Shown here one piece after another: positions 1 to 64,000 of a stretch of DNA of 64,000 bases. The stretch is from Sphingobium lactosutens DS20. GTDB lineage: Bacteria > Pseudomonadota > Alphaproteobacteria > Sphingomonadales > Sphingomonadaceae. The stretch covers positions 1-64,000 of the forward strand of contig NZ_ATDP01000109.1 of assembly GCF_000445105.1 (NCBI RefSeq), in the 5' to 3' direction. Below the pieces are notes generated by a model. The model saw only the letters and a program-made list of their open reading frames with translations, made no database searches and had not been told where the DNA came from. The position numbers were made by a program, and so were the translations under genes. The number at the start of each line of letters is the position of its first letter. The stretch's first letter is position 1.

Positions 1-17
1 TGAGAACGGCGGAGCAA
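1..17 (+). repeat. Left terminal inverted repeat of IS21 copy A
   Basis: TGAGAACGGCGGAGCAA; matches the complement of bases 2485-2501 except at bases 3 and 4. It defines the left end of the element at the very first base of the window. Confidence 0.85.
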
Positions 18-105
18 TATTCGACCACGGTAGCGGCGGGATAGTCCTGCTGCGGGCGGCGTAAAAGTCGTCCACCTTGAAGCCTTTCTGCCGAGTCAGG
101 GAGGT

Positions 106-1614
106 GTGGGGATCTACAGCGTGGAACTTTATCTTCAGGTCCGTCTGGCTTGCGCGGATGGCATGAGCCAACGGGCGGCGGCGAAGCGTTTCAATGTGTC
201 GCGCGAAACGGTACGCAAGATGCTGTCGTTTTCATCGCCGCCGGGTTACCGGCGCCAGTCCGTACCGCAGCGCCCGAAGCTGGACGGGTTTGTGGCGATC
301 ATTGATGGATGGCTTGAGGGTGACCGCAGTGTCCCGCGCAAGCAACGCCATACGGCGAAGCGGGTATTCGACCGTTTGCGCACCGAGCATGGTTTCACCG
401 GCGGCTATACGATCATCAAGGATTACATCCGGGAGCGCGAACAGCGCAGCCGGGAGATGTTCGTGCCGCTGGCGCACCCTGCGGGAGATGCGCAGGCCGA
501 TTTCGGGGAAGCGCTGGTGGAGATCGGCGGGGTGGAGCAGAAGGCCTACTTCTTCGCGCTCGATCTGCCGCACAGTGATGCCTGCTATGTGCGGGCCTAT
601 CCGGCGGCGGTGGCGGAGGCCTGGGTGGACGGACACGTGCATGCCTTCGCGTTTTTCGGCGCGGTACCGCGCTCGATCGTCTATGACAACGATCGCTGCC
701 TTGTGACGAAGATCCTGCCCGACGGCACGCGGCAGCGTGCCACGCTGTTCAGCGCTTTCCTGTCACATTACGTGATCCGCGACCGCTATGCTCGCCCGGG
801 CAAGGGGAACGAGAAAGGCAATGTGGAGGGGCTGGTAGGCTATTGCCGGCGCAACTTCATGGTGCCGATCCCGAAGTTCCCGACCTGGGAGGCGTTCAAC
901 CTGTGGCTGGAGGAGCAATGCCGCAAGCGCCAGCAGGACAAGGTGCGCGGGCAGAGCGAGACGATCGGTGAGCGGCTGCAGCGCGATCTCGCGGCCATGC
1001 AGCCTCTGCCCGCTACACCCTTCGAGGCCTGCGATCAGAAAGGCGGGAGGGTCTCCTCGCAATCCCTGGTGCGCTACAGGACCAACGATTATTCGGTTCC
1101 GGTGGCCTGGGGCCATCAGGAGGTCTGGATCAGGGCCTATGTCGATGAGGTGGTGATCGGCTGCCGCAGCGAAGTCATCGCCCGTCATCCTCGTTGCTAT
1201 GCCCGCGAGGAGGTTGTCTTCGACCCGCTCCATTATCTCCCGCTGATCGAGCAGAAGATCAACGCATTCGACCAGGCTGCGCCTTTGCAGGGCTGGGACC
1301 TGCCCGAAGCGTTCACGACACTGCAGCGGTTGATGGAAGGGCGCATGCACAAACATGGCAGGCGCGAATATGTGCAGGTACTGCGCCTGCTGGAAACGTT
1401 CACCCTCGCCGATCTCCAGGCGGCGGTCGAACAGGCCATCGATCTTGGCGCCATCGGCTTCGATGCCGTCAAGCACCTCGTCCTGTGCCGGATCGAACGC
1501 GTACCGCCCAGGCTGGACCTGGACGTCTATCCCTTCCTGCCACGCACCACGGTCGAGAAGACCTTTGCCAGAGCCTATCTGAGCCTGCTCTCCGACCGGC
1601 AGGAGGCCGCATGA
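106..1614 (+). CDS. istA: IS21 transposase IstA (copy A)
   Basis: Transposase of the IS21 family, 502 residues. An N-terminal helix-turn-helix (about residues 15-42, SQRAAAKRFNVSRETVRKM) should bind the element ends. The central rve/DDE integrase core has the first Asp in QADFGE, the second in YDNDR and the Glu in GNVEGLVGYCRR. The C-terminal third carries the usual Mu-type C domain (VRYRTNDYSVPV). GTG start at 106 after GGAGG at 99-103 (spacing is very short, so the start is only probable). The stop overlaps the istB start as ATGA, the normal translational coupling in IS21. No disruption is seen, so it is probably active. Confidence 0.95.
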   Translation: MGIYSVELYLQVRLACADGMSQRAAAKRFNVSRETVRKMLSFSSPPGYRRQSVPQRPKLDGFVAIIDGWLEGDRSVPRKQRHTAKRVFDRLRTEHGFTGGYTIIKDYIREREQRSREMFVPLAHPAGDAQADFGEALVEIGGVEQKAYFFALDLPHSDACYVRAYPAAVAEAWVDGHVHAFAFFGAVPRSIVYDNDRCLVTKILPDGTRQRATLFSAFLSHYVIRDRYARPGKGNEKGNVEGLVGYCRRNFMVPIPKFPTWEAFNLWLEEQCRKRQQDKVRGQSETIGERLQRDLAAMQPLPATPFEACDQKGGRVSSQSLVRYRTNDYSVPVAWGHQEVWIRAYVDEVVIGCRSEVIARHPRCYAREEVVFDPLHYLPLIEQKINAFDQAAPLQGWDLPEAFTTLQRLMEGRMHKHGRREYVQVLRLLETFTLADLQAAVEQAIDLGAIGFDAVKHLVLCRIERVPPRLDLDVYPFLPRTTVEKTFARAYLSLLSDRQEAA

Positions 1615-2378
1615 GCGATCAGGCCCCGGAGATCCTTCTCGCTCACCATCTCAAGGCGCTCAAGCTGCCTACGTGCCTGCGTGAGCATCACAAGCTCGCG
1701 CGGCAATGTGCCGCTGAAGGCGTCGATCATATCCGCTTCCTCGCCCGCCTCGTCGAGATGGAAATGATCGACAGGGAGCGTCGCATGGTCGAGCGGCGCA
1801 TCAAGGCCGCGCGCTTCCCCGCCGTCAAAAGCCTCGACAGCTTCGACTTCGCCGCCATCCCCAGGCTCAACAAGATGCAGGTGCTCGAGATGGCGCGCTG
1901 CGAGTGGATCGAGCGGCGTGAGAACGCCATCGCTCTGGGGCCATCAGGCACCGGAAAGACGCACGTAGCGTTGGGGCTCGGACTGGCAGCATGCCAGAAA
2001 GGACTGTCGGTGGGCTTCACCACCGCGGCAGCGCTGGTCAGCGAAATGATGGAGGCCCGCGACGAGCGCCGTCTTCTGCGCTTCCAGAAGCAGATGGCCG
2101 GATACAAGCTGCTCATCATCGACGAACTGGGCTTTGTGCCGCTCTCCAAGACCGGCGCCGAACTGTTGTTCGAGCTGATCTCCCAGCGTTACGAACGCGG
2201 CTCCACCTTCATCACCAGCAACCTGCCCTTCGACGAATGGACCGAAACCTTCGGATCTGAGCGTCTCACAGGCGCGCTCCTCGATCGCCTGACCCATCAC
2301 GTCAGCATCCTCGAGATGAACGGCGAAAGCTATCGCCTCGCGCACAGCCGGGCCCGCAAGGCCAAAACCAGACCCTGA
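1611..2378 (+). CDS. istB: IS21 helper ATPase IstB (copy A)
   Basis: AAA+ ATPase that helps the IstA transposase choose and join target DNA; 255 residues, the normal length. Walker A is GPSGTGKTH and Walker B is LLIIDELGF, followed by the sensor-like TSNLPFDEW motif. The N-terminal helical part (LLAHHLKALKLPTCLREH) is the IstB N domain. ATG at 1611 overlaps the istA stop by one base (ATGA). Intact. Confidence 0.95.
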   Translation: MSDQAPEILLAHHLKALKLPTCLREHHKLARQCAAEGVDHIRFLARLVEMEMIDRERRMVERRIKAARFPAVKSLDSFDFAAIPRLNKMQVLEMARCEWIERRENAIALGPSGTGKTHVALGLGLAACQKGLSVGFTTAAALVSEMMEARDERRLLRFQKQMAGYKLLIIDELGFVPLSKTGAELLFELISQRYERGSTFITSNLPFDEWTETFGSERLTGALLDRLTHHVSILEMNGESYRLAHSRARKAKTRP

Positions 2379-2389
2379 AAATTACACCA

Positions 2390-2442
2390 ATGCCGGGGGG
2401 AGTGGCCCTCGGGCTACGCCCTCACGCCACTCCCCCCGGCAT
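2390..2442. repeat. Strong stem-loop just after istB
   Basis: A perfect 17-bp inverted repeat: left arm ATGCCGGGGGGAGTGGC (2390-2406), right arm its exact complement (2426-2442), with a 19-base loop. It lies 11 bases after the istB stop and before the right-end binding repeats. It may act as a terminator or insulator of the element transcript; there is no T-run, so intrinsic termination is uncertain. Confidence 0.75.
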
Positions 2443-2484
2443 GTAACACGATGGCCTGGTTTTACGCCGCCGAATGGCCGACTT

Positions 2485-2501
2485 TTGCTCCGCCGTTGAC
2501 A
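2485..2501 (-). repeat. Right terminal inverted repeat of IS21 copy A
   Basis: TTGCTCCGCCGTTGACA, the complement of TGTCAACGGCGGAGCAA. Base 2502 is the first base of the interrupted GMC gene. Confidence 0.85.
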
Positions 2502-3667
2502 TTCGCGGTTGGGGGACTGTTCCGCACGTACCAGCAAGGCTAGGTCCAACGTTCCAAGACGGTGCAGAAGCCAGGGACGGGCTGGCTCTGAATAGCGTAA
2601 AAGGCTGTGAACTGCTTTCTTGGCCGACATCCACAAGGCTCGTCCGCGACGATCGGGCGCCATATCATGTTTGATATGGCCATAGGCCTGGAGAGCAAGA
2701 CTTTCCCGCCTGCCCGGAGGCCTGCGGCCGACGACAGTCAATGAACTGTTCAGGATTTCGTGGCGATGCTGGAAAGCCTCACCCGTCGTAAGCAGGGCGG
2801 CAACCGACTGCCCGTCGATCCTGTGCTTACGAGCGAACGCGTTGAGAAGCCCCAGCTCTTGCCCGAGGTCACCCGGCCGCCGCGCGCGTGCGGATGCTCC
2901 ATGAAGCAGCGGCCCACCCAGTCATGCGCGTTTCCTATTCCCGTGGGCATGACCGAGGTCGAAGCAAGCAGCAGCCGCGCGTTCTCGATACCGCCCGCCG
3001 CAAGTACATAATGGCGCGCTCGGACCTTGATGCGTTCACCGGACGAATTGGCAACGTCGAGATGATCCACGACTGCGCCATTGGGAGCGACTCTGATTTC
3101 CCTTACGGTTGCATGCGTGATGATGCGACATCGCGGATGTTCCTCCAGATCCTTACAGTTTGGAAAAGAGAAGCGGCCATGCACGTCGTCGAACGTCCAG
3201 ATTTTCGGACGAATGCGATCTGGATCAAAGACAGGAATGGCAATGTCTGATGCGGCCAGGCGCCCCACCATCGGCGGATCCTTCAGCCCCAGCAGCTTGC
3301 GCGCTCTACGGTAGTAGGGTTGCATTTCGGCCCAGCTGATCGGCCAGCCCGAATGGGGTATCCAGGGACGTTTCTCGAAATCGATTGGATCGAGTTCCGC
3401 GCTGCGCCCACCCCATATGGCAGTCGTCCCGCCGAAGAAGCGCAGCCGCGCGTGCTCGAGATCATAATAATCAAGACCGGAAATTTCGCCTTTGTTGAGC
3501 GCGGCTGTCCCGGGCTCATAGTCGAGGCCACCACTTTCCAGGAGCATGACATCGTGTCCCGCCTCGAGCAGAAGGCGTGCCATGCTGATACCCGCTGCGC
3601 CGGCACCGATCACACATATTTCGGTCAGGAAATCCCGGCCAGCGACCGCGCTGAGGTCACGATGCAT
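2502..3667 (-). pseudogene. GMC-family FAD oxidoreductase, frameshifted and cut by IS21
   Basis: N-terminal and middle part of a GMC oxidoreductase (FAD alcohol or sugar dehydrogenase family). The start at 3667 (MHRDLSAVAGRDF) leads into the FAD-binding ICVIGAGAAGISMARLLLEAG, a GGTTAIWGGR flavin motif and AAGGIENARLLL. After KSWG, near 2845-2856, the frame shifts and stops at 2750. In the next frame it continues without stops as LLNAFARKHRIDGQ to LLVRAEQSPNRE, the usual start of the GMC C-terminal domain, up to base 2502 where the IS21 element begins. The substrate-binding/catalytic C-terminal part with the His would lie beyond the element, outside the window. The start overlaps the end of mlaA by 11 bases, so it was the second gene of a mlaA operon. 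Confidence 0.88.
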
Positions 3668-4796
3668 GATTTGCTCCACGATGATCTGCGGTCCCCTGCC
3701 CGGCTCCCTCCGAAGCACAGTCTGATGGCGCATCCGAACTCTTTGTACTTGGCGCAGGATCGCCCTGCTCGACGGAGGTCTCTCCCTCGGAAAACCGAGA
3801 TGCCGTCCATGATGGATCGCTGTCGGCGGAGTTTTGACCACGCGGGGCGGGCAGCTTGTATTGGCTGACGTCCTCGATCCTGGCGTTATCACCAGCCGGC
3901 TCAGTATACACTGCGCTGGTTTTTCCGCGCAATGCGTCGATCTCGCGCGCTCGGCGACGCAGATACTCTTCGCGAACTGTCGAGAATGGATCCTCCGATC
4001 TCTCGTGGACTTCGCGAGCGCGTACGCCGGCCTCTGCACGCTCATCCAGCAACCTTATCGTCGTCGTAGGGACTACGAAGGCAGGATCGTTGAACGGCGC
4101 GCCCACGGCGACTGGAAGCACCGCAAGATCAAGCATCCGCCCGGAGAGGTCGCGGACGGTGGTCGGACCGATCAACGGAAGATAGAGGTAGGCTCCCGGC
4201 CGAACGCCGTAGTAGCCGAGCGTATTGCCAAATCCGTTTACCCGGCGTGGCAGCTTAAACGGGGGCTTCGAGGCTACATCAACAAGGCCGGCGACGCCTG
4301 CGGTCGAGTTTAGGGCGAACCGTCCCGCTGTCTCCGCCGCCTTCCCGGGTTTGATTTGCAGGAGATAGTTCACGAAGTTCACCGGCTCCTGAAGGTTCCT
4401 CAGGAGATTGCGGATGCCCGAGCGCATGGGGCGTGGCACCGCTTTCCTGTAACCATCAGCTACCGGGCCAACGAAAGCCTGGTCGGCAGCCTGAACCATA
4501 TTGAAAGAGGCCCTGTTGACTGCCTCGATAGGATCGTTTGATGGCGCGCGCGCCCGGCCTGTTACGATAATCGACTGTTGCCCATCGCCGTCCATGGGCG
4601 AAGGATCGGATAAGCTTTGCCCTTCGCCACCTTGCTCGACTACCTGTCGTCCGCAAATTACTTCCGTGGCCACCTCGCTTTGTGCTGACCCGGCAAAATT
4701 GGGAGACGACGGAGACAGGTTTTGATGTGTCGGACCGGGTAGAAAAGGGCCTGCAAACGCAAGGGTCAGATGGAGGATGATGGTTGGTGACGACAC
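3657..4796 (-). CDS. mlaA: MlaA (VacJ)-family outer-membrane protein
   Basis: MlaA-type protein of the Mla system, which removes misplaced phospholipids from the outer leaflet of the outer membrane. The family core is clear: DPIEAVNRASFNMVQAADQ, RNLLRNLQEPVNFVNYLLQ, RFALNSTAGVAGLVDVA, FGNTLGYYGVRPGAYLYLPL and GPTTVRDLSGRMLD. The chosen start is GTG at 4796, after AAGGA at a good distance, giving a hydrophobic N-terminal segment (SSPTIILHLTLAFAGPF) that looks like a signal sequence; a typical lipobox Cys is not obvious. At 379 residues it is longer than usual because of a low-complexity linker before the core and an acidic/Ser-rich tail. A TetR-type operator lies upstream. No mlaBCDEF genes are in the window. 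Confidence 0.87.
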   Translation of the reverse strand: MSSPTIILHLTLAFAGPFLPGPTHQNLSPSSPNFAGSAQSEVATEVICGRQVVEQGGEGQSLSDPSPMDGDGQQSIIVTGRARAPSNDPIEAVNRASFNMVQAADQAFVGPVADGYRKAVPRPMRSGIRNLLRNLQEPVNFVNYLLQIKPGKAAETAGRFALNSTAGVAGLVDVASKPPFKLPRRVNGFGNTLGYYGVRPGAYLYLPLIGPTTVRDLSGRMLDLAVLPVAVGAPFNDPAFVVPTTTIRLLDERAEAGVRAREVHERSEDPFSTVREEYLRRRAREIDALRGKTSAVYTEPAGDNARIEDVSQYKLPAPRGQNSADSDPSWTASRFSEGETSVEQGDPAPSTKSSDAPSDCASEGAGQGTADHRGANHAS

Positions 4797-4861
4797 AGCC
4801 GGTTCCTTGCGAAAGTCGGCGGCAATCTGGTCGTGCGCCAAACGGTTCGAAGAGAGATTAG

Positions 4862-4877
4862 GAGCGAGCGCTCACTC
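4862..4877. promoter_or_regulatory. TetR-type palindrome upstream of mlaA
   Basis: GAGCGAGCGCTCACTC, a near-perfect 16-bp palindrome (one mismatched pair), 66 bases before the mlaA start. The identical 16 bases occur at 58400-58415 upstream of the TetR gene at 58561. A shared operator is the simplest reading. Confidence 0.65.
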
Positions 4878-5729
4878 TCATATAAATTTATGCTTGGCAG
4901 GATCGGCTGTCAACCACTCAACGGTGCATGGCCATAGGCGGTGCGCCAAAAAACACTTCAAACTGCGGCCGCTAACATGGCATTTTTGAGAGACGACGTC
5001 TCACTGGCATTAAGCGACCGATTGCGTGTTGCCTGTCAGGCAAAGAACGAGAATCACATCGCCCCAGTTGGATATTGGATGATGCTCGAAACTCGGGTCG
5101 AGTACCGTTTCAATGCAATCTCGAGCGCCTGCAAGAGGGCGCGAATTGCCTTGATCGAAGGCCTGCGGCAGGCGTCATATAGTCCAGCAGGATAGCGTCC
5201 GAGGGCTCCTCAGTCTTGCTCGGGATCACCGACGATATGCCGCCGGGGTTTTCGGCAAGAAGCGCCCCCGCGGCGGGAGACAGGACATAAGCGGCGCAAT
5301 GTGCTTTCATAAACTTGTCCCAGTCGGGCTCGGCACGCGCTCCGATGGTTTCGTTCTTGAGAAAGCGCCGCTCCTTCATCGCGAGAACCAGTAGAAAATG
5401 TCAAAAGACCAAAGACCGCAGTTCATGATCGATTTTCTCACGGCGCTTCGCTCATCAGCTCCCAAGGATGAATGTTTCGGTGCCCTCGCCGGGGCGGAGC
5501 GGGAGATGATACTCGGTCGATAGCACTGCCTTCTATTGGACCTGACAATCAGCTGATCTGGGCAGCCGCCAGTCTTTCCCGCGCAACTTTCTGGGGGCCA
5601 GCGTTGAGGGTACGGATTGGCAACCTCGCCAGAGCAAGCATAAGTCGTGGCATCAGCCAAGCCGCGTGTTACGAAGCCTTCGTGCCGCTCGCTACCTCCT
5701 CTTCAGCGGAGGCAGAGCGTGATCGCTTC
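4878..5729. other. Stretch without a recognisable gene
   Basis: About 850 bases between mlaA and the alpha/beta hydrolase. The best open frame is 5110-5379 on the minus strand (89 codons, beginning MKERRFLKNETIGARAEPDW). It has no recognised domain, and the sequence after LLDYMTPAAG reads more naturally in another frame (IKAIRALLQALEIALKRY), which hints at a decayed gene. A second weak minus frame covers 5376-5660. I see no RNA gene or clear promoter here apart from the operator at 4862-4877. Confidence 0.4.
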
Positions 5730-6686
5730 TCAGTTCTTGGCGTTCACGGGGTCTTTCTGCTCGATCCGTGCCGCCTCGGAGTCTGCCGTCACGGCCATGC
5801 AAGCCGACGCCCAGGCGTCACTGTCGTGCTTGAGTGCCAGTTGGAGATAGGCAAGCGTCACCTTCTGGACGACCGCCACCCGTTCGGGGCTTTCGTCCGT
5901 GGTCTCCGTGACCTCATAGCCCGAGATACCACCAAGCATATGCTCGCCCCTGTGAAGCGTGAGCAGCGCCTCGCCGCCCGGGCTGAGGTGGAAGGGATCG
6001 CCGAACCAGTCGGGTCCGCGCACCGTCAGCGGAGACTGATCCGCGTCACCGGCGACGACGAGCGTTCGCGTCGTCATCTCGGCAAAATTCGAGTCGAGAT
6101 ATGGGGTTATCTGGCGTCCGAGATCGCTGAGGTCGGCCCCGCCCCGGCCGCCGGACGCCAGGAGAATGCCGGCCTTGATCCGCCGATCGGACAGATCCTC
6201 GCCCTGCTCGCCGTCACCGATCATCCGGGCGCCAAGCAGCATGCTCACCGTCTGTCCACCGAACGAGTGGCCCACGGCCGCGACAAGGTCGCGGTCCATT
6301 CGCCCGGCAAGACCCGGCAACGCCCTTTCGGCGAGATCGAGATGGTCGAGGATCCGTTTCATGTCGTCCACGCGCGTCCGCCAGATCGATGGACGCCGCG
6401 GATCGTCGGGTGTCAGGCCGAGCCGTCTGGCGTCGAGGAAGGTTGGCTGGATCACGACAAAGCCGTGCGAAGCCCAGTAATCGGTAAGCGGGGCATAGCC
6501 GTCCATTGAAGAGCCATGGCCGTGCGCGAACAGGACGATGGGCAGCGTCTCACGGCCTTCAGGTGCCGAGATGCGCAGTTGCAGATCCTCGCCGCGCTCG
6601 GGCGCTGACAGTCTAAGTCCGCGCACCGAGTGAATGGCACGTGGGGCACTCATGTTCGCGTCGCGCAGGAGAGAGTGGCCGGCCAT
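5730..6686 (-). CDS. Alpha/beta hydrolase, chlorophyllase/dienelactone hydrolase-like
   Basis: Serine hydrolase of 318 residues. The oxyanion region is VLFAHGHGSS (about 52-60) and the nucleophile elbow is AVGHSFGGQ with Ser141. The acidic residue is probably in VVAGDADQSPL and the His in LHRGEHML. The large lid region and the FVVIQPTF strand resemble chlorophyllase-like and platelet-activating-factor acetylhydrolase-like esterases. No clear signal peptide, so probably cytoplasmic. ATG at 6686 follows AAAGG; a second possible start is the Met 12 codons later. It is divergent from the HxlR gene, whose product may control it. Substrate unknown. Confidence 0.85.
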   Translation of the reverse strand: MAGHSLLRDANMSAPRAIHSVRGLRLSAPERGEDLQLRISAPEGRETLPIVLFAHGHGSSMDGYAPLTDYWASHGFVVIQPTFLDARRLGLTPDDPRRPSIWRTRVDDMKRILDHLDLAERALPGLAGRMDRDLVAAVGHSFGGQTVSMLLGARMIGDGEQGEDLSDRRIKAGILLASGGRGGADLSDLGRQITPYLDSNFAEMTTRTLVVAGDADQSPLTVRGPDWFGDPFHLSPGGEALLTLHRGEHMLGGISGYEVTETTDESPERVAVVQKVTLAYLQLALKHDSDAWASACMAVTADSEAARIEQKDPVNAKN

Positions 6687-6813
6687 AGCATCAACCTTTC
6701 GAACTGAGCCGACCGGGCAATGGTCGGCGACTTTAAGTCACTACAATTGACCTGCTCCAGATATGTGACCTATTTGACCGGGACAAGAACGCATATTTTT
6801 GGAGCCAGGTCAT

Positions 6814-7218
6814 ATGGATGCGACCGCTTCGCTCAATTTGTTCGAAAACTGCAGCGGCGTGGGCGAAGTGCTGAGCCGTATCGGGGACAAGTGGACCGTC
6901 CAGGTCGTAGTCGCGCTTCATCAAGAGCCGCGCCGGTTCAATAGCCTGAAAAAGCTGGTGCCCGGCATCTCGCAGCAGATGCTGACGCGTACCCTCAAGG
7001 CGCTGGAAAGGGATGGAATGGTCAAGCGGATTGTGCACGATACGACGCCGCCGCAGGTCGAATATTCGCTGACCGAGCTTGGCCTGTCGCTTTCGGACCC
7101 TGTCCGGCGTCTCGCAGAGTGGGCGATCGCGCATCGTGATGTAATCGGGCGCTGTCGCGATGTTTTCGACACACGGTCACAGAGGTCCGCCAAAGATGGG
7201 CAGCATCGCGGCCAGTAA
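6814..7218 (+). CDS. HxlR-family transcriptional regulator
   Basis: Winged-helix regulator of the HxlR type, 134 residues. Family features are the N-terminal Cys in FENCSGVGEVLSRIGDKW, followed by RRFNSLKKLVPGISQQMLTRTLKALERDGMV and the wing PPQVEYSLTELG. HxlR proteins often sense aldehydes or electrophiles through that Cys (family knowledge, not shown here). ATG at 6814 with GGAG at 6801-6804. Divergent from the alpha/beta hydrolase across about 127 bases, so it is likely to regulate that gene and itself. Confidence 0.93.
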   Translation: MDATASLNLFENCSGVGEVLSRIGDKWTVQVVVALHQEPRRFNSLKKLVPGISQQMLTRTLKALERDGMVKRIVHDTTPPQVEYSLTELGLSLSDPVRRLAEWAIAHRDVIGRCRDVFDTRSQRSAKDGQHRGQ

Positions 7219-7825
7219 GTCGCAGGAATGGGCCGGTGCTGCGCCATCGTTGGCGGACGAAAGCGCCCGGCGCGAATTAGACAAAGGAATGAGGTCTTCA
7301 ACCACACAGGACCAGTCGCCAGCGTCGCGACATTTCTCGATCGCGATCTTGCTGTCGAAAAGGGGGGAATGCGGATGTCAATGAACTGCGCAAACTTTTG
7401 CCAGGCTGGCTTACGCTCGACCAATGGTCGCGCGCCCTGGAGATAAACGGCTGATGGAGGCTTTCGACACGCGGTCCAGCACTAGCGCCATGCTTCGACA
7501 GCGCAGGCTTCTTTGCCTTCATCCCCTTCCTCATCCACGGTAGAGTCTGTCTGATGAACAATTCCGCGAAGCGAGCGCTCCGCTGAGTGCCGCTCAGCCC
7601 GCAAGCATAGCTCTTCTGCGGCCCCGATCGCGGCGGCCAGCGCGCAATCATCATGTTCTCGCTCATCCGGAGCTGTCCGCTCAACGATGTCGCCCCCCGG
7701 GACTGGCTTGCCGCCCTCCTCGTTCGCATCATCGATCATCCCGTCGATCGGCTTACCGATTTACTCCCATGGAGTTGGAAATCGACGGTGTTGAAGCTCG
7801 AGCCGTAATCTCATAGCATCACCCT
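7219..7825. other. Gene-poor stretch, one weak small frame
   Basis: About 600 bases after the HxlR gene. The only candidate is a minus-strand frame at 7482-7739, listed separately. I recognise no RNA, repeat or operator here. Confidence 0.4.
7482..7739 (-). CDS. Possible small acidic protein, unknown
   Basis: An 85-codon frame beginning MIDDANEEGGKPVPGGD with an Ala-rich centre (DDCALAAAIGAAEELCLRAE) and an acidic tail. The composition is coding-like, but I do not recognise a domain. The only ribosome-binding candidate is a weak GGG directly before the ATG. A longer minus frame (7298-7732) overlaps it out of phase. It may not be real. Confidence 0.25.
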   Translation of the reverse strand: MIDDANEEGGKPVPGGDIVERTAPDEREHDDCALAAAIGAAEELCLRAERHSAERSLRGIVHQTDSTVDEEGDEGKEACAVEAWR

Positions 7826-8071
7826 ATGGATCTTGACCCCCAACCCGAACTGATCGAATCCTCTTTTAGCCGGTCTATGGAACAGGCAGGGGTACGGCTG
7901 ACCATCAACATCGTGCGGCTCGCCACCGAGCGCGGCTGGTCCCTCGAGGTCGTCAACGAGCACGGCACATCGACTGTCTGGGACGACCTCTTTGCAACCG
8001 ACCGCGATGCAGATGCGGCATTCCGCGAAGTCCTCGCCAAAGAGGGCTTTGAGGCATTCATCGGCAAGTAA
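7826..8071 (+). CDS. Small conserved-looking protein, unknown
   Basis: An 81-residue acidic protein beginning MDLDPQPELIESSFSRSMEQAGVRLTINIVRLATERGWSLEVVNEHG and ending DAAFREVLAKEGFEAFIGK. It has the alternating hydrophobic pattern of a folded alpha/beta protein (a strand LTINIVRL, a strand WSLEVVNE, then two helices). No signal peptide or membrane segment. No function can be given. The frame is clean and its amino-acid make-up is natural, so it is probably a real gene transcribed alone. Confidence 0.65.
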   Translation: MDLDPQPELIESSFSRSMEQAGVRLTINIVRLATERGWSLEVVNEHGTSTVWDDLFATDRDADAAFREVLAKEGFEAFIGK

Positions 8072-8555
8072 GCCACAAGATCCGGCAGAGAACCGCGTTC
8101 AACTGCGGCCTCTACCGGATGCATACGGTTGTCTGCGCCTGCGACTTCAGTTGCGGCGAGCGGCCCAAAACCTTCAGGAAGGCCTGTCGCTATTGCGGTG
8201 TGCTCACCCAAGCTTCGACGAAGAACTTATCAGTCGGCTGTCAGGTGATCGCGGCCGTGTCGGCGGTCAGGGCGGTGCATATAGTCAGCCTGCCAGCCGG
8301 ACGTACGATGAAAACAATCGCAGATTTCTCGTGGCTCTGCGAAGCGGCCAAGGGACGTCAAGCTCCGTTGCAGCTCCGCGTCGGGCCGTCAGGGGGCAAA
8401 AGACCGACAGGCAGCGATTAAGTCGTTTCGATGCGAAAGGATTACTGTTCATTTTGGGCTGTGCACCAAATGGTGGCAGGAACCGGGCGAAGCGAGCGGA
8501 GTGCTCGACCTGGTTCCTGCCATTCGCACCGTCAGTCACGGTGAGCGTGCACGGC
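8072..8555. other. Stretch without a convincing gene
   Basis: About 480 bases between the small protein and the aldehyde dehydrogenase end. A 100-codon plus-strand frame (8119-8421, four Cys in its first 30 residues) has no recognisable domain and I do not call it. The 3' part holds the large stem-loop at 8474-8522. Confidence 0.4.
8474..8522 (-). terminator. Long nested stem-loop after aldehyde dehydrogenase gene
   Basis: Outer arms TGGCAGGAACC (8474-8484) and its complement (8512-8522); nested inside is CGAGC (8493-8497) with GCTCG (8503-8507). It lies 34 bases beyond the stop of the minus-strand aldehyde dehydrogenase gene. It fits a transcript-end hairpin, although no clear T-run follows. 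Confidence 0.5.
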
Positions 8556-10064
8556 TCAGTCAGCGAGAAGCGCGGTGACCGTCTTGGTTTCGGTATAGTG
8601 GAGGACACCCTCCTCGCCGACCTCACGACCCCAACCCGACTCCTTGACACCCCCAAAGGGCGCGGACGGATCATTCATTCCATGCGTGTTGATCCAGACC
8701 GTGCCCGCCTGCAGACGCCGCGCAGTCAGGTGCGCGCGGGACAGATCGCGGGTCCAGATGTTCGCGGCAAGGCCGTAACGCGTATCATTCGCAGCAGCTA
8801 GGGCTTCATCGACATCATCGAAGGGCGTCGCGACCAGCACCGGACCAAATATCTCCTCGCGCACGATGCTGGAATCCGGTCCTGGATTAGAGAAGATCGT
8901 CGGTTCCACGAAATAGCCGCCCTCCCCGCCAACGCCACCGCCGGTCACGATTTCCGCGCCGCTCGATCGCCCCTGTTCGATGTAATCGAGGACACGTTCC
9001 TGCTGCGCCCGCGAAACGAGCGGACCAAGCATCGCGTCGGGGTCGCGGCCATGACCAAGTTTGAAGCTTCGTGCGGCCTGCGCCACCCCTTCGACTACGC
9101 GATCATAAACCGAGCGCTCAACATAAAGCCGGGAGGCGGCGAGGCATACCTGGCCCGAGTTGAAGAAGATGGCGAGCGCAGCGCCGATGCTCGCTTTCTC
9201 GAGATCGGCGTCTGCGAAGATCAGCGAGGGAGATTTGCCGCCCAGTTCGAGCGTGACGCGCTTCAGATCCTTCGCAGCGGTTTGCACGATCTGCTTCCCT
9301 ACGCGCGTGGAACCGGTGAAGGCGATCTTGTCGATACCGGGATGCTCGACCAGGGCCTGTCCCGCCTCATGACCATAGCCAGTGACAACATTGAGCACGC
9401 CTTCGGGAAGTCCTGCCTCGAGCGCCAGTTCGGCAAGACGCAGCGCCGTAAGGGGTGTGACTTCCGACGGCTTCAGGACGATGGTACAGCCGGCTGCCAA
9501 AGCCGGCGCGATTTTCCAGGCGGCCATTGCCAGCGGATAATTCCATGGAACGATCTGCCCTACGACACCGATCGGCTCCCGGACCGAATAGCTGTGATAC
9601 TGCCGCCCGTCACCGGAAATCGGGTTCACCTGACCACCGATCTTGGAAGCCCAGCCTGCCATGTAGCGAAAAATGTCGGCAGCGGCGGGAACGTCAACCG
9701 CCATCGCGTGATGGACTGTCTTCCCATTATCATAGCTTTCGAGGAGCGCGAGTTCACCTGCATTGTCCTCGATCTTGCGGGCGATCGCCTCGATGATCCT
9801 GGCGCGGTCGAGCGGCCGCATTCGCGACCATGAATGGGACTCGAAGGCAGTCCGAGCACGACGAACGGCCTTGTCTACATCCTCCGCCGTTCCGGCAGGC
9901 ACGCTCGCGAAGACCTTACCCGTCGCTGGGTCTTCGATGTCGATCCGCTTGCCGGCGCCCGCTTCATATCGCTCACCGCCGATCAGCATCCTCGTATCGG
10001 GAAGCCGAACCTCAAATCCCGGTTCGCCATGCAATTGCGGATCGATCATCGTAAGCGTATTCAT
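8556..10064 (-). CDS. NAD(P)-dependent aldehyde dehydrogenase
   Basis: Soluble aldehyde dehydrogenase of 502 residues that oxidises an aldehyde to its acid. Active-site residues are present: Asn175 in IVPWNYP, Glu273 in TLELGGKSPS and the nucleophile Cys307 in FNSGQVCLA; the cofactor loop is FTGSTRVGK. ATG at 10064 follows GGAG at good spacing and gives the standard N terminus; an upstream in-frame start at 10109 would run into the terminator hairpin. It is downstream of a TonB receptor and P450 on the same strand, so it could oxidise an aldehyde derived from the P450 product. Substrate unknown. Confidence 0.95.
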   Translation of the reverse strand: MNTLTMIDPQLHGEPGFEVRLPDTRMLIGGERYEAGAGKRIDIEDPATGKVFASVPAGTAEDVDKAVRRARTAFESHSWSRMRPLDRARIIEAIARKIEDNAGELALLESYDNGKTVHHAMAVDVPAAADIFRYMAGWASKIGGQVNPISGDGRQYHSYSVREPIGVVGQIVPWNYPLAMAAWKIAPALAAGCTIVLKPSEVTPLTALRLAELALEAGLPEGVLNVVTGYGHEAGQALVEHPGIDKIAFTGSTRVGKQIVQTAAKDLKRVTLELGGKSPSLIFADADLEKASIGAALAIFFNSGQVCLAASRLYVERSVYDRVVEGVAQAARSFKLGHGRDPDAMLGPLVSRAQQERVLDYIEQGRSSGAEIVTGGGVGGEGGYFVEPTIFSNPGPDSSIVREEIFGPVLVATPFDDVDEALAAANDTRYGLAANIWTRDLSRAHLTARRLQAGTVWINTHGMNDPSAPFGGVKESGWGREVGEEGVLHYTETKTVTALLAD

Positions 10065-10074
10065 GTCAGGTCTC

Positions 10075-10121
10075 CGAAAAGAAAAAGAAGGGGTCGCGCT
10101 CGCCTTCAAAGAGCGCGACCC
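10075..10121 (-). terminator. Intrinsic terminator or attenuator after TonB receptor gene
   Basis: Read on the minus strand: an 11-bp perfect stem GGGTCGCGCTC / GAGCGCGACCC (10121-10111 with 10101-10091), a 9-base loop, then a T/C-rich tract CTTCTTTTTCTTTT. It begins 10 bases past the receptor stop and ends just before the ribosome-binding site of the aldehyde dehydrogenase gene. Receptor transcripts would mostly stop here, with some reading through. Confidence 0.85.
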
Positions 10122-10131
10122 AGGGGAGAGT

Positions 10132-12489
10132 TCATAACCGGACCGAGAGGCTGAGACCGAACGTGCGCGGACGTCCAGCGAACCTCACCGTCGTGTCGGT
10201 AATCCGTGTTGCGTTCGACCAGTAATATTCATTCGTCAGGTTTCTTACGAACGCGCTGATCTTGTAGCGTTTGTTGTCGAGGTTGAGGCCTGCACGCAGA
10301 TCGATCAGCGTATAGTCTGCGATGGTGAGGCCGCCTTCTGCGGTGAGCGCCGGCGATGGCGTCTGCCTTGCATCGCCAAGCACGGCCTTGGTGTCGCTCT
10401 GGAAGCTCATGTTCGCGCCAATGAATGCGCCGACATCATCACTCAAAGCCCAATCATACTGCCCGTCTATGACGATCTGGTATTTCGGCGTATAGGGGAA
10501 AGCAGAACCGCCGAAATCGGCCTGATTCCCGTAACTATCATAGTTGACGAAGCTCCCCTTGATCTTGGTGTTGAGGTAGGTCCCGCCGATGCTAAAGCGC
10601 AGGCCATCGGTTGGCGCGAGATCGAGTTGGATTTCGGCGCCCTGTACGCGTGACTTGGGAACGTTGACGAGCGCCTCAAGCGGACCGAAAATGTCGGGAT
10701 TTGCAACGACCCGACCCTTCAACTGTTTGTCGCTATAATCGTAGTAGAAAACAGCGCCATTGATTTGCGCGGTTCGGTCGAGCAACGTCAGTTTTGCGCC
10801 CAACTCATAGGCAGTGACCGATTCCTGAGTGACCGGATTGAACTGGTTGGCGTCGCTCGCCGAGAGCAACGGGAAACTGCCGGACTTATATCCTTTGCTG
10901 ACCGACGCGTAGAGCAGAATGTCCCTGTTCGGCTTGAAATCCAGGCCAGCCCGCCAGGACACATTGTCTTCATCGAGCGATCGACGAACTTCACCAGCGG
11001 TCAAGGTCGAAGCATCGATAGTAACGCAAGCGTCAGGTTGAATGTCGATTGGGCCGAGTCCCGCGCCTCCCCTGATGAAGTTCAGCAGATTTTCTATTCC
11101 CACGCCCAGCGCGTTACCGCGATCGGCCGTGCATCCCGCGAAGTCGATGTTGGTCTTCGTGTAACGAATGCCGCCATGCAGCGTGAAGAAGTCGCCGATG
11201 TCATAGTCGAGATTGGCGAAGACAGCTTTGTTCACGAACTTCTGTTGGGCATATTGGTAGTAACGGAAGAACGGAACGCCCACGCCGGCATCGACCAGCT
11301 GGTATGCCGAGGTTGAATCGGGGTACGCTGCTTCGTCATGCTGATAGGTCTTTTCGCGGGAATAGTTACCACCGATGATCCAGCTCAGGTCGCCCGTCTT
11401 CCCGCCCAGACGAAGCTCTTGCGAAAGCGCGGTGATACGGCCGGTCGTGTTGTAGAAATAGCCCTGGAGGGCAACGCCGTCCGGATCGATATCCGCGTCG
11501 ATGTCGTATTTCGACCAGCTTGTGATCGAGGTCAGAGTGATGTCGTCGTTGAGATCGAGATCGCCACGCAAGGACGCCTGATAATACCAGTCGTCGCGTT
11601 TGGGATCCTGGCCCGGTGTCCAGTCGGCGGCCCGGTTATTGTGAGGCGCGATCGGGTAGCTGTAAAACTCTCCCGCGCGCGCCGGGTTGCCCAGCGGCAC
11701 CACGCCTATGAGTTGGGCTGCCTGTCCATCACTTTTGTCGATGAAACCATTGAGGTTGAGCTCAAAGCGCAATGCGTCGGAAGGCTCGAAGTCGACGAGC
11801 AGACGGCCTGTCGTGAAATTCCGATCGCCAAGCTTTTCATCGCGTGTGTAACTGCGCTGCCAAGCACCGCCCTGCTCGGTGCGGACGGCCACGCGCGCGG
11901 TGATCGTGTCGCTGATCGGGCCGCTCACGAAACCGCCGGCTGTCACCTCGCCAAAGCGGGCGATACTCGCGTCGAGGCCAGCCTTGAACGTCGTCGTCGG
12001 CTTGGCTGCGATATAGTTGATCGCGCCACCGGTCGCATTTGACCCGAAAAGCGTGCCTTGCGGGCCCTTGAGTACCTCTACGCGCTCGAGATCGAGCGTC
12101 GCGCCGCGCGTCATGATTGAAAAGGGTATCGCGACCTGATCCTGGTAAATGCTGACCGTAGGCTTGGCAGCGAGCGAGGTATCGTAGAAGCCGATACCGC
12201 GAAGGGTGTAAACCGGCGTCGCAAAGGCGCTCTCGGTATAGTTGAAACCCGGAACGATCTTCCCAAGATCGGCAACGTCGGTGATACCTTGGTCCTGCAA
12301 TTTCTCGCCTGAAGCCGCCGTGATAGACAGCGGGACATCATTGAGCGCCTGCTCTCGCTTCTGCGCGGTCACGATAATGTCGCCGATCCCGGATTCCGCT
12401 TGCGGCTCTGCGCTCGCGGTCTGGGCAATCGCCGGCGATTGCATCGCAAATACGGAACAGCCGGCAACAAATAGAATCCTTCCTCTCAT
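10132..12489 (-). CDS. TonB-dependent outer-membrane receptor 1
   Basis: Outer-membrane active-transport receptor of 785 residues. Signal peptide MRGRILFVAGCSVFAMQSPAIAQ, a TonB-box region (GIGDIIVTAQKREQALNDVP), a plug domain with VERVEVLKGPQGTLFGSNATGGAINYI, then a beta-barrel ending LSVRL with the expected aromatic/hydrophobic pattern. The start is ATG at 12489, after GGGAGG at 12499-12504. The sphingomonad-type receptors of this class often import hydrophobic or aromatic compounds; the ligand is unknown. It lies between P450 (upstream) and aldehyde dehydrogenase (downstream), so it may take up the substrate of those enzymes. Confidence 0.96.
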   Translation of the reverse strand: MRGRILFVAGCSVFAMQSPAIAQTASAEPQAESGIGDIIVTAQKREQALNDVPLSITAASGEKLQDQGITDVADLGKIVPGFNYTESAFATPVYTLRGIGFYDTSLAAKPTVSIYQDQVAIPFSIMTRGATLDLERVEVLKGPQGTLFGSNATGGAINYIAAKPTTTFKAGLDASIARFGEVTAGGFVSGPISDTITARVAVRTEQGGAWQRSYTRDEKLGDRNFTTGRLLVDFEPSDALRFELNLNGFIDKSDGQAAQLIGVVPLGNPARAGEFYSYPIAPHNNRAADWTPGQDPKRDDWYYQASLRGDLDLNDDITLTSITSWSKYDIDADIDPDGVALQGYFYNTTGRITALSQELRLGGKTGDLSWIIGGNYSREKTYQHDEAAYPDSTSAYQLVDAGVGVPFFRYYQYAQQKFVNKAVFANLDYDIGDFFTLHGGIRYTKTNIDFAGCTADRGNALGVGIENLLNFIRGGAGLGPIDIQPDACVTIDASTLTAGEVRRSLDEDNVSWRAGLDFKPNRDILLYASVSKGYKSGSFPLLSASDANQFNPVTQESVTAYELGAKLTLLDRTAQINGAVFYYDYSDKQLKGRVVANPDIFGPLEALVNVPKSRVQGAEIQLDLAPTDGLRFSIGGTYLNTKIKGSFVNYDSYGNQADFGGSAFPYTPKYQIVIDGQYDWALSDDVGAFIGANMSFQSDTKAVLGDARQTPSPALTAEGGLTIADYTLIDLRAGLNLDNKRYKISAFVRNLTNEYYWSNATRITDTTVRFAGRPRTFGLSLSVRL

Positions 12490-12608
12490 AGCATTATCCT
12501 CCCTCAAGATCGCCCATATCTTACAGGCTTGTTTCCCGGACTTGATTGACCGGTCTATTGGCTATTGCCGACGGGGCGGGCACGAACCGCCTCGTCGGAT
12601 ATCGTAAG

Positions 12609-13910
12609 TCAGTTTTTGGTGAAGCGGATCGGCAAGCTCTTGTACCCGCCCACGAAGTTGGTTTCGACCAGCCGCGGCTCACCGGCCAGTTCCACGGACT
12701 TAAGATGCGGAAGCAGTTCTTCGTAAAGAACCCTCATCTCGAGCTTGGCGAGATGCTGGCCAAGACACATGTGGGGGCCAAAACCGAAGGCGATATGCTG
12801 GTTGGGCGATCGCGTTATGTCGAATCGATCGGCATCTGCGAACACTTCCTCGTCGCGACAGCCGGACGGGTAGCAGATCATCAGACGGTCCATTGCACGG
12901 ATAGTCTGTCCGCGCAGCTCGGTATCCTCGGTCGCGTTGCGCATGAAATGCTTGACCGGCGCGGTCCAGCGAATGGCTTCGTCGACAAGCTTGGGTATCA
13001 TTGCCGGGTCGGCTTTCACCTTGTCCCAATTCTCGGGATAGAGGAGCATGCCGTGCAACCCGCCTGCAGTCGACGAAGAGGTCGTGTCATGTCCGGCGGT
13101 CGCGATGGCGACATAATAGCCATTTGCCTCCGCCCGCGGGATCGGCAGGCCATTGACGCGGGAGTTCGCGATCAGTGAGAGCAGATCGTCGTTGGGCTGC
13201 TCCCGGCGCGCCGCGCTGAGCTTGTCGAAATAGCCGTAAAAATCTTCCAGCGTCGCAGCCCACATTTTAGCACCGACAACCGGATCGGCCGCAATTTCCG
13301 GGCGCTGCTCCTCAGGATCATGAACGCCGAAGAACTCCTGCGTCAGCTTCAGCATGCGGGGTTCATCTTCGGGGGGAACGCCGAACAGCGTCATGATCAC
13401 GCGCAACGGATAGTGCAGCGCAAAATCCTTTACGAAGTCGCACTCGCCATCGAAGCTCAGCAGATTTTCGACCGACTGTCGTGCAAGAACCCGCACCTGG
13501 TCCTCGAGCTTGCTGATCTTACCGGGGAGAAACCAGTTCGAGGTCACGGAGCGGAAGCTGCCATGCTCGGGCGGATCCATATACGTCAGCGACGAGAGAA
13601 TCCGCAGCGATCCATTGTTGATCTCGCGCGTAAACGCATCGGATGCCTGGTCGTTCAGCACCGGATTGTGATCGGCGTTGTGAAACAGCTTCGCGTTTTT
13701 TTCAACTTCGCGGATGTCCGCGTGCTTCGTCACGATCCACAGCGGATCGTAACCGGGTACTTCGGCTACGCCGAGCGGCATATTCTCGCGGAGCCACTTG
13801 AAGGCGCCATAGACGACCTCGTCATTGGTGTAGGATTTGGGGGAAATCACGATCCTGGCGATGTCGTCCGGAATCATGGGACGGGTGTCGGATTCAAACG
13901 TAGTGGCCAT
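12609..13910 (-). CDS. Cytochrome P450, soluble bacterial class I type
   Basis: Haem monooxygenase of 433 residues, no membrane anchor. I-helix oxygen-binding motif ATAGHDTTSSS, K-helix ExxR in DEAIRW, and the haem-ligand loop FGFGPHMCLGQHLAKLE with Cys382. Overall look is like the CYP108/CYP111 terpene and CYP125-like groups, but I cannot assign a family. It needs a 2Fe-2S ferredoxin and reductase; a putidaredoxin-like ferredoxin is encoded at 53346, and no ferredoxin reductase of that type is in the window. ATG at 13910 follows GGAGAGG. A GntR-type operator lies about 90 bases upstream. Confidence 0.95.
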   Translation of the reverse strand: MATTFESDTRPMIPDDIARIVISPKSYTNDEVVYGAFKWLRENMPLGVAEVPGYDPLWIVTKHADIREVEKNAKLFHNADHNPVLNDQASDAFTREINNGSLRILSSLTYMDPPEHGSFRSVTSNWFLPGKISKLEDQVRVLARQSVENLLSFDGECDFVKDFALHYPLRVIMTLFGVPPEDEPRMLKLTQEFFGVHDPEEQRPEIAADPVVGAKMWAATLEDFYGYFDKLSAARREQPNDDLLSLIANSRVNGLPIPRAEANGYYVAIATAGHDTTSSSTAGGLHGMLLYPENWDKVKADPAMIPKLVDEAIRWTAPVKHFMRNATEDTELRGQTIRAMDRLMICYPSGCRDEEVFADADRFDITRSPNQHIAFGFGPHMCLGQHLAKLEMRVLYEELLPHLKSVELAGEPRLVETNFVGGYKSLPIRFTKN

Positions 13911-14001
13911 GCATATACCCTCTCCAGCGGCTTAATCAGCCCTGCTGCGTTGCGTGTGCCGCAGACGTAACACTGGACTTTGACCATCGTCAATCTTATA
14001 G

Positions 14002-14016
14002 GGCGGTCAGACCATT
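14002..14016. promoter_or_regulatory. GntR-type operator between P450 and alcohol dehydrogenase
   Basis: On the minus strand AATGGT-CTG-ACCGCC. One half matches the perfect palindrome at 51504-51522 and the other half keeps ACC. It lies in the divergent gap, 92 bases before the P450 start and 110 before the alcohol dehydrogenase start. Confidence 0.5.
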
Positions 14017-14125
14017 TAACCGCACCTCCGATAAAGATACGTGTAATCAGTTAGTTATCAGCAGGTGCAGAGCATCCACCCTCCGCAATTCGAATAGCGG
14101 AACCGACTTTGAATGGGAGAGACAT

Positions 14126-15226
14126 ATGCAGATACGCGCGGCAGTTTCCAGGAATGCAGGTGCGGATTTCAGCGTCGAGACCCTTGATATGCTAGATATC
14201 CAAGCCGATGAAATACTGGTGCGCGTTGTGGCCACCGGGCTTTGCCATACCGATATCGCGGTGCGCGACCAGATACTGCCGGTTCCCCTGCCGGCCGTCC
14301 TTGGCCATGAAGGGGCCGGCCTCGTAGAGGCGATCGGAGCAGACGTTCAAGGCCTCAGCGTCGGCGACCACGTCGTGCTGGGATTCGCGGCCTGCCGGCA
14401 ATGCCCACAATGCATCAGCGGGCAGCCGGCCTATTGCCGCGAGTTCACACCGTTGAATTTCAGCGGACGGCGCCGGGACGGAACCTCATGTCTGCACGAT
14501 CAAGATGGTGAGGTAAGCAGTCACTTCTTTGGCCAGTCGTCATTCGCGACCCATGCCATTGTAGCGGCCAAAAACGCCGTCAAAGTGACCAAGGATGCGC
14601 CGATCGAGCTCCTTGGCCCGCTTGGCTGCGGTATCATGACCGGCGCCGGTGCCGTCTTCCACGCTTTGCAACTGAAGCAGGGTGAAAGCCTGCTCGTCAC
14701 TGGAGGCGGCCCCGTCGGACTAAGCGCGGTGATGGCGGGAGTGGTCAGAGGGGCGGATATGATCCTGGTGTCCGACCCTCTTCCCTCGCGCCGCGCAATG
14801 GCTATCGATCTCGGCGCCACCCACGTGATCGATCCAGCAGCCGGGGAACTCGCGGAGCAGGTTCGTGCTATTGTGCCAGCCGGCGTCGAGAACGTGCTCG
14901 ACACCTCCGGCATAGCCCCGGTCATCGAAGCCGCGGTTGGTGCTCTGGCCGTGCGTGGCAGGCTGGCGACGGTTGGCGTGCCCAGGTCTGCCGATGCTGC
15001 AGTTTCGCTCAATATCCTGCAGATGCTCTCGCTGGGCATTCAAATTAGCGGCGTCACCGAAGGGAACGCCGATCCCCAGACCTTTCTTCCGCAGCTTGTC
15101 GACCTTTTCCTGGCAGGCAAGTTTCCGATCGATCGCATGATCAGCTCATATCGCCTGGATCAGATCAACGAGGCCATCGCCGATCAGCATGCCGGCCGGT
15201 GCGTGAAGGCCATTCTCACGATGTAG
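14126..15226 (+). CDS. Zinc-dependent alcohol dehydrogenase, aryl/terpenyl alcohol type
   Basis: Medium-chain NAD(P)-dependent alcohol dehydrogenase of 366 residues. Catalytic zinc ligands lie in VATGLCHTD and GHEGAG; the structural zinc site is CRQCPQCISGQPAYC; the Rossmann loop is VTGGGPVGLSA. The pattern is closest to aryl-alcohol and geraniol dehydrogenases. ATG at 14126 after GGGAG. It is divergent from the P450 gene and could oxidise an alcohol made by it, with the aldehyde dehydrogenase at 8556 finishing the step. It ends 11 bases inside the convergent MerR gene. Confidence 0.93.
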   Translation: MQIRAAVSRNAGADFSVETLDMLDIQADEILVRVVATGLCHTDIAVRDQILPVPLPAVLGHEGAGLVEAIGADVQGLSVGDHVVLGFAACRQCPQCISGQPAYCREFTPLNFSGRRRDGTSCLHDQDGEVSSHFFGQSSFATHAIVAAKNAVKVTKDAPIELLGPLGCGIMTGAGAVFHALQLKQGESLLVTGGGPVGLSAVMAGVVRGADMILVSDPLPSRRAMAIDLGATHVIDPAAGELAEQVRAIVPAGVENVLDTSGIAPVIEAAVGALAVRGRLATVGVPRSADAAVSLNILQMLSLGIQISGVTEGNADPQTFLPQLVDLFLAGKFPIDRMISSYRLDQINEAIADQHAGRCVKAILTM

Positions 15227-15950
15227 CCGGGAGTTCGTCGGGCGGCGGCCGATCGCTGCCGCCCGTATGCAGTTTCTCGAGATGCCGGAAAAATGCACGC
15301 TGTCGAAGCAATCCAAAGAAATCGAGCATAAGAGGCAAGGCCTGCTCGATAAGATCTGCCGCTTCGCGCGTTGTGACACGCTCGTTCGTCCGCTCGAAGA
15401 ACGTTTGGGCCTCCCAGCTGCCGACAAACTCCGCGGCCTTCGTGTAGAAGCCCAATATATCAGGTGAGTAAGTCAGTCGCTGGTCGAAGCCGGCCTTACG
15501 CATCTGGCCCCAGATACGGACGAGATGCACTGCGGAGATGGAAAGTGCTTCACCATCCGATGTCTCAATAATCTCCAATATACCGATCCTGGCAAGGATA
15601 TGGGCATCCTCCAGCGCTTGCGGATACTCCCGCTCTAGCGTGGTGATCAGCACCGGTTGCCCATCCCCACCCGTGCGGTGATCAACTAATTGCTCGAGCT
15701 GATCGAATGCCGCGGCATCAAGCCGAGCCTCGGCCGCCTCGCCGTCCATAAGGGCACGAATCTGGGAAAGCGTGAGGCGATTTTCTCGCTGAAGGCGGCG
15801 TATAGCCGCGATGGCCTGGACATGCTCCTCGCCATAGATCGCAATTGTCCGGCGGGGTCGCGCGGGTTCGGGGATCAACCCGTCTCGCAAATAGACGCGA
15901 ATCACCTCCCTATGGACCCCGGTCCGTTGCTCAAGTTCGCGCATCTTCAT
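15216..15950 (-). CDS. MerR-family transcriptional regulator
   Basis: A 244-residue regulator. MerR winged helix at the N terminus (KMRELEQRTGVHREVIRVYLRDGLIP, then RRTIAIYGEEHVQAIAAIRRLQRENRLTLSQIRAL). The C-terminal 150 residues form an all-helical ligand-binding-like part with no Cys cluster, so it is not a metal sensor. ATG at 15950 was chosen because it starts right at the helix-turn-helix; the Met two codons later is also possible. It is convergent with the alcohol dehydrogenase gene and overlaps it by 11 bases. Target unknown. Confidence 0.88.
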   Translation of the reverse strand: MKMRELEQRTGVHREVIRVYLRDGLIPEPARPRRTIAIYGEEHVQAIAAIRRLQRENRLTLSQIRALMDGEAAEARLDAAAFDQLEQLVDHRTGGDGQPVLITTLEREYPQALEDAHILARIGILEIIETSDGEALSISAVHLVRIWGQMRKAGFDQRLTYSPDILGFYTKAAEFVGSWEAQTFFERTNERVTTREAADLIEQALPLMLDFFGLLRQRAFFRHLEKLHTGGSDRPPPDELPATS

Positions 15951-16150
15951 AGAGTTCTCTAAAGCATGGGACAGGAGAGCGAGCAATGCGTGCTCTCGCT
16001 ACGCTGACGACAGCCAGAAGGCGGCTCATGCCGTCTGACGCAAAGCGTCGCGTTCAAACTCAAATTGCGCCTAGGCAACAACCACTATCCTGACCGCACC
16101 GAAGCGAGGCACGGGGGGGCGCTACATCTCCGTCGCAGATCTGCCCCCGA

Positions 16151-16654
16151 TCAGGAAGCCAACGGATCTTCCGATGGAAATATCAGCGCGTGGAACAGGC
16201 GGGTTTCAAACTGATAAATCTGAGAGCGGGCTTTCTCATCGGCATTCTCCGTCCCGTGAGCGGCCATCCGCGAAGAAACGATCTCTCTTAACCCGGCGCG
16301 ATAACTGGCAAGGCGGTCGCGAAAATTTGGATTACGGGCTGCCTCGAGAAATAGTTCGACGCGCGCAAGGGCGCGGGTCCGATTTCCCGGAGCTGTAAAA
16401 TGCTCGAACAGCTTGTCAAAATCGACAGATCCGTCTGCCCGAAGGCGCTCACGCGAGTCTGCCAGATCTGCGCTCAGCACTGCGTCCATGGCTAGTTCGA
16501 GCAAAGCTTCTCTCGTGCGACAATAATATGCCGTCGAACTCGACGGCAAACCGGCTGCGGCATCGACGGCACGGTGAGTGAGGCCACGCGCGCCCTTTTC
16601 CGCAAGGGTATCGATGGCGGCCCTGGCGATAACTTCTCTGCGGTCGTTGCGCAT
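16151..16654 (-). CDS. TetR-family repressor next to PQQ dehydrogenase
   Basis: A 167-residue TetR/AcrR protein. The N-terminal helix-turn-helix is REVIARAAIDTLAEKGARGLTHRAVDAAAGLPSSSTAYY in pieces; the remainder is the helical ligand domain, a little short for the family. ATG at 16654 follows AAGGAGAG at ideal spacing. It is divergent from the PQQ dehydrogenase gene, and two copies of a TATACA-GA-TGTATA palindrome lie between them. It therefore probably represses both genes. Confidence 0.9.
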   Translation of the reverse strand: MRNDRREVIARAAIDTLAEKGARGLTHRAVDAAAGLPSSSTAYYCRTREALLELAMDAVLSADLADSRERLRADGSVDFDKLFEHFTAPGNRTRALARVELFLEAARNPNFRDRLASYRAGLREIVSSRMAAHGTENADEKARSQIYQFETRLFHALIFPSEDPLAS

Positions 16655-16672
16655 ATCTCTCCTTACAGAACC

Positions 16673-16710
16673 TATACAGATGTATTGCCATGAGCCTATA
16701 CAGATGTATA
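16673..16710. promoter_or_regulatory. Two tandem TetR operators
   Basis: TATACAGATGTATT at 16673-16686 and the perfect inverted repeat TATACAGATGTATA at 16697-16710, with 24 bases from start to start. They fill the gap between the divergent TetR and PQQ dehydrogenase genes, 19 bases before the TetR start and 52 before the dehydrogenase start. Confidence 0.75.
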
Positions 16711-18766
16711 GACCCATCAATGTGCGGCGCGGTCGCCCTTTCGACGAGGTTTGGAGATCATCATGGACATGGCGGGACGTGCCGGCAGTGTTGGCGCAGG
16801 TCGATGGCTGTTGGGAATATCGGGTGCCGTCCTGGCGCTCGTCGGACTGGTCCTCCAGATCGGCGGGATACAACTCGTCATGGTCGGTGGCTCAGGATAC
16901 TACTATATTACTGGGGCGCTGCTGACCGCATCGGGTGTGCTGATTGCTCTTCGGAGAGTGTCTGGTGCCCTTGTTTTTGCGATCGTTCTATTTGGAACGC
17001 TCATCTGGTCGATTTGGGAAGTGGGTTTTCAGTTCTGGCCGCTTGTTCCGCGGATCGGGCCGTTTCTCATCATGAGCTTCGTTATGCTGCTTATCCTGCC
17101 CCGCCTGACCGGCGGCAGGGGCGCGAAGGTTGCAAAGCTTGGAGCTGGGGCGACCGCGCTCTTGATCGGCATGGGCGCGATCGCCATGTTCTACCCGCAT
17201 GGGGTGGTCCGCAATCCATTCTCCTCGGCCGATGAGAGCGGTCCTGACGGTGAGTCACGCTGGCAGTTTTTTGGAAAAGACGCATCCGGTACAAGATATG
17301 CGCCATATAGCCAGATCACGCCCGGAAATGTCAATCGCCTGAAGGTCGCATGGACGACGCGGACCGGGGATTTGACCGCGCCGGGAGTGGAAAGCCAGAA
17401 CACGCCCTTGCAGATCGGCGATACGCTCTATGCCTGCACACCCCGCAACCAGGTTCTTGCCCTTGACGCTGATACGGGGAAAATCCGGTGGCGGTTTGAT
17501 CCGGGAATTCGCACTGCGGCTTACAGTCGATGCCGCGGCGTTGGCTATCATGACGCCACTTCCGTGCAATCTTCCGGACTTGTGCCTGGAAACAGAGCCG
17601 CCCCACTGCCCTGCGATCAGCGCATCATCATGACAAGCGTCAAGGCGAGAATGTACGCTATCGATGCCCGGACCGGGCGTCTGTGCACTGACTTTGGAGA
17701 AGATGGCGTTGTTGATCTGCGCAAACAGATGGGCGCAGGCAATCCAGACTTTTACTTTCAGACATCGGCGCCAACTATAGCCCGTGACCTTGTAATAGTC
17801 GGGTCCTTTGTCATGGATGGTCGCGCCGAGAAGATGCCCGGCGGCGTCATCCGGGCTTTCAATGTGCGGACCGGGCAGCTTGTCTGGGCTTTCGATGCCG
17901 GACGGCCAGATGTGACGACGCCACCACCCGCGGGCGTGGACTTTGTCGATAGCACCCCCGACATGTGGTCGACGCCTGCCTACGACGACAAGCTGGGAAT
18001 GATCTATCTTCCTCTTGGTGGGGGAGCCGACGATTTCTGGGGCGCCAATCGCACTCCGGAAACCGAGGCTTACGCAACGTCAATTCTTGCGCTCGACATC
18101 ACGACCGGCAAGGAACGCTGGAAATTCCAGACCGTTCATCACGATATCTGGGACTATGACGTTGCCTCGCAGCCGGCGCTGTACGACCTTCCCGATGGCA
18201 AAGGAAGCATAACGCCTGTCATAATCCAGCCGACCAAGACTGGACAGATTTTCATGCTTGATCGCAGGAATGGCAAGCCCTTTGCCCCTGTTGCCGAACG
18301 CCCTGTACCCCAGGACGGCCAGCCGGGAGATCGGATTGCGCCCACTCAGCCGCATTCGATCGGGATGCCTCAGATCGGTGTTGAGCCCCTGACCGAAGCA
18401 TCGATGTGGGGCGCGACGTTCCTCGACCAACTTTCCTGCAGAATTGCCTTCAGGAAGGCGCGCTACGAAGGTCCGTTTACACCGATCACGACCAAGCCGA
18501 CCATCTTCTACCCGGGCTATTACGGCGGGTTCAACTGGGGAGGTGTCTCGGTGGACGAGAAGCGTGGACTTCTGATCGTCAATGACATTCGGATGCCGCA
18601 GGTCATCTCTCTCGTGCCTCAAGCCGAGGTTGACCCGCGTGAAGTGTCGGACGCGCATGCGCTGGGGCTGTATCCGCAAAAAGGGGGGCCCTTTGCGACG
18701 CGCCATGACACCCTGATGTCGGTGTTGGGTATCCCATGCAATGCGCCGCCATGGGGCACCATGACC

Positions 18767-18774
18767 GCGATCGA
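18767..18774. repeat. Target-site duplication, left copy
   Basis: GCGATCGA directly before the element; the same 8 bases occur at 21379-21386. It marks a recent, single insertion event. Confidence 0.92.
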
Positions 18775-18845
18775 TGCGGATTCCGACCATCGCGCGCATG
18801 TATTCCGATCTGATGCCGCGCAGCGTTCCGATCTGATCGCGCGCA
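18775..18845 (+). repeat. Left iterated end repeats of IS21 copy B
   Basis: Three head-to-tail units of 24, 24 and 23 bases, each ending CGCGCA and containing ATTCCGA or GTTCCGA near its start. They correspond to the transposase-binding repeats known in IS21-type elements. Confidence 0.85.
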
Positions 18846-18895
18846 GGTGGATCATCTGATCGTTGGGTGAAGATGTCATTCCTGTTCGTTGTTGG

Positions 18896-19636
18896 TCAAG
18901 CGGCTTGAGCCGGGAGATTCCGGCGCATGGACTCGCCGGAGAGTTCGAGGCGATGAGCGTTGTGAACGAGGCGGTCCAAGATGGCGTCGGCGTAGGTCGG
19001 ATCTCCGATCAGATCGAACCAGCGGGCCACAGGAAGTTGGCTGGTCACGAGGGTTGAGCGACGGCCGTAGCGGTCTTCAAGGATCTCGAGCAGGTGGTGG
19101 CGGGCATTTCCGTCGAGCGGTTCAAGCCCCCAGTCGTCCAGGATCAGCAGATCGACCCTGCCAAGGCTCTTCATGCGTGCAGCGATGCGGCCGTCCCCTT
19201 TGGCCAGCGACAGGTCGTCGATCAATCGCGGCAGGCGCGTGTAGAGGACCGAGCGATTGTCGCGGCAGGCCTTGTGGCCGATCGCACAGGCAAGCCAGCT
19301 CTTGCCGACCCCTGCGGGGCCGATGATGGCCAGGTTCTCGTGGGCGGCGATCCAGTTTCCTTTGAGCAACGTTTCGAACAGCCGGCGGTCGAGCCCGCGC
19401 GCGCTGCGATAATCAACGTCTTCAGGCACCGCATGATGCCGCAACTTGGCATGACGCAGCCGAAGCGCGAGGCGCCGATCGTTGCGCCAGGTTGCTTCAT
19501 GATCGAGCAGCAGGGCCAGCCACTCGGCATGGCCGAGGCCTGCGGCGTCACCATTGCCGTCCAGTTCGGCAAAGGCATGGGCCATCCCGGTCAGCCCAAG
19601 CTGGTTCAGTTGATCAAGGGTTGGGTGTTTGAGCAT
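18896..19636 (-). CDS. istB: IS21 helper ATPase IstB (copy B)
   Basis: AAA+ ATPase of 246 residues. Walker A is IIGPAGVGKSWLA and Walker B is LLILDDWGLEPL; TSQLPVARWFD follows. The N-terminal helical region (LDQLNQLGLTGMAHAFAEL) is the IstB_IS21 N domain. It starts 11 bases after the istA stop. Intact; works with IstA in transposition. Confidence 0.95.
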   Translation of the reverse strand: MLKHPTLDQLNQLGLTGMAHAFAELDGNGDAAGLGHAEWLALLLDHEATWRNDRRLALRLRHAKLRHHAVPEDVDYRSARGLDRRLFETLLKGNWIAAHENLAIIGPAGVGKSWLACAIGHKACRDNRSVLYTRLPRLIDDLSLAKGDGRIAARMKSLGRVDLLILDDWGLEPLDGNARHHLLEILEDRYGRRSTLVTSQLPVARWFDLIGDPTYADAILDRLVHNAHRLELSGESMRRNLPAQAA

Positions 19637-19647
19637 CGTCGCTCCTC

Positions 19648-21195
19648 TCAGTGGTAATATTGGGAGCCCCGGATGTTGTCGTGCAGGATCGGCTCGCGTT
19701 CCGGGGCTTTGGACACGGGCACCTTGTCGAGCCCCTTTTCGAGGATCGATTTGACGGACGGGTAATTGCGCGCCTGGATCTCCAGCGCGCGCATCGCAGC
19801 AGCCTCAAGCCGATCGGCGCCGAAGCGTTTGGCGAGGCCGATAATACCAAGACACGAGCGGTAGCCCTGCTCGGGATGTGGTCGGTCCGCGATAATGCGC
19901 TCGACCAGCAGCGACAGCATCGGCCCGATCCGGGCAGCCTCTTCCCGGATTTTGGCCGGCGTCCATTCCAGATAGCGCCGGTGGCTCGAAGGCATATGCT
20001 CGGGCACCGTCGTATGCCGGCCATTGCCGCTGCCACGCATATGAACCGCGATGCGCTCGCCGCCCAGGAAGATCTCGACGGTGCGCGCGGTGAAGCGGGC
20101 CTCGACCTCACGACGGGCGAAGCGATGTGGCACAGAGTAATGGTGATGATCGAGGGCGATATGGTAATCGAGCCCGACACGGCATCGCTTCCACTCCGCG
20201 TGCACCCAGGGCTCGGCGGGCAGCGGCTTGAGATTGGGCGCGTCGATTTCCTCGAACAACTGGCGGCGGGTGCGACCGAACTGGCGAAGAACCCGCGTCT
20301 CATTGAGATCGGCGAGGCACTCGGCGATAGCGGCGTTGAGCTCAGCCAGGCTGTAGAAGACACGGTTGCGCAGTCGGCCTAGCACCCAGCGCTCGACAAT
20401 GCCGACACAGGCTTCAACCTTCGCCTTATCGCGCGGCCTCCGGGGCCGCGCCGGCAATACGGCCGTCCCGTAATGACGGGCCATGTCATTGTAGCTGCGG
20501 TTCAGCATCGGATCGAAGTGGCAGGCCTTGATCACCGCGACCTTCGCGTTGTCGGGCACCAGCAACTGCGTGACGCCACCGAAGAAGGCGAAGGCGGCAT
20601 TGTGCCCCTCGATCCAGTCGGCGAACTGCTCGGTCCAGGTCGCACAAGCGAATGACAGGCTTGAGCCGCCCAGCACCGCGACGAACAGATGGGCGTCGCG
20701 GATCTCGCCGGTTCGGCGGTTGATCACGACGGGGACCGTGTCGCCCGCATAATCGACGAACAGCTTCTCGCCACCGGCATGGCTCTGACGCATCACCAGC
20801 GACAGCCGCCCCTCCCAGCGCCGGAACAGGTCACACCACCGGCTATAGCGATATCCGTCAGGCTGAGCGGCGATATACTCTTCCCACAGGACCTGGAGCG
20901 TCACGTGCTTTCGCTTCAGTTCGCGCGCCACCAACGACCAGTCCGGTTCCGGCTGCTTGCGGCGTCCGGGCTTCACGCCCGGAATGCCGTACAGCCTGGC
21001 CTCCAGCTCCGCTTCGGTCATGTCATCGGGAACCGGCCACGCAAGACCCGCCAGCCTCAGCCGCCTGATCGTGTCCCGAACAGTCGTTGGACCCACGCCT
21101 GTGCGTTCGCCGACAACTCGTGTGGAAAGCCCGGCATCCAGGCTCAAATGCAATATCTCGCGCACTTGGCGCATCGAAACCCTCCTCGTCGGCAT
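19648..21195 (-). CDS. istA: IS21 transposase IstA (copy B)
   Basis: Transposase of 515 residues. N-terminal helix-turn-helix LSTRVVGERTGVGPTTVRDTIRRL; DDE core with Asp in LFVDYAGDTVPV, Asp in VPDNAKVAV and Glu in KAKVEACVGIVERWVL; C-terminal DNA-binding part with LDYHIALDHHHYSVPHRF. ATG at 21195 has GGAGGA just upstream. The frame is intact, so copy B looks mobile. Confidence 0.95.
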   Translation of the reverse strand: MPTRRVSMRQVREILHLSLDAGLSTRVVGERTGVGPTTVRDTIRRLRLAGLAWPVPDDMTEAELEARLYGIPGVKPGRRKQPEPDWSLVARELKRKHVTLQVLWEEYIAAQPDGYRYSRWCDLFRRWEGRLSLVMRQSHAGGEKLFVDYAGDTVPVVINRRTGEIRDAHLFVAVLGGSSLSFACATWTEQFADWIEGHNAAFAFFGGVTQLLVPDNAKVAVIKACHFDPMLNRSYNDMARHYGTAVLPARPRRPRDKAKVEACVGIVERWVLGRLRNRVFYSLAELNAAIAECLADLNETRVLRQFGRTRRQLFEEIDAPNLKPLPAEPWVHAEWKRCRVGLDYHIALDHHHYSVPHRFARREVEARFTARTVEIFLGGERIAVHMRGSGNGRHTTVPEHMPSSHRRYLEWTPAKIREEAARIGPMLSLLVERIIADRPHPEQGYRSCLGIIGLAKRFGADRLEAAAMRALEIQARNYPSVKSILEKGLDKVPVSKAPEREPILHDNIRGSQYYH

Positions 21196-21260
21196 CCATT
21201 CCTCCGGTCGCTATGCGACCGTAGAAATGACCCAACGATCAGGTTCTCCACATCTCAAAC

Positions 21261-21378
21261 TGCGCGCGATCAGCTCGGAATACTGCGCGGACAATTCTCG
21301 GAACGCTGCGCGCGATCAATTCGGAAGCCCGCGCGCCATCAAATCGGAATGGTGCGCGCGATGACCTCGGAATCCGCA
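21261..21378 (-). repeat. Right iterated end repeats of IS21 copy B
   Basis: Five tandem units of about 23-24 bases with the core TGCGCGCGATCA and TCGGAAT, in inverted orientation to the three at the left end. The number of units differs between ends (three against five). Confidence 0.85.
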
Positions 21379-21386
21379 GCGATCGA
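21379..21386. repeat. Target-site duplication, right copy
   Basis: GCGATCGA directly after the element; identical to 18767-18774. Confidence 0.92.
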
Positions 21387-21975
21387 TTTGCGCAGCCGTC
21401 AGATCGTGTGGCAACGGCCGATGGGCTCGATAAAGGATTCCGTGCTGCCGGTTGGCATCAAATCTCCTCTGCCCATGCCGGTCGGCATGCCCACCCTGGG
21501 TGGTCCGATCAGTACGCGTTCCGGCATCACATTCTACGCGGGCACGCAGGACTTTTATCTTCGCGCACTCGATACGCGCACCGGTGAGGAGCTTTGGAAG
21601 GGGAGACTGCCCGTGGGAGCACAGGCAACCCCGATGACATATGTCTCGCCCAAGACCGGCAAGCAGTATGTCCTGGTTTCTGCGGGCGGCGCCCGTCTTT
21701 CGCCTAATCGTGGCGATTACATTATCGCATACGCCGTAACGAGGTGAGAATGTCGCTGTGGGGCGACCGGGAGGCAGCCCCTTAGCCATTAAATGCGTAA
21801 TCCAGAAAAGGCTGGCGAATAGGCGGCTGCCTATCGATCTAGATCAGTCTTGGCGAGGTGGAGCGCCGCGACGAATGGTAGGATTTTTAATCGCTTTTCG
21901 TATTTTCAATTAGTGCGGCCCCGCGATGATACCTACCCTATCCTGCAAAATGCTATTCTGCGAGAGGGACATGAG

Positions 21976-22716
21976 ATGCTGATAGGTGCTCCGAATTTTC
22001 GCGATCTCGGTGGCCATGCCGCGAGGGGCGGCACGGTCCGGACAGGCAAAGTCTACAGGTCGAGCCAACTCTCCCACTTGACCGATGCCGACCAAGAGTC
22101 GGTGCGACAAATGGGCCTGAGAAGCATCATCGACCTTCGCTCGGAACGCGAACGGATGGCGCAGCCTACACCCGTGACCCTCAGGACGGCAGGCGACTAC
22201 CTGTCTCCAAAGTCTGACACCGACTTCATTTTCAACCGCATTTTCGCCAAAGCGGAGAAGACCGCAGCTGCCTGGACTTTAGGATTTTCGACCTTCTACA
22301 GTCTGATGCTGGATGAATATGCGCCTGAATTTATCGCGATGTTTCGTGCGGTTTCGGACGGGGATTTACCGGTCCTGATCCATTGCTCAGCGGGCAAGGA
22401 TCGCACTGGCGCGGCAGCCGCCCTGCTACTTGATTTCCTGGGTGTCCGACGCGAAACCATTCTTGACGACTATATTCGCAGCAGCTCCGCATTAAACGGT
22501 GACATGCATTTCAAGAACATGCTCTCCGATGCCAAGCTACATCTCTACGCCGATCTTCCACTTGAATGCCGCGAGGTCATACTTGGCACAAAACCTGTTT
22601 ATCTCGAGTGTCTGTTCGCGACCCTTGACGACCGGTTCGGGTCGGTCAGCGGCTATCTCGCTCACCATGGGTTCAGCGCTGCTGAACGTGATCGGATCGC
22701 CGAAGTATTGATCTGA
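21976..22716 (+). CDS. Tyrosine/lipid phosphatase of the MptpB-like type
   Basis: A 246-residue phosphatase. N terminus NFRDLGGHAARGGTVRTGKVYRSSQL is the family hallmark, and the P-loop is HCSAGKDRTG with nucleophile Cys137 and the phosphate-binding Arg143. The extra Lys-Asp in the loop is typical of the bacterial atypical group that also acts on phosphoinositides. ATG at 21976 follows GAGGGA; the frame is open further upstream but without a binding site. It is transcribed alone between the broken PQQ gene and a convergent alcohol dehydrogenase, with no clear link to the pathway. Confidence 0.92.
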   Translation: MLIGAPNFRDLGGHAARGGTVRTGKVYRSSQLSHLTDADQESVRQMGLRSIIDLRSERERMAQPTPVTLRTAGDYLSPKSDTDFIFNRIFAKAEKTAAAWTLGFSTFYSLMLDEYAPEFIAMFRAVSDGDLPVLIHCSAGKDRTGAAAALLLDFLGVRRETILDDYIRSSSALNGDMHFKNMLSDAKLHLYADLPLECREVILGTKPVYLECLFATLDDRFGSVSGYLAHHGFSAAERDRIAEVLI

Positions 22717-22980
22717 CATGGACACTCGGCATGAGTGTGGACGCGCAACGCGGATAGAGCGGAACAGGATTGTGTCGGTAGCCCGCCGAAATTGCGCGTC
22801 GACGCACGCGCTGCTTCGCTTCCAATCGCCAAGGGTTTCGAGAACCAGCTTTTTGCCTTTCGATGCAGTTTGCTGTGTCGCCAAGGGGACGCTTCGTCTT
22901 GACAATCGAGTTCGCTCGGAAGGGAGCGCTGCCGCTCCCCTCCTAACCTATTCCAAGCACGCCGTAAAACCGTTGCGATC

Positions 22981-24075
22981 CTAGAATGACGTGATAACAC
23001 TGCGTGCTATGGCACCTTGCTTGAGCTCCTTATAGGCATCGTTAATTTCCGTGATGTTGATCTCGCGCGAGATCAGGTCATCGAGGTTGAGTTTCCCCTG
23101 GAGGTAGAGCTGGGCATACATAGGGATGTCGTGCTTGATGTTCGCCGATCCCATGTAGACGCCGCGGAGATCGACCTGGTTGGTCAGCAGATCAACCGTC
23201 ACATTGACGTCGATCGTCTTCATGGGTGAATGCACGCCGATGAGATATGCGCTGCCGCCCTTGCACGCCATCTTGATCGCCTGTTCCGACGTGGCCTTGA
23301 TGCCGACCACCTCAAATGCATGGTCGACCCCGCCTTCGATCAACATGCGCACCGCCTCCACGCTGTCACCAGCCGACGCATCGACAAAGTCGGTCGCGCC
23401 GAAGCGACGCGCCAGTTCCTCCTTTTTCGGCTGCATGTCGATGGCAATGATCCGCGCCGCTCCCGCCAGCTTGGCGCCCGAAATGACGTTGAGCCCGACA
23501 CCGCCGATGCCGATCACCGCGACCGTGTCCCCAGGACGCACGGCCGCGGTGTTGATGGCGGCGCCGGCGCCCGTGATGGTGCCGCAACCGAGCAGCGATG
23601 CCTGCGCGAAGGGGAGTTCCTTGGGTACCAGGGCCAGTTGGTTCTCATGCACCAAGGCGCGCTCGGCAAACGCCCCGGTACCGAAAACTTGCGTGACACC
23701 GGCTCCGTCCCGCGTCAGTCGATGCGCGTGGTCGGGATCGTCCCGCAGCGTTTCTTCGGGATGCGTGCACTGATAGGTGCGCCCGCCGATACAGGCCCGG
23801 CAATGGCCGCAAAACTGGATCAGCGACCCTACGACATGATCGCCTATCGCGAATTCCCGCACCTCCGGACCGATGGCGAGGACAACCCCTGCCAGTTCAT
23901 GCCCCAACACGGCGGGCAGCGGAACACCGAAATCCTGTTCGGCGAAATGCAGGTCCGAATGGCAGAGGCCCGATGCCTTGACCTCCACCAGAACTTCCCG
24001 CCCGCGCGGCGCATCGATCTCGATCTCCTCGATCTGGAACGTGCCATCGAGGCTATTGAGAATGGCGGCTTTCAT
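22981..24075 (-). CDS. Zinc-dependent alcohol dehydrogenase, class III-like
   Basis: Medium-chain dehydrogenase of 364 residues. Catalytic zinc residues in ASGLCHSDLHFAEQ and GHELAG, structural zinc Cys in CGHCRACIGGRTYQC, NAD loop VIGIGGVGLNVISGAKLAG and cofactor-end Asp in IIAIDMQ (favours NAD). The LLGCGTITGAGAAINTA segment is typical of the class III-like group. ATG at 24075. It is the last gene of the minus-strand run that begins with the TonB receptor at 33244, 19 bases after MmgE/PrpD, so it is likely co-transcribed. It presumably oxidises an alcohol intermediate; substrate unknown. Confidence 0.94.
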   Translation of the reverse strand: MKAAILNSLDGTFQIEEIEIDAPRGREVLVEVKASGLCHSDLHFAEQDFGVPLPAVLGHELAGVVLAIGPEVREFAIGDHVVGSLIQFCGHCRACIGGRTYQCTHPEETLRDDPDHAHRLTRDGAGVTQVFGTGAFAERALVHENQLALVPKELPFAQASLLGCGTITGAGAAINTAAVRPGDTVAVIGIGGVGLNVISGAKLAGAARIIAIDMQPKKEELARRFGATDFVDASAGDSVEAVRMLIEGGVDHAFEVVGIKATSEQAIKMACKGGSAYLIGVHSPMKTIDVNVTVDLLTNQVDLRGVYMGSANIKHDIPMYAQLYLQGKLNLDDLISREINITEINDAYKELKQGAIARSVITSF

Positions 24076-24094
24076 GATGTTCTCCTAGTCGGGT

Positions 24095-25522
24095 TCAAGC
24101 GGGATGAGAGGGGGTCAGGCAATCGACGATGCGGCGCATGTCATCGATCCGTTCCATGTCACGGCAAAGCCCGACAAGCATGTCCAGCTTGTCCGCCGGG
24201 AGCTGGACGGCGGCGAAAGGGGCGCAGCGGCGCAGCTTGCCCGCCAGATCGTCCCAGGTCATCGGGTTGCGCGTATGTCCCTTCACATAAGGGGTGACAT
24301 GGGTGAAACGGCGTCCATCGGAGAGTGTGATTGCGACCGTGAAGCCCTCGAACTGATCGGCATGATCGGGATCGGCGACGATATGCACCCGTCGCATCAG
24401 TTCGCGCCGCTCTGCATTCATGATCCGGTCAGGGTGCAGGTCCTCGAGGAAGAAACCACCGGTCATCGCGGCAGCGGCAATCGTATAGGGCGCGCTGAAC
24501 ATTGCCTCCGGCACGGAGCGCGGGTTCCATTTCGCCGCCGCCGGCTCGAATGTCATGCGTGCGCTCGTACTGCCGACGCAGTCGATGCGATCGATATCGC
24601 GCCAGTCCAGTCCCTCGCCTTGAATGATAGCAACCGTGCTGGCGATGAAGCTGTGGGTAAATTTACACGCGGAATAGGGCTTCATCGACAGCCCTCCGGC
24701 CAACTGCCAGTGGGTCCCCAGATCCTCGGTCAGCAATTCGGGCCGCACATCGTCCCACGCGACATGCCGCAATATGCCACTCGGCACGCCCTGGAATATG
24801 CCGCGCGGCGCCGTCACGCCGCGGCGGGTCAGCAGTACCGCCTTTACCGCCGTATCCCCGGCAAAGCTGTGCTGCACGCGCGCCATCTGCGTACCTTCAG
24901 AATATTTATTATATTCCGACATGCCATGGACAGTATAGGCCATACCTAACGCATTCCATGTTTCGTCGGCATCCAGGCCGAGGATACGCGCCACCGAAGC
25001 GGTTGCGCAGAGCGGCCCGTTCCATTCGCCTGGCATACCCCATGTCGTGTGGTAGCGCACAAGGTTCAGCGCTGCGCTGGCGCGCACGCCGACTTCAGCG
25101 CCTGTGACATAGGCAGTCAAAAAGTCCTTTCCGCTGACCGCTCCGTCTGCAATGCCCAGCACCGACAGCATGGCGGGCACATTCCATTCCGTCACATGAC
25201 CGCCGGTTTCATGCACATCGCCCATATCGATCGCGCGCGCCATTACGCCATTTGCAAAAGCAGCCATGGGAGCGGGTACCTGGTGCCCGTGTATCAGGAC
25301 GGTGGCTTGCGGCGCGCCGCCCCACTCGGCAACCTGGTCGGCAATGGCGGGGCAGACTTCCCAACCGGACCCCGCAACAGTGACCGCCAGCGTATCGAGG
25401 ATCGCACGCTTGGCCAGGTCGATCACCGGCACGGGAATGTCCTGATAGCGTGTCTCAGCCACCATCTTCGCCAAAGGTCCGGCAGGATCATGCTCGGGCA
25501 GGACAGGATTCTCGTGCTTCAT
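24095..25522 (-). CDS. MmgE/PrpD-family protein
   Basis: A 475-residue member of the family of 2-methylcitrate dehydratase and cis-aconitate decarboxylase; these remove water or carbon dioxide from tricarboxylic acids without a metal cofactor. Family marks are VIDLAKRAILDTLAVTVAGS, FANGVMARAIDMGDVHE (with the conserved Asp-xx-His pattern), AYVTGAEVGVRASAAL and LSMKPYSACKFTHSFIAST. The start at 25522 overlaps the stop of the preceding small gene as ATGA, so translation is coupled. No methylcitrate-cycle genes are nearby, so the acid it acts on is probably a pathway intermediate (inference). Confidence 0.92.
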   Translation of the reverse strand: MKHENPVLPEHDPAGPLAKMVAETRYQDIPVPVIDLAKRAILDTLAVTVAGSGWEVCPAIADQVAEWGGAPQATVLIHGHQVPAPMAAFANGVMARAIDMGDVHETGGHVTEWNVPAMLSVLGIADGAVSGKDFLTAYVTGAEVGVRASAALNLVRYHTTWGMPGEWNGPLCATASVARILGLDADETWNALGMAYTVHGMSEYNKYSEGTQMARVQHSFAGDTAVKAVLLTRRGVTAPRGIFQGVPSGILRHVAWDDVRPELLTEDLGTHWQLAGGLSMKPYSACKFTHSFIASTVAIIQGEGLDWRDIDRIDCVGSTSARMTFEPAAAKWNPRSVPEAMFSAPYTIAAAAMTGGFFLEDLHPDRIMNAERRELMRRVHIVADPDHADQFEGFTVAITLSDGRRFTHVTPYVKGHTRNPMTWDDLAGKLRRCAPFAAVQLPADKLDMLVGLCRDMERIDDMRRIVDCLTPSHPA

Positions 25523-26025
25523 GATACCATCATCGCAGGGATGTCGGGTAAATCCTGCCCGTCGGGGTCCAGCCCGGTAGCCGCGAACCATGTTCGCTCA
25601 CGTATCGATTGTGCCGCACCATAAGCCAGCACAGCATCTCGTGCGGCGGGCGCCAACGCGACCTTGCCGTCTTCGCCGAGGATGATCCGGTCGATCAGGC
25701 CGCCAAGGACCAGGATACCATGCTCGACCGCAGCCAGATCCCGCTTGTCGACCGCCTTCCCCGCCTCGATCGCCGCGGCCAGCTCCTCGACATAAAATGG
25801 ATCGACCGAAGGCAGCATCGCCTCTGCGAGCGCCACCATGGCATCGAAGGATCCCCCTTCGAACGCCGCAGCCCAGCGCCATTGCTCGCCAATCATCCGC
25901 AGATGGCCGATACACAGGCCGATCTGATCCTTTGCCAGCCGTTCGCGTGGGCCGAGCGCCGGCAGGACCACCTGTTCCAGCGACTTGACGATGTTGGCAA
26001 TGCGCAGGTCAATGCTTGGCAGCAT
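25519..26025 (-). CDS. Small LvaB-like protein (copy 2)
   Basis: A 168-residue, mostly helical protein beginning MLPSIDLRIANIVKSLEQVVLPALG and ending LAYGAAQSIRERTWFAATGLDPDG. It is a paralogue of the protein at 28189 (same start, same LxIGHLRMIGEQW-type segment and same RERTWF end). Its place directly after an APH-type kinase gene matches that of LvaB, the small partner needed by the kinase LvaA for 4-hydroxyacyl-CoA phosphorylation in Pseudomonas putida; I believe the family is DUF6285, from memory. It starts 3 bases after the kinase stop, with GGAAGG upstream. Confidence 0.75.
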   Translation of the reverse strand: MLPSIDLRIANIVKSLEQVVLPALGPRERLAKDQIGLCIGHLRMIGEQWRWAAAFEGGSFDAMVALAEAMLPSVDPFYVEELAAAIEAGKAVDKRDLAAVEHGILVLGGLIDRIILGEDGKVALAPAARDAVLAYGAAQSIRERTWFAATGLDPDGQDLPDIPAMMVS

Positions 26026-26028
26026 GGC

Positions 26029-27201
26029 TCAATCCTTCCCGATCAGCTGGACGATGTGGTGAAGGAAGACAGCGCCAGCCGATCCCAGCCAAGTCAGCAC
26101 CACTTCCTGATGATTATTGCTGGCGGCAGCTGCCCGCATCGCCTGTCCCAGGTCCATGACCGCGCATTTGTAGGCGTTGAGTACCTCGTAGTAGCGAAGC
26201 CTGGCCGGATCGATGACATTGCCGGACGCAGCCTCATACTGGGTAATGAAATCTTCGCGCGGCAGCAGGCCACTGACCAGAAAGACACCGTCATCACCCC
26301 AGGCGCCGAACAGCTTCTGCATGGTCCAGGCGATATCCTCGTGAAAGTCACCGATATGAGCCAGTTCCCAGTCCAGCACGGCTGTGAACCGTCCGCTCGG
26401 CTCCTCGAACAGGAAGTTGCCCATGCGCAGGTCGCCATGGACCAGCATCGGGGAATCGCACGGGGGGGCATTCTCACGCAGCCAGCGCTCCGCCAGCGTA
26501 ACGACGGGTACCGGCTCCACCAGGCAATCCCACCATACCTGCGACCACCAGTTGACCTGCCAGATCGCCGCCTGGTTGCTGTTGGGGCGCGGTGCGTCGA
26601 AATAGCGCAGGTTCGCGCTTGCCCAGTCGAACCGGTGGGTCGTCGCCAGCGCATCGACATATTGGGGCGCGAGCCGATCAATGAGCGCTCCCAGCCGACC
26701 GCCCATGCCCGACACGCCGGCGCTACCGCCCTCGCTGGGCTGGGTCACTCCGCCGACAAAACCAAGGATCACCGCAGGCTGTCCCAGCAGGTCTCCATCG
26801 GCGTCGAACCAGCGCACGGATGCCACGGGCATATGCTCGCGCATGACCATCTGGATCTCGCCCTCCCGACCGCGACAGGTCTGGGCGATCGCCTCCAACG
26901 GGTCCATGCGCAGAACCAGTCGCTCGCCTGTGCGGTCGCCCCGATGCGTGAGGGTAAAGGCGAACTGCTCTTTCGACGCGCCTCCAGACATGCGCTCGAC
27001 GTCGGTGACGGCAACGCCTCTCAGGTTCTTCGCAGCGAAAAACCCTTCCAGCATGGCCGTGACCTGGACATCGGATTTCGGCCGATAGGGTCCGGTGTCG
27101 CGGAGGCGGACGGTGCGTTCCAGCACATGGCGGATCCGCGGCTCCATTTCGGAGCGATCCCAGATGTCGACATCATCGCGGCCCGCGAGCGGCGTCCGCA
27201 T
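26029..27201 (-). CDS. APH-type kinase, LvaA/ACAD10-like (copy 2)
   Basis: Phosphotransferase of 390 residues with the aminoglycoside-phosphotransferase/choline-kinase fold. Nucleotide region around SGGASKEQFAFTL and GERLVLRMDP; catalytic loop LVHGDLRMGNFLFE (HGD-x4-N) and metal motif VLDWELAHIGD. The WQVNWWSQVWWD segment and the C terminus match the other copy closely (about 60 percent by eye). Related kinases (LvaA, the kinase part of ACAD10/11) phosphorylate 4-hydroxyacyl-CoA, so a hydroxyacid-CoA substrate is more likely than an antibiotic. The chosen ATG at 27201 follows GGGAGGA; one at 27222 overlaps the upstream gene. Confidence 0.9.
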   Translation of the reverse strand: MRTPLAGRDDVDIWDRSEMEPRIRHVLERTVRLRDTGPYRPKSDVQVTAMLEGFFAAKNLRGVAVTDVERMSGGASKEQFAFTLTHRGDRTGERLVLRMDPLEAIAQTCRGREGEIQMVMREHMPVASVRWFDADGDLLGQPAVILGFVGGVTQPSEGGSAGVSGMGGRLGALIDRLAPQYVDALATTHRFDWASANLRYFDAPRPNSNQAAIWQVNWWSQVWWDCLVEPVPVVTLAERWLRENAPPCDSPMLVHGDLRMGNFLFEEPSGRFTAVLDWELAHIGDFHEDIAWTMQKLFGAWGDDGVFLVSGLLPREDFITQYEAASGNVIDPARLRYYEVLNAYKCAVMDLGQAMRAAAASNNHQEVVLTWLGSAGAVFLHHIVQLIGKD

Positions 27202-27215
27202 GGTAGCGTCCTCCC

Positions 27216-28145
27216 TCACCATGCAAAGCGCTCGACATAGGGTGTCGCGAATTTCAGATAGTCGCGGTTCCAGCAGAACTCGCACCAGCCGGTGCCTTCC
27301 TCGCCATCGATCGTTGCGGTGACAACGGACTCGTTCAGCAGCACCACCGGGTCGAGATCCAGCTGATATTTGGCGAATGCCTTGCAATCGACGAAGACCG
27401 ATCGACCGTCCGTATCCGTCACGGTCACGCGAAAGCGATCGTGCATCATATCGGCATCGAAATCGATGTCGTAATCGACGCTCGCGACATGGCGCATCAC
27501 GCCGTCCTTGTAGAGATATCCCCGCGTTTCAACCTTGCCGAAGGACATCATCTCGAAGAAATGGACCGACACGCTTGGCGTCGTCGCATGGATCCACTTA
27601 TAATGCTGATTGAGGCCCCAGACACGCGGCCCCCAGCTATGGTCCCGGATCATGAAGTCGTTGAGCGGATAGTCGCGCCCATCGACACGCAAGTTGCCCT
27701 GAATGATGCCATGCTGTTCGGTGCGATCATCACCATAATAAGGCGGGTTGCCCTTGGGGTGGGAACTGAACGCATAGGGGGGATGGATCGCTTTCCACTG
27801 GCCTTCGAACTGGATACGGTCCCCGACCCAGCCCAGATCTATGGTCTTGAACGGTTCGCGCACTGCCATGAGCAGCGGACCGAAACGCCAGTCGTCAAAG
27901 TCCATGTCCGGCGGCACCATCTGCTCAATCTCTTCCTCGATCGGCGCCTCGAAGGCGGGGCCGAACAGGTGAAGACGACCCTTGGCATGGCCGTTGGCGC
28001 GTACAGTGGGATAGTAGAAGCCGGCGATACCATATTGCGGCAGTACGAACTGGTGCGTCGCCGATTCCCGGCCATCATCCGCCAGCTTGTGGCGATAGGC
28101 ATGCTCGACAGGGAAGGCGGCAAATTCTTTCGTGGTTTCCGGCAT
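27216..28145 (-). CDS. CrtC/AttH-like protein of unknown function (copy 2)
   Basis: A 309-residue protein, rich in beta strands, with RDHSWGPRVWG in the middle. That Asp-His plus WGPR pattern occurs in the two-lipocalin CrtC/AttH-type proteins (carotenoid hydratase and relatives); I think current names are DUF7064/DUF7065. No signal peptide. It is a distant paralogue of the protein at 29885: both share R-D-x-S-x-GPR-x-W, then QHY, then ID-x-x-ADxM and a matching C-terminal block. ATG at 28145 follows GGAGAGG. It heads the second copy of the three-gene module. Hydration or water removal on a hydrophobic substrate is possible but unproven. Confidence 0.75.
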   Translation of the reverse strand: MPETTKEFAAFPVEHAYRHKLADDGRESATHQFVLPQYGIAGFYYPTVRANGHAKGRLHLFGPAFEAPIEEEIEQMVPPDMDFDDWRFGPLLMAVREPFKTIDLGWVGDRIQFEGQWKAIHPPYAFSSHPKGNPPYYGDDRTEQHGIIQGNLRVDGRDYPLNDFMIRDHSWGPRVWGLNQHYKWIHATTPSVSVHFFEMMSFGKVETRGYLYKDGVMRHVASVDYDIDFDADMMHDRFRVTVTDTDGRSVFVDCKAFAKYQLDLDPVVLLNESVVTATIDGEEGTGWCEFCWNRDYLKFATPYVERFAW

Positions 28146-28188
28146 CTCTGGGTTCCTCTCCTTATCTCATTTTCCCCGGCCGCAGGCG

Positions 28189-28701
28189 TCAGTCCGCCCC
28201 TGCGAAAATCTCCTCAATAGCCGGAAGGTCGTCGCGATCGGGATCGAGCCGGTTCGCCTTGAACCAGGTCCGCTCACGCCGCGCGTGACGCAGACCATAA
28301 GCAAGCACCGCGTCGGTTACCGCCTGACTTAGCGGCGCATGATCATCGCCACCCAAAATGAAAGCATCGACGGCGTTTCCCAGGTCGATATTGGCTTGCT
28401 CTAACGCGGTGATGCTGACGCGATCGCATGCCTGTGCGGCAGCCAGCGCGTTCTCGAGCCGGGATGCGACCGATGCTGGGGCGTCGGACAAGAGTTCGCG
28501 CGCCAACCCGGCCAAATCATCGAGGCTTACCTGCTCGTAGAGCAGCGCGGATTTCCACTGGTCGCCCATCATCCGCAGATGACCGGCCACCAGCATCGCC
28601 TGATCCCGCGCCTGCCGCTGTTCGCGAGGCAACGCAGGCAGGATCACCTGTTCCAGTGCCTTGATCATGTTGGCGATGCGCAGGTCGATATTGGGTAGCA
28701 T
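28189..28701 (-). CDS. Small LvaB-like protein (copy 1)
   Basis: A 170-residue helical protein beginning MLPNIDLRIANMIKALEQVILPALP; paralogue of the 25519 gene (roughly 45 percent alike by eye). The acidic C terminus (DPDRDDLPAIEEIFAGAD) replaces the shorter tail of the other copy. GGGAGG lies at ideal distance before ATG 28701, and the kinase stop is only 3 bases upstream, so translation is coupled. Its likely role is as partner of the kinase, by analogy with LvaA/LvaB. Confidence 0.75.
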   Translation of the reverse strand: MLPNIDLRIANMIKALEQVILPALPREQRQARDQAMLVAGHLRMMGDQWKSALLYEQVSLDDLAGLARELLSDAPASVASRLENALAAAQACDRVSITALEQANIDLGNAVDAFILGGDDHAPLSQAVTDAVLAYGLRHARRERTWFKANRLDPDRDDLPAIEEIFAGAD

Positions 28702-28704
28702 GGA

Positions 28705-29883
28705 TCAAGCCTCCCTGATCAGCGTGACGAGTTGCTCGAGGAAGACGGCCCCGGCCGAGCCGAGCCATGTCAGGATGATATCCTGGTGGTTGTTGCTCTG
28801 CGTCGCGGCGCGCATCGCCTGGCCGAGGTCGATGACCGCGCACTTGTAAGCGTTCAGCACCTCATAATAGCGCAGCTTCACCGGATCGATGCGATTGCCG
28901 GAAGCCTCCTCATAGGCGCGAAAAAAGTCCCCGCGCGCAATGAGGCCGCAGACAAGGAAGTCGCCATCCTCCGTCCATGTCCCGAACAGCCGCTGGATGG
29001 CCCAGGCGATATCTTCATGGAAATCGCCGATATGGGCGAGCTCCCAATCAAGGACGGCGGTGAATTTTCCGCTCGGTTCTTCGAACATGAAATTGCCCAG
29101 CCGCAAGTCGCTATGTGTCATCACTGGGTGTTCGCACACCGGCGCATTCTCGCGCAGCCAGCGTTCGGCGTACGTGAGCAATGCCACCGGCTGAACCACG
29201 CCATCCCACCAGACTTGCGACCACCAGTTGACCTGCCAGATGGCGGCCTGGCGCGTGCCGGCTTGCGGCGCGGCATAGAAGGAAAGATCGGCACCCCGCC
29301 AGTCGAAGCGATGTACCTGTGCCAGGGCGTCGATAAACTGGGGGGTCAATTTGGCTGACCACTCGTCATAGCGTGTACCGATGCCCGAAAAGCCATGGCC
29401 GGTGCCCTGCGTGGGCTCGGTGACGCCGAGCACGAAGCCCAGGATGATCGCGGGCTGGCCCATTATCTCTCCATCGGCATCAACGCTGCGTACCGACGCG
29501 ACCGGCAATGTCCCGACAAAGGCCTGATGGATCTGCGCCTCGCGGCCGCGGCAGGTCTGGGAGATTGCCTCCAACGGGTCCATCCGCAGGACAAGCCGTT
29601 CGCCCGTTTCATCTTCGCCGTGACGCAAAGTGAAGGCGAACTGCTCCTTCGAAGCCCCCCCTGCCAGGCGGAACACGTCGGAGATGGTGACTTTTTCCAG
29701 TCCCTCGGCCGTGAAGTAGCGCGTGAGCATGGCGACCACTTCTTCGTCCGATTTCGCGGCGTAAGGACCTTTCGCGCGATCGCGTACCGTCCGGTCGAGA
29801 ATTTCCCGGATTCGCGGCTCCATGTCGTCGCGGTCCCAGATGTCAATGCCGTCCACGACCGGCATGTGGAGAATGTCGCTCAT
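28705..29883 (-). CDS. APH-type kinase, LvaA/ACAD10-like (copy 1)
   Basis: Kinase of 392 residues, close paralogue of the one at 26029. N-terminal DGIDIWDRDDMEPRIREIL matches DDVDIWDRSEMEPRIRHVL of the other copy. Catalytic loop MTHSDLRLGNFMFE: here His-Ser-Asp replaces His-Gly-Asp, leaving the catalytic Asp and the Asn in place. Metal motif VLDWELAHIGD. ATG at 29883 begins one base after the stop of the upstream gene. By family it should phosphorylate a hydroxyl, most likely on a hydroxyacyl-CoA. Confidence 0.9.
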   Translation of the reverse strand: MSDILHMPVVDGIDIWDRDDMEPRIREILDRTVRDRAKGPYAAKSDEEVVAMLTRYFTAEGLEKVTISDVFRLAGGASKEQFAFTLRHGEDETGERLVLRMDPLEAISQTCRGREAQIHQAFVGTLPVASVRSVDADGEIMGQPAIILGFVLGVTEPTQGTGHGFSGIGTRYDEWSAKLTPQFIDALAQVHRFDWRGADLSFYAAPQAGTRQAAIWQVNWWSQVWWDGVVQPVALLTYAERWLRENAPVCEHPVMTHSDLRLGNFMFEEPSGKFTAVLDWELAHIGDFHEDIAWAIQRLFGTWTEDGDFLVCGLIARGDFFRAYEEASGNRIDPVKLRYYEVLNAYKCAVIDLGQAMRAATQSNNHQDIILTWLGSAGAVFLEQLVTLIREA

Positions 29884-29884
29884 G

Positions 29885-30817
29885 TCAGTTGCCATTGCCT
29901 TCCCAGGGGAACCGGAAACCGCCCTCCCCCATGCCGTAGCCGATGGTCCCATCGCTCAGCCGGTACTCCATCATCTGTTCGACCATCACGAAGGTGTCGA
30001 AGGGAAATTGCCAGCGAAACAGCGGCTTGGCCGTGAATTCCCACAGACGATCATCTTCGTCCCACACCTTCCAGTGGACATGACGGAAGCCCATCTCGTC
30101 GGCCTCATAGTCGATAACTTCCTCGACCTTGCCGATATGATGCCAGCGTTCGCCGTCGTGCAGAATCTTCTGATAGCTGTCGCCATGTTCGGTGATGGCG
30201 TGGACGGCGACGCAGGACATGCCATTGTCGAAGATCGGCCAGGCCAGGCGATAATGCTGCACCCCTGCCCAGTTACGCGGACCACAGCTGATGTCACGGA
30301 AACCCGCGTCGTCGATCTCGATGATTTCGCCGCCGCGCACGCGGACCGTACCGGTCACGTCGCAGGCGCCCTCCAGATGGATGAAGGCAAGCTCGCGGGC
30401 GATCGCATCGTCGCTGCCCTCGCTAGGCACAATGCTGTCACCCATCGCAAAGCGCTGGTTCCACACGAGGTCGACGCCGAAATCCTCTGTATCGATCGTG
30501 ATGCGGCACGCCTGGAGCGGCTGGACGGCTTCCAGGCGCACACCCGCTACCGTCACCCCGCCCTCGGGACGGTCGCTTGTATAGGGGAGGTGCATGTTCA
30601 GCCGTGTGAACAGCGGCTTTCCATCCTTGAAGAATATGGCAAAACCATTGGTTTCTCCCATATTCTCCATGAAGCCGAAGCGGATGAAGCCGCCGAGCTT
30701 CGCGTTGCGATCGTAAAAATTGAAATAGTAGCTCTGGCTCCATTTCGGGATGGCCGGATTGGGTATGTGACGTTCGCAATTTTCAGTCATATAAGCGTTG
30801 GTCAGCTCGGTCATCAT
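29885..30817 (-). CDS. CrtC/AttH-like protein of unknown function (copy 1)
   Basis: A 310-residue beta-rich protein with RDISCGPRNWAGVQHY at the place where the other copy has RDHSWGPRVWGLNQHY; the central His is changed to Ile here. The N terminus (IPKWSQSYYFNFYDRNAKLGGFIRFGFM) is typical of the first lipocalin-like half. No signal peptide. First gene after the TonB receptor and first of the duplicated module. The start at 30817 is tentative: two Met codons are adjacent and GAGGG is very close. Function unknown. Confidence 0.75.
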   Translation of the reverse strand: MMTELTNAYMTENCERHIPNPAIPKWSQSYYFNFYDRNAKLGGFIRFGFMENMGETNGFAIFFKDGKPLFTRLNMHLPYTSDRPEGGVTVAGVRLEAVQPLQACRITIDTEDFGVDLVWNQRFAMGDSIVPSEGSDDAIARELAFIHLEGACDVTGTVRVRGGEIIEIDDAGFRDISCGPRNWAGVQHYRLAWPIFDNGMSCVAVHAITEHGDSYQKILHDGERWHHIGKVEEVIDYEADEMGFRHVHWKVWDEDDRLWEFTAKPLFRWQFPFDTFVMVEQMMEYRLSDGTIGYGMGEGGFRFPWEGNGN

Positions 30818-30840
30818 GCCCTCATTTCATGCTTGGACGA

Positions 30841-30865
30841 TGCGGCCGCCATGAAGACGGCCGCA
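30841..30865 (-). terminator. Stem-loop between TonB receptor 2 and downstream genes
   Basis: TGCGGCCG (30841-30848) pairs with CGGCCGCA (30858-30865), with a 9-base loop. It lies just past the receptor stop at 30872 and has no T-run, so it would act as a weak attenuator or an RNA-stability hairpin and not as a full stop. Confidence 0.5.
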
Positions 30866-30871
30866 CCCAGA

Positions 30872-33244
30872 TCAGTTGAAATTGAACCCCAATGTTACGC
30901 CGTAGGTCGCAGGCCGCCCGGCGAAGCGCGCAGAGCTGTCATTGGCGGGAATTACGTTGGTCCAGTAGTATTCATTGAAGATGTTTTTGCCCCACAGGCT
31001 AACGCGCCAGCGATCGCCGTCGGAAACATAGCCGATGCGGGCATCCACGGTCGCGTAGCCGTCGATCTTGTAAATGTGATCAACACCCGGCTTCAGGATC
31101 GTGGCCGGCGACACCGGGAAGGTGATCCGGCGACCGCCCAGCGTCGCGTCGGACGCGCTGCGGCCGGTTACCGTGAAGCCGATGAACGGCGATCCGCCAT
31201 TGGGCATGCGAACCTTGTAATCGACATTGAGCGAGCCAGACCATTTCGGCGTGAAGGGCAGCGGGTCGCCCCGGAAGTCATCAGCCGCACCAATGACATT
31301 GACGCCACTGTAGCGCTGCACCTTGGAATCCAGGAAGGTGCCCGCGGCGGTGATCGTCAACCCTTCGGTGGGGCGAAGCGTGATGTCCGCCTCCGCGCCC
31401 TGAATGCGTGATTTAGGGACATTGACCAGCACGTCGAGGATGCCGAAGATCGGATCAGGCGTCTTGCCGCGAATCTGCTTGTCGCGATAGTCATAGTAGA
31501 AGGCAGCGAGGTTCAGGCCGACCTTGCGGTCGAACAATTGCGTCTTTACGCCCGCCTCATAGGCCGTAACCGATTCCTGTGTTACCGGTGACAGGGCCGC
31601 GTAGGTCGCAGCGGCCAGACTGGGGAACGAACCCGCCTTGTAGCCGCGCGAGGCATTGGCATAGATCAATGTCTGCGGCGTCACCTGATAGTCGATGCCG
31701 GCGCGCCAGGATACATTGTCCTGCTTGAGCGTCCGTACATAGGGCTCGCCCGGCGTGTTGGTCTCGTTCAGCGAATAGCAGTCGGTCTGCCCGATAGGCG
31801 TGAAGGGCACGGTGCTCAGCAACGAGCCCAACAGGTTGAACAGATCCGCAACATTGCCGTCGCCCGCGGCATAGCCGCAGATATTTGCGTTGTTGCGGCT
31901 CTGCGTATAACGCGCCGCAGCCTTTAGCGTCAGCTCCTCGGTCAGTTTATATTCGGCATTGCCGAAGAATGCGTAATTCTCGATCTTCTGCTTATTGGTG
32001 ACACCGCTGGCGTTGATGTACAGATTGTCGGGATTATAATTGGTGCTGTCGATGTAGCGCAGGATCTGGTTCTCGAATGTTGTGCTCTTCTCGTAGTTGG
32101 CACCCACGATCCACCGGAATGTGCTGGCCTGGTCGTTCGCCAGCCGCAGTTCCTGGTTGAACGAGTGGATGTACCCGTCATTCTTCTCCAGATCGAAGAC
32201 GATGAGGCTCATGCCATCGCCATCTGTCACCTGATCCTGCTTGTAGTCGTCATAGGACGTCAGCGAAGTCAGCGTAAGATTATCGGTCAGATCGATATCC
32301 GTGCGGAGGGCCGCCTGGAAGAATTTCCGATCCGCGCGCGGCCTGAGTGCTCCAGTCGACCAGTCGGCTGCCCGTGCGTTATCGCGCGGAAAGGGATAGG
32401 CCAGCAGCGCGGGCGAGGCATAGGCCGGAATTTGTCCGAACTTGAGAACCAGCTGCTGCGCCTGAGGATCGGACTTGTCGCGCCAGCCGTTGACGTTCAG
32501 TGAGAAACGGACCGTGTCGGCAGGATTCCAGTCGAGTAGAAGGCGACCAGCATAATAATTCTGTTCGCCCAACTTATCATCGCGCGTGTAACTCTTTTGC
32601 CAATCGTCCGAATGGAGTGCCGTTCCGGCGAGCCGGAAGCGCAGATTGTCCGTGACGGGACCACTGATGAAGGCATTGCCATCGATCTGATTGAACCGCC
32701 CGTAGCTGATGTCACCGCCGGCTTCGAAGCTGCCGGTGGGTTTGGCTGCAATATAGTTTATCGCCCCGCCCGTGCTGTTCTGACCGAAGAGTGTTCCTTG
32801 CGGTCCCTTCAGCACCTCGACCCTTTCAAGGTCGAATGCGGTGTGGCTCGCCATCACCGGGAATGGCAGCGGCGTCTGATCAAGATAGACGCTGACCGCC
32901 GGATAGACGCCCAGCGAACTCTCATTGAAACCCACGCCGCGTAGCGTGAAGATCGGCGTATTTGCGGTACTCGATGCGAAGGCAAGGCCGGGTACCACGC
33001 TCGCAATATCCTCAAGCGAGGTGACCTTACGATCTTGCAAGGCCTCTCCCGAGACAGCCGTGATGCTAAGCCCTACCTTGTTGATATTCTCCTGCCGCTT
33101 GTTAGCCGTGACGACAATGTCGGCAGAGTCGCTGATATCGGCTTGCGGCGCGCCAGCTTGCGTTTGCTGCGCGAACGCTGGCGACTCTGTTAACAGGCAC
33201 GCGAGACTTACTGATGCGAGTAACGCGCCATATTGCATTCCCAT
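30872..33244 (-). CDS. TonB-dependent outer-membrane receptor 2
   Basis: Receptor of 790 residues. Signal peptide MGMQYGALLASVSLACLLTESPAFAQ, TonB-box region SADIVVTANKRQENINKVG, plug with VERVEVLKGPQGTLFGQNSTGGAINYI, barrel ending VTLGFNFN. Close relative of receptor 1 along its length (shared SVSVYLDQTPLPF / RDDKLGEQNYYAGRLLLDW-type segments). ATG at 33244 has GGAGGGG upstream. It leads the operon with the duplicated kinase modules, so its ligand is probably their substrate or a precursor. Confidence 0.96.
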   Translation of the reverse strand: MGMQYGALLASVSLACLLTESPAFAQQTQAGAPQADISDSADIVVTANKRQENINKVGLSITAVSGEALQDRKVTSLEDIASVVPGLAFASSTANTPIFTLRGVGFNESSLGVYPAVSVYLDQTPLPFPVMASHTAFDLERVEVLKGPQGTLFGQNSTGGAINYIAAKPTGSFEAGGDISYGRFNQIDGNAFISGPVTDNLRFRLAGTALHSDDWQKSYTRDDKLGEQNYYAGRLLLDWNPADTVRFSLNVNGWRDKSDPQAQQLVLKFGQIPAYASPALLAYPFPRDNARAADWSTGALRPRADRKFFQAALRTDIDLTDNLTLTSLTSYDDYKQDQVTDGDGMSLIVFDLEKNDGYIHSFNQELRLANDQASTFRWIVGANYEKSTTFENQILRYIDSTNYNPDNLYINASGVTNKQKIENYAFFGNAEYKLTEELTLKAAARYTQSRNNANICGYAAGDGNVADLFNLLGSLLSTVPFTPIGQTDCYSLNETNTPGEPYVRTLKQDNVSWRAGIDYQVTPQTLIYANASRGYKAGSFPSLAAATYAALSPVTQESVTAYEAGVKTQLFDRKVGLNLAAFYYDYRDKQIRGKTPDPIFGILDVLVNVPKSRIQGAEADITLRPTEGLTITAAGTFLDSKVQRYSGVNVIGAADDFRGDPLPFTPKWSGSLNVDYKVRMPNGGSPFIGFTVTGRSASDATLGGRRITFPVSPATILKPGVDHIYKIDGYATVDARIGYVSDGDRWRVSLWGKNIFNEYYWTNVIPANDSSARFAGRPATYGVTLGFNFN

Positions 33245-34021
33245 AATCCCCTCCAACATTATATTGTTTCATCAGGCGCTTAGCTTTTTTTGTTGCTGCG
33301 CCTTTCTTATATTTATGATGACTACATTGCGCCGGATCGGCAGCTATCTCTCGCTTCACAATCGAACGATCCGGAGGGTGTAAGTCGATTTGCTGCCGAG
33401 ATCGGCATTGGAGTTTCGACGGCGGAACCATCGGTTCCATCGGTGCAGATCTAAACCAAACCTTTTGCCAATGACTGGAAGAGCGCAGCATAAGGGCAAC
33501 CATCGCCACCGCCTGTAGCAGGAAGAGATTGCGCTCAGCGATGGCAACACGGTCCATATATCGCGGTCACAACGTCGCCATAGGACTCCCCCTCAGCCTT
33601 GCCACTTACGGACAGTTACGTGTTGGATGCTTGCAACCAACTTAATCGCGCAAGCCGAAAAGCGTCAAATATAATTCGGTCGAACCATTATAAGACGGAT
33701 GGATTTTGAGAGCATATAAGCCGCTGTGATAGCTAGATAATTTCAGAGCCGTCCCTAAAAATGAATACGGACTTGATGTTTGAATAGGATGGCAGATGAC
33801 GATTTTCCGGGCGTCATCCTAAATCAACGTGGCACCGGCAGCCGCTTGACGCCATATCCTACGGCGCGACGGCGACCGTCGATAATTGCAGGGGCATGAT
33901 GCGGATGTAAGATCGGACGAGCCTGCATCATTTGTCCAGCGAAGAGCCCATAGCCCCCCGCGGCTTCACGACGTGGTAGGCCGTTCACCACCGAGCAACA
34001 GACACCCAAACGGCGCACCAA
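33245..34021. other. Long leader/intergenic stretch before receptor 2
   Basis: About 780 bases between the receptor start and the MFS stop. It holds a GntR-type operator at 33675-33689 and a short inverted repeat GGAACC-ATC-GGTTCC at 33424-33438. A 65-codon minus frame (33824-34021) begins with TTG right after the MFS stop; its end (IIDGRRRAVGYGVKRLPVPR) reads naturally but matches nothing I know. No RNA gene recognised. Confidence 0.45.
33675..33689. promoter_or_regulatory. GntR-type operator upstream of TonB receptor 2
   Basis: On the minus strand AATGGT-TCG-ACCGAA, with T and A continuing the palindrome outside. It is about 430 bases before the receptor start, which implies a long leader or an unseen small gene. 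Confidence 0.5.
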
Positions 34022-35218
34022 TCAATCGGAGAGGGAATGGCGCCGCGCAATGAGGAAAAATCCTTGGGCAAGTGCTGCGCTCGCCAGCAACGTTATCGCA
34101 GCGGCACCGCCAGGATTGGAACCAAAGCCGACCGAGGCTGCAGCTGCGGCTCCCACAACCATCTGAAAGAAGCCATAAAGGCCGGAAGCGGATCCTGCCA
34201 TGTCGGGCCTGATTGCCGTCGCCTGTGCCAGCGCGGCGGGTCCCGCCAGTCCAACGCCACATGTGTAGAAAAACATCAGCATCGTGACGAGAAGAGCGGA
34301 TGCCAGATCGAACATCATGACGATGCAAAGCGCGGTCGCAAAGACCGCACAGAGCGCGTGACCCAAGGCGAGAAGCCGCTGCGTGTGCAAGGTCGATGCG
34401 AGGCGGGACGCCATGAAGCTGCCGACCCAGGCGCCGATGACGACGATTGCGAGGCAGGCACCCGTCACTTGCGCCGACTGATTGAACTCATGTTGATACA
34501 GGAATGGCGCCGCCGCGATAAACGCATACCAGCTCGTCGTTACACATCCGCCACCCAGGGCATATCCCAGAAAGCTACGCGATCGCGCAAGCGCAGCATA
34601 ATGGAGAGCGATATTGCCGCGCTGCCCCCCTGCCCTGTTCGTTTCCTGGAGTACGAAAAGCACCGAAAGAAAGGCCACACCTCCCAATAGCGCAAGCGCG
34701 AGGAGGACGGCACGCCATCCAAAGGCAGCCGCCACGATGCCTCCGATCAATGGTCCAATCCCTGGCCCAACCAGGATCGCAAGGTTCAAGCGGGCGAGAT
34801 CGCGAGCCGCCTGGGAATCCATGCTCACATCGCGCACGATGGCACGAGCGATCACCATGCCCGAGCATCCGCCAAGCGCTTGCGCAAGGCGCGCCGCGAT
34901 CAGGACATCCGAAGAACCGGCCATAGCGGCGACCAAGCCAGATATGATGTAAACAAAGATTCCACCAAGCAAGACAGGCCGCCTGCCGAAACGATCGGCC
35001 ATTGGGCCATGAACCAGTTGGCCAACGGCGAGGCCCCAAACATAGACGCTGATGCTGAGTTGCATCTGCGCGGGCGTGGCCCTGAGATCCGCTACCGCCA
35101 ACGCCAGAGCGGGCGCGAAAATATGGATCCCCAGCGTCCCGCACAGTGTGATCGTTCCGAGTAGCCAAAGAGGAGGGCGGGCGTTTGACGCACCTTCAAC
35201 AGTCGATGACGTAACCAT
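34022..35218 (-). CDS. MFS transporter of the Bcr/CflA type
   Basis: Inner-membrane major-facilitator protein, 398 residues with 12 predicted membrane helices. Motif A is GPMADRFGRRPVLLGG between helices 2 and 3, and motif C is GPGIGPLIGG in helix 5 (typical of drug:proton antiporters of the DHA1 group). It could export toxic intermediates or excess substrate. It is the last gene of the minus-strand run TonB receptor 3, SDR, Rieske oxygenase, MFS. ATG at 35218 has only a weak ribosome site. Confidence 0.9.
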   Translation of the reverse strand: MVTSSTVEGASNARPPLWLLGTITLCGTLGIHIFAPALALAVADLRATPAQMQLSISVYVWGLAVGQLVHGPMADRFGRRPVLLGGIFVYIISGLVAAMAGSSDVLIAARLAQALGGCSGMVIARAIVRDVSMDSQAARDLARLNLAILVGPGIGPLIGGIVAAAFGWRAVLLALALLGGVAFLSVLFVLQETNRAGGQRGNIALHYAALARSRSFLGYALGGGCVTTSWYAFIAAAPFLYQHEFNQSAQVTGACLAIVVIGAWVGSFMASRLASTLHTQRLLALGHALCAVFATALCIVMMFDLASALLVTMLMFFYTCGVGLAGPAALAQATAIRPDMAGSASGLYGFFQMVVGAAAAASVGFGSNPGGAAAITLLASAALAQGFFLIARRHSLSD

Positions 35219-35243
35219 TTATCCGTGATCAATCGCCGTCTAT

Positions 35244-35292
35244 GCGCAATCCCATCGCTCGCCCCTATTCCGGACGATATCCGGGATTGCGC
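35244..35292 (-). terminator. Long stem-loop between Rieske and MFS genes
   Basis: GCGCAATCCC (35244-35253) pairs exactly with GGGATTGCGC (35283-35292) across a 29-base loop. It lies between the Rieske stop (35317) and the MFS start (35218) on the minus strand, and could reduce read-through into the MFS gene. Confidence 0.5.
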
Positions 35293-35316
35293 GGCCCCCT
35301 TCGACGTTAGCGCCGG

Positions 35317-36360
35317 TCAGGCTGCAATCGAGCCGATATCTTCAGCGCTCTTGAGCGTTTCAAGCACGCGGCGTGCCTGATTGACGGCGCCATCGCTTGC
35401 GATACCGACAAAAGCACGGTCTGGTTCGTCATCGATACGCAGTTGCTGCGCCGCGAGTGTTTCTTCGTCCTCGGTGATGGTATCGAAAAACTGGTCGAAC
35501 AGCACATCGGGCACGCCGCTCTCCTTGGGCGCCGTGGTACAAATCGTCCAGAGATAATGGCTCGTCGTCTCGGTTTCGGGCGTGATGAAATGGTTGTTGG
35601 CAAGCATGAAGCCATTATCGCGCTTGCCTTCATATGCGCCCGTTCCGGCGTCACAGCCGCCGGCGTTCACCCGACAGGTCATGCCGATACCGGGTTCAAA
35701 ACGCACTTCCTGCCAGCGATCGACGCGCCCCTTGAAGCCGCCTGCATCGATATAGGATTTGGGCGGGATGGAATTGGGCATCTTGCGCAGCAGGGTCACC
35801 TTGCGGCCGTCGAACTCGACCTTCGTGTCAGCGCCATAATGCTGCTCGGGGTTCCCGCCGATGGTCCGCGCATGGATATAGGGAACATGGGTCAGGTCCA
35901 TGATGTTATCGATGATCAGCTGCCAGTTCGCCTTCACCGGGAAGTTGTAGGGCCGCCATGTCCAGCTTGGGTCGTTATGCTCGGGGCTGTCGATGATGAT
36001 ATCGGGATCGGCAAGGGCAGCTTCTCCCATCCAGATCCAGATGAGATGATCCTTCTCGACAACCGGATAGGAGCGCACATTGGCGGCTGCGGGGATGCGG
36101 GATTGATTAGGTATGCGGGTACATGCGCCGCGCTTGTCGAACTCCACGCCATGATAGCAGCAGCGGATTACCTGCCCTTCCACATGGCCTGCACTAAGCG
36201 GCATGGCGCGATGACTGCACCGGTCCTCAAGGGCGGCGATCTCACCGTCCTCGGTGCGGAAAAGCGCCACCGGCTTGTCCAGAAAGCGCCGTCCAAGCAC
36301 TTTGCCAGGGGCAACTTCGCTAGCGAATGCGGCGACATACCAGGTATTGTAGATGAACAT
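35317..36360 (-). CDS. Rieske oxygenase, VanA-like
   Basis: Oxygenase component of 347 residues that hydroxylates or O-demethylates an aromatic or related substrate. Rieske 2Fe-2S ligands: Cys48 and His50 (DRCSHRAMPL), Cys67 and His70 (RCCYHGVEFD). Mononuclear iron site D155-LT-H158-VPYI-H163. Length and motif spacing match vanillate O-demethylase and toluenesulfonate monooxygenase oxygenases. It needs a reductase; the VanB-type one at 41335 is the only candidate in the window. ATG at 36360 has GGAGAGG just upstream. It follows the SDR gene by 165 bases. Confidence 0.94.
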   Translation of the reverse strand: MFIYNTWYVAAFASEVAPGKVLGRRFLDKPVALFRTEDGEIAALEDRCSHRAMPLSAGHVEGQVIRCCYHGVEFDKRGACTRIPNQSRIPAAANVRSYPVVEKDHLIWIWMGEAALADPDIIIDSPEHNDPSWTWRPYNFPVKANWQLIIDNIMDLTHVPYIHARTIGGNPEQHYGADTKVEFDGRKVTLLRKMPNSIPPKSYIDAGGFKGRVDRWQEVRFEPGIGMTCRVNAGGCDAGTGAYEGKRDNGFMLANNHFITPETETTSHYLWTICTTAPKESGVPDVLFDQFFDTITEDEETLAAQQLRIDDEPDRAFVGIASDGAVNQARRVLETLKSAEDIGSIAA

Positions 36361-36525
36361 CCGACCTCTCCTCAGCCAGGCGGACGACTACTCGTATGAA
36401 CGCACGCAGCCGCCTCCATTAAATCATCTCGGCAAGATAGGATCACAACCCATCTGTCTGCCAATCGCATTCCAATATCGCCATAAGAAAATAGGGACGA
36501 GATTTGATCAAGCCGATGCTGCTGG

Positions 36526-37305
36526 TCAGCGCAGATACAGCCCCCCATTCATATCGAGCGTGGCACCCACGAAGAAACCGCCTCTGTCGGACGCGAGCAG
36601 CGCCGCGGCCGCGGCAATCTCACTCACCGTCATGAACCGGCCGATCGGCACCTCCTCCTCCACTCGGGCGATCTGCTCGGCCGACAGGCGCGCCTTTGCG
36701 GTGTCGATCGGTCCAGGAGCGATGGCATTAACGGTTACGCCTGTGCCCGCCAGATAGCGCGCGAAATACTTGGTCAACATGATCGCTCCGGCTTTCGAAG
36801 CGGCATAATGAGGCGACGCGACAGTCCCTCCGTTCTGCCCTGCGAGCGAGGTGATGTTGACGATCCGGCCATAACCGGCCTCGCGCATATGCTCGGAGAA
36901 TATCTGGCAGCTCAGGAACACGCTTCGCATATTGATCTGGACGATCGAGTCGAACTCCTCGGGCGTGATATCCTGGGTGGGCGTCCGCTTGGCAAAGCCC
37001 GCATTGTTGACGACGATATCAATCCGTCCCCATTGCGACGCGATGCGGTCCCGCGCTGCGAGAAAATCCCCTTTCTCCCTGACATCAAGCTGCAGAGCAA
37101 CGGCGCTTGCGCCGCTGGGATCAAGCGATGCCGCCACGTCCTGCGCTACAGCCAGATCAACGTCGCTCACGGCTACCCTACCGCCGCCCGCATGAATCTC
37201 CCGCGCGATCGCTTCCCCCACGCCGCGACCGCCGCCGGTAATAAGTGCCGTGCGGTCATTGAAGGAGAAGCTACCATTTGCGGGAAGATCGAAGCTGTCG
37301 GCCAT
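36526..37305 (-). CDS. Short-chain dehydrogenase/reductase
   Basis: Classical SDR, 259 residues. Cofactor motif TGGGRGVGEAIA (TGxxxGxG), acidic residue in VAVSDVD (favours NAD), NNAG in VVNNAGFAKR, catalytic Ser in ITSLAGQNG and Tyr-x3-Lys in HYAASKAG, then IAPGPIDT. ATG at 37305 is chosen because it precedes the cofactor motif by the usual 18 residues; AGGA lies upstream. It probably oxidises a secondary alcohol or dihydrodiol made by the neighbouring oxygenase. It follows TonB receptor 3 by 68 bases. Confidence 0.94.
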   Translation of the reverse strand: MADSFDLPANGSFSFNDRTALITGGGRGVGEAIAREIHAGGGRVAVSDVDLAVAQDVAASLDPSGASAVALQLDVREKGDFLAARDRIASQWGRIDIVVNNAGFAKRTPTQDITPEEFDSIVQINMRSVFLSCQIFSEHMREAGYGRIVNITSLAGQNGGTVASPHYAASKAGAIMLTKYFARYLAGTGVTVNAIAPGPIDTAKARLSAEQIARVEEEVPIGRFMTVSEIAAAAALLASDRGGFFVGATLDMNGGLYLR

Positions 37306-37335
37306 TGGAGGATCCTGAATAGGGATGAAAGAGTT

Positions 37336-37356
37336 GGGGAAGGACGCATCCTCCCC
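37336..37356 (-). terminator. Stem-loop between TonB receptor 3 and SDR genes
   Basis: GGGGAAGGA (37336-37344) against TCCTCCCC (37349-37356), with one bulged A and a 4-base loop, in the short gap after the receptor stop. Followed on the minus strand by a pyrimidine-rich tract with short T-runs. Similar placement to the hairpins after receptors 1 and 2. Confidence 0.45.
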
Positions 37357-37372
37357 CGGGGGCGAAGTGGAC

Positions 37373-39625
37373 TTACGGTCGCACGGACAGAGTGACCCCG
37401 TATGTCCGCGGCGTGTTGGTGAAAATCTTCCAGTAGGTAGTGCCGTTGCCCGGCACTGCAAGGAAGGCGGTGATATCGTCGGCGTTGACGATCTGATAGT
37501 TATTGGTGAGGTTCTTTCCCCATATGCCCAGCGTCCAGCGCCCGTTGGCAGACTCATAGTTGAGCCGGGCATTGAGCGTCCGTCCCCTCGTGTCATTGTA
37601 CAGATTGTCGTAGAGACGCAGGGTGTTCGCGTCGTCCGTGGATATACGGCTGGAATAGTTGAAGTCCGCCTGTGGAGTGAGTTTCGCGCCATTGGCCATG
37701 GCCAGGTCATAGCTCGCACCGATTGTGAAACTGTCGCGCGGAGCGAACTTGGCCGGGTTACCCGAATAGTCGAGGTTGACCAGGGGATCCCGCAATGACG
37801 TGTACTCGCCGATCAGATGGGTGTAATTGCCGGTAAGCCGCAGGCCATCCACGGGACGCAGGACCGACTCGATTTCCCAGCCCTTCATCTTAAGCGTGCC
37901 GTTGTAAGTGTGGGCGATACCACCTGCACCCGAAAAATTCTGGAGGTTCTTGGTCTTTTGCCGGAATAGCGCGACGTTGAAATCGAGCATGTTGTCGAAC
38001 AACCGGGTCTTGGCGCCAATCTCATAATTTTGCGCCTTCTCAGGCTCCAACGGCAGGGTTGGATTGAGATAGGCGTTGTCGACGAAGCCGCCGGATTTGA
38101 AACCCTTTGCCCAGGTCGCATAGAGATTGACCTTGTCGACCGGCTCATATTTCAGCGTCACGCGCGGCGTGAAGGCGTCCCAGGTCTTGCCGCCCGAGGC
38201 AAACACCTCGCCCGGAAAGCCGAAACCCGGGATTGCCCCGGCATCGGTGGTCGAGAAGGCGTGGTAGTCGATCTTCTTGCGGTCGGACGTGTAGCGACCG
38301 CCGGCCACCAGCGACAATCTATCCGTGATCTCGAACGTGCCCTCGCCGAAGACCGCAATGCTTCGAATATTGCCGTCCTGCACGCGCGTGATGTTGGTCA
38401 CTTCGGGATTGCGTCGCACGGTGGCATTCACTGCCGATCCCGGCAACGGGCTATAGTAGAAGATGTTCGTGGTCGAGACGTCCGCCGACAGGAAGTAGGC
38501 TCCGACCACATAGGAAAAACGGCCCGGAGCCGACGCGAAGCGGACTTCCTGCGTGAAGCTGCGATTCTTCACAACCTGTCGGCGATCGAAGACGGGCACG
38601 ACCGTCGCGACCGGCACATCGTCGTTGATCGCGCGGCTGTCATTCATGCGATAGCCGGTTATGGACGTGAGCGTACCGCCGAGCAGATCAAGGTCGGCAC
38701 GCAGATAGCCACCGCGCAGTCGCTGCCGATAGGGCGACCGTGCATAGTCGTTGTTGGTCCATTCGCTATCGTCATAGTTTCCAAAGGTGGCGGGAATCCG
38801 CTGAACGCCGCCGATCCCGAGACTGATGGCGCCACCATTGCCCTTCGTGAAGCTATAGTCGCCCGACAAAATGATCTTCAGCGTCTCGGTTGGCTCGAAA
38901 AGAAGCTTCCCGCGCATGGCGTAACCATCGGTCTTGCCGTAGCTGCCCGACTGGTTGGGTGTGTCGATAAGCCCGTCGGAGCTTTCGGTGCTGAAGGCGA
39001 AACGCGCGGCGATCTTGTCATCCACCAACGAGCCGTTGACCATGCCCTCGGTACGAATGAAACCGCCGTTCCCGCCTGTAGCCTGGAAGAAATAGTCGTC
39101 CTTGAAGGCGGGATTGTTGGTGATGACCGCAATAGCGCCGCCCACGACATTGCGCCCGAACAAGGTTCCTTGCGGCCCACGAAGCACCTCGACGCGGTCG
39201 GTATCGAAGAAGTTGGCATTGAGGTCGTTGTTGAAGACATAATAAACGTCGTCCATGAAATAGGCGACGGGCGTGTCGAGTGTGGCGGTTCGGAACGTGG
39301 AGACATTGCCACGGATCGCGACGATGGACAGCGACTTGTCCGAGGTATTGATCGTAATCCCCGGCATTTGCTGCGTGAGCGCTGTCGGACTGAAGACCTG
39401 GTTGTTACGCAGCATTTCTCCGCCGAAAGCAGCAATAGAAAAGGGCACCTCCCGCACCGTCGATTCGCGCCGTTGCGCCGTGACGATGATGTCCCCGGCC
39501 ACGGCCTGCTGCTGAGCGTTGTCCTGCTGTTGATCTTCTGCGGACGTCTGCGCCGCGGCGGGTCCATATACGCCCGCCAGCATCATGCCAGCCAGAGCCG
39601 AGTAAAACTTGTGATTGAAAGGCAT
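37373..39625 (-). CDS. TonB-dependent outer-membrane receptor 3
   Basis: Receptor of 750 residues. Signal peptide MPFNHKFYSALAGMMLAGVYGPAAAQ, TonB-box region VAGDIIVTAQRRESTVREVP, plug motif DRVEVLRGPQGTLFGRNVVGG, barrel ending GVTLSVRP. It belongs to a different subgroup from receptors 1 and 2 (a YYVFNNDLNANFFDTDRVEV plug). ATG 39625 is preferred because GGGGAG is at good distance; the Met three codons earlier touches that site. It heads the minus operon with SDR, Rieske and MFS and is divergent from the second Rieske operon. Confidence 0.96.
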   Translation of the reverse strand: MPFNHKFYSALAGMMLAGVYGPAAAQTSAEDQQQDNAQQQAVAGDIIVTAQRRESTVREVPFSIAAFGGEMLRNNQVFSPTALTQQMPGITINTSDKSLSIVAIRGNVSTFRTATLDTPVAYFMDDVYYVFNNDLNANFFDTDRVEVLRGPQGTLFGRNVVGGAIAVITNNPAFKDDYFFQATGGNGGFIRTEGMVNGSLVDDKIAARFAFSTESSDGLIDTPNQSGSYGKTDGYAMRGKLLFEPTETLKIILSGDYSFTKGNGGAISLGIGGVQRIPATFGNYDDSEWTNNDYARSPYRQRLRGGYLRADLDLLGGTLTSITGYRMNDSRAINDDVPVATVVPVFDRRQVVKNRSFTQEVRFASAPGRFSYVVGAYFLSADVSTTNIFYYSPLPGSAVNATVRRNPEVTNITRVQDGNIRSIAVFGEGTFEITDRLSLVAGGRYTSDRKKIDYHAFSTTDAGAIPGFGFPGEVFASGGKTWDAFTPRVTLKYEPVDKVNLYATWAKGFKSGGFVDNAYLNPTLPLEPEKAQNYEIGAKTRLFDNMLDFNVALFRQKTKNLQNFSGAGGIAHTYNGTLKMKGWEIESVLRPVDGLRLTGNYTHLIGEYTSLRDPLVNLDYSGNPAKFAPRDSFTIGASYDLAMANGAKLTPQADFNYSSRISTDDANTLRLYDNLYNDTRGRTLNARLNYESANGRWTLGIWGKNLTNNYQIVNADDITAFLAVPGNGTTYWKIFTNTPRTYGVTLSVRP

Positions 39626-39723
39626 GCCGAGCATCTCCCCTATGTGTGACGGCGATTTTTCGCCTGGTCACGGGGTAAGACAGCAAGTTGAACCGACCGG
39701 CAATAGCTACGTCCCGGTTTTTG

Positions 39724-39738
39724 AATGGTAAGACCAAG
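39724..39738. promoter_or_regulatory. GntR-type operator between divergent Rieske operons
   Basis: AATGGT-AAG-ACCAAG, in the gap between TonB receptor 3 (start 39625) and the Rieske gene (start 39865). It could control both directions. Confidence 0.5.
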
Positions 39739-39864
39739 TTTCGATTAGAGGCCGGCGAGGACGGGGGCTATCCGGTGAGCATTGGAATTATCGCGCCTCG
39801 CCGGAACTCGAGATCAGTTCACAGCGAAGCCATCAACCAAGAACGTCAAGGAAGAGCCTGAATC

Positions 39865-41181
39865 ATGCAATCGACAGACAGCGCAGATATGACCCGGGTC
39901 GGTCCCGGAACGGTGATGGGGTCGTTCATGCGGCAATATTGGATGCCGGCATGCCTGTCCTCGGAAGTAAAGACGGACGGCGATCCGGTACGCCTGATGA
40001 TCCTGTGCGAAAAGCTGATTGCTTTTCGTGACAGCTCCGGCCGGGTCGGCATCATGGACCATCGCTGCCCCCATCGGTGCGCATCGCTGTTTATCGGGCG
40101 CAACGAGGAAAACGGCATCCGCTGCGTCTATCATGGCTGGAAGTTCGACGTCGACGGCAAGTGCGTGGATATGCCGTCCGTTCCCGCGCGCATGGACTTC
40201 AAGGAAAAGGTGCACGCCAAGGCGTACAAGACCTATGAGGCGAACGGCCTGATCTGGGTCTATATGGGCGAGAATCAGGCGGCCCCGCCGCCGATCCCCG
40301 AAATCGAGGCGGCCATGCACCCCGAGGCGGAAATCTGGTGCCTGCAGCGCGACTGCAACTGGCTCCAGGCGCTCGAAGGTGACATCGACACCAGCCATGT
40401 GGGCTTCCTTCACGTCGGCGGCATCGAAGCCGACGATCTGGAGCCGGACCATCCGATGCGCCCGACCGTACTCAACCGCGCGCCGGAATATGAGGTGGCC
40501 CAGTCCGACTGGGGGGTGATGTACGGTGGCTACCGTCCCAATGACGACGGTCAGATGAGCTGGCGCATTGCCCATTATATGTTCCCCTTCTGGACGCAGA
40601 CGCCCAATAACCGCTTCGTCAGCCGCGCCATCGCCCGCGCATGGGTGCCGATGGACGATGAGCATTCGATGCTTTTCGACATCACTTGCGGTGTGGACGC
40701 CGGCAACCCCGCTTACAATTCGACGCTCAAGGACGGCACGCCGCTCTTCGACCAGATCAGTTATGCGCCCAACACGACCGACTGGTTTGGCCGTTGGCGC
40801 TCGACCGACAGCGAAGCCAACGACTGGGCAATCGATCGGGAATCGCAGCGCAACGGTCATCAGTTCACCGGCATCCCGAACATCACGATGCAGGATCAGG
40901 CCGTGACCGAAAGCATGGGTCCGATCACCGACCACAGCTTCGAGAACCTCGCGCCCACCGACCAGATGATCGCACGTGTCCGCCGCCGGGTTCTTCTGGC
41001 TGCCCGCGCATTTGCCAACAAGGGCACGGTGCCGCCGGGTATCGAAAATCCCGACGTCTTCTACAAGGCGCGCGCCGGCTCCTTCCTGCACGATCCGAAT
41101 GACACGCTCGCCGGAGCGTACCAGGCTGCGCTCGCCAAGGCTGTGCGTTGGCCGGTCAATGAGATCGAGGCTGCGGAATAG
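39865..41181 (+). CDS. Rieske oxygenase, phthalate dioxygenase/LigXa-like
   Basis: Oxygenase component of 438 residues. Rieske ligands Cys68 and His70 (DHRCPHRCASLF), Cys87 and His90 (RCVYHGWKFD); iron site D175-TS-H178-VGFL-H183. The long form and the PHRCASLF...NEENGIRC pattern are those of phthalate 4,5-dioxygenase and the sphingomonad LigXa O-demethylase group. The partner reductase gene follows at 41335. ATG at 39865 with GGAAGAG upstream. A stem-loop follows the stop. Substrate likely an aromatic or other cyclic carboxylic acid (inference). Confidence 0.95.
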   Translation: MQSTDSADMTRVGPGTVMGSFMRQYWMPACLSSEVKTDGDPVRLMILCEKLIAFRDSSGRVGIMDHRCPHRCASLFIGRNEENGIRCVYHGWKFDVDGKCVDMPSVPARMDFKEKVHAKAYKTYEANGLIWVYMGENQAAPPPIPEIEAAMHPEAEIWCLQRDCNWLQALEGDIDTSHVGFLHVGGIEADDLEPDHPMRPTVLNRAPEYEVAQSDWGVMYGGYRPNDDGQMSWRIAHYMFPFWTQTPNNRFVSRAIARAWVPMDDEHSMLFDITCGVDAGNPAYNSTLKDGTPLFDQISYAPNTTDWFGRWRSTDSEANDWAIDRESQRNGHQFTGIPNITMQDQAVTESMGPITDHSFENLAPTDQMIARVRRRVLLAARAFANKGTVPPGIENPDVFYKARAGSFLHDPNDTLAGAYQAALAKAVRWPVNEIEAAE

Positions 41182-41190
41182 GCTTTAAAC

Positions 41191-41216
41191 GGGACCGGCT
41201 ATCCATGACCGGTCCC
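41191..41216 (+). terminator. Stem-loop after Rieske gene
   Basis: GGGACCGG (41191-41198) pairs with CCGGTCCC (41209-41216), 10-base loop, 10 bases after the stop. No T-run. It probably tunes read-through into the reductase gene or protects the message end. Confidence 0.6.
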
Positions 41217-41334
41217 AACCCTTCATCAATATATCAGGAACAGGTGACGGTACGAGTTGGGCAAGGTCTGCGCGTCGATCAATGGCGTCTCAGACTTTTT
41301 GCCACTGCGCGCTACGCACCAAGAGGAGAGGTAG

Positions 41335-42267
41335 ATGCGCGTAAAGCTTCGCAATATCCGCTGGGAAGCGGAAGGTATCAACAGTTACATCCTGGAGCCT
41401 TTGCCGGGCGAAAAGCTCCCCGCTTTCACTGCGGGCGCACATATCGATCTGCAGCTCGCCCCTGGCCTCGCGCGCAGCTACTCGCTCGTCAACGATCCCG
41501 CCATCCATAGCTATTACGAGATTGCGGTTCATCATACGATCGACAGCCGCGGCGGATCTCGCCACATCCACGAAAAATGGCGGGTCGGCGAGATATTGGA
41601 AATCTCGGAACCCAAGAATAATTTCCCGCTCGAGGAATCGGCATCGCATACCGTGCTGATCGGCGGCGGCATCGGCATAACGCCGATGCTGTCGATGATC
41701 TCGCGCCTCGAGGCCCTGGGCCGCAGCTGGGAACTGCACTATGTCGCCGCGGTTCCGGAACGCGCCGCTTATGTTGATCGCGTCGAGAATTTCCCGCAGG
41801 CGCAGATCGTGTTCGACGGCATTCCCGGCGGGCAACGTCTCGATCTGCGTACGATATGCGATGCCGCCCCGGCCGACGCCCATCTCTACTGCTGCGGTCC
41901 GTCGGGCATGCTGGATGCGTTCGTCGCGGTGAACGCAGCACGCCCGAAGGGGCACGCCCATATCGAGTATTTCTCGGCTGACACGGAGGTTGCGGCCGAT
42001 GGCGGCTATACGCTGGAGCTGACAAAAAGCGGCAAGACTATCATGGTCGAAGAAGGCGAGACCATGCTGGACGCCCTGTTGGGCGCAGGCGTGGATATCG
42101 GCTTTGCTTGCGCCGAGGGCGTTTGCGGCACCTGCCAGGTCAAGGTACTCGAAGGGATCCCGGACCATCGTGATCATTTCCTGACCGACGAGGAGAAGGC
42201 GGCCAATACGTCGATCATGGTATGCTGCTCGGGATCGAAAACGCCCACCCTGGTGCTCGACATCTAA
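41335..42267 (+). CDS. VanB-type ferredoxin reductase (PDR family)
   Basis: Electron-transfer partner of Rieske oxygenases, 310 residues. Order of domains: FMN-binding part with ARSYSLVNDP, NAD-binding part with IGGGIGITPMLSMI and CCGPSGMLDAF, and a C-terminal plant-type 2Fe-2S domain with CAEGVCGTC followed by the fourth Cys in MVCCSG. This order is that of phthalate dioxygenase reductase and VanB. ATG at 41335 follows AGAGGAGAGG. It is the only such reductase here and may serve both Rieske oxygenases. Confidence 0.95.
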   Translation: MRVKLRNIRWEAEGINSYILEPLPGEKLPAFTAGAHIDLQLAPGLARSYSLVNDPAIHSYYEIAVHHTIDSRGGSRHIHEKWRVGEILEISEPKNNFPLEESASHTVLIGGGIGITPMLSMISRLEALGRSWELHYVAAVPERAAYVDRVENFPQAQIVFDGIPGGQRLDLRTICDAAPADAHLYCCGPSGMLDAFVAVNAARPKGHAHIEYFSADTEVAADGGYTLELTKSGKTIMVEEGETMLDALLGAGVDIGFACAEGVCGTCQVKVLEGIPDHRDHFLTDEEKAANTSIMVCCSGSKTPTLVLDI

Positions 42268-42315
42268 GGTCACGCAGGAGGCCAGCGAGTGGCCGAGCAA
42301 TGATAATAAGGGGCA

Positions 42316-43686
42316 ATGATCCCCGCTGAGGAGAAGCCTTTGGCAGTTATCGCGATTGAACGGGAGGGAGAAGGCATGCTCGATGCATTGCCTCTATCCT
42401 CATATCAGGTGTGGGCGGTCCTTATGATCGCCGCCACCGTCATACTTGACGGCCTTGATAATCAGATGCTCGGTCTGGCCGCCCCCTCCTTGCTCAAGGA
42501 GTGGGGTATCAGCCGCGATGCCTTGGGATTTGTCTTCGCGTTAGGATTTGTCGGTATGGGTATCGGCACGCTGACGTCCGGCGCCATCGGCGATCGGTTC
42601 GGGCGACGCGGAGCCCTGCTGATTGGCGTCGCGATTTTTGGCGTCGCGACGCTCGCTACCGGCTTTTCGATTGAGCTATGGCATGTCGCCCTGCTCAAGA
42701 CGATCGCGGGCGTCGGTCTGGGCGGCGTTCCGGGCACAGCCAGCGCGATGATCGCCGAGTTCACGCCCGCGCGGTGGCGCAGCGTGGCCGTTACCTTTGG
42801 CGTGGTCTGTGTCTCGATCGGCGGCATATTGGGCGGCGTCGCCGCTGCTGCGATCCTGCCCGTGCTGGGATGGCGCTGGCTGTTCTATCTGGGCGGCATC
42901 ATCACCCTCGCCTTCGTCACCCTCCTCTGGTTCATCCTGCCGGAATCCCCGCGTTACCTTGCCGGGCGCCCAGATCGGCGCGTCGAACTCGACGCCATCC
43001 TGCGTCGCATCCGGCATCCCGATCCTACGGCCGTGCAACCACCCGGACGTGGCGCTCAAGCGCCGCACGCTCCATTCAGCGCTCTTCTCAGGGGTGCTTT
43101 GTTGCGGGACAGCCTTTCCCTCTCGCTGGCGATGTTCTCGGGCATGTTCATGATCTACCTCATGTTCAACTGGGCGCCGACGATGCTGTTCAGCGCGGGC
43201 TTCGGTCTCCAGACCGCAAGCCTGGGCCTTACCAGCTTCAATGTCGGCGGCACCATCGGCGCGATGTTCGCCTCCCTTGCAATCATCCGCCTCGGATCAC
43301 GTCCAACGCTTATCTTCATGGCCGTCGTTGGTGCGGTTGTTTGCGCCGTTCTCGCCCTACTCCCCATCGAAGGCGGACGGAACGAGCCTGCCGTCCTCGT
43401 TAGTCTGGGCGCTCTGGGCCTTTTTGCCAGCGCAGCTCAGTCAGCCATGTTCGCGGTCGGCGCACATGCGTTCCCCACCGCCGTGCGTGCCCGGGGATTG
43501 GGTCTGATGGGTGCTGCGGGACGTGCAGGCGCGATTGTCAGCGCGGTGGCCGGCGCCAGCCTGATCGGCGGCGGCAATCTGGGCTTCTTCGGCGTCCTCT
43601 CCGGCCTGATGCTGGTCAACGCCATTGGTTTCATCGCCGTGCGGGGCCATGTCCCCCGTCTCGGCCGGCAGGACACAAGCGCATGA
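42316..43686 (+). CDS. MFS transporter, aromatic acid:H+ symporter type
   Basis: Inner-membrane transporter of 456 residues with 12 membrane helices. AAHS-like features are ILDGLDNQMLGLAAPSLLKEW in helix 1, the loop GAIGDRFGRRGALL between helices 2 and 3, and PESPRYLAGRPDR after helix 6. Family members such as PcaK and VanK import aromatic acids. It sits after the reductase gene and overlaps the GMC gene as ATGA. ATG at 42316 follows AAGGGG closely; a shorter start is possible. Confidence 0.92.
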   Translation: MIPAEEKPLAVIAIEREGEGMLDALPLSSYQVWAVLMIAATVILDGLDNQMLGLAAPSLLKEWGISRDALGFVFALGFVGMGIGTLTSGAIGDRFGRRGALLIGVAIFGVATLATGFSIELWHVALLKTIAGVGLGGVPGTASAMIAEFTPARWRSVAVTFGVVCVSIGGILGGVAAAAILPVLGWRWLFYLGGIITLAFVTLLWFILPESPRYLAGRPDRRVELDAILRRIRHPDPTAVQPPGRGAQAPHAPFSALLRGALLRDSLSLSLAMFSGMFMIYLMFNWAPTMLFSAGFGLQTASLGLTSFNVGGTIGAMFASLAIIRLGSRPTLIFMAVVGAVVCAVLALLPIEGGRNEPAVLVSLGALGLFASAAQSAMFAVGAHAFPTAVRARGLGLMGAAGRAGAIVSAVAGASLIGGGNLGFFGVLSGLMLVNAIGFIAVRGHVPRLGRQDTSA

Positions 43687-45308
43687 GTGACTTCGACTAT
43701 ATCGTAATCGGTTCGGGATCAGCCGGTAGCCTGATGGCCAATCGCCTCTCCGCAGACCCGGCCATCCGCGTCGCCCTTATCGAGGCCGGACCATCGGACA
43801 GGAAGTGGCCGGTGAACCTGAAGACGGCGATGCCCGTCGGCAATATCTTCCTGCTCCCGCATGAGAAGTATAACTGGAAGCAGCAACTCAGCGGTAACGC
43901 AGCAATCGGAAATCGGCAGATCAACTTCCCACGTGGCAAGCTGTTCGGTGGCTGCAGCGCGATCAATGGTGGCGTTTATATTCGCGGCCAGAGGGCGGAT
44001 TATGATGCCTGGGAAGAGGCAGGCAACGTCGGCTGGTCCTATGACGACGTGCTACCCGCCTTCAAGGCAGTCGAGAACTACCATGAAGGCGACAAACCTT
44101 GGCACGGGAGCGGTGGCGAACTCGACGTCGAAAAACCGCGCTCCTTCAATCCGATTGCGGCCGCCATCGTCGACGCGGCGGTCGAAGCCGGCCATCATCG
44201 CAACGATGATTTTGCAGGCGAGAGACAGGACGGCTTTGGCCGCTATGATCTCAACCAGCGAAACGGCACGCGTCTCTCCAGCGCGCGCGCGTTCCTTCAT
44301 CCTGCCCTGGACCGGCCCAATCTCACCGTTATGGCCGACACGCTGGTCCGCCGGATCCTCTTCGATCGCGGCCGCGCTGTCGGCCTCGAGATCGAGCAGA
44401 GCGGTACGCGGAGCACGATCTCGTCCCGTCGTGAAATCATCCTGTGCGCCGGCGCCATCAATTCGCCGCAGCTGCTCCTCTTGTCGGGTATCGGACCCGA
44501 AGACCATCTGCGTGCGATGGGTATCAAGCCTGTTCACCATCTCCCGGGCGTGGGCGCGCATTTGCAGGATCACCCCACCGTTCATGTCGCAATGGAGAAC
44601 CCTTCGGGCGAATCCTACGCCGTTTCGTCCAAGGCCCTCCCCCGCATCCTTGCGAGCCCTTTCAAATATCTCATCAAACGGGAAGGCATGTTGGCCTCCA
44701 ACGTCGCGGAATGCGGCGGCTTCCTTTGTACCGACGGATCCGGGCGCCCTGACATCCAGATTACCTTCCTGGTCGGACTGAAGCTCGACGCGCGATCCGT
44801 CCCGCGGCGGCATGGCTATATGGGCCTCATACAACTCCTGCGCCCCAAAAGCGCGGGATCCGTCCGCCTGGCAAGCAACAGGCCGGAAGACAAACCGGTT
44901 ATCGACCCTAATTTCTTCGCCGACCCCTATGACATGAAAACGCTGATCGCAGGCTTCCGCGAAGCGCGCCGCATCTTCGCCCAGCCCGCGCTCGCTGCCA
45001 TGACCGGCAATGAGATCGAACCGGGTGCGCAACATCAAAGCGATGCAGAGATCGATGCGGCGCTGCGCAAGATCGTCAATACCGCCTATCACCCCACGGG
45101 CACGTGCAAGATGGGCCCCGACAGCGATCCAATGGCCGTGGTCGATGGCCGGCTACGAGTCCGCGGCGTCGCCGGTCTGCGCGTCGTCGATGCCTCGGTC
45201 ATGCCCGAGATCATAAGCGGCAATACCAGTGCGCCGACAATGATGATCGCTGAGCGCGCCGCCCGCTTCATCCTCGAAGATGCCGTTCAATCGAACATAG
45301 CCGCCTGA
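43683..45308 (+). CDS. GMC-family FAD alcohol dehydrogenase, choline-dehydrogenase-like
   Basis: Flavoprotein of 541 residues that oxidises a primary or aliphatic alcohol to an aldehyde. N-terminal FAD motif [19 protein letters not shown], flavin-contact region [18 protein letters not shown] signature [16 protein letters not shown], and C-terminal active site [17 protein letters not shown] with the conserved His. ATG at 43683 overlaps the MFS stop. The aldehyde dehydrogenase gene follows 19 bases after, so the two are likely to act in sequence, alcohol to aldehyde to acid. Unlike the broken GMC at 2502, this copy is complete. Confidence 0.95.
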
Positions 45309-45327
45309 ACCAGAACAGGAGAGCCCC

Positions 45328-46815
45328 ATGAATATGATGACCATTCCTCCCCGCCCCGCCCTGCTCGACACGCCCGAACAGGATATGCTGATCGGTGGCC
45401 AGCGCGTCCCTGCCCTTTCAGGAAAGAGGTTCGAAACGCGCAACCCTGCGACCGGTGACTTGCTTGCGATGGTGGCGCACGGTGGGGCAGAAGATGTCGA
45501 TCGCGCCGTCAAGGTCGCTCGTGCCGCGCTCACTGGGCCGTGGGGCCGTATGAAGGGCGCGGAGCGCCAGCGCATCATGCTGCGGCTCGCCGACCTCGTC
45601 GAGCAGCATTATGAAGAACTCGCCATGCTCGACACGCTGGACCTGGGTGCGCCCTACAGCCGTACCGTGCTTGGAAAGGTGCGCGCCGGCGCGCTGCTGC
45701 GCTACTATGCCGGTCAGGCAACGCTGATTTCGGGCGAAACGCTGGACAATTCGGCACCGGGCGATGTGCTTTCACATACGCTCAAGGAGCCGATTGGCGT
45801 GGTCGCTGCGATCAATCCCTGGAATGGTCCGATCGGTATGTCGGTCTGGAAAGCCGGTCCGGTGCTGGCGTCCGGCTGTACGCTGGTCATGAAGCCGGCC
45901 GAGCAGACGCCGCTTTCGGCGCTCCGCTTCGGCGAATTGTGCCTTGAAGCGGGGGTCCCCGAGGGCGTCATCAACATCGTGACGGGAATGGGCGACGCCG
46001 GCGCCGCCCTTTCCGCACATCCTGGCGTCGACAAGATCGCGTTCACCGGCTCGACCGGCGTGGGCGAGAAAATCCTGCTCGCGGCCGCGCCCACCATGAA
46101 GCGCGTGAGCGTGGAACTGGGCGGCAAGTCCCCCAACATCGTTTTCGCCGATGCGGACCTCGACAAGGCGGTGCCGGCAGCGGCCATGGCCGTGTTCGCC
46201 AATTCAGGGCAGATTTGTTCGGCTGGTACCCGCCTCTATGTCCACTCCTCGATCCGCGAAGAATTCATGGAGCGCCTCGCCGCGTTCACGAAGACGATAA
46301 AGGTCGGCGATCCTCTGGACCCGCAGACACAGATCGGGCCGGTTGTCTCAGGCCCTCAGATGGAAAAGATCCTCGGCTTCATGGAAGGGGCTGTAGCTGA
46401 AGGCGCAAGTGCCTTGGTCGGCGGCGCCCGTCTTTCGGGCACGGGCTATGACGGTGGCTATTTCATCCAGCCGACCATCTTCGACAATGTGTCGGACACG
46501 ATGACGATCGCGCGCGAGGAGATTTTCGGTCCGGTCCTTGCAAGCTTCAGCTTCGATACGATCGAAGAAGTTCTGGAGCGCGCCAATGCAACCGAGTTCG
46601 GTCTTGGCAGTGGTGTGTGGACGCGCGACCTTGCCACCGCGCATCGCATGGCGCGCGGCATTCGCGCCGGATCTGTATGGGTCAATTGCTATCAGATGCT
46701 TGATCCAGGCGTACCTTTTGGCGGCTATGGCATGAGCGGCTTCGGCCGGGAGTCGGGCCCGCATCATATCGAGGAGTATCTCGAGACCAAGGCCGTCTGG
46801 ATCAAGCTGGACTAA
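45328..46815 (+). CDS. NAD(P)-dependent aldehyde dehydrogenase
   Basis: Aldehyde dehydrogenase of 495 residues with Asn166 (INPWNGP), Glu263 (SVELGGKSPN) and catalytic Cys297 (NSGQICSAG). The oxyanion and cofactor motifs FTGSTGVGEK are in place. AGGAGAG precedes ATG 45328. It is the last gene of the Rieske-reductase-transporter-GMC operon. Its stop is 11 bases from the end of the convergent LysR gene. Not closely similar to the copy at 8556. Confidence 0.96.
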   Translation: MNMMTIPPRPALLDTPEQDMLIGGQRVPALSGKRFETRNPATGDLLAMVAHGGAEDVDRAVKVARAALTGPWGRMKGAERQRIMLRLADLVEQHYEELAMLDTLDLGAPYSRTVLGKVRAGALLRYYAGQATLISGETLDNSAPGDVLSHTLKEPIGVVAAINPWNGPIGMSVWKAGPVLASGCTLVMKPAEQTPLSALRFGELCLEAGVPEGVINIVTGMGDAGAALSAHPGVDKIAFTGSTGVGEKILLAAAPTMKRVSVELGGKSPNIVFADADLDKAVPAAAMAVFANSGQICSAGTRLYVHSSIREEFMERLAAFTKTIKVGDPLDPQTQIGPVVSGPQMEKILGFMEGAVAEGASALVGGARLSGTGYDGGYFIQPTIFDNVSDTMTIAREEIFGPVLASFSFDTIEEVLERANATEFGLGSGVWTRDLATAHRMARGIRAGSVWVNCYQMLDPGVPFGGYGMSGFGRESGPHHIEEYLETKAVWIKLD

Positions 46816-46826
46816 CCCATAACCTC

Positions 46827-48059
46827 TCAGAGCCAGCCTGAGTCCCGCAGACCGGGCTGGTTCTCCTCGGATCGCATCTGCGTCGCGGCTTCCCGGAGCA
46901 TGTCGAGAAAGCGGCGCTGCGTTGCCGTCGGCCGCCAACTGCGACGCGTGGTGATGCCGACGGTTCGCTTGGTGCCTTCCAGCGGCTGGCCGATCTGCGC
47001 TAGAAGTCCGCTTCGGATCTGGAGCGCTACCTGATCGGGCGACAGCAGCGTCAGGAAATTCGTTTCCCAGAGCAGTCGGCCTATGATCATCACCGAACTG
47101 CACTCGATCGGCGTTGCGGGCATAGAGGCCCCTTTGAAAACTCGCTCCCATTGCTCCCGGGAGGGCGTGCTGGGCGGTGATACGACCCAGGGATAGGACG
47201 CGAGTTGCTCCATGGAAGGATTCTCCTGCCCCACAAGAGGATGCTGGCTGCCGGCAACGACAACCAGTCGATCTTCAACCAGTGGCAACTGATAAAGATC
47301 TGCGATCTCATAGGGGCGAAGCGCACCAACGATCATGTCGATAACCCCGTCGCGCAAAGGCTCGACCAGCTCGCGCCAACTGCCCTCAAGCACCTTGAAG
47401 GCTGCACGCGGCTCTGCGCGCACCATCTGTGCCATCGCCGCCGGCACCAGCAACGGCCTGGACAGCGGCAAGGCGCCGAACGAAATCTGCTCGCTTCCGC
47501 CGCCACCGTCGATCGCCAGTTCGACGATCGCCGCCGAGATCTCCGCGAGAGCAAGACGTGTGCCTCGCGCCAGGCGCTTACCCGCTGCATTGAGCCAGAC
47601 GACACGCCCACGACGCTCAACGATCGTTGCGCCAATAACCTGTTCCAGGTCACCGACCGCGCGATGAACGGCCGTCTGCGAAAGCCCCGTGACATTTGCC
47701 GCGCCCGCGAAGCTGCCTGCTTCGGCGACCGCCAGCAGCGCGCGCAACTGGGTCATGGTCATCAGCCGATCCGGATGAAGGAATACGGCGGACAATCCCT
47801 TGGCGCCGGCCGAGAGATGCTCGATCGCCGCCAGCGCCCGGGCGACGACGATACGCCCCATGGCCGTGGCTACCATACCCCCGGATCGCCGTTCGAAGAA
47901 AGTGTAGCCGAATTGCCGCTCCAGTTTAGCCAGCCCCTGCGTCAAGGCAGGCTGTGAAAGACTGACGGCGTCTGCGGCAGCCGTGATGCTGCCATGCTCA
48001 TCAATGGCGATCAGCGCGCGCAGGTGACGCAGGTTAATGTCGAATGGATCAGCAGCCAT
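46827..48059 (-). CDS. LysR-family regulator with two HTH domains
   Basis: A 410-residue LysR-type regulator, about 100 residues longer than usual. A first winged helix lies at about residues 10-68 (LRALIAIDEHGSITAAADAV then LSQPALTQGLAKLERQFG) and a second at about 102-160 (LRALLAVAEAGSFAGAANVT then LSQTAVHRAVGDLEQVIG), followed by the usual effector domain. The two are related to each other. The gene lies between the aldehyde dehydrogenase operon and the divergent acyl-CoA dehydrogenase. LysR proteins usually control the divergent neighbour, so the acyl-CoA dehydrogenase is a likely target. Confidence 0.93.
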   Translation of the reverse strand: MAADPFDINLRHLRALIAIDEHGSITAAADAVSLSQPALTQGLAKLERQFGYTFFERRSGGMVATAMGRIVVARALAAIEHLSAGAKGLSAVFLHPDRLMTMTQLRALLAVAEAGSFAGAANVTGLSQTAVHRAVGDLEQVIGATIVERRGRVVWLNAAGKRLARGTRLALAEISAAIVELAIDGGGGSEQISFGALPLSRPLLVPAAMAQMVRAEPRAAFKVLEGSWRELVEPLRDGVIDMIVGALRPYEIADLYQLPLVEDRLVVVAGSQHPLVGQENPSMEQLASYPWVVSPPSTPSREQWERVFKGASMPATPIECSSVMIIGRLLWETNFLTLLSPDQVALQIRSGLLAQIGQPLEGTKRTVGITTRRSWRPTATQRRFLDMLREAATQMRSEENQPGLRDSGWL

Positions 48060-48107
48060 CAGAGCGCTGACCTATCCCAGGTCGAGGGCAACGCCAACCG
48101 AATTTTA

Positions 48108-48122
48108 AATGGACTGACCATT
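48108..48122. promoter_or_regulatory. GntR-type operator between LysR and acyl-CoA dehydrogenase
   Basis: AATGGA-CTG-ACCATT, a palindrome with one mismatched pair, inside the divergent gap: 49 bases before the LysR start and 71 before the acyl-CoA dehydrogenase start. Confidence 0.6.
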
Positions 48123-48192
48123 AAACAGATGCTAGCCCGGTCCCGTGCTTTCGCGGCCGCCCCATCAACGCTCAATGACCGGAGAAAACGTC

Positions 48193-49332
48193 ATGGATTT
48201 CGAGCTCCCCGATGACATCAAGGAGTTTTGCGATGTCACCAAAACCATCGTGCGCGATTTGCTTCCCTACGAACCGGAGTTTCAGGCGACCGGTGTAGTT
48301 CCGCCGATCGTTCGCCAGACGCTGGTGGAGAACGGCTATTTCGGCATGGCCCTTCCAGAGGAATATGGCGGTCTCGGCCTCGGTGCGCTGGCCCAGGCGG
48401 CGGTGCAGATCGAGCTTGCCCGCCTCCCTCCGCAATTCTGGACCGAACTGCGCCCCCTCATGGGACCGGGCGCCAAGAACATCATTCATCATGCGAGCGA
48501 GGAACAGCGCGCCGCCCTGCTGCCCGGCATGGCAACAGGGGAAATTCCGATCGCGTTTGCGCTGACCGAACCCAACAGCGGCTCCGACCCGGGCTCCATG
48601 CGTACGACCGCGGTTCGCAACGCCGATGGTTGGCGCATCAACGGCAGCAAGACCTACATCTCTAATGGCAAAAAGGCGAAGCACGTCATCGTGTACGCCT
48701 ACACGGACAAGTCGGCGGGTGCCCGCAACGGCATCTCGGCCTTCCTGATGCCGGCCGACACGCCCGGCTTCTCCGTCACCGGGACGATCGAGCTGATGGG
48801 CACCGCTACGCCCGGCGTGTTCGAACTCAGCTTCGATGAATGTCAGGTTCCAGCCGATGCACTGCTCGGCGAAGAGGGCCAGGGCTTCCGCTACGCCCTC
48901 GAGGGACTCAATGAAGGGCGGATCAATGTCGGCGCGACAGCGGTGGGCATGGGTGAATATGCTTTGGAGCTGGCGATCGATGAATCGAAGGTCCGCCCTG
49001 CTTTTGGCGGCGTCATCTCTGAATTCCAGGCGATCCGCCACTATCTCGCCAACATGGCCACCGACATGCGCGCTGCTCGCCTGATCTTGCTCGACGCTGC
49101 CTGGCGTTACGATCAGGGAGACAAGAGCCGCGAGCTCGCATCAATGGCAAAGCTTTTCGCGACCGAAGCGGGCAGTCGTACCGTCGATACCGCCGTACAG
49201 ATCTTCGGTGGCAGTGGCTATTGCCGCGGGTTTGCGGTCGAGCGGCTCTATCGCGATATCCGCATCACCCGCATCTATGAGGGCTCTTCAGAAATCCAGC
49301 GGAACACCATCGCCCGGGAGCTGCTTCGCTAA
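48193..49332 (+). CDS. Acyl-CoA dehydrogenase
   Basis: FAD enzyme of 379 residues introducing a double bond next to the thioester of an acyl-CoA. Signatures: FALTEPNSGSDPGSMRTTA (FAD/substrate), the DECQVPADALLGEEGQGF region and a C-terminal IYEGSSEIQRNTIARELL with the family's usual catalytic Glu region. GGAG precedes ATG 48193. The electrons would go to the ETF encoded at 51541 and 52401. It is convergent with the CoA transferase gene, with a hairpin between. Confidence 0.96.
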   Translation: MDFELPDDIKEFCDVTKTIVRDLLPYEPEFQATGVVPPIVRQTLVENGYFGMALPEEYGGLGLGALAQAAVQIELARLPPQFWTELRPLMGPGAKNIIHHASEEQRAALLPGMATGEIPIAFALTEPNSGSDPGSMRTTAVRNADGWRINGSKTYISNGKKAKHVIVYAYTDKSAGARNGISAFLMPADTPGFSVTGTIELMGTATPGVFELSFDECQVPADALLGEEGQGFRYALEGLNEGRINVGATAVGMGEYALELAIDESKVRPAFGGVISEFQAIRHYLANMATDMRAARLILLDAAWRYDQGDKSRELASMAKLFATEAGSRTVDTAVQIFGGSGYCRGFAVERLYRDIRITRIYEGSSEIQRNTIARELLR

Positions 49333-49338
49333 AGATGA

Positions 49339-49366
49339 AAGGGGGAGCGCCGAAGGCCTCCCCCTT
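49339..49366. terminator. Bidirectional terminator hairpin
   Basis: AAGGGGGAG (49339-49347) pairs exactly with CTCCCCCTT (49358-49366), 10-base loop, between the convergent acyl-CoA dehydrogenase and CoA transferase genes. Short T-rich sequence follows on both sides. Confidence 0.75.
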
Positions 49367-49370
49367 GTTG

Positions 49371-50561
49371 TCAGATCAGCTGTCCCGCAGCCTGAAGGGC
49401 ATCAAGATCGTCCTGGGTTAGTCCGAGCTCCTGCGACAAAAGCGTACGTCCATGCTCACCGAGACTGGCGACGAGATTTCGAGCCTCCGCCCGCGAACCG
49501 CTCATCCGGAACGGCGGGTTGGGAACGGCATAGGCTCCTGCGCCATCGTTGATCGTGGTAAGGGCCTGGCGGGCAGCAAGCTGGGGATCCTCGAGGACCT
49601 CGGCCATTTCGCGATAGCGGCCACATGGCACGCCGTGCCCGGACAGAATCTCTTCTACCTCCTTGGACGATCGCAGGCAGGTCCATTCCTCTGCGAGCGC
49701 CAGCAGGGTCGCCCAGTTGGCATTGCGGTCGGCATTGGTCCGAAACCTCGGATCCTCCCGCCATTCGGGATGTCCTACCGCATCGCTTAGCTGCTCGAAA
49801 TTGCGGGGACTGGTTGGCGCTATCATGATGAAGCCGTCCAGGGTCTTGAGCGGCGTGTAGAGGGGCCGGCGCGCGCCACCTGGGAATTGCGCCTCCTGTG
49901 TTTCGTAGACCAGCATTCCGACCATGGCCTCCAGCATGGAAAGGTCGATATACTGGCCCTTGCCCGTCTTTTCGCGTTGATACAGCGCAGCCTGGATAGC
50001 GCCGAAGGCGTGAACGCCGCCCAGCACATCTGCGATGAAGATGCCGCTTGCCGCCGGGCGCGATGCGTCATCCTGATAATGCATGTTGACCATGTCGAAG
50101 CCGCTGGTCGCATGGATGACCGGTGCATAGGCCGGGTGGTGCGCCTTGGGACCCTGCTGCCCATAACCCGAGATCGAACAATAGATGAGCCGTGGGTTGA
50201 TCGCAGACAACGTCTGATAATCAAGCCCGAACCGCTGCATGACGCCGGGGCGAAAATTCTCGACGACAACGTCGAAGCGTTTGACGAGCTCGAGAATGAG
50301 GGAGCGGATCTCGGGCGATTTCAGATTGCAGGCAAGGCTGCGCTTGCCAGCGTTGAGATTTCCGAAATAGGCGCTGTAACCGTCCCGCACGGGTGGCCGG
50401 GAACGCACCTGATCGCCATCGAGCGATTCGATCTTCACGACATCCGCGCCGAGATCTGCGAGCATCCGGGTTGCAAACGGGCCCGCCATGACGCTTGTGA
50501 AATCCAGTACGCGGACCTCGTCGAGGGCGCCTCGGCTCTCATTTCCAGCGGAATCGATCAT
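49371..50561 (-). CDS. CaiB/BaiF-family CoA transferase (class III)
   Basis: Transfers CoA between acids, forming an acyl-CoA for oxidation; 396 residues. Family motifs: VRVLDFTSVMAGPFATRMLADLGA in pieces, VVKIESLDGDQVR, FGNLNAGKRSLACNLKSPE, VVVENFRPGVMQRFGLDY and the probable catalytic Asp in FIADVLGGVHAF. ATG at 50561 is chosen because AGGTG is at a usable distance; a GTG lies one codon earlier. With the acyl-CoA dehydrogenase and ETF it forms an activation and oxidation set. A GntR-type operator is 27 bases upstream. Confidence 0.95.
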   Translation of the reverse strand: MIDSAGNESRGALDEVRVLDFTSVMAGPFATRMLADLGADVVKIESLDGDQVRSRPPVRDGYSAYFGNLNAGKRSLACNLKSPEIRSLILELVKRFDVVVENFRPGVMQRFGLDYQTLSAINPRLIYCSISGYGQQGPKAHHPAYAPVIHATSGFDMVNMHYQDDASRPAASGIFIADVLGGVHAFGAIQAALYQREKTGKGQYIDLSMLEAMVGMLVYETQEAQFPGGARRPLYTPLKTLDGFIMIAPTSPRNFEQLSDAVGHPEWREDPRFRTNADRNANWATLLALAEEWTCLRSSKEVEEILSGHGVPCGRYREMAEVLEDPQLAARQALTTINDGAGAYAVPNPPFRMSGSRAEARNLVASLGEHGRTLLSQELGLTQDDLDALQAAGQLI

Positions 50562-50587
50562 CACATCACCTGCGAATAAATAGATTG

Positions 50588-50602
50588 AATGGTCCTACCT
50601 AT
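50588..50602. promoter_or_regulatory. GntR-type operator upstream of CoA transferase
   Basis: AATGGT-CCT-ACCTAT; one half is perfect and the second keeps ACC. It lies 27 bases before the CoA transferase start and downstream of the GntR stop. Confidence 0.5.
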
Positions 50603-50623
50603 TGCAAGATTGTAGACGCCTGG

Positions 50624-51505
50624 TCAACGCGTCTTGCGCGTACCGCGGGTTGTCTCAACAGGTCCCGGGCTGGGCTTCGCAGCGGCCTTGAGATTCTTTC
50701 GCACATGACGATGTACGCGCTCGAGATGCCGCCGCATTTCGTTCGCGGCCGCCTCGGCGTCACGTTTGCGCAGATAGCCGATAAGCTTGAATCGCGATTC
50801 GATGAGGGATTTCTGCAGCGTCTCATAATCAGGTCCGCGGACGAATTCGTGCAGAATGGCGGACAAGGAATTGACGAAGATCCCGAACATGCGGTTTTTT
50901 GTCGCCCGGGCGAGCACTGCATAATATTGCACAGCGCATTCGTAACGCGCGTCCACCGTCGTCTCACGCCGGGTCCGCTCGGCCACTGCCTCGAGCTCAA
51001 TGAAATCAGCCTCCGTGGCGCGCTCGCAGGCAAGCCTTATAATGATGTCTTGTATGGCGAGGCGCGCTTCGGTCAGTTCATCAAGCGAAACATTCCCAAG
51101 ATGTACATAGTCCTGCATGGCCTGGACGATACGGTCCGGTTCGGCCGACTGGATGAACGCGCCGCCCTTGACCCCTTTGACATTCCGGATAATGCCCGCC
51201 ACCTCAAGACTGCGCAGCGCTTCGCGTAGCGCGCTGCGGCTCACCTGGAACTCGGCGGCCAGTTCCCGTTCAGCCGGCAACTTGTCGCCCGATTTTAACA
51301 ATCCGCTGGCGAGGCGCGCCCGGATTTGCTCGCAGATCACCTCGAAGGCGCGCTGCGTTTTTATGGGAGCAAAGCCCAGCCCATCCGCTGAATTTTTCAA
51401 TGTCATCCGTTCAGAGTCCAGTTTCATGTCCAGGAAGCTTGCTTGCGCTAGCACAGTGAACAATGAACTGCCTAAAGCTTCTTGACCTCTACCATAGTCG
51501 CTCAT
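50624..51505 (-). CDS. GntR-family regulator, FadR/FCD type
   Basis: Repressor-type regulator of 293 residues if the first start is used. N-terminal winged helix AFEVICEQIRARLASGLLKSGDKLPAERELAAEFQVSRSALREALRSLEVAGII (read in pieces) is typical; the C-terminal helical FCD domain keeps metal-site-like His residues (LHEF, RRHLERVHRH). The ATG at 51505 lies inside the palindrome at 51504-51522, so either the message is nearly leaderless or translation begins at Met27 (51427) or Met34 (51406), which would give a more normal length. It probably represses itself and the ETF genes and, by shared sites, much of this region. Confidence 0.93.
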   Translation of the reverse strand: MSDYGRGQEALGSSLFTVLAQASFLDMKLDSERMTLKNSADGLGFAPIKTQRAFEVICEQIRARLASGLLKSGDKLPAERELAAEFQVSRSALREALRSLEVAGIIRNVKGVKGGAFIQSAEPDRIVQAMQDYVHLGNVSLDELTEARLAIQDIIIRLACERATEADFIELEAVAERTRRETTVDARYECAVQYYAVLARATKNRMFGIFVNSLSAILHEFVRGPDYETLQKSLIESRFKLIGYLRKRDAEAAANEMRRHLERVHRHVRKNLKAAAKPSPGPVETTRGTRKTR

Positions 51506-51522
51506 AATGGTTGGACCATTAT
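51504..51522. promoter_or_regulatory. Perfect GntR-type operator between gntR and etfB
   Basis: ATAATGGTTGGACCATTAT: 8-bp perfect arms around TGG. It overlaps the first possible GntR start and lies 19 bases before etfB. The best of six similar sites in the window. Confidence 0.8.
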
Positions 51523-51540
51523 CACATTTGGAGGTTTCCT

Positions 51541-52290
51541 ATGAAGATCCTCGTGCCCGTGAAGCGGGTGATTGACTACAACGTGAAGCCCCGCGTGAAG
51601 GCGGACGGCAGCGGCGTCGACCTCGCCAATGTCAAGATGTCGATGAACCCGTTCGACGAGATAGCGGTCGAGGAAGCCATCCGCCTCAAGGAAAAGGGCG
51701 CGGCGACCGAGATCGTCGCGGTGTCCATCGGCGTCGCCAAGGCGCAGGAAACGCTGCGCACCGCGCTCGCCATGGGCGCGGATCGCGCGATCCTGGTGCA
51801 GACCGACGATGAGGTCGAGCCGCTCGGCGTCGCCAAGATCCTCGCCAAGATCGTCGAGGAAGAGGCCCCCGGCCTCGTCATCCTGGGCAAGCAGGCGATC
51901 GACGACGACAGCAACCAGACCGGCCAGATGCTGGCCGCGCTGCTCGGCTGGGCGCAGGGCACCTTCGCTTCCAAGGTCGAAGTGGCCGGCGACAGCGTCA
52001 ACGTGACGCGCGAAGTCGACGGCGGTCTGGAAACCGTGAAGCTCAAGACGCCGGCGATCATCACCACCGACCTGCGCCTCAACGAGCCGCGCTACGCTTC
52101 GCTGCCGAACATCATGAAGGCGAAGTCGAAGCCGCTGGCGAACAAGACGCCTGCCGATTTCGGCGTCAACGTCGCGCCGCGCCTCAGCACGCTCAAGGTC
52201 GTCGAACCGCCCACGCGCACCGCCGGCATCAAGGTCGCCGACGTCGACGAACTGGTCGCCAAGCTCAAGGCTATGGGCGTCGCCGCCTGA
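51541..52290 (+). CDS. etfB: Electron transfer flavoprotein, beta subunit
   Basis: Beta subunit of ETF, 249 residues, the usual length. [20 protein letters not shown] at the start and the AMP-binding region [36 protein letters not shown] at 51541 has a perfect GGAGG at good spacing. With EtfA it accepts electrons from acyl-CoA dehydrogenases and gives them to ETF-QO. A REP-like palindrome lies between it and etfA. Confidence 0.97.
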
Positions 52291-52304
52291 GGCAGATTTC
52301 AATT

Positions 52305-52382
52305 CCGTTCGTCCTGAGCTTGTCGAAGGACAAGTCCTTTTCTTCAAGGAGAACAGGGCTTCGACAGGCTCAGCCCGAACGG
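52305..52382. repeat. REP-like palindromic element between etfB and etfA
   Basis: Two imperfect inverted arms of about 26 bases: CCGTTCGTCCTGAGCTTGTC... (52305-52330) and GGCTTCGACAGGCTCAGCCC... (52357-52382), separated by 26 bases. I remember copies of this CGTTCGTCCTGAGC / GGCTCAGCCCGAACGG pair scattered in sphingomonad genomes; this is from memory and not searched. Here it sits inside an operon and may act as an RNA hairpin between the two subunits. Confidence 0.75.
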
Positions 52383-52400
52383 CGATAGAGGATTGAGAAG

Positions 52401-53336
52401 ATGAAGACTCTCGTATGGGTTGAGCATGAAGGCGGCGCCGTCAAGGACGCCACCCTCTCCGCCGTCACCGCCGCTTCGAAGCTTGGCGAAGTCCACCTGA
52501 TCGTCGCCGGCAAGGGTGTGGACGGCGTCGCCGCCGAAGCCGCCAAGATCGCCGGCGTGGGCAAGGTCCATGTCGCCGACGACGATGCCTTCGATCATGC
52601 GCTGGCCGAGAATGTCGCGCCGCTGATCGTGGACCTTATGGGCAGCCACGACGCATTCGTGTCGCCCGCCACGTCGAACGGCAAGAACATCGCGCCGCGC
52701 GTCGCCGCGCTGCTCGACGTAATGCAGATCAGCGACATCCTGTCGGTCGAGGGCGAGGACACATTCACGCGCCCGACCTATGCCGGCAACGCGATCGCCA
52801 CGGTCAAGTCGAGCGACGCCAAGAAGGTGATCACAGTGCGCGGCACTGCGTTCGAAAAGGCCGCCAAGGACGGTGGATCGGGCACGGTCGAAGCCGTCGC
52901 CTCGACCGGCGACAAGGGTCTATCGAGCTTCGTCGGCGCGGAAATCGCCAAGCTGGAGCGCCCGGAACTGACCTCCGCCAAGATCATCGTATCGGGCGGC
53001 CGCGCATTGAAGGACAGCGAAACGTTCGAAGCGAACATCTTCCCGCTCGCCGACAAGCTCGGCGCGGCGGTCGGCGCCAGCCGTGCGGCGGTCGATGCGG
53101 GCTACGTCCCCAACGACTATCAGGTCGGCCAGACCGGCAAGATCGTCGCTCCCGAAGTTTATATCGCAGTCGGCATCTCTGGCGCGATCCAGCATCTCGC
53201 GGGCATGAAGGACAGCAAGACCATCATCGCCATCAACAAGGACGAGGACGCGCCGATCTTCCAGGTGGCCGACATCGGGCTTGTGGGGGATCTCTTCAAG
53301 ATCGTGCCCGAACTCACAGATAAGCTTTCGGGCTGA
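52401..53336 (+). CDS. etfA: Electron transfer flavoprotein, alpha subunit
   Basis: Alpha subunit, 311 residues. N-terminal [22 protein letters not shown] and the FAD-binding C-terminal part: [55 protein letters not shown] and [16 protein letters not shown]. Downstream genes are a ferredoxin (9-base gap) and ETF-QO, giving one electron-transfer operon. Confidence 0.97.
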
Positions 53337-53345
53337 GGGTACACC

Positions 53346-53663
53346 ATGTCGACGCTGAACATTATCACGAGAGACGGAGCGGCGGTGCAGGTCACCGCTG
53401 AGCCGGGCCTGTCGCTGATGGAAATAATCCGTGAAAATGGCATCGATGAACTGATGGCGCTTTGCGGGGGATGTTGCTCGTGCGCGACGTGCCACGTTCT
53501 CATTGCGGAGGATGGCTTCGATCAGCTTCCCAAGATGAGCGCGGACGAAGACGACCTTCTCGACAGCTCCGAACATCGTACGCCCGTCTCGCGCCTTTCG
53601 TGTCAGATTGCCTGGTCCGACGAGTTGGACGGTCTCACGATCACCATCGCGCCGGAAGATTGA
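53346..53663 (+). CDS. 2Fe-2S ferredoxin, adrenodoxin/putidaredoxin-like
   Basis: Small electron carrier of 105 residues. Cluster ligands in [12 protein letters not shown] (the C-x5-C-x2-C spacing runs from the first Cys), and the fourth Cys in RLSCQIAW, with the typical DELMAL and [10 protein letters not shown] surroundings. Such ferredoxins usually serve P450s; the only P450 here is at 12609. Its place between etfA and ETF-QO is unusual. An alternative is a role for an oxygenase outside the window. Confidence 0.93.
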
Positions 53664-53717
53664 GACCCGGATCATGCAAACACTCACCCGCATTCCAACA
53701 GATGGACGGCTCGGTCG

Positions 53718-55382
53718 ATGAATGAAGCGCGGAACGATCGGGAATCGATGCCCTATGATGTGGTCATCGTTGGCGGCGGCCCGGCCGGGCTTTCCGCGGC
53801 GATCCGGTTGAAGCAACTGGCCGCGCATACCGGCAGCGAGCTGTCGGTGTGCGTGCTGGAGAAAGGCTCCGAGATCGGCGCCCATATCCTTTCCGGCGCA
53901 GTGATCGATCCAAAGGCGCTCGACGAACTGCTTCCCGACTGGCGCGAGATGGGCTGTTCACTGGCGAAGGTGCCGGTGACGGACAATCAGCACTGGATGC
54001 TGACGAAGACGGGCAAGATGGCGATGCCGCACATCATGACGCCGGGCTGGATGCACAATAAGGGCACCTATACCGGATCGCTGGGCAATCTGTGCCGCTG
54101 GCTCGCCGAACAGGCCGAAGGGATGGGCGTCGAGATCTTCCCCGGCTTCGCCGCGGCGGAGATCCTCTATAACGAGGACGGCGGCGTGAAGGGTGTCGCC
54201 ACCGGGGACATGGGCGTCGATCGCGAGGGGAACCACAAGGGCGACTATCAGCCCGGCCTCGAACTCCATGCCCGCTACACCTTCTTTGCCGAGGGCGCGC
54301 GCGGCCACCTGACTAAGATCCTTAAGCGCCAATTCGCGCTCGACGCCGACTGCGAGCCTCAGGTCTATGGCCTCGGCATGAAGGAGTTGTGGGATATCGA
54401 TCCGGCGAAGCATCAGCCGGGCCTCGTCATCCACTCGCAGGGTTGGCCGCTGACCGACGCCTATGGCGGCGGCTTCCTCTACCATCAGGCCAATGGCCAG
54501 GTGGCGTTGGGCTTCGTGGTGGGCCTGGGCTACCGAAACCCACATCTTTACCCGTTCGAGGAGTTCCAGCGCTGGAAGCAGCATCCGGAAATCCGCAAGT
54601 TCCTGGAGGGCGGGCGCCGTGTGTCTTATGGCGCGCGGGCGATCAACGAGGGCGGCTGGCAGTCGATCCCCAAACTGGCCTTCCCCGGCGGAGCGCTGAT
54701 CGGCTGTTCAGCGGGTTTCGTGAATGTGCCGCGCATCAAGGGCACGCACACTGCCATGAAGTCCGGCATGCTGGCGGCCGAGGCGGCGTTCGCGGCAGTG
54801 CAGGCCGATCGAACCGGCGATGTCCTGGCCGATTACGAGGATGCGTTGCGGTCGAGCTGGATCGCAAAGGAACTACAACTGGTCAGGAATGCCGAACCGC
54901 TGCTCGCCAAGTTCGGCGGCACGATCGGTACGCTTCTGGCCGGCATCGACATGTGGATGCGTACGCTCAGGATCGGTTTGCCCTTCACTATGAAGCACAA
55001 GGCCGACAATGAAAAAATTGGGCGCAGCGATGCCTGCGCCAGGATCGAATACCCCAAGCCTGACGGCAAGATCAGCTTTGACCGGCTGTCATCTGTGTTC
55101 CTGTCGAACACCAATCATGAGGAAGATCAGCCGGTTCACCTGCAGTTGAAGGACCCGACGATCCCGATCAGCTACAATCTGCCTCTCTATGATGAACCGG
55201 CCCAGCGTTACTGCCCAGCCGGCGTCTACGAGGTGGTCGGCCAGGATGACGGCGATCCAAAATTCCAGATCAATGCGCAGAACTGCGTCCACTGCAAGAC
55301 CTGTGACATCAAGGATCCGACCCAGAACATCAACTGGGTCGTGCCCGAAGGTGGCGGCGGACCAAATTATCCCAACATGTGA
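53718..55382 (+). CDS. Electron transfer flavoprotein-ubiquinone oxidoreductase
   Basis: Membrane-associated enzyme of 554 residues that passes electrons from ETF to ubiquinone. FAD motif DVVIVGGGPAGLSAAIRLKQL in pieces; long FAD/quinone domain with GSEIGAHILSGAVIDPKAL, and a C-terminal 4Fe-4S domain with YCPAGVYE and CVHCKTCDIKDPTQNINWV. ATG at 53718 is the first; Met11 (53748) is also possible. Completes the electron path of the acyl-CoA dehydrogenase at 48193. Confidence 0.97.
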   Translation: MNEARNDRESMPYDVVIVGGGPAGLSAAIRLKQLAAHTGSELSVCVLEKGSEIGAHILSGAVIDPKALDELLPDWREMGCSLAKVPVTDNQHWMLTKTGKMAMPHIMTPGWMHNKGTYTGSLGNLCRWLAEQAEGMGVEIFPGFAAAEILYNEDGGVKGVATGDMGVDREGNHKGDYQPGLELHARYTFFAEGARGHLTKILKRQFALDADCEPQVYGLGMKELWDIDPAKHQPGLVIHSQGWPLTDAYGGGFLYHQANGQVALGFVVGLGYRNPHLYPFEEFQRWKQHPEIRKFLEGGRRVSYGARAINEGGWQSIPKLAFPGGALIGCSAGFVNVPRIKGTHTAMKSGMLAAEAAFAAVQADRTGDVLADYEDALRSSWIAKELQLVRNAEPLLAKFGGTIGTLLAGIDMWMRTLRIGLPFTMKHKADNEKIGRSDACARIEYPKPDGKISFDRLSSVFLSNTNHEEDQPVHLQLKDPTIPISYNLPLYDEPAQRYCPAGVYEVVGQDDGDPKFQINAQNCVHCKTCDIKDPTQNINWVVPEGGGGPNYPNM

Positions 55383-55467
55383 CGACTTCTGATCGAGATT
55401 GGCGGCATCCACGCCTCTACAAGTTCGCCGGGCGTCCCTGTGCGCCGACGAACTCTTGCAAAATCTT

Positions 55468-56478
55468 TCAAGAGGTTCTCGACACCGAAAAGTCAGCGGC
55501 TTCCATCAGGGCGCGTTTCAGATCGGAATCAGGGAAACATTGGAGCGCGTTTTTCGCCGCTTCGGCGTGATCTTTTGCTCGAGATAAGGTCTCTGTGATC
55601 GCGCCGCGCGACTCCATAAGGTACAGCGCGTGCCGGAGCGCGGTCTCGTCTGCAGACGTACGCCCGGAAATAACGTCGTGCCAGAAGCGGCGGACATTTG
55701 GGTCTCCGTTGCGGTATGAGAGGATGACCGGGAGGGTCACCTTTCCTTCGCGAAAATCGTCCCCCGCCGCTTTCCCCATGGCAGTGTCATTGGAAGTGTA
55801 ATCGATTGCATCGTCCACGAGCTGAAAAGCTATTCCGATGTTGCGACCGTAACTATCTAACGCCTTTTCGCGATGGTCATTCTCCTCCGCGATCACAGCT
55901 GCCATGCGGCAGGCAACGGCGAAAAGATCAGCGGTCTTGGCATTTATGACGCCATAATAGTCGGCTTCAGTGCTTTCCAAGCGCCGTGCCGCCCCCAGTT
56001 GGTCGATTTCCCCGCGTACCATCTTCGTCGTGGCGCGGCTTAGAAGCTCGATGGCGCGAGAGGATTTCGTCTCGATCATCAGCTCGAAGCTCTGCGAGAG
56101 CAGGAAATCGCCGACGAAGATTGTCGCGCGATTTCCCCAGACCAGGTTAGCCGTCTTGCGACCACGGCGCAGCGAAGATCCGTCCACGACATCGTCATGC
56201 AATAGCGTTGCGCTGTGCAGAAACTCTATCGCGGCCGCCAGACTATGATGGAGCGTGCCATCATATCCGACCAGCCTGGCGCAGGCCAAAGTCAGCATGG
56301 GCCTGAGGCGTTTACCGCCGCTATTGATCAGATGTCCTGCCAATGTCGGTATCAAGCCCACTTCGCTTTGCATCCGCTTGTGGATGATATCATTCACGAT
56401 GCGAAGATCGTTGCCCATCAGTGCAGCAACGGCCTCCAGCGTCGGGCCCGCCCCACTGGATTTTCTGGCTTTCAACAC
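55468..56478 (-). CDS. Polyprenyl diphosphate synthase (IspB-like)
   Basis: Trans-polyprenyl synthase of 336 residues, making the long isoprenoid side chain of ubiquinone. First Asp-rich motif LLHDDVVDGS (DDxxD) and second QLVDDAIDYTS; GGKRLRPML is the diphosphate-binding start. GTG start at 56478 with GGAA close by; a downstream start would remove part of the first helix. It is convergent with ETF-QO. Whether it is the only copy in the genome cannot be seen here. Confidence 0.93.
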   Translation of the reverse strand: MLKARKSSGAGPTLEAVAALMGNDLRIVNDIIHKRMQSEVGLIPTLAGHLINSGGKRLRPMLTLACARLVGYDGTLHHSLAAAIEFLHSATLLHDDVVDGSSLRRGRKTANLVWGNRATIFVGDFLLSQSFELMIETKSSRAIELLSRATTKMVRGEIDQLGAARRLESTEADYYGVINAKTADLFAVACRMAAVIAEENDHREKALDSYGRNIGIAFQLVDDAIDYTSNDTAMGKAAGDDFREGKVTLPVILSYRNGDPNVRRFWHDVISGRTSADETALRHALYLMESRGAITETLSRAKDHAEAAKNALQCFPDSDLKRALMEAADFSVSRTS

Positions 56479-56508
56479 GGTTCCGCACCCCTGCGCATGA
56501 ATCGCCTC

Positions 56509-57345
56509 CTATCGCGCCAGTAGAATGGGGATTTCTGCATGGCGCAGAACATAGCGAGTCGCGCCGCCAAAAATGGCTTCGCTCAGCTTGGAATGACCAT
56601 AGGCCCCCATGACAAGCAGGTCAGCGTCGCGCTCGGTGCAAAAGTCCACGACGACCTGACCGGCGTCAGTCCCTTCCAGGAGGAAGAGGTCCGCGGTGAC
56701 GCCGTGACAGGCGAGATGGCGAACGATCGCCCGACCCGGATCTATCCCGTCTGGCACCGGAAGACCCGCCTGGGGGACGACGACAACGGAAACCTGCTTT
56801 GCGCTGTAGAGCAGCGGAAGCGCGCCTGCGACCGCTCTGGAAGCCTCGGCGCTCGCGTTCCACGCGATGACGATGTGATCCGCCAGCCTTTCCGACCGCC
56901 ATGCCGCTGGAACAAGAAGCGTAGGCCTGCCGGATGCGAAGATCATGTCCTCGGACAGGCTCAATGCTGTCTTGCGCCGAGATGGGCCATCGGCCGGGCC
57001 AACGATTGCGAGATCAGCATGCCGTGCATGGATCATCAGATCCTCACCCCAGACCCTGTCCGAGATGCGCCATTCCCCGTGGAGTTCCTCCTGGAGGAGC
57101 GCTGCCTCAAACAATGTTCGATAGCGCGCGGCAGCGGCGCGCACCTGCTCACTGTGATGTGCGAGCATATGAGCGATGCCGGTCCCAACCGCAAAGCCAG
57201 AATAGCGGTGCAGTTCGAGCGCATCGGCGACAAATACCGCCGAGAGATGGGAATGGAAGCGGGCCGCCAAAGCCGCGGCATATTCCAATCTTGATGCCCC
57301 CTCCGGAATGTCCTCCAAATAGACAACGATATCCTGTAGCGACAA
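56509..57345 (-). CDS. Tandem universal stress protein
   Basis: UspA-like protein of 278 residues made of two Usp domains. The first half (IVVYLEDIPEGASRLEYAAALAARF) is divergent. The second has HIVIAWNASAEASRAVAGALPLL and the ATP-binding GAYGHSKLSEAIFGGATRYVLRHAEIPILL, matching the G-x2-G-x9-G-(S/T) consensus. Cytoplasmic; usually linked to stress, low oxygen or starvation. It is 30 bases downstream of nothing on its strand except the MliC-like gene and reads towards the polyprenyl synthase. Confidence 0.94.
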   Translation of the reverse strand: MSLQDIVVYLEDIPEGASRLEYAAALAARFHSHLSAVFVADALELHRYSGFAVGTGIAHMLAHHSEQVRAAAARYRTLFEAALLQEELHGEWRISDRVWGEDLMIHARHADLAIVGPADGPSRRKTALSLSEDMIFASGRPTLLVPAAWRSERLADHIVIAWNASAEASRAVAGALPLLYSAKQVSVVVVPQAGLPVPDGIDPGRAIVRHLACHGVTADLFLLEGTDAGQVVVDFCTERDADLLVMGAYGHSKLSEAIFGGATRYVLRHAEIPILLAR

Positions 57346-57562
57346 GATTATCTCCTCTTAAATCGAAGTGGCAGGCTGTATTGCGCCCGCGCGCGGCTAT
57401 TGCCGCATGTCCGCATGGCGCCAAGAGAGCCGAAGGCGCATGTCATGCCACTGGGCATGAGAGCTTCAACTAATCGGATTGGAAGCAAGCGACACTCTTC
57501 CAAAAGCCGCGCAAACACGCGCCTGGGGGGGATGGTCGCGCCTCCCGGATCGTTCGATCGGG

Positions 57563-57928
57563 TCACGATCTGCAACGCACGGCCTGGGCGCCGCGACGGT
57601 TCAGCATGGCCGTCCCGCGCGTGACGATAAGCGTTACGCCGCTCCCTGAGAATGTCGCCTCTTTCCGCGCGGCCTTTAGCTTCGCAAAACCTGCCTCATC
57701 ACGGAGAAACAGGGTTTGATTGTCATCGAAGACATCGACTGAAATTTCACTGCCGTCATCACAGCGGTATCGATTTGTTCTGGCGACCGAAGGCGGAATA
57801 TAGTGAGACAGACTTTCATGATCGCTGCCTTCGTCCTGCCGTTCCCCTTCATCGATGTTATGACATGCAACAAGGGCGAAAGCCCCTAATGCCAGCGCGA
57901 AGGAAAGAAGCGGCTTCCCAAAAGGCAA
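57563..57928 (-). CDS. MliC-like lysozyme-inhibitor lipoprotein
   Basis: Putative lipoprotein of 121 residues. The N terminus PFGKPLLSFALALGAFALVAC is a signal peptide with lipobox LVAC. The C-terminal part YRCDDGSEISVDVFDDNQTLFLRDEAGFAKLKA resembles the MliC/PliC domain, which blocks host or environmental c-type lysozyme. I chose TTG at 57928 because it begins just before the signal peptide, with AAAGGCGAG upstream; longer versions start far upstream and are not convincing. Moderately sure of the family. Confidence 0.7.
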   Translation of the reverse strand: MPFGKPLLSFALALGAFALVACHNIDEGERQDEGSDHESLSHYIPPSVARTNRYRCDDGSEISVDVFDDNQTLFLRDEAGFAKLKAARKEATFSGSGVTLIVTRGTAMLNRRGAQAVRCRS

Positions 57929-58560
57929 GGGCTCGCCTTTTGACCAAGCGTCGTGCGTACATGCGGTCTCGCCATTGCCCTGAGGGAGGCGACCACATGA
58001 ACGAGAGCCCGAAAGCGTGCCTCTCGCGACAATCGACCGTGATAAACCGTGCGGCGCGGCCTTAGTCCGTGCTATCCGGTCCAACGACCGGCCCGCCTTT
58101 CGTCTTCCCTGCCGGGACGACATATTCTCTGCCGCGGCACTCATAACGCAAACGATCCTGTCAGGTAAACTTGCTCTCGGCGGTCGTCCGAAGGAGTCTG
58201 CCAGCCGACATTATGGGGCGACCCGAAGGGCTCACGACGGGAGGGAGGAAAAACCCGTCAGGCGATGTCGACTGGCAGACTAAGCACGGTAACGCCGCGC
58301 ATTCGTGCAATGCGAGAAGCTCCCGGCCATTCGTGAACGCTCGCCTGCTCAAAAAGCGTGCAATCGGATCTTGCGCCCGACCGACGGCGTTTTAAGTATG
58401 AGCGAGCGCTCACTCCCTGCTTATGATGCGGTGTACACGGATGGTCAAGAGGCAAATATGCAAGCGTGCACCTCCAGCCTCTGGGCGACCAATTGGGGAT
58501 GGGAAAGATTGCACAGCCAGAGCTGCGCCTATAGGCAGGTTGATCAGACAGGACTACGGT
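57929..58560. other. Non-coding stretch with TetR operator
   Basis: About 630 bases between the MliC-like gene and the TetR gene. It contains the operator palindrome at 58399-58415. Several short frames exist, none with a recognisable domain. Confidence 0.45.
58399..58415. promoter_or_regulatory. TetR operator upstream of TetR gene
   Basis: TGAGCGAGCGCTCACTC; the central 16 bases are identical to the site at 4862-4877 before mlaA. It is 146 bases before the TetR start. Confidence 0.65.
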
Positions 58561-59181
58561 ATGAACCAGACTTCGAAGAAATATGCCACCGGCCAGTCGC
58601 CGCGGGAGAGAATCATCAACGCGGCGAGGGCCCTGTTCGGCGCAAAGGGCTTCCATGCGACGACCACGGCGGAGTTGGCGGCCGACGCATCCGTCAGCAT
58701 GGGACAAATCTATCGCCACTTCACGGCCAAGGACGAGATTGTACTGGCGATCGTGGAGGAGAATGCACAGCATCGGGTGGCAGAGATGCATGCAATCTTC
58801 GACGCCGTCGAACGCGGTGAACAGACCATGTTCGACGCGATCAAAGCCATAACGGAAATCGCTCTGCACAATGAAGGGGGCGGGCTGCTTTTCGAAATTC
58901 TGGCCGAAGCGTGGCGCAACCCGTCGGTGGCCGAACGCCTCGACACGCTGACCGCATTTTACCGAACCGGTGTGCGCAGGCTCGCCGAGCTTGCGCGACC
59001 CGACCTGCCAGCCTCAGAACTGGACGGCTATGCCGATATAATGATGGCCTGCTTCATCGGCTTGGGGCATCGTCCCGCCATAGAACCTTGCGCGGACATC
59101 GAAAAAGCCAGTCGGACGACCGCCACATTGATGATGAGGTCACTTGGACTAACGGAGTCGCCACCCAACACCAGAAGATGA
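58561..59181 (+). CDS. TetR-family regulator
   Basis: A 206-residue TetR/AcrR protein. The DNA-binding part is RIINAARALFGAKGFHATTTAELAADASVSMGQIYRHFTAKDEI (in pieces); the C-terminal part is a helical ligand domain. ATG at 58561 follows AGGA at 7 bases. Upstream is a palindrome identical to one 54 kb away before mlaA and the broken GMC gene, suggesting autoregulation plus control of that operon. Confidence 0.93.
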   Translation: MNQTSKKYATGQSPRERIINAARALFGAKGFHATTTAELAADASVSMGQIYRHFTAKDEIVLAIVEENAQHRVAEMHAIFDAVERGEQTMFDAIKAITEIALHNEGGGLLFEILAEAWRNPSVAERLDTLTAFYRTGVRRLAELARPDLPASELDGYADIMMACFIGLGHRPAIEPCADIEKASRTTATLMMRSLGLTESPPNTRR

Positions 59182-59459
59182 CGTCACCGGCCACATTCAT
59201 CTGACGGTGGAGTATCCGGAAACCATGTCACGGTTCCGCCGGATGATAGTTTGTCGAACAAACACAGACGTTGGTTCGCAAAAAGGCGGGCTATCTCCTT
59301 TTGTGGATGGATAGTCTGCTAAAATGCCCACGCAAGACATTCGGGAGCGCGAATTCGATTCATCAGCGATACCATCAATATGGTGATCCGAAACGTCACA
59401 TCTCGGCTGGCGTTTTCGTTGATTCCTCAGCAGCAGAATTAGCAGTCACGGCTTTTTTT

Positions 59460-60752
59460 TCATTTCGTTCCAACCTTGGCTTTTGAAAATCTCTCATTGA
59501 AATCCGCCAAGTTCAGGGTGAAGTTTTCCTCGGTACGGAACGCGCCATCACTCTCGCTCGGCTTCTCATGCTGCTTGTAAAGAGTGGGGTAGTTTGTCAT
59601 GCGATCCGACGAAGTATGGAAGTAGGTCGAGTAGGTCTGGACGCTGACCGTCGGATTGGAGGTCGAGAAATCGAACGTCATGAGACGCAGCCACCCGTCG
59701 CCCAAAGCCGCTTTCGGCGCTTCGGGCGCGATCATCGGCAAAAGCTGACCGCGATCCTGATAGTCGGCCAGTATCTGATGGACGTCGTGGCCAAATGCGT
59801 TCTTATCCGTCGCATGCGATTGACCGTGCTGATGTCCACTCAACACCATGAATATCTGATCGCTCCTCAAGATGAGCTTTTGCCAGAGTTCCTCTGGTGA
59901 ATTGTGTTCACCATGGACAGCGTCGAAATCCACCGCCGCGATCGGCTTGCGCTCCCCTTCAGTGTTGAGGTGATCGTGGATCGAGATGATGGTCGGAATG
60001 CCTGGATATTTCTCTAAAAGGGCCTGCGCCCACTCGATGACATCATCTTCCGGCGCCATTTCCAGTCCGATATGAAGGAACCGGTAGCCTCCTGCCTCGA
60101 AGACCTGAGCGCTGTCGGCGCCGCCGTTGAAAGAAGCGACGTACCACGGCTTTCCTTTGAAAAACTGAGAGTTGCTGCCGAAAACCGCGCGGAAATTGTC
60201 CAATCCTCCGTAGTGCAGCATCCCATAACTGCGCGGATCGCCAGTTTTCATCGTTGCCGGCCAACGCGAGTCTGACCACACGGCGTCATAGTCGTGATTG
60301 CCGGGGACAACCGAGAAAGGCAATTTGCTGGCCAGGATTTCATAGCCGGCACGCGCGATAGGCATCTCCACGGTCAAGGTTCGCGGTTCAGGGCTCAGAT
60401 AATTGCCGAACACCGGGTTCGGTATGGCCTTCAGTCCCTTCGCCACATGCTCAACGTCCATCGATCTGCTGCCGTGTTGCCAGATATCGCCCACGGACGT
60501 TGCAAATACGATGTCGCCCCCGGCGGATCGGGCGTTGCGGGCTATATATTCCATCTGATCGATGAAGATGTCCTTGGCGTCGATCGGAAATCCGGCCTCC
60601 CGCTGATGGCTGTAGTCCAGATAATTCTGCGTATCGGGTATGACCGCGATGGTGAAACGCTGTTCCGCACCCTGTGCCATGGAGGTCGAGGGCACTAGCG
60701 CCGCCCCAAGCAGTGAGGACACGAAGAAGCGAGATAGATGGTGCAATTTCAT
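59460..60752 (-). CDS. Secreted metallophosphoesterase
   Basis: Calcineurin-like phosphoesterase of 430 residues. Signal peptide MKLHHLSRFFVSSLLGAALVPSTSMAQ in pieces, then the metal ligands VIPDTQNY, SVGDIWQHG, VVPGNHDYD, ISIHDHLN and GHQHGQ in family order. Probably periplasmic; the substrate is an unknown phosphate ester. ATG at 60752 follows GGAGG. It lies 28 bases after the TonB receptor stop, so the pair is an operon, and the receptor may import the product or the substrate. Confidence 0.93.
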   Translation of the reverse strand: MKLHHLSRFFVSSLLGAALVPSTSMAQGAEQRFTIAVIPDTQNYLDYSHQREAGFPIDAKDIFIDQMEYIARNARSAGGDIVFATSVGDIWQHGSRSMDVEHVAKGLKAIPNPVFGNYLSPEPRTLTVEMPIARAGYEILASKLPFSVVPGNHDYDAVWSDSRWPATMKTGDPRSYGMLHYGGLDNFRAVFGSNSQFFKGKPWYVASFNGGADSAQVFEAGGYRFLHIGLEMAPEDDVIEWAQALLEKYPGIPTIISIHDHLNTEGERKPIAAVDFDAVHGEHNSPEELWQKLILRSDQIFMVLSGHQHGQSHATDKNAFGHDVHQILADYQDRGQLLPMIAPEAPKAALGDGWLRLMTFDFSTSNPTVSVQTYSTYFHTSSDRMTNYPTLYKQHEKPSESDGAFRTEENFTLNLADFNERFSKAKVGTK

Positions 60753-60780
60753 TAGCAAAGCCTCCGGCTTTTGGGATTGA

Positions 60781-62970
60781 TTACCAGGCGAGCCGTGCAC
60801 CCGCACCGAACGTTCGCGGCTGCCCGACAAGTCTCGACGGACCGGCAATATCAACAAAATAACGTTCGTCCGTGACGTTTCTGGCGTAGCCGTAGACCGA
60901 GATACCGCTGGCGATATTCTGCAGTTCCACGCGCAGATTCAGGAGCGCATAAGATTCCGTTTTGGAAGAGAGCGAATTGTCCAGGCGTTTATACTCGCTT
61001 CCCTTGTAGGTGACATCCGCGCTTGAACGCAGTCGCCACTCGGGCGTGAGAGTGATGCTGTGAACGAGACGGGCGTGGCCAGACGCGTTCGGCGCGGCAG
61101 GAAGATCATTGCCCAGATTGAGCGTCACGAGAACCGGGTTGCTCGATTCAAACTTTGTAATTTCGCTATCGAGGAAGGTGGCGCCCACATCGATGGAGAG
61201 TTGTTGCGCTTCGGTCCGCACTAGATTGAGCGTTGCGGTCACATCCACACCCTTCAGCTTGGCGGCGGCAATATTGGTCCTGACATTGCCGTTCGGCGTG
61301 GCCGTGCTCGATTGCAAATTCTTGAAAGAATAATGGAAGCCGTCAACCGCGAGGTTGAAGCGGTTCGATGCCGGAAACCATTTGATACCACCTTCGAACG
61401 AATCGACGGTTTCAGATTTGAATGAAAACGCTTCAGGCGCGGAGAAAATGCTCGTTCCATCGAACCCTCCGGCCTTGTAGCCTCGCCCGTAGGCGCCGTA
61501 GATCGATAGCGAGCCGGTCAAGTCGAACTTGGCGGATACGCGGCCCGAGAGATTGTCATCATCGAAGTCATTGTCAAAGGACACGGGCAATGGCAGGCCG
61601 ATACCGGTGGTGATGCCGTAGGGGTTGGCGTCGATCGTCGATCCGAAATAATTGGACGATTCTGTGGTGTAGCGCAGCCCGCCCGTCAGCGTCAGGCGAT
61701 CGACGGGCCGCCAGTCGATCTGGCCGAACACCGCGAAGCTCTCGCGCCTCTGATGGTAGTCGGTTTCGATCTGGGTGAAACGGCTGTCCTCATAGAAAAG
61801 CGTCGTGCCAAAGTCGGTCTTGTCCTTCAGATAATAGGCTCCGATCACCCAATCGAACGAACCTTTCCGGGCGTTGGAAAGACGCGCCTCGAATGAGGTC
61901 TGCTTGACTTGATCGGTGAAGATGAATTGATTGACGCGCAAAGGCGCTCCGGGGGCGCCGTCGAGCGTGCGATCCGATTCCTCGTGACCCGCGACCAGAT
62001 CAAGATGGAGCGTATCGCCAAGGCTCTGGGTAAGCGTGCCGCTCACGCCGAAAAGATCCGTTTTTCGGCGGGGGTAGCGGTTGGAGTAGAAGGTGAACGG
62101 ATCATTGTCGGGCTCGAGCCAGCCACCGTTGCTGACTCCGCGCACAGAGTCCTGCGGCTGGCTTTCCGAACGGTCGCGGCTGCCCCACAGCTTCAGGGTG
62201 AGGTCGCCGCCGCCCGTGTCCGCCCGCACGGTGGCGCGAGCGGCCCAGAGGTCGCGGTCGCCATAATCGCTGCGTGCGCCCGGATCGGGCAGCGCCGGCA
62301 GTTGCGGCCGCAATCGCGTGCCGGCGGCGGACCCCGCACCCTTGCCGTCCATGAAGCCTCCGCCTTGATCGGTCATGACGGCGAGGCGCAAGCCGATCCG
62401 GTCGTTCAAAGGTACGCCGATTGCTCCTTCGGCTCGGAAGCGGGCATAGCTCGCATAGTCCGCCTGAACATAGCCGCCGAACTTGTCATCCGGGCCGCGC
62501 GTGATGAGATTGACGACGCCGGCCGTGCTGTTGCGGCCGTAAAGCGTGCCCTGCGGTCCTTTCAGGACCTCGACCCGCTCGATGTCGAAGAACGGTACTG
62601 ACAGAAAGACGTTCGAGCTTTGATAAATGTTGTCCACATGGAACGCGACCGAAGGGCTTCCATTGGGCCGATAGTCATCCTGTCCCCCTACACCTCGAAT
62701 GCTGATGGTGGTGGACGCGACGCCGCCGAAGTTCGATGTGATGCTCATGCCCGCTACCTGGGATGTCAGGTCTTCGAAATTGGACACGCCATTGTCGGTG
62801 ATCTGGGCGCCCGTCACGACATTGATTGCCGCGGGAATGTCGGCGAGACGGGTTTCGCGTTTTTGGGCAGTGACAATGATTTCGCCCCCGCCCAAATCCT
62901 GGACCTGTGCGGCAGCCGCCCCCGGCGCCAGAAGCGCGATTGCGCCCCCGACCTTGAATATGACCTTCAT
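60781..62970 (-). CDS. TonB-dependent outer-membrane receptor 4
   Basis: Receptor of 729 residues. Signal peptide MKVIFKVGGAIALLAPGAAAAQ, TonB-box region GGEIIVTAQKRETRLADIP, plug motif IERVEVLKGPQGTLYGRNSTAGVVNLI, barrel ending TFGAGARLAW. It heads an operon with the secreted metallophosphoesterase and is divergent from the TetR gene at 63053, so it is probably repressed by it. The phosphoesterase partner suggests an organophosphate-type ligand (inference). Confidence 0.96.
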   Translation of the reverse strand: MKVIFKVGGAIALLAPGAAAAQVQDLGGGEIIVTAQKRETRLADIPAAINVVTGAQITDNGVSNFEDLTSQVAGMSITSNFGGVASTTISIRGVGGQDDYRPNGSPSVAFHVDNIYQSSNVFLSVPFFDIERVEVLKGPQGTLYGRNSTAGVVNLITRGPDDKFGGYVQADYASYARFRAEGAIGVPLNDRIGLRLAVMTDQGGGFMDGKGAGSAAGTRLRPQLPALPDPGARSDYGDRDLWAARATVRADTGGGDLTLKLWGSRDRSESQPQDSVRGVSNGGWLEPDNDPFTFYSNRYPRRKTDLFGVSGTLTQSLGDTLHLDLVAGHEESDRTLDGAPGAPLRVNQFIFTDQVKQTSFEARLSNARKGSFDWVIGAYYLKDKTDFGTTLFYEDSRFTQIETDYHQRRESFAVFGQIDWRPVDRLTLTGGLRYTTESSNYFGSTIDANPYGITTGIGLPLPVSFDNDFDDDNLSGRVSAKFDLTGSLSIYGAYGRGYKAGGFDGTSIFSAPEAFSFKSETVDSFEGGIKWFPASNRFNLAVDGFHYSFKNLQSSTATPNGNVRTNIAAAKLKGVDVTATLNLVRTEAQQLSIDVGATFLDSEITKFESSNPVLVTLNLGNDLPAAPNASGHARLVHSITLTPEWRLRSSADVTYKGSEYKRLDNSLSSKTESYALLNLRVELQNIASGISVYGYARNVTDERYFVDIAGPSRLVGQPRTFGAGARLAW

Positions 62971-62999
62971 GAGTCTAGAATCCCTGCCCTGAGAAGAAT

Positions 63000-63013
63000 T
63001 AGACTTGTGTCTA
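63000..63013. promoter_or_regulatory. TetR operator between receptor 4 and TetR gene
   Basis: TAGACTTGTGTCTA: 5-bp perfect arms around TTGT, in the 82-base divergent gap. Nearby CGGGTTATTACGCCCG is a second short inverted repeat. Typical position for a repressor site controlling both genes. Confidence 0.6.
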
Positions 63014-63052
63014 TAAACGGGTTATTACGCCCGTGTAACAAGAGGAGAGCTA

Positions 63053-63634
63053 GTGCAGAAAATGGCGACAGCGGGTGGGAAGCGCGAGCGAACGCGGCGG
63101 CACATTTATGAATGCGCCCTCAGACTGTTCCGCGAAAAGGGTTACTCAGGGACAAGCGTCGGCGATATCTGCGCTGAAGCATCAATCTCGCGCGCCACGT
63201 TCTTCATCCATTTTTCGGAGAAGGCGGCTTTGGTCGGTGAGGCGAGCCGGTACTTGGGAGAGGCGTGGGCAAGCTTCGAGCGTGCGCTCGGCGTCCTTCC
63301 GGCAATAAGTCTGCTGCGGCATTACATCGAATTTCTCTTCGACAACATGGTCGCGCCGGAGATATCTGCGCCGATGCTTGACGACTTCCGCCAGACCTTC
63401 AGTGGCAATATGGCGCCGGGCACCGGCCCTGGGACGATGCATTATCATGCAACCGAAATCATCATACGCGCACAGGACGAAGGCGACGTGACGTCACTCA
63501 CTTCTGCCGACATGCTGGCCCATCATGCGATCCGTCTCGTCATTCTTTATCGTACCTCACCCATCGGAACGCCTAACGAAACGAAGGCCTTGCTTTGGCG
63601 ACTATTTTACTTGGGGGCACAGTCGACGGATTAG
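63053..63634 (+). CDS. TetR-family regulator next to receptor 4
   Basis: A 193-residue TetR protein with RRHIYECALRLFREKGYSGTSVGDICAEASISRATFFIHFSEK as DNA-binding part (in pieces) and a helical C-terminal domain. GTG at 63053 follows AGGAGAG; ATG three codons later is also possible. Divergent from TonB receptor 4 and the metallophosphoesterase, which it likely represses. Confidence 0.92.
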   Translation: MQKMATAGGKRERTRRHIYECALRLFREKGYSGTSVGDICAEASISRATFFIHFSEKAALVGEASRYLGEAWASFERALGVLPAISLLRHYIEFLFDNMVAPEISAPMLDDFRQTFSGNMAPGTGPGTMHYHATEIIIRAQDEGDVTSLTSADMLAHHAIRLVILYRTSPIGTPNETKALLWRLFYLGAQSTD

Positions 63635-64000
63635 GGAAGAGTCCTGATCGGTCTCGACTTGACTGGCATGATCCAAGTCCCCGCCGAGGATGACGTCAAA
63701 CCAATCGTACGAAACGATCTGGCACCTCAGCAACACGCGGTCGAGGCTGTGTGCCGATGATTCTGTAGGAACGCCAACTCCCTGACAGTATGATGTCGCT
63801 TTGGCGAATTGGATGATGTTCGTCCGTCGCGCGAGCATGCTGCTTTCATACAGCCAGCGCCTGGCTTTTGAGCCAAATCCATGCTTCTCCGTACGGCACC
63901 GACCGGAGAGCAGGCGCGTTACGTGATGAGCGTGTCGGTAGCCGCGACAGCCGCGCCCATGCACGGAAAAGAGCGTGATACAGGTCGTTGGGACGGTATC
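63635..64000. other. End of window without a clear gene
   Basis: About 365 bases. A 120-codon minus frame (63602-63964) runs back into the end of the TetR gene and matches no family I know. No RNA gene or repeat recognised. Confidence 0.4.

Follow-up and report, generated by a model that had tools for sequence, protein, structure and literature searches.

Doubled kinase and candidate lyase cassettes in a putative terpenoid-alcohol island of Sphingobium lactosutens DS20

What might a bacterium do with two successive gene sets, each encoding a CrtC/AttH-like protein, an APH-type kinase and a small protein? The question is raised by positions 25519 to 30817 of the window, by which we mean the whole 64,000-nucleotide stretch that was analysed. 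A sequence-only reading had described six minus-strand genes in two consecutive three-gene copies led by a TonB receptor, and the open frames, coordinates and Pfam matches bear this out: all six genes are open, with no internal stop, and each copy runs, from upstream to downstream, lyase, kinase, small protein, copy A preceding copy B. Copy A comprises lyase A (29885–30817; a DUF7065/DUF7064, Rv3169-like protein and candidate phospho-alcohol lyase; Pfam DUF7064 E 4.3e-11, DUF7065 E 4.8e-11), kinase A (28705–29895, ATG at 29895; APH-type small-molecule kinase, Pfam APH E 2.5e-20) and small protein A (28189–28701; 170 aa, predicted all-helical). Copy B comprises lyase B (27216–28145; a DUF7064 protein and likewise a candidate phospho-alcohol lyase; E 1.6e-25), kinase B (26029–27201, ATG at 27201; APH-type small-molecule kinase, Pfam APH E 3.2e-25) and small protein B (25519–26025; 168 aa). 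The gap of 3 bases that had been noted between the kinase and small-protein genes is present in both copies (28702–28704 and 26026–26028). The gene run extends beyond the six genes. A TonB-dependent outer-membrane receptor (30872–33259, minus strand; Pfam TonB_dep_Rec E 3.9e-45) heads it, 54 bases upstream of lyase A, and its tail (22981–25522) holds an MmgE/PrpD-family protein (24095–25522, minus strand; Pfam MmgE_PrpD_N E 2.5e-45), whose gene overlaps that of small protein B by 4 bases, and, as the last gene, a Zn-dependent alcohol dehydrogenase (22981–24075, minus strand; Pfam ADH_N E 8.7e-26, with the NDMA-dependent ADH subfamily below cut-off). A gene for a Bcr/CflA-type efflux MFS protein lies upstream at 34022–35218.

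Looking at the putative lyases, we found that the label CrtC/AttH-like holds for the fold and fails for CrtC itself. By hmmscan at E≤1, neither protein matched the CrtC Pfam model; the only matches were DUF7064, DUF7065 and one chance match. Since Pfam places them in DUF7064/DUF7065, the function of a carotenoid CrtC hydratase was rejected. Both also match NCBIfam Rv3169_fam, below its cut-off (49–51 of 150 bits). When a 31-row profile of the lyase family was compared with the PDB, it found 25-phosphosteroid lyase (25-PSL; 9fzn, E 4.1e-11; 9g4c, E 1.2e-9), and at E≤1 the sole further match was an unrelated one (E 0.83), with no AttH or Diels-Alderase chain among the matches. As a single sequence in phmmer, lyase A reached 9fzn at E 0.0098, and lyase B had no PDB sequence match at E≤10. 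The AlphaFold2 model of lyase B (pLDDT 87.2), compared by VIA-align, placed 25-PSL rows first (Z 25.9, 25.8 and 25.7), the top one being 9fzn (rmsd 3.0, 271 aligned, 17% identity over the structural alignment), and AttH (2ich) nearly tied at Z 25.1; the link to 25-PSL thus rests on profile and fold, with AttH tied in fold. The Asp of the DxSxGxR motif (Asp168) is invariant in 31/31 lyase rows and corresponds to an Asn in 9g4c, a 25-PSL chain whose structure contains phosphate and alkene. From the alignment we infer that this Asp may be catalytic. The CrtC-like proteins are therefore most likely relatives of 25-PSL that would act as the phosphate-eliminating partner, 25-PSL itself being termed a putative lyase in the accessible part of one 2024 paper.

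The kinases keep their core motifs, HxDxRxGN and DWE, which are invariant in seven aligned relatives. They match PDB 3ats (E 4e-15), which we take to be Rv3168, as well as ACAD11 (E 5e-7 and 1.2e-8), and no named steroid kinase comes nearer to them than these two. It is fairly likely, judging from sequence and models, that each cassette provides a kinase and a phosphate-eliminating lyase for an ATP-dependent dehydration, in which the APH-type kinase would phosphorylate an alcohol, the CrtC/AttH-fold lyase would then split off the phosphate, giving a C=C bond, and the helical small protein would serve as partner of the kinase. A scheme in which the hydroxyl is phosphorylated and then lost had already been proposed as the likely chemistry, and the 25-PSL homology together with the intact kinase motifs supports it.

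The small proteins were more difficult to place. Neither has a Pfam match at E≤1 (0/2), nor has small protein A an NCBIfam match at that threshold. Its AlphaFold2 model (pLDDT 92.4, six helices) found no relative in the PDB by Foldseek at E≤0.001 (best E 0.67). Against the PDB, a profile of the family gave 23 rows at E≤10, headed by a designed helix bundle (E 0.0007), which we treat as a chance resemblance between helical proteins. LvaB is, we assume, a member of DUF6285 (PF19802), so that this family served as its proxy. PF19802 was not among the best 25 of 29 families for 48 small-protein members, the window pair included, and hhalign gave a probability of 30%; we did not count as proof a weak hmmsearch match (13 bits; E 0.0022, from a very small set) between the small-protein model and a single DUF6285 protein, L047. 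Membership of the LvaB family as a stated fact was thus rejected. The linkage to the kinase is seen in the gene order: when the survey was started from the small protein a kinase adjoined it in 7/7 places, and a same-strand kinase lay within 300 bp in 48 of 51 matches, these loci being mostly fetched through the kinase.

We then compared the two copies. The order of likeness given by the sequence-only reading, kinases before small proteins before CrtC-like proteins, agrees with the pairwise identities of 66% over 379 aa, 47.5% over 162 aa and 28.7% aligned over only 150 aa. The kinases and small proteins are indeed close paralogues; however, the trees place the split of the lyases before that of the kinases. 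A tandem duplication of the whole three-gene module, as had been proposed, is therefore too simple, and a simple duplication of all three genes was rejected. Both trees are quick searches with SH-aLRT support only. In the kinase tree a single very long row (L084_3556) was retained, and L080 and L087, the rows on which the age argument leans, are flagged there for odd letter make-up; the lyase tree carries a warning of long branches meeting. L010–L012 duplicate the contigs of L071 and L073 and were left out of the trees and of the neighbour counts for DUF7064 and the small protein. The two distantly alike lyases probably act on different intermediates or yield different alkenes. In its nearest relatives the B set travels with the MmgE/PrpD-like protein and the alcohol dehydrogenase, the MmgE/PrpD-like gene being present in 9/9 loci in which the lyase reaches 66% identity or more with lyase B.

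Is the gene order kept in other genomes? Out of 35 named loci for the kinase, 5 keep the doubled order intact (Sphingobium sp. TCM1, S. psychrophilum, Sphingobium sp. C100, S. cupriresistens and MAG GS6); it is also present in Sphingobium sp. Ant17, although kinase A is broken into two frames there, and Novosphingobium sp. B1 retains a remnant of it. Because it recurs in this way, the doubled order is not due to chance. A lyase gene lies in the same run as the kinase, or directly beside it, in 22 of the 35 loci, and 18 of these show the one-strand order lyase, kinase, small protein. The other 13 carry kinase and small protein without a clear lyase, one of them (L093) starting 0.4 kb before the kinase, so that the order, although kept in other sphingomonads, is not the rule at every kinase locus. 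When DUF7064 genes were picked by the Pfam model alone, a kinase was found within 1.5 kb in 14/29 loci and none within that distance in 15/29. The linkage counts lean towards kinase neighbours, since the kinase was the route by which most of their loci were retrieved; the 7/7 and the 14/29 are free of that bias. The cassette is also carried by plasmids of Sphingomonas, Novosphingobium and Rhodococcus.

The surroundings suggest a kind of substrate. About 12 kb from the cassettes lies a cytochrome P450 gene (12609–13910, minus strand) whose product is a relative of P450terp (CYP108A1; phmmer 8euh/1cpt, E about 1e-165) and is identical to it at 245 of 425 query residues (57.6%). P450s above 55% identity are placed in one subfamily, and the window P450 passes this threshold for CYP108A. 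Around it are a second TonB-dependent receptor, adjacent to the P450 (10132–12507, minus strand; 83% identity to the receptor that accompanies the P450 in Sphingobium sp. C100, locus L071), an aldehyde dehydrogenase (8556–10109, minus strand; 85% identity to an Aldedh-family protein of L071) that in relatives goes together with P450 and cassettes, a neighbouring Zn-alcohol dehydrogenase (14126–15226, plus strand; Pfam ADH_N E 5.6e-23) and a MerR-family regulator (15216–15986, minus strand; Pfam MerR_1 E 1.1e-14), which is also found near the P450 in L071, L073, L136 and L145–L147. The island further holds a CoA transferase and, on the strand opposite to lyase A and about 17 kb from it, an acyl-CoA dehydrogenase (48145–49332). 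Two Rieske oxygenases and several TonB receptors are also encoded in the window.

A P450 82–85% identical to that of the window shares a locus with the cassette in six named loci; a seventh, L072, has a 66% identical P450 with kinase and small protein and without lyase. In Rhodococcus ruber and R. opacus, plasmids carry a P450 of 52–55% identity near a lyase-kinase-small set. The P450 of Rhodococcus sp. USK10 is 54% identical. Among genomes of the order, the set occurs in 3 of the 4 with an 82–100% identical P450 and, judged by the small protein, in 3 of 296, two of the three P450 and cassette genomes being of one genus and the cases thus not independent. P450s of the wider kind are common (156/396 order genomes at E≤1e-80), and of three loci with a 50–52% P450, L138 has lyases and a kinase, and L139 and L140 have neither. 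Four islands with a P450 76–84% identical to that of the window were found without cassettes: in the congener G263, searches for the lyase (E≤0.001), the kinase (E≤1e-30) and the small protein found none of the three. The other islands lie in plasmid records, those of Novosphingobium sp. KACC 22771, Croceibacterium atlanticum and Croceicoccus marinus, and likewise lack the cassettes. Either the P450 product is usable without cassettes or the substrates differ.

The island joins a P450terp-like P450 to dehydrogenases for alcohols and aldehydes, and we therefore propose as target the tertiary hydroxyl carried by a p-menthane-type terpenoid alcohol, with somewhat less than an even chance of being right. 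The cassettes would take this hydroxyl off a compound such as alpha-terpineol, or one of the products of its oxidation at position 7, and so let degradation proceed, within a frame of P450terp-like hydroxylase, alcohol and aldehyde dehydrogenases, CoA transferase and acyl-CoA dehydrogenase.

Other explanations of the locus have to be weighed. The kinase and the small protein might work in the manner of LvaA and LvaB, phosphorylating a 4-hydroxyacyl-CoA from which a distant acyl-CoA dehydrogenase would remove the phosphate, the CrtC-like protein having another task such as hydration. The ACAD11 matches, the 13 kinase loci with a small protein and no clear lyase, the acyl-CoA dehydrogenase of the window and the binding of LvaA by the 12 kDa LvaB (accessible part of PMC6692424) are consistent with such a scheme. 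We nevertheless judge it unlikely, because the lyase shares homology with a protein deposited under the name phosphosteroid lyase and goes with the kinase in 22 of 35 loci, the dehydrogenase is remote and is also found in islands without these kinases (L136 and L147), and the link of the small protein to DUF6285 is not secure.

That the nearest solved lyase acts on a C25 phosphosteroid raises the idea of a steroid or triterpenoid side-chain module, in which the cassettes would dehydrate tertiary hydroxyls of a large isoprenoid imported by the TonB receptor. The abundance of such receptors fits, and the P450 resembles a reconstructed CYP125 ancestor (E 2e-91) and natural CYP125/CYP142 chains (about 1e-53 to 1e-46); yet it is far nearer to P450terp, and no steroid-ring-breakdown gene was recognised among the scanned window genes, although Pfam names would not always reveal one and the two Rieske oxygenases are there. 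We leave this module a small chance. It is very improbable that the kinases phosphorylate a toxic alcohol or antibiotic for the lyase to turn into a harmless alkene: antibiotic kinases do belong to the APH family and an efflux gene lies upstream, but antibiotic-kinase models gave the window kinases at most 39 bits against cut-offs of at least 200, and the surroundings (P450, aldehyde and alcohol dehydrogenases, CoA transferase, acyl-CoA dehydrogenase, TonB) are catabolic. Altogether, dehydration cassettes within a terpenoid-alcohol catabolic island are the best explanation of the whole, and on balance a probable one.

Tertiary alcohols block ordinary oxidation, and phosphorylation followed by elimination on such an alcohol is already described for anaerobic cholesterol degradation. 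Only tentatively do we go further and suggest that a widespread, hitherto undescribed cassette of kinase, phospholyase and helical partner, from sphingomonads to Rhodococcus, opens tertiary terpenoid alcohols through phosphate esters and supplies a missing step of alpha-terpineol-type catabolism downstream of P450terp, two unlike lyases, served by one kinase lineage, giving different alkenes. The literature covered, which excludes subscription journals, yielded no kinase or lyase in terpineol catabolism and nothing on loss of the terpineol 8-hydroxyl beyond the P450 step. The cassette makes this loss in bacteria directly testable; were it a mobile cassette of terpenoid degraders, it would give a testable role to DUF7064/7065 and to genes filed as phosphotransferases, and enzymes for alkene production from alcohols.

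Several known systems share parts of this arrangement. With the CrtC hydratase and AttH group the lyases have the fold in common, unlike the CrtC Pfam signature. Rv3168 and Rv3169 of Mycobacterium tuberculosis, presumably neighbouring genes, resemble the pair seen here through 3ats and Rv3169_fam, the lyases standing far under the cut-off of the latter. The P450 is like P450terp, the alpha-terpineol hydroxylase, in sequence, the function and substrate of the window enzyme being predictions. LvaA/LvaB/LvaC of Pseudomonas putida and ACAD10/ACAD11 likewise have an APH-type kinase, a small protein alongside and phosphorylation before elimination, here predicted; in the accessible parts of PMC12440821 and PMC6692424 elimination is assigned to the acyl-CoA dehydrogenase LvaC, acting on CoA esters. 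The analogy with LvaA/LvaB drawn earlier holds for the kinase and perhaps for the place of the small protein, which is larger than LvaB and without a sequence link found through the DUF6285 proxy; it does not hold for elimination, given here to the CrtC-like protein, the Pfam scan having found no acyl-CoA dehydrogenase within the run 22981–33259. A precedent is the 25-hydroxysteroid kinase, which phosphorylates a tertiary alcohol whose phosphate is lost to give an alkene (PMC8449060 and PMC7411048, as far as accessible). The claim that no described system has this make-up must be narrowed, since the kinase/lyase pair of Sterolibacterium denitrificans uses the proposed chemistry; in the accessible text on this anaerobe, though, the kinase gene has no candidate lyase in its vicinity (PMC8449060), and no small partner is mentioned. 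The cassettes are like that pair in their predicted two-step, ATP-dependent dehydration of a tertiary alcohol and in a lyase related by profile and fold that keeps the motif Asp; unlike the pair, which in the sources accessible to us acts on a steroid, they are doubled within a single run of genes, include a small helical protein and lie in a P450 island.

Two consecutive cassettes lie on the minus strand, each encoding a CrtC/AttH-like protein that is a candidate phospho-alcohol lyase (hereafter lyase), a kinase and a small protein: lyase A (29885-30817), kinase A (28705-29895) and small A (28189-28701), then lyase B (27216-28145), kinase B (26029-27201) and small B (25519-26025). The six-gene layout described by the sequence-only reading was borne out, since all six genes are intact and 3 bases separate the kinase stop from the small-gene start in both copies; the TonB receptor said to lead the run indeed heads it, 54 bases upstream of lyase A. 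A possible ATG start of kinase A at 29895 would make this gene overlap the end of lyase A, and that of kinase B, at 27201, is preceded by a purine-rich stretch. The run continues with an MmgE/PrpD-like gene and a Zn-alcohol dehydrogenase gene, the former sharing 4 bases with small B. The window is of a sphingomonad-type genome; of the named relatives in the fetched loci, Sphingobium sp. TCM1 comes nearest in this region, the six proteins being 87-99% identical. Neither an additional DUF7064 gene nor an additional kinase of the cassette family at E<=1e-30 was found in the S. lactosutens DS20 genome.

Both lyases were assigned to DUF7064/DUF7065 (Pfam), and Rv3169_fam (NCBIfam) matches them below its cut-off. 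A single-sequence search of the PDB with lyase A returned the 25-phosphosteroid lyase (25-PSL) of Sterolibacterium denitrificans at E 0.0098; lyase B gave no match at E<=10. When a profile of lyases A and B and 29 relatives was used, 25-PSL was matched at E 4.1e-11 and 1.2e-9, the sole other row having an E of 0.83. The predicted structure of lyase B (AlphaFold2, pLDDT 87) placed three 25-PSL entries on top in VIA-align (Z 25.9, 25.8 and 25.7), followed by AttH (2ich, Z 25.1) and then by pericyclases and kievitone hydratase (Z 21-23). Since rows at most 1 Z apart are tied, fold alone cannot part 25-PSL from AttH for lyase B, and it is the sequence profile that tells the putative 25-PSL kinship of the lyases from one with AttH. 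The Asp of the DxSxGxR motif is the same in all 31 aligned lyase rows. The printed alignments show this Asp retained in 9fzn but replaced by Asn in 9g4c, the 25-PSL entry with bound phosphate and desmost-1,4-diene-3-one; we infer that this Asn is a deliberate active-site variant.

Kinases A and B belong to the APH family (Pfam) and contain its core motifs. Their solved relatives include 3ats/3att (which we take to be Rv3168), 9o56, 3dxp, ACAD11 and 9fsg/9ft5/9fu5; because none stands out, the kinase sequence gives no pointer to the substrate. The small protein has a confidently predicted helical structure (pLDDT 92), for which no match was found in the PDB. It adjoins the kinase at 7 of 7 places in a survey begun from the small protein (window pair included), and 48 of 51 small-protein matches lie <=300 bp from a same-strand kinase, in loci mostly fetched via the kinase and hence biased toward kinase neighbours. 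In all 21 DUF6285 loci fetched from this taxonomic order (L046-L066), which comprise 16 distinct genes from 15 of the 118 genomes, the DUF6285 protein adjoins an APH kinase or is fused to the kinase's C-terminus; comparison of the small-protein family with the DUF6285 profile gave a 30% probability. This co-location and the DUF6285-kinase analogy make the small protein a likely kinase partner; its descent from DUF6285 or LvaB would be a possibility at most. At one locus (L082) an EcKL-like kinase adjoins the kinase-small pair.

A scan with seven kinases yielded 35 named loci. In 22 of them the kinase comes with a lyase: the order lyase-kinase-small on a single strand accounts for 18, the order lyase-small-kinase for two, and the remaining two are a lyase-kinase pair at the end of a contig and a set with the small gene on the opposite strand. 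The three-gene order, for which a search of other genomes had been proposed, is present in these 18 loci; in 13 of the 35 no clear lyase accompanies the kinase and small protein, one of them being L093, where only 0.4 kb of upstream sequence is present. The 22 loci come from hosts ranging from Sphingobium, Novosphingobium and Brevundimonas to Paracoccus, Pseudomonas borbori, gammaproteobacterial MAGs and Nocardia. The ordered genes are also plasmid-borne, in Sphingomonas sp. MM-1, Rhodococcus ruber and R. aetherivorans. Few genomes encode the small protein: it was found in 5 of 296 from the order and, with a profile, in 3 of 240 from the class, the window's own genome being included in each count.

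Further observations concern single records. Plasmid pSA1 of Novosphingobium resinovorum SA1 (L148, L149) carries six kinase-small pairs and five lyases at about 104-174 kb of the record, and a 52% CYP108-like P450 at 86.5 kb; this super-cluster may serve substrates with several hydroxyls. On two Rhodococcus plasmids (L103, L104) a second phosphotransferase gene follows the lyase-kinase-small set. The kinases on two contigs (L085, L086) of a MAG labelled Klebsiella pneumoniae closely resemble kinases of environmental gammaproteobacterial MAGs, and the label is probably wrong. In the 1.34 Mb linear record NZ_CP130956.1 (L150-L156) all six lyase matches mirror each other about the middle (22246/1317222, 281224/1058244 and 349221/990247, each sum being the length+1), which suggests that the record is an inverted palindrome and may have been misassembled.

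The doubling had been read as a tandem duplication of the three-gene module, which may hold for the kinase-small pair but, by the trees, probably not for the lyases, which appear to have parted earlier. In the lyase tree A and B are each a starred clade with a long branch (1.58 and 1.3 changes per column), sister at 99 under midpoint rooting, and the A clade takes in Pseudomonas borbori and an Alteromonadaceae MAG. Kinases A and B join within a clade (98 SH-aLRT) that excludes the kinases of these two, although both trees are quick ones and those two kinase rows were flagged for letter make-up. The lyases therefore seem to have diverged before the kinases did; if so, kinase and small gene would have been copied after the lyases had parted, giving a mosaic origin. 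MmgE/PrpD and alcohol dehydrogenase genes come next in 9 of 9 loci with a lyase >=66% identical to lyase B. No MmgE/PrpD gene was seen in three loci whose only lyase is of A type (L074, L080, L087), with the distant lyase-B relatives (36%) of L097 and L105, or, within the fetched stretch, beside the 56% relative on pSA1. One kinase is flanked by two unlike lyases in L097, and L105 has a tandem pair of unlike lyases.

The gene order in Sphingobium sp. C100 (L071) is MerR, P450, TonB, aldehyde dehydrogenase, cassette A, cassette B, MmgE/PrpD and alcohol dehydrogenase. The window holds these parts too, with aldehyde dehydrogenase, TonB, P450 (12609-13910, minus strand), an extra alcohol dehydrogenase and MerR at 8.5-16 kb. 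Between this group and the cassettes lie a phosphatase gene and a PQQ-dependent alcohol dehydrogenase (16751-21747) split by an IS21-type element (istB, 18896-19636; istA, 19648-21195), its N part ending at 18859 and its C part lying within 20689-21747. The P450 is 57.6% identical to P450terp (CYP108A1), which converts alpha-terpineol, a tertiary alcohol, into 7-hydroxyterpineol (PMC7794910). P450s 82-85% identical to it share the locus with a cassette in six named loci (L068-L071, L073, L075), and in L072 a 66% P450 accompanies a kinase and a small protein, but there is no lyase. The R. ruber P450 neighbouring a cassette is nearest to P450tol, then P450terp; in R. opacus VOC-14 genes for ALDH, GMC oxidoreductase and a 55% P450 come after the lyase-kinase-small set. 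Further along the window, at 42-51 kb, are MFS, GMC oxidoreductase, ALDH, LysR, acyl-CoA dehydrogenase, CoA transferase and GntR genes, several of which accompany the P450 in other sphingomonads.

Other observations argue against an obligatory tie. A congener genome (G263) has the P450 (83-84%), TonB, ALDH, ADH and MerR, but cassette-type genes were not found there (lyase at E<=0.001, kinase at E<=1e-30, small protein); both lyase and kinase are likewise absent from the plasmid records of Novosphingobium sp. KACC 22771, Croceibacterium atlanticum and Croceicoccus marinus. The cassettes are thus an addition to the P450 island and not an obligatory part of it; they may extend the island to hydroxylated substrates, a role that fits dehydration, short of proof. 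P450s of the broader group are widespread (at E<=1e-80, in 156 of 396 genomes), and cassette genes are absent from two of the three loci inspected whose P450 is 50-52% identical. The P450terp-like islands that have MerR and TonB but not the kinase-lyase cassettes are L136/L137, L145, L146 and L147.

In the mechanism that we propose, the kinase, helped by the small protein, would convert a tertiary alcohol and ATP into a phosphate ester, which the lyase would take up, ejecting phosphate to leave an alkene; the motif Asp could serve in proton removal or phosphate placement. C7 would be oxidized by the P450 and alcohol and aldehyde dehydrogenases, and CoA transferase and acyl-CoA dehydrogenase would feed the resulting acid into steps resembling beta-oxidation. 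What the data show of this scheme is homology, conserved motifs and gene linkage; its step order and substrate are inferred. The sequence-only reading knew of no described system of this make-up; this stands for the cassette in the literature searched, but the proposed kinase/lyase dehydration chemistry has a precedent in Sterolibacterium (PMC8449060, PMC7411048, PMC11061730). As far as the literature searched reaches, the operon-like lyase-kinase-small cassette is new, and so are its occurrence as a pair carrying unlike lyases and its association with an island of P450terp type.
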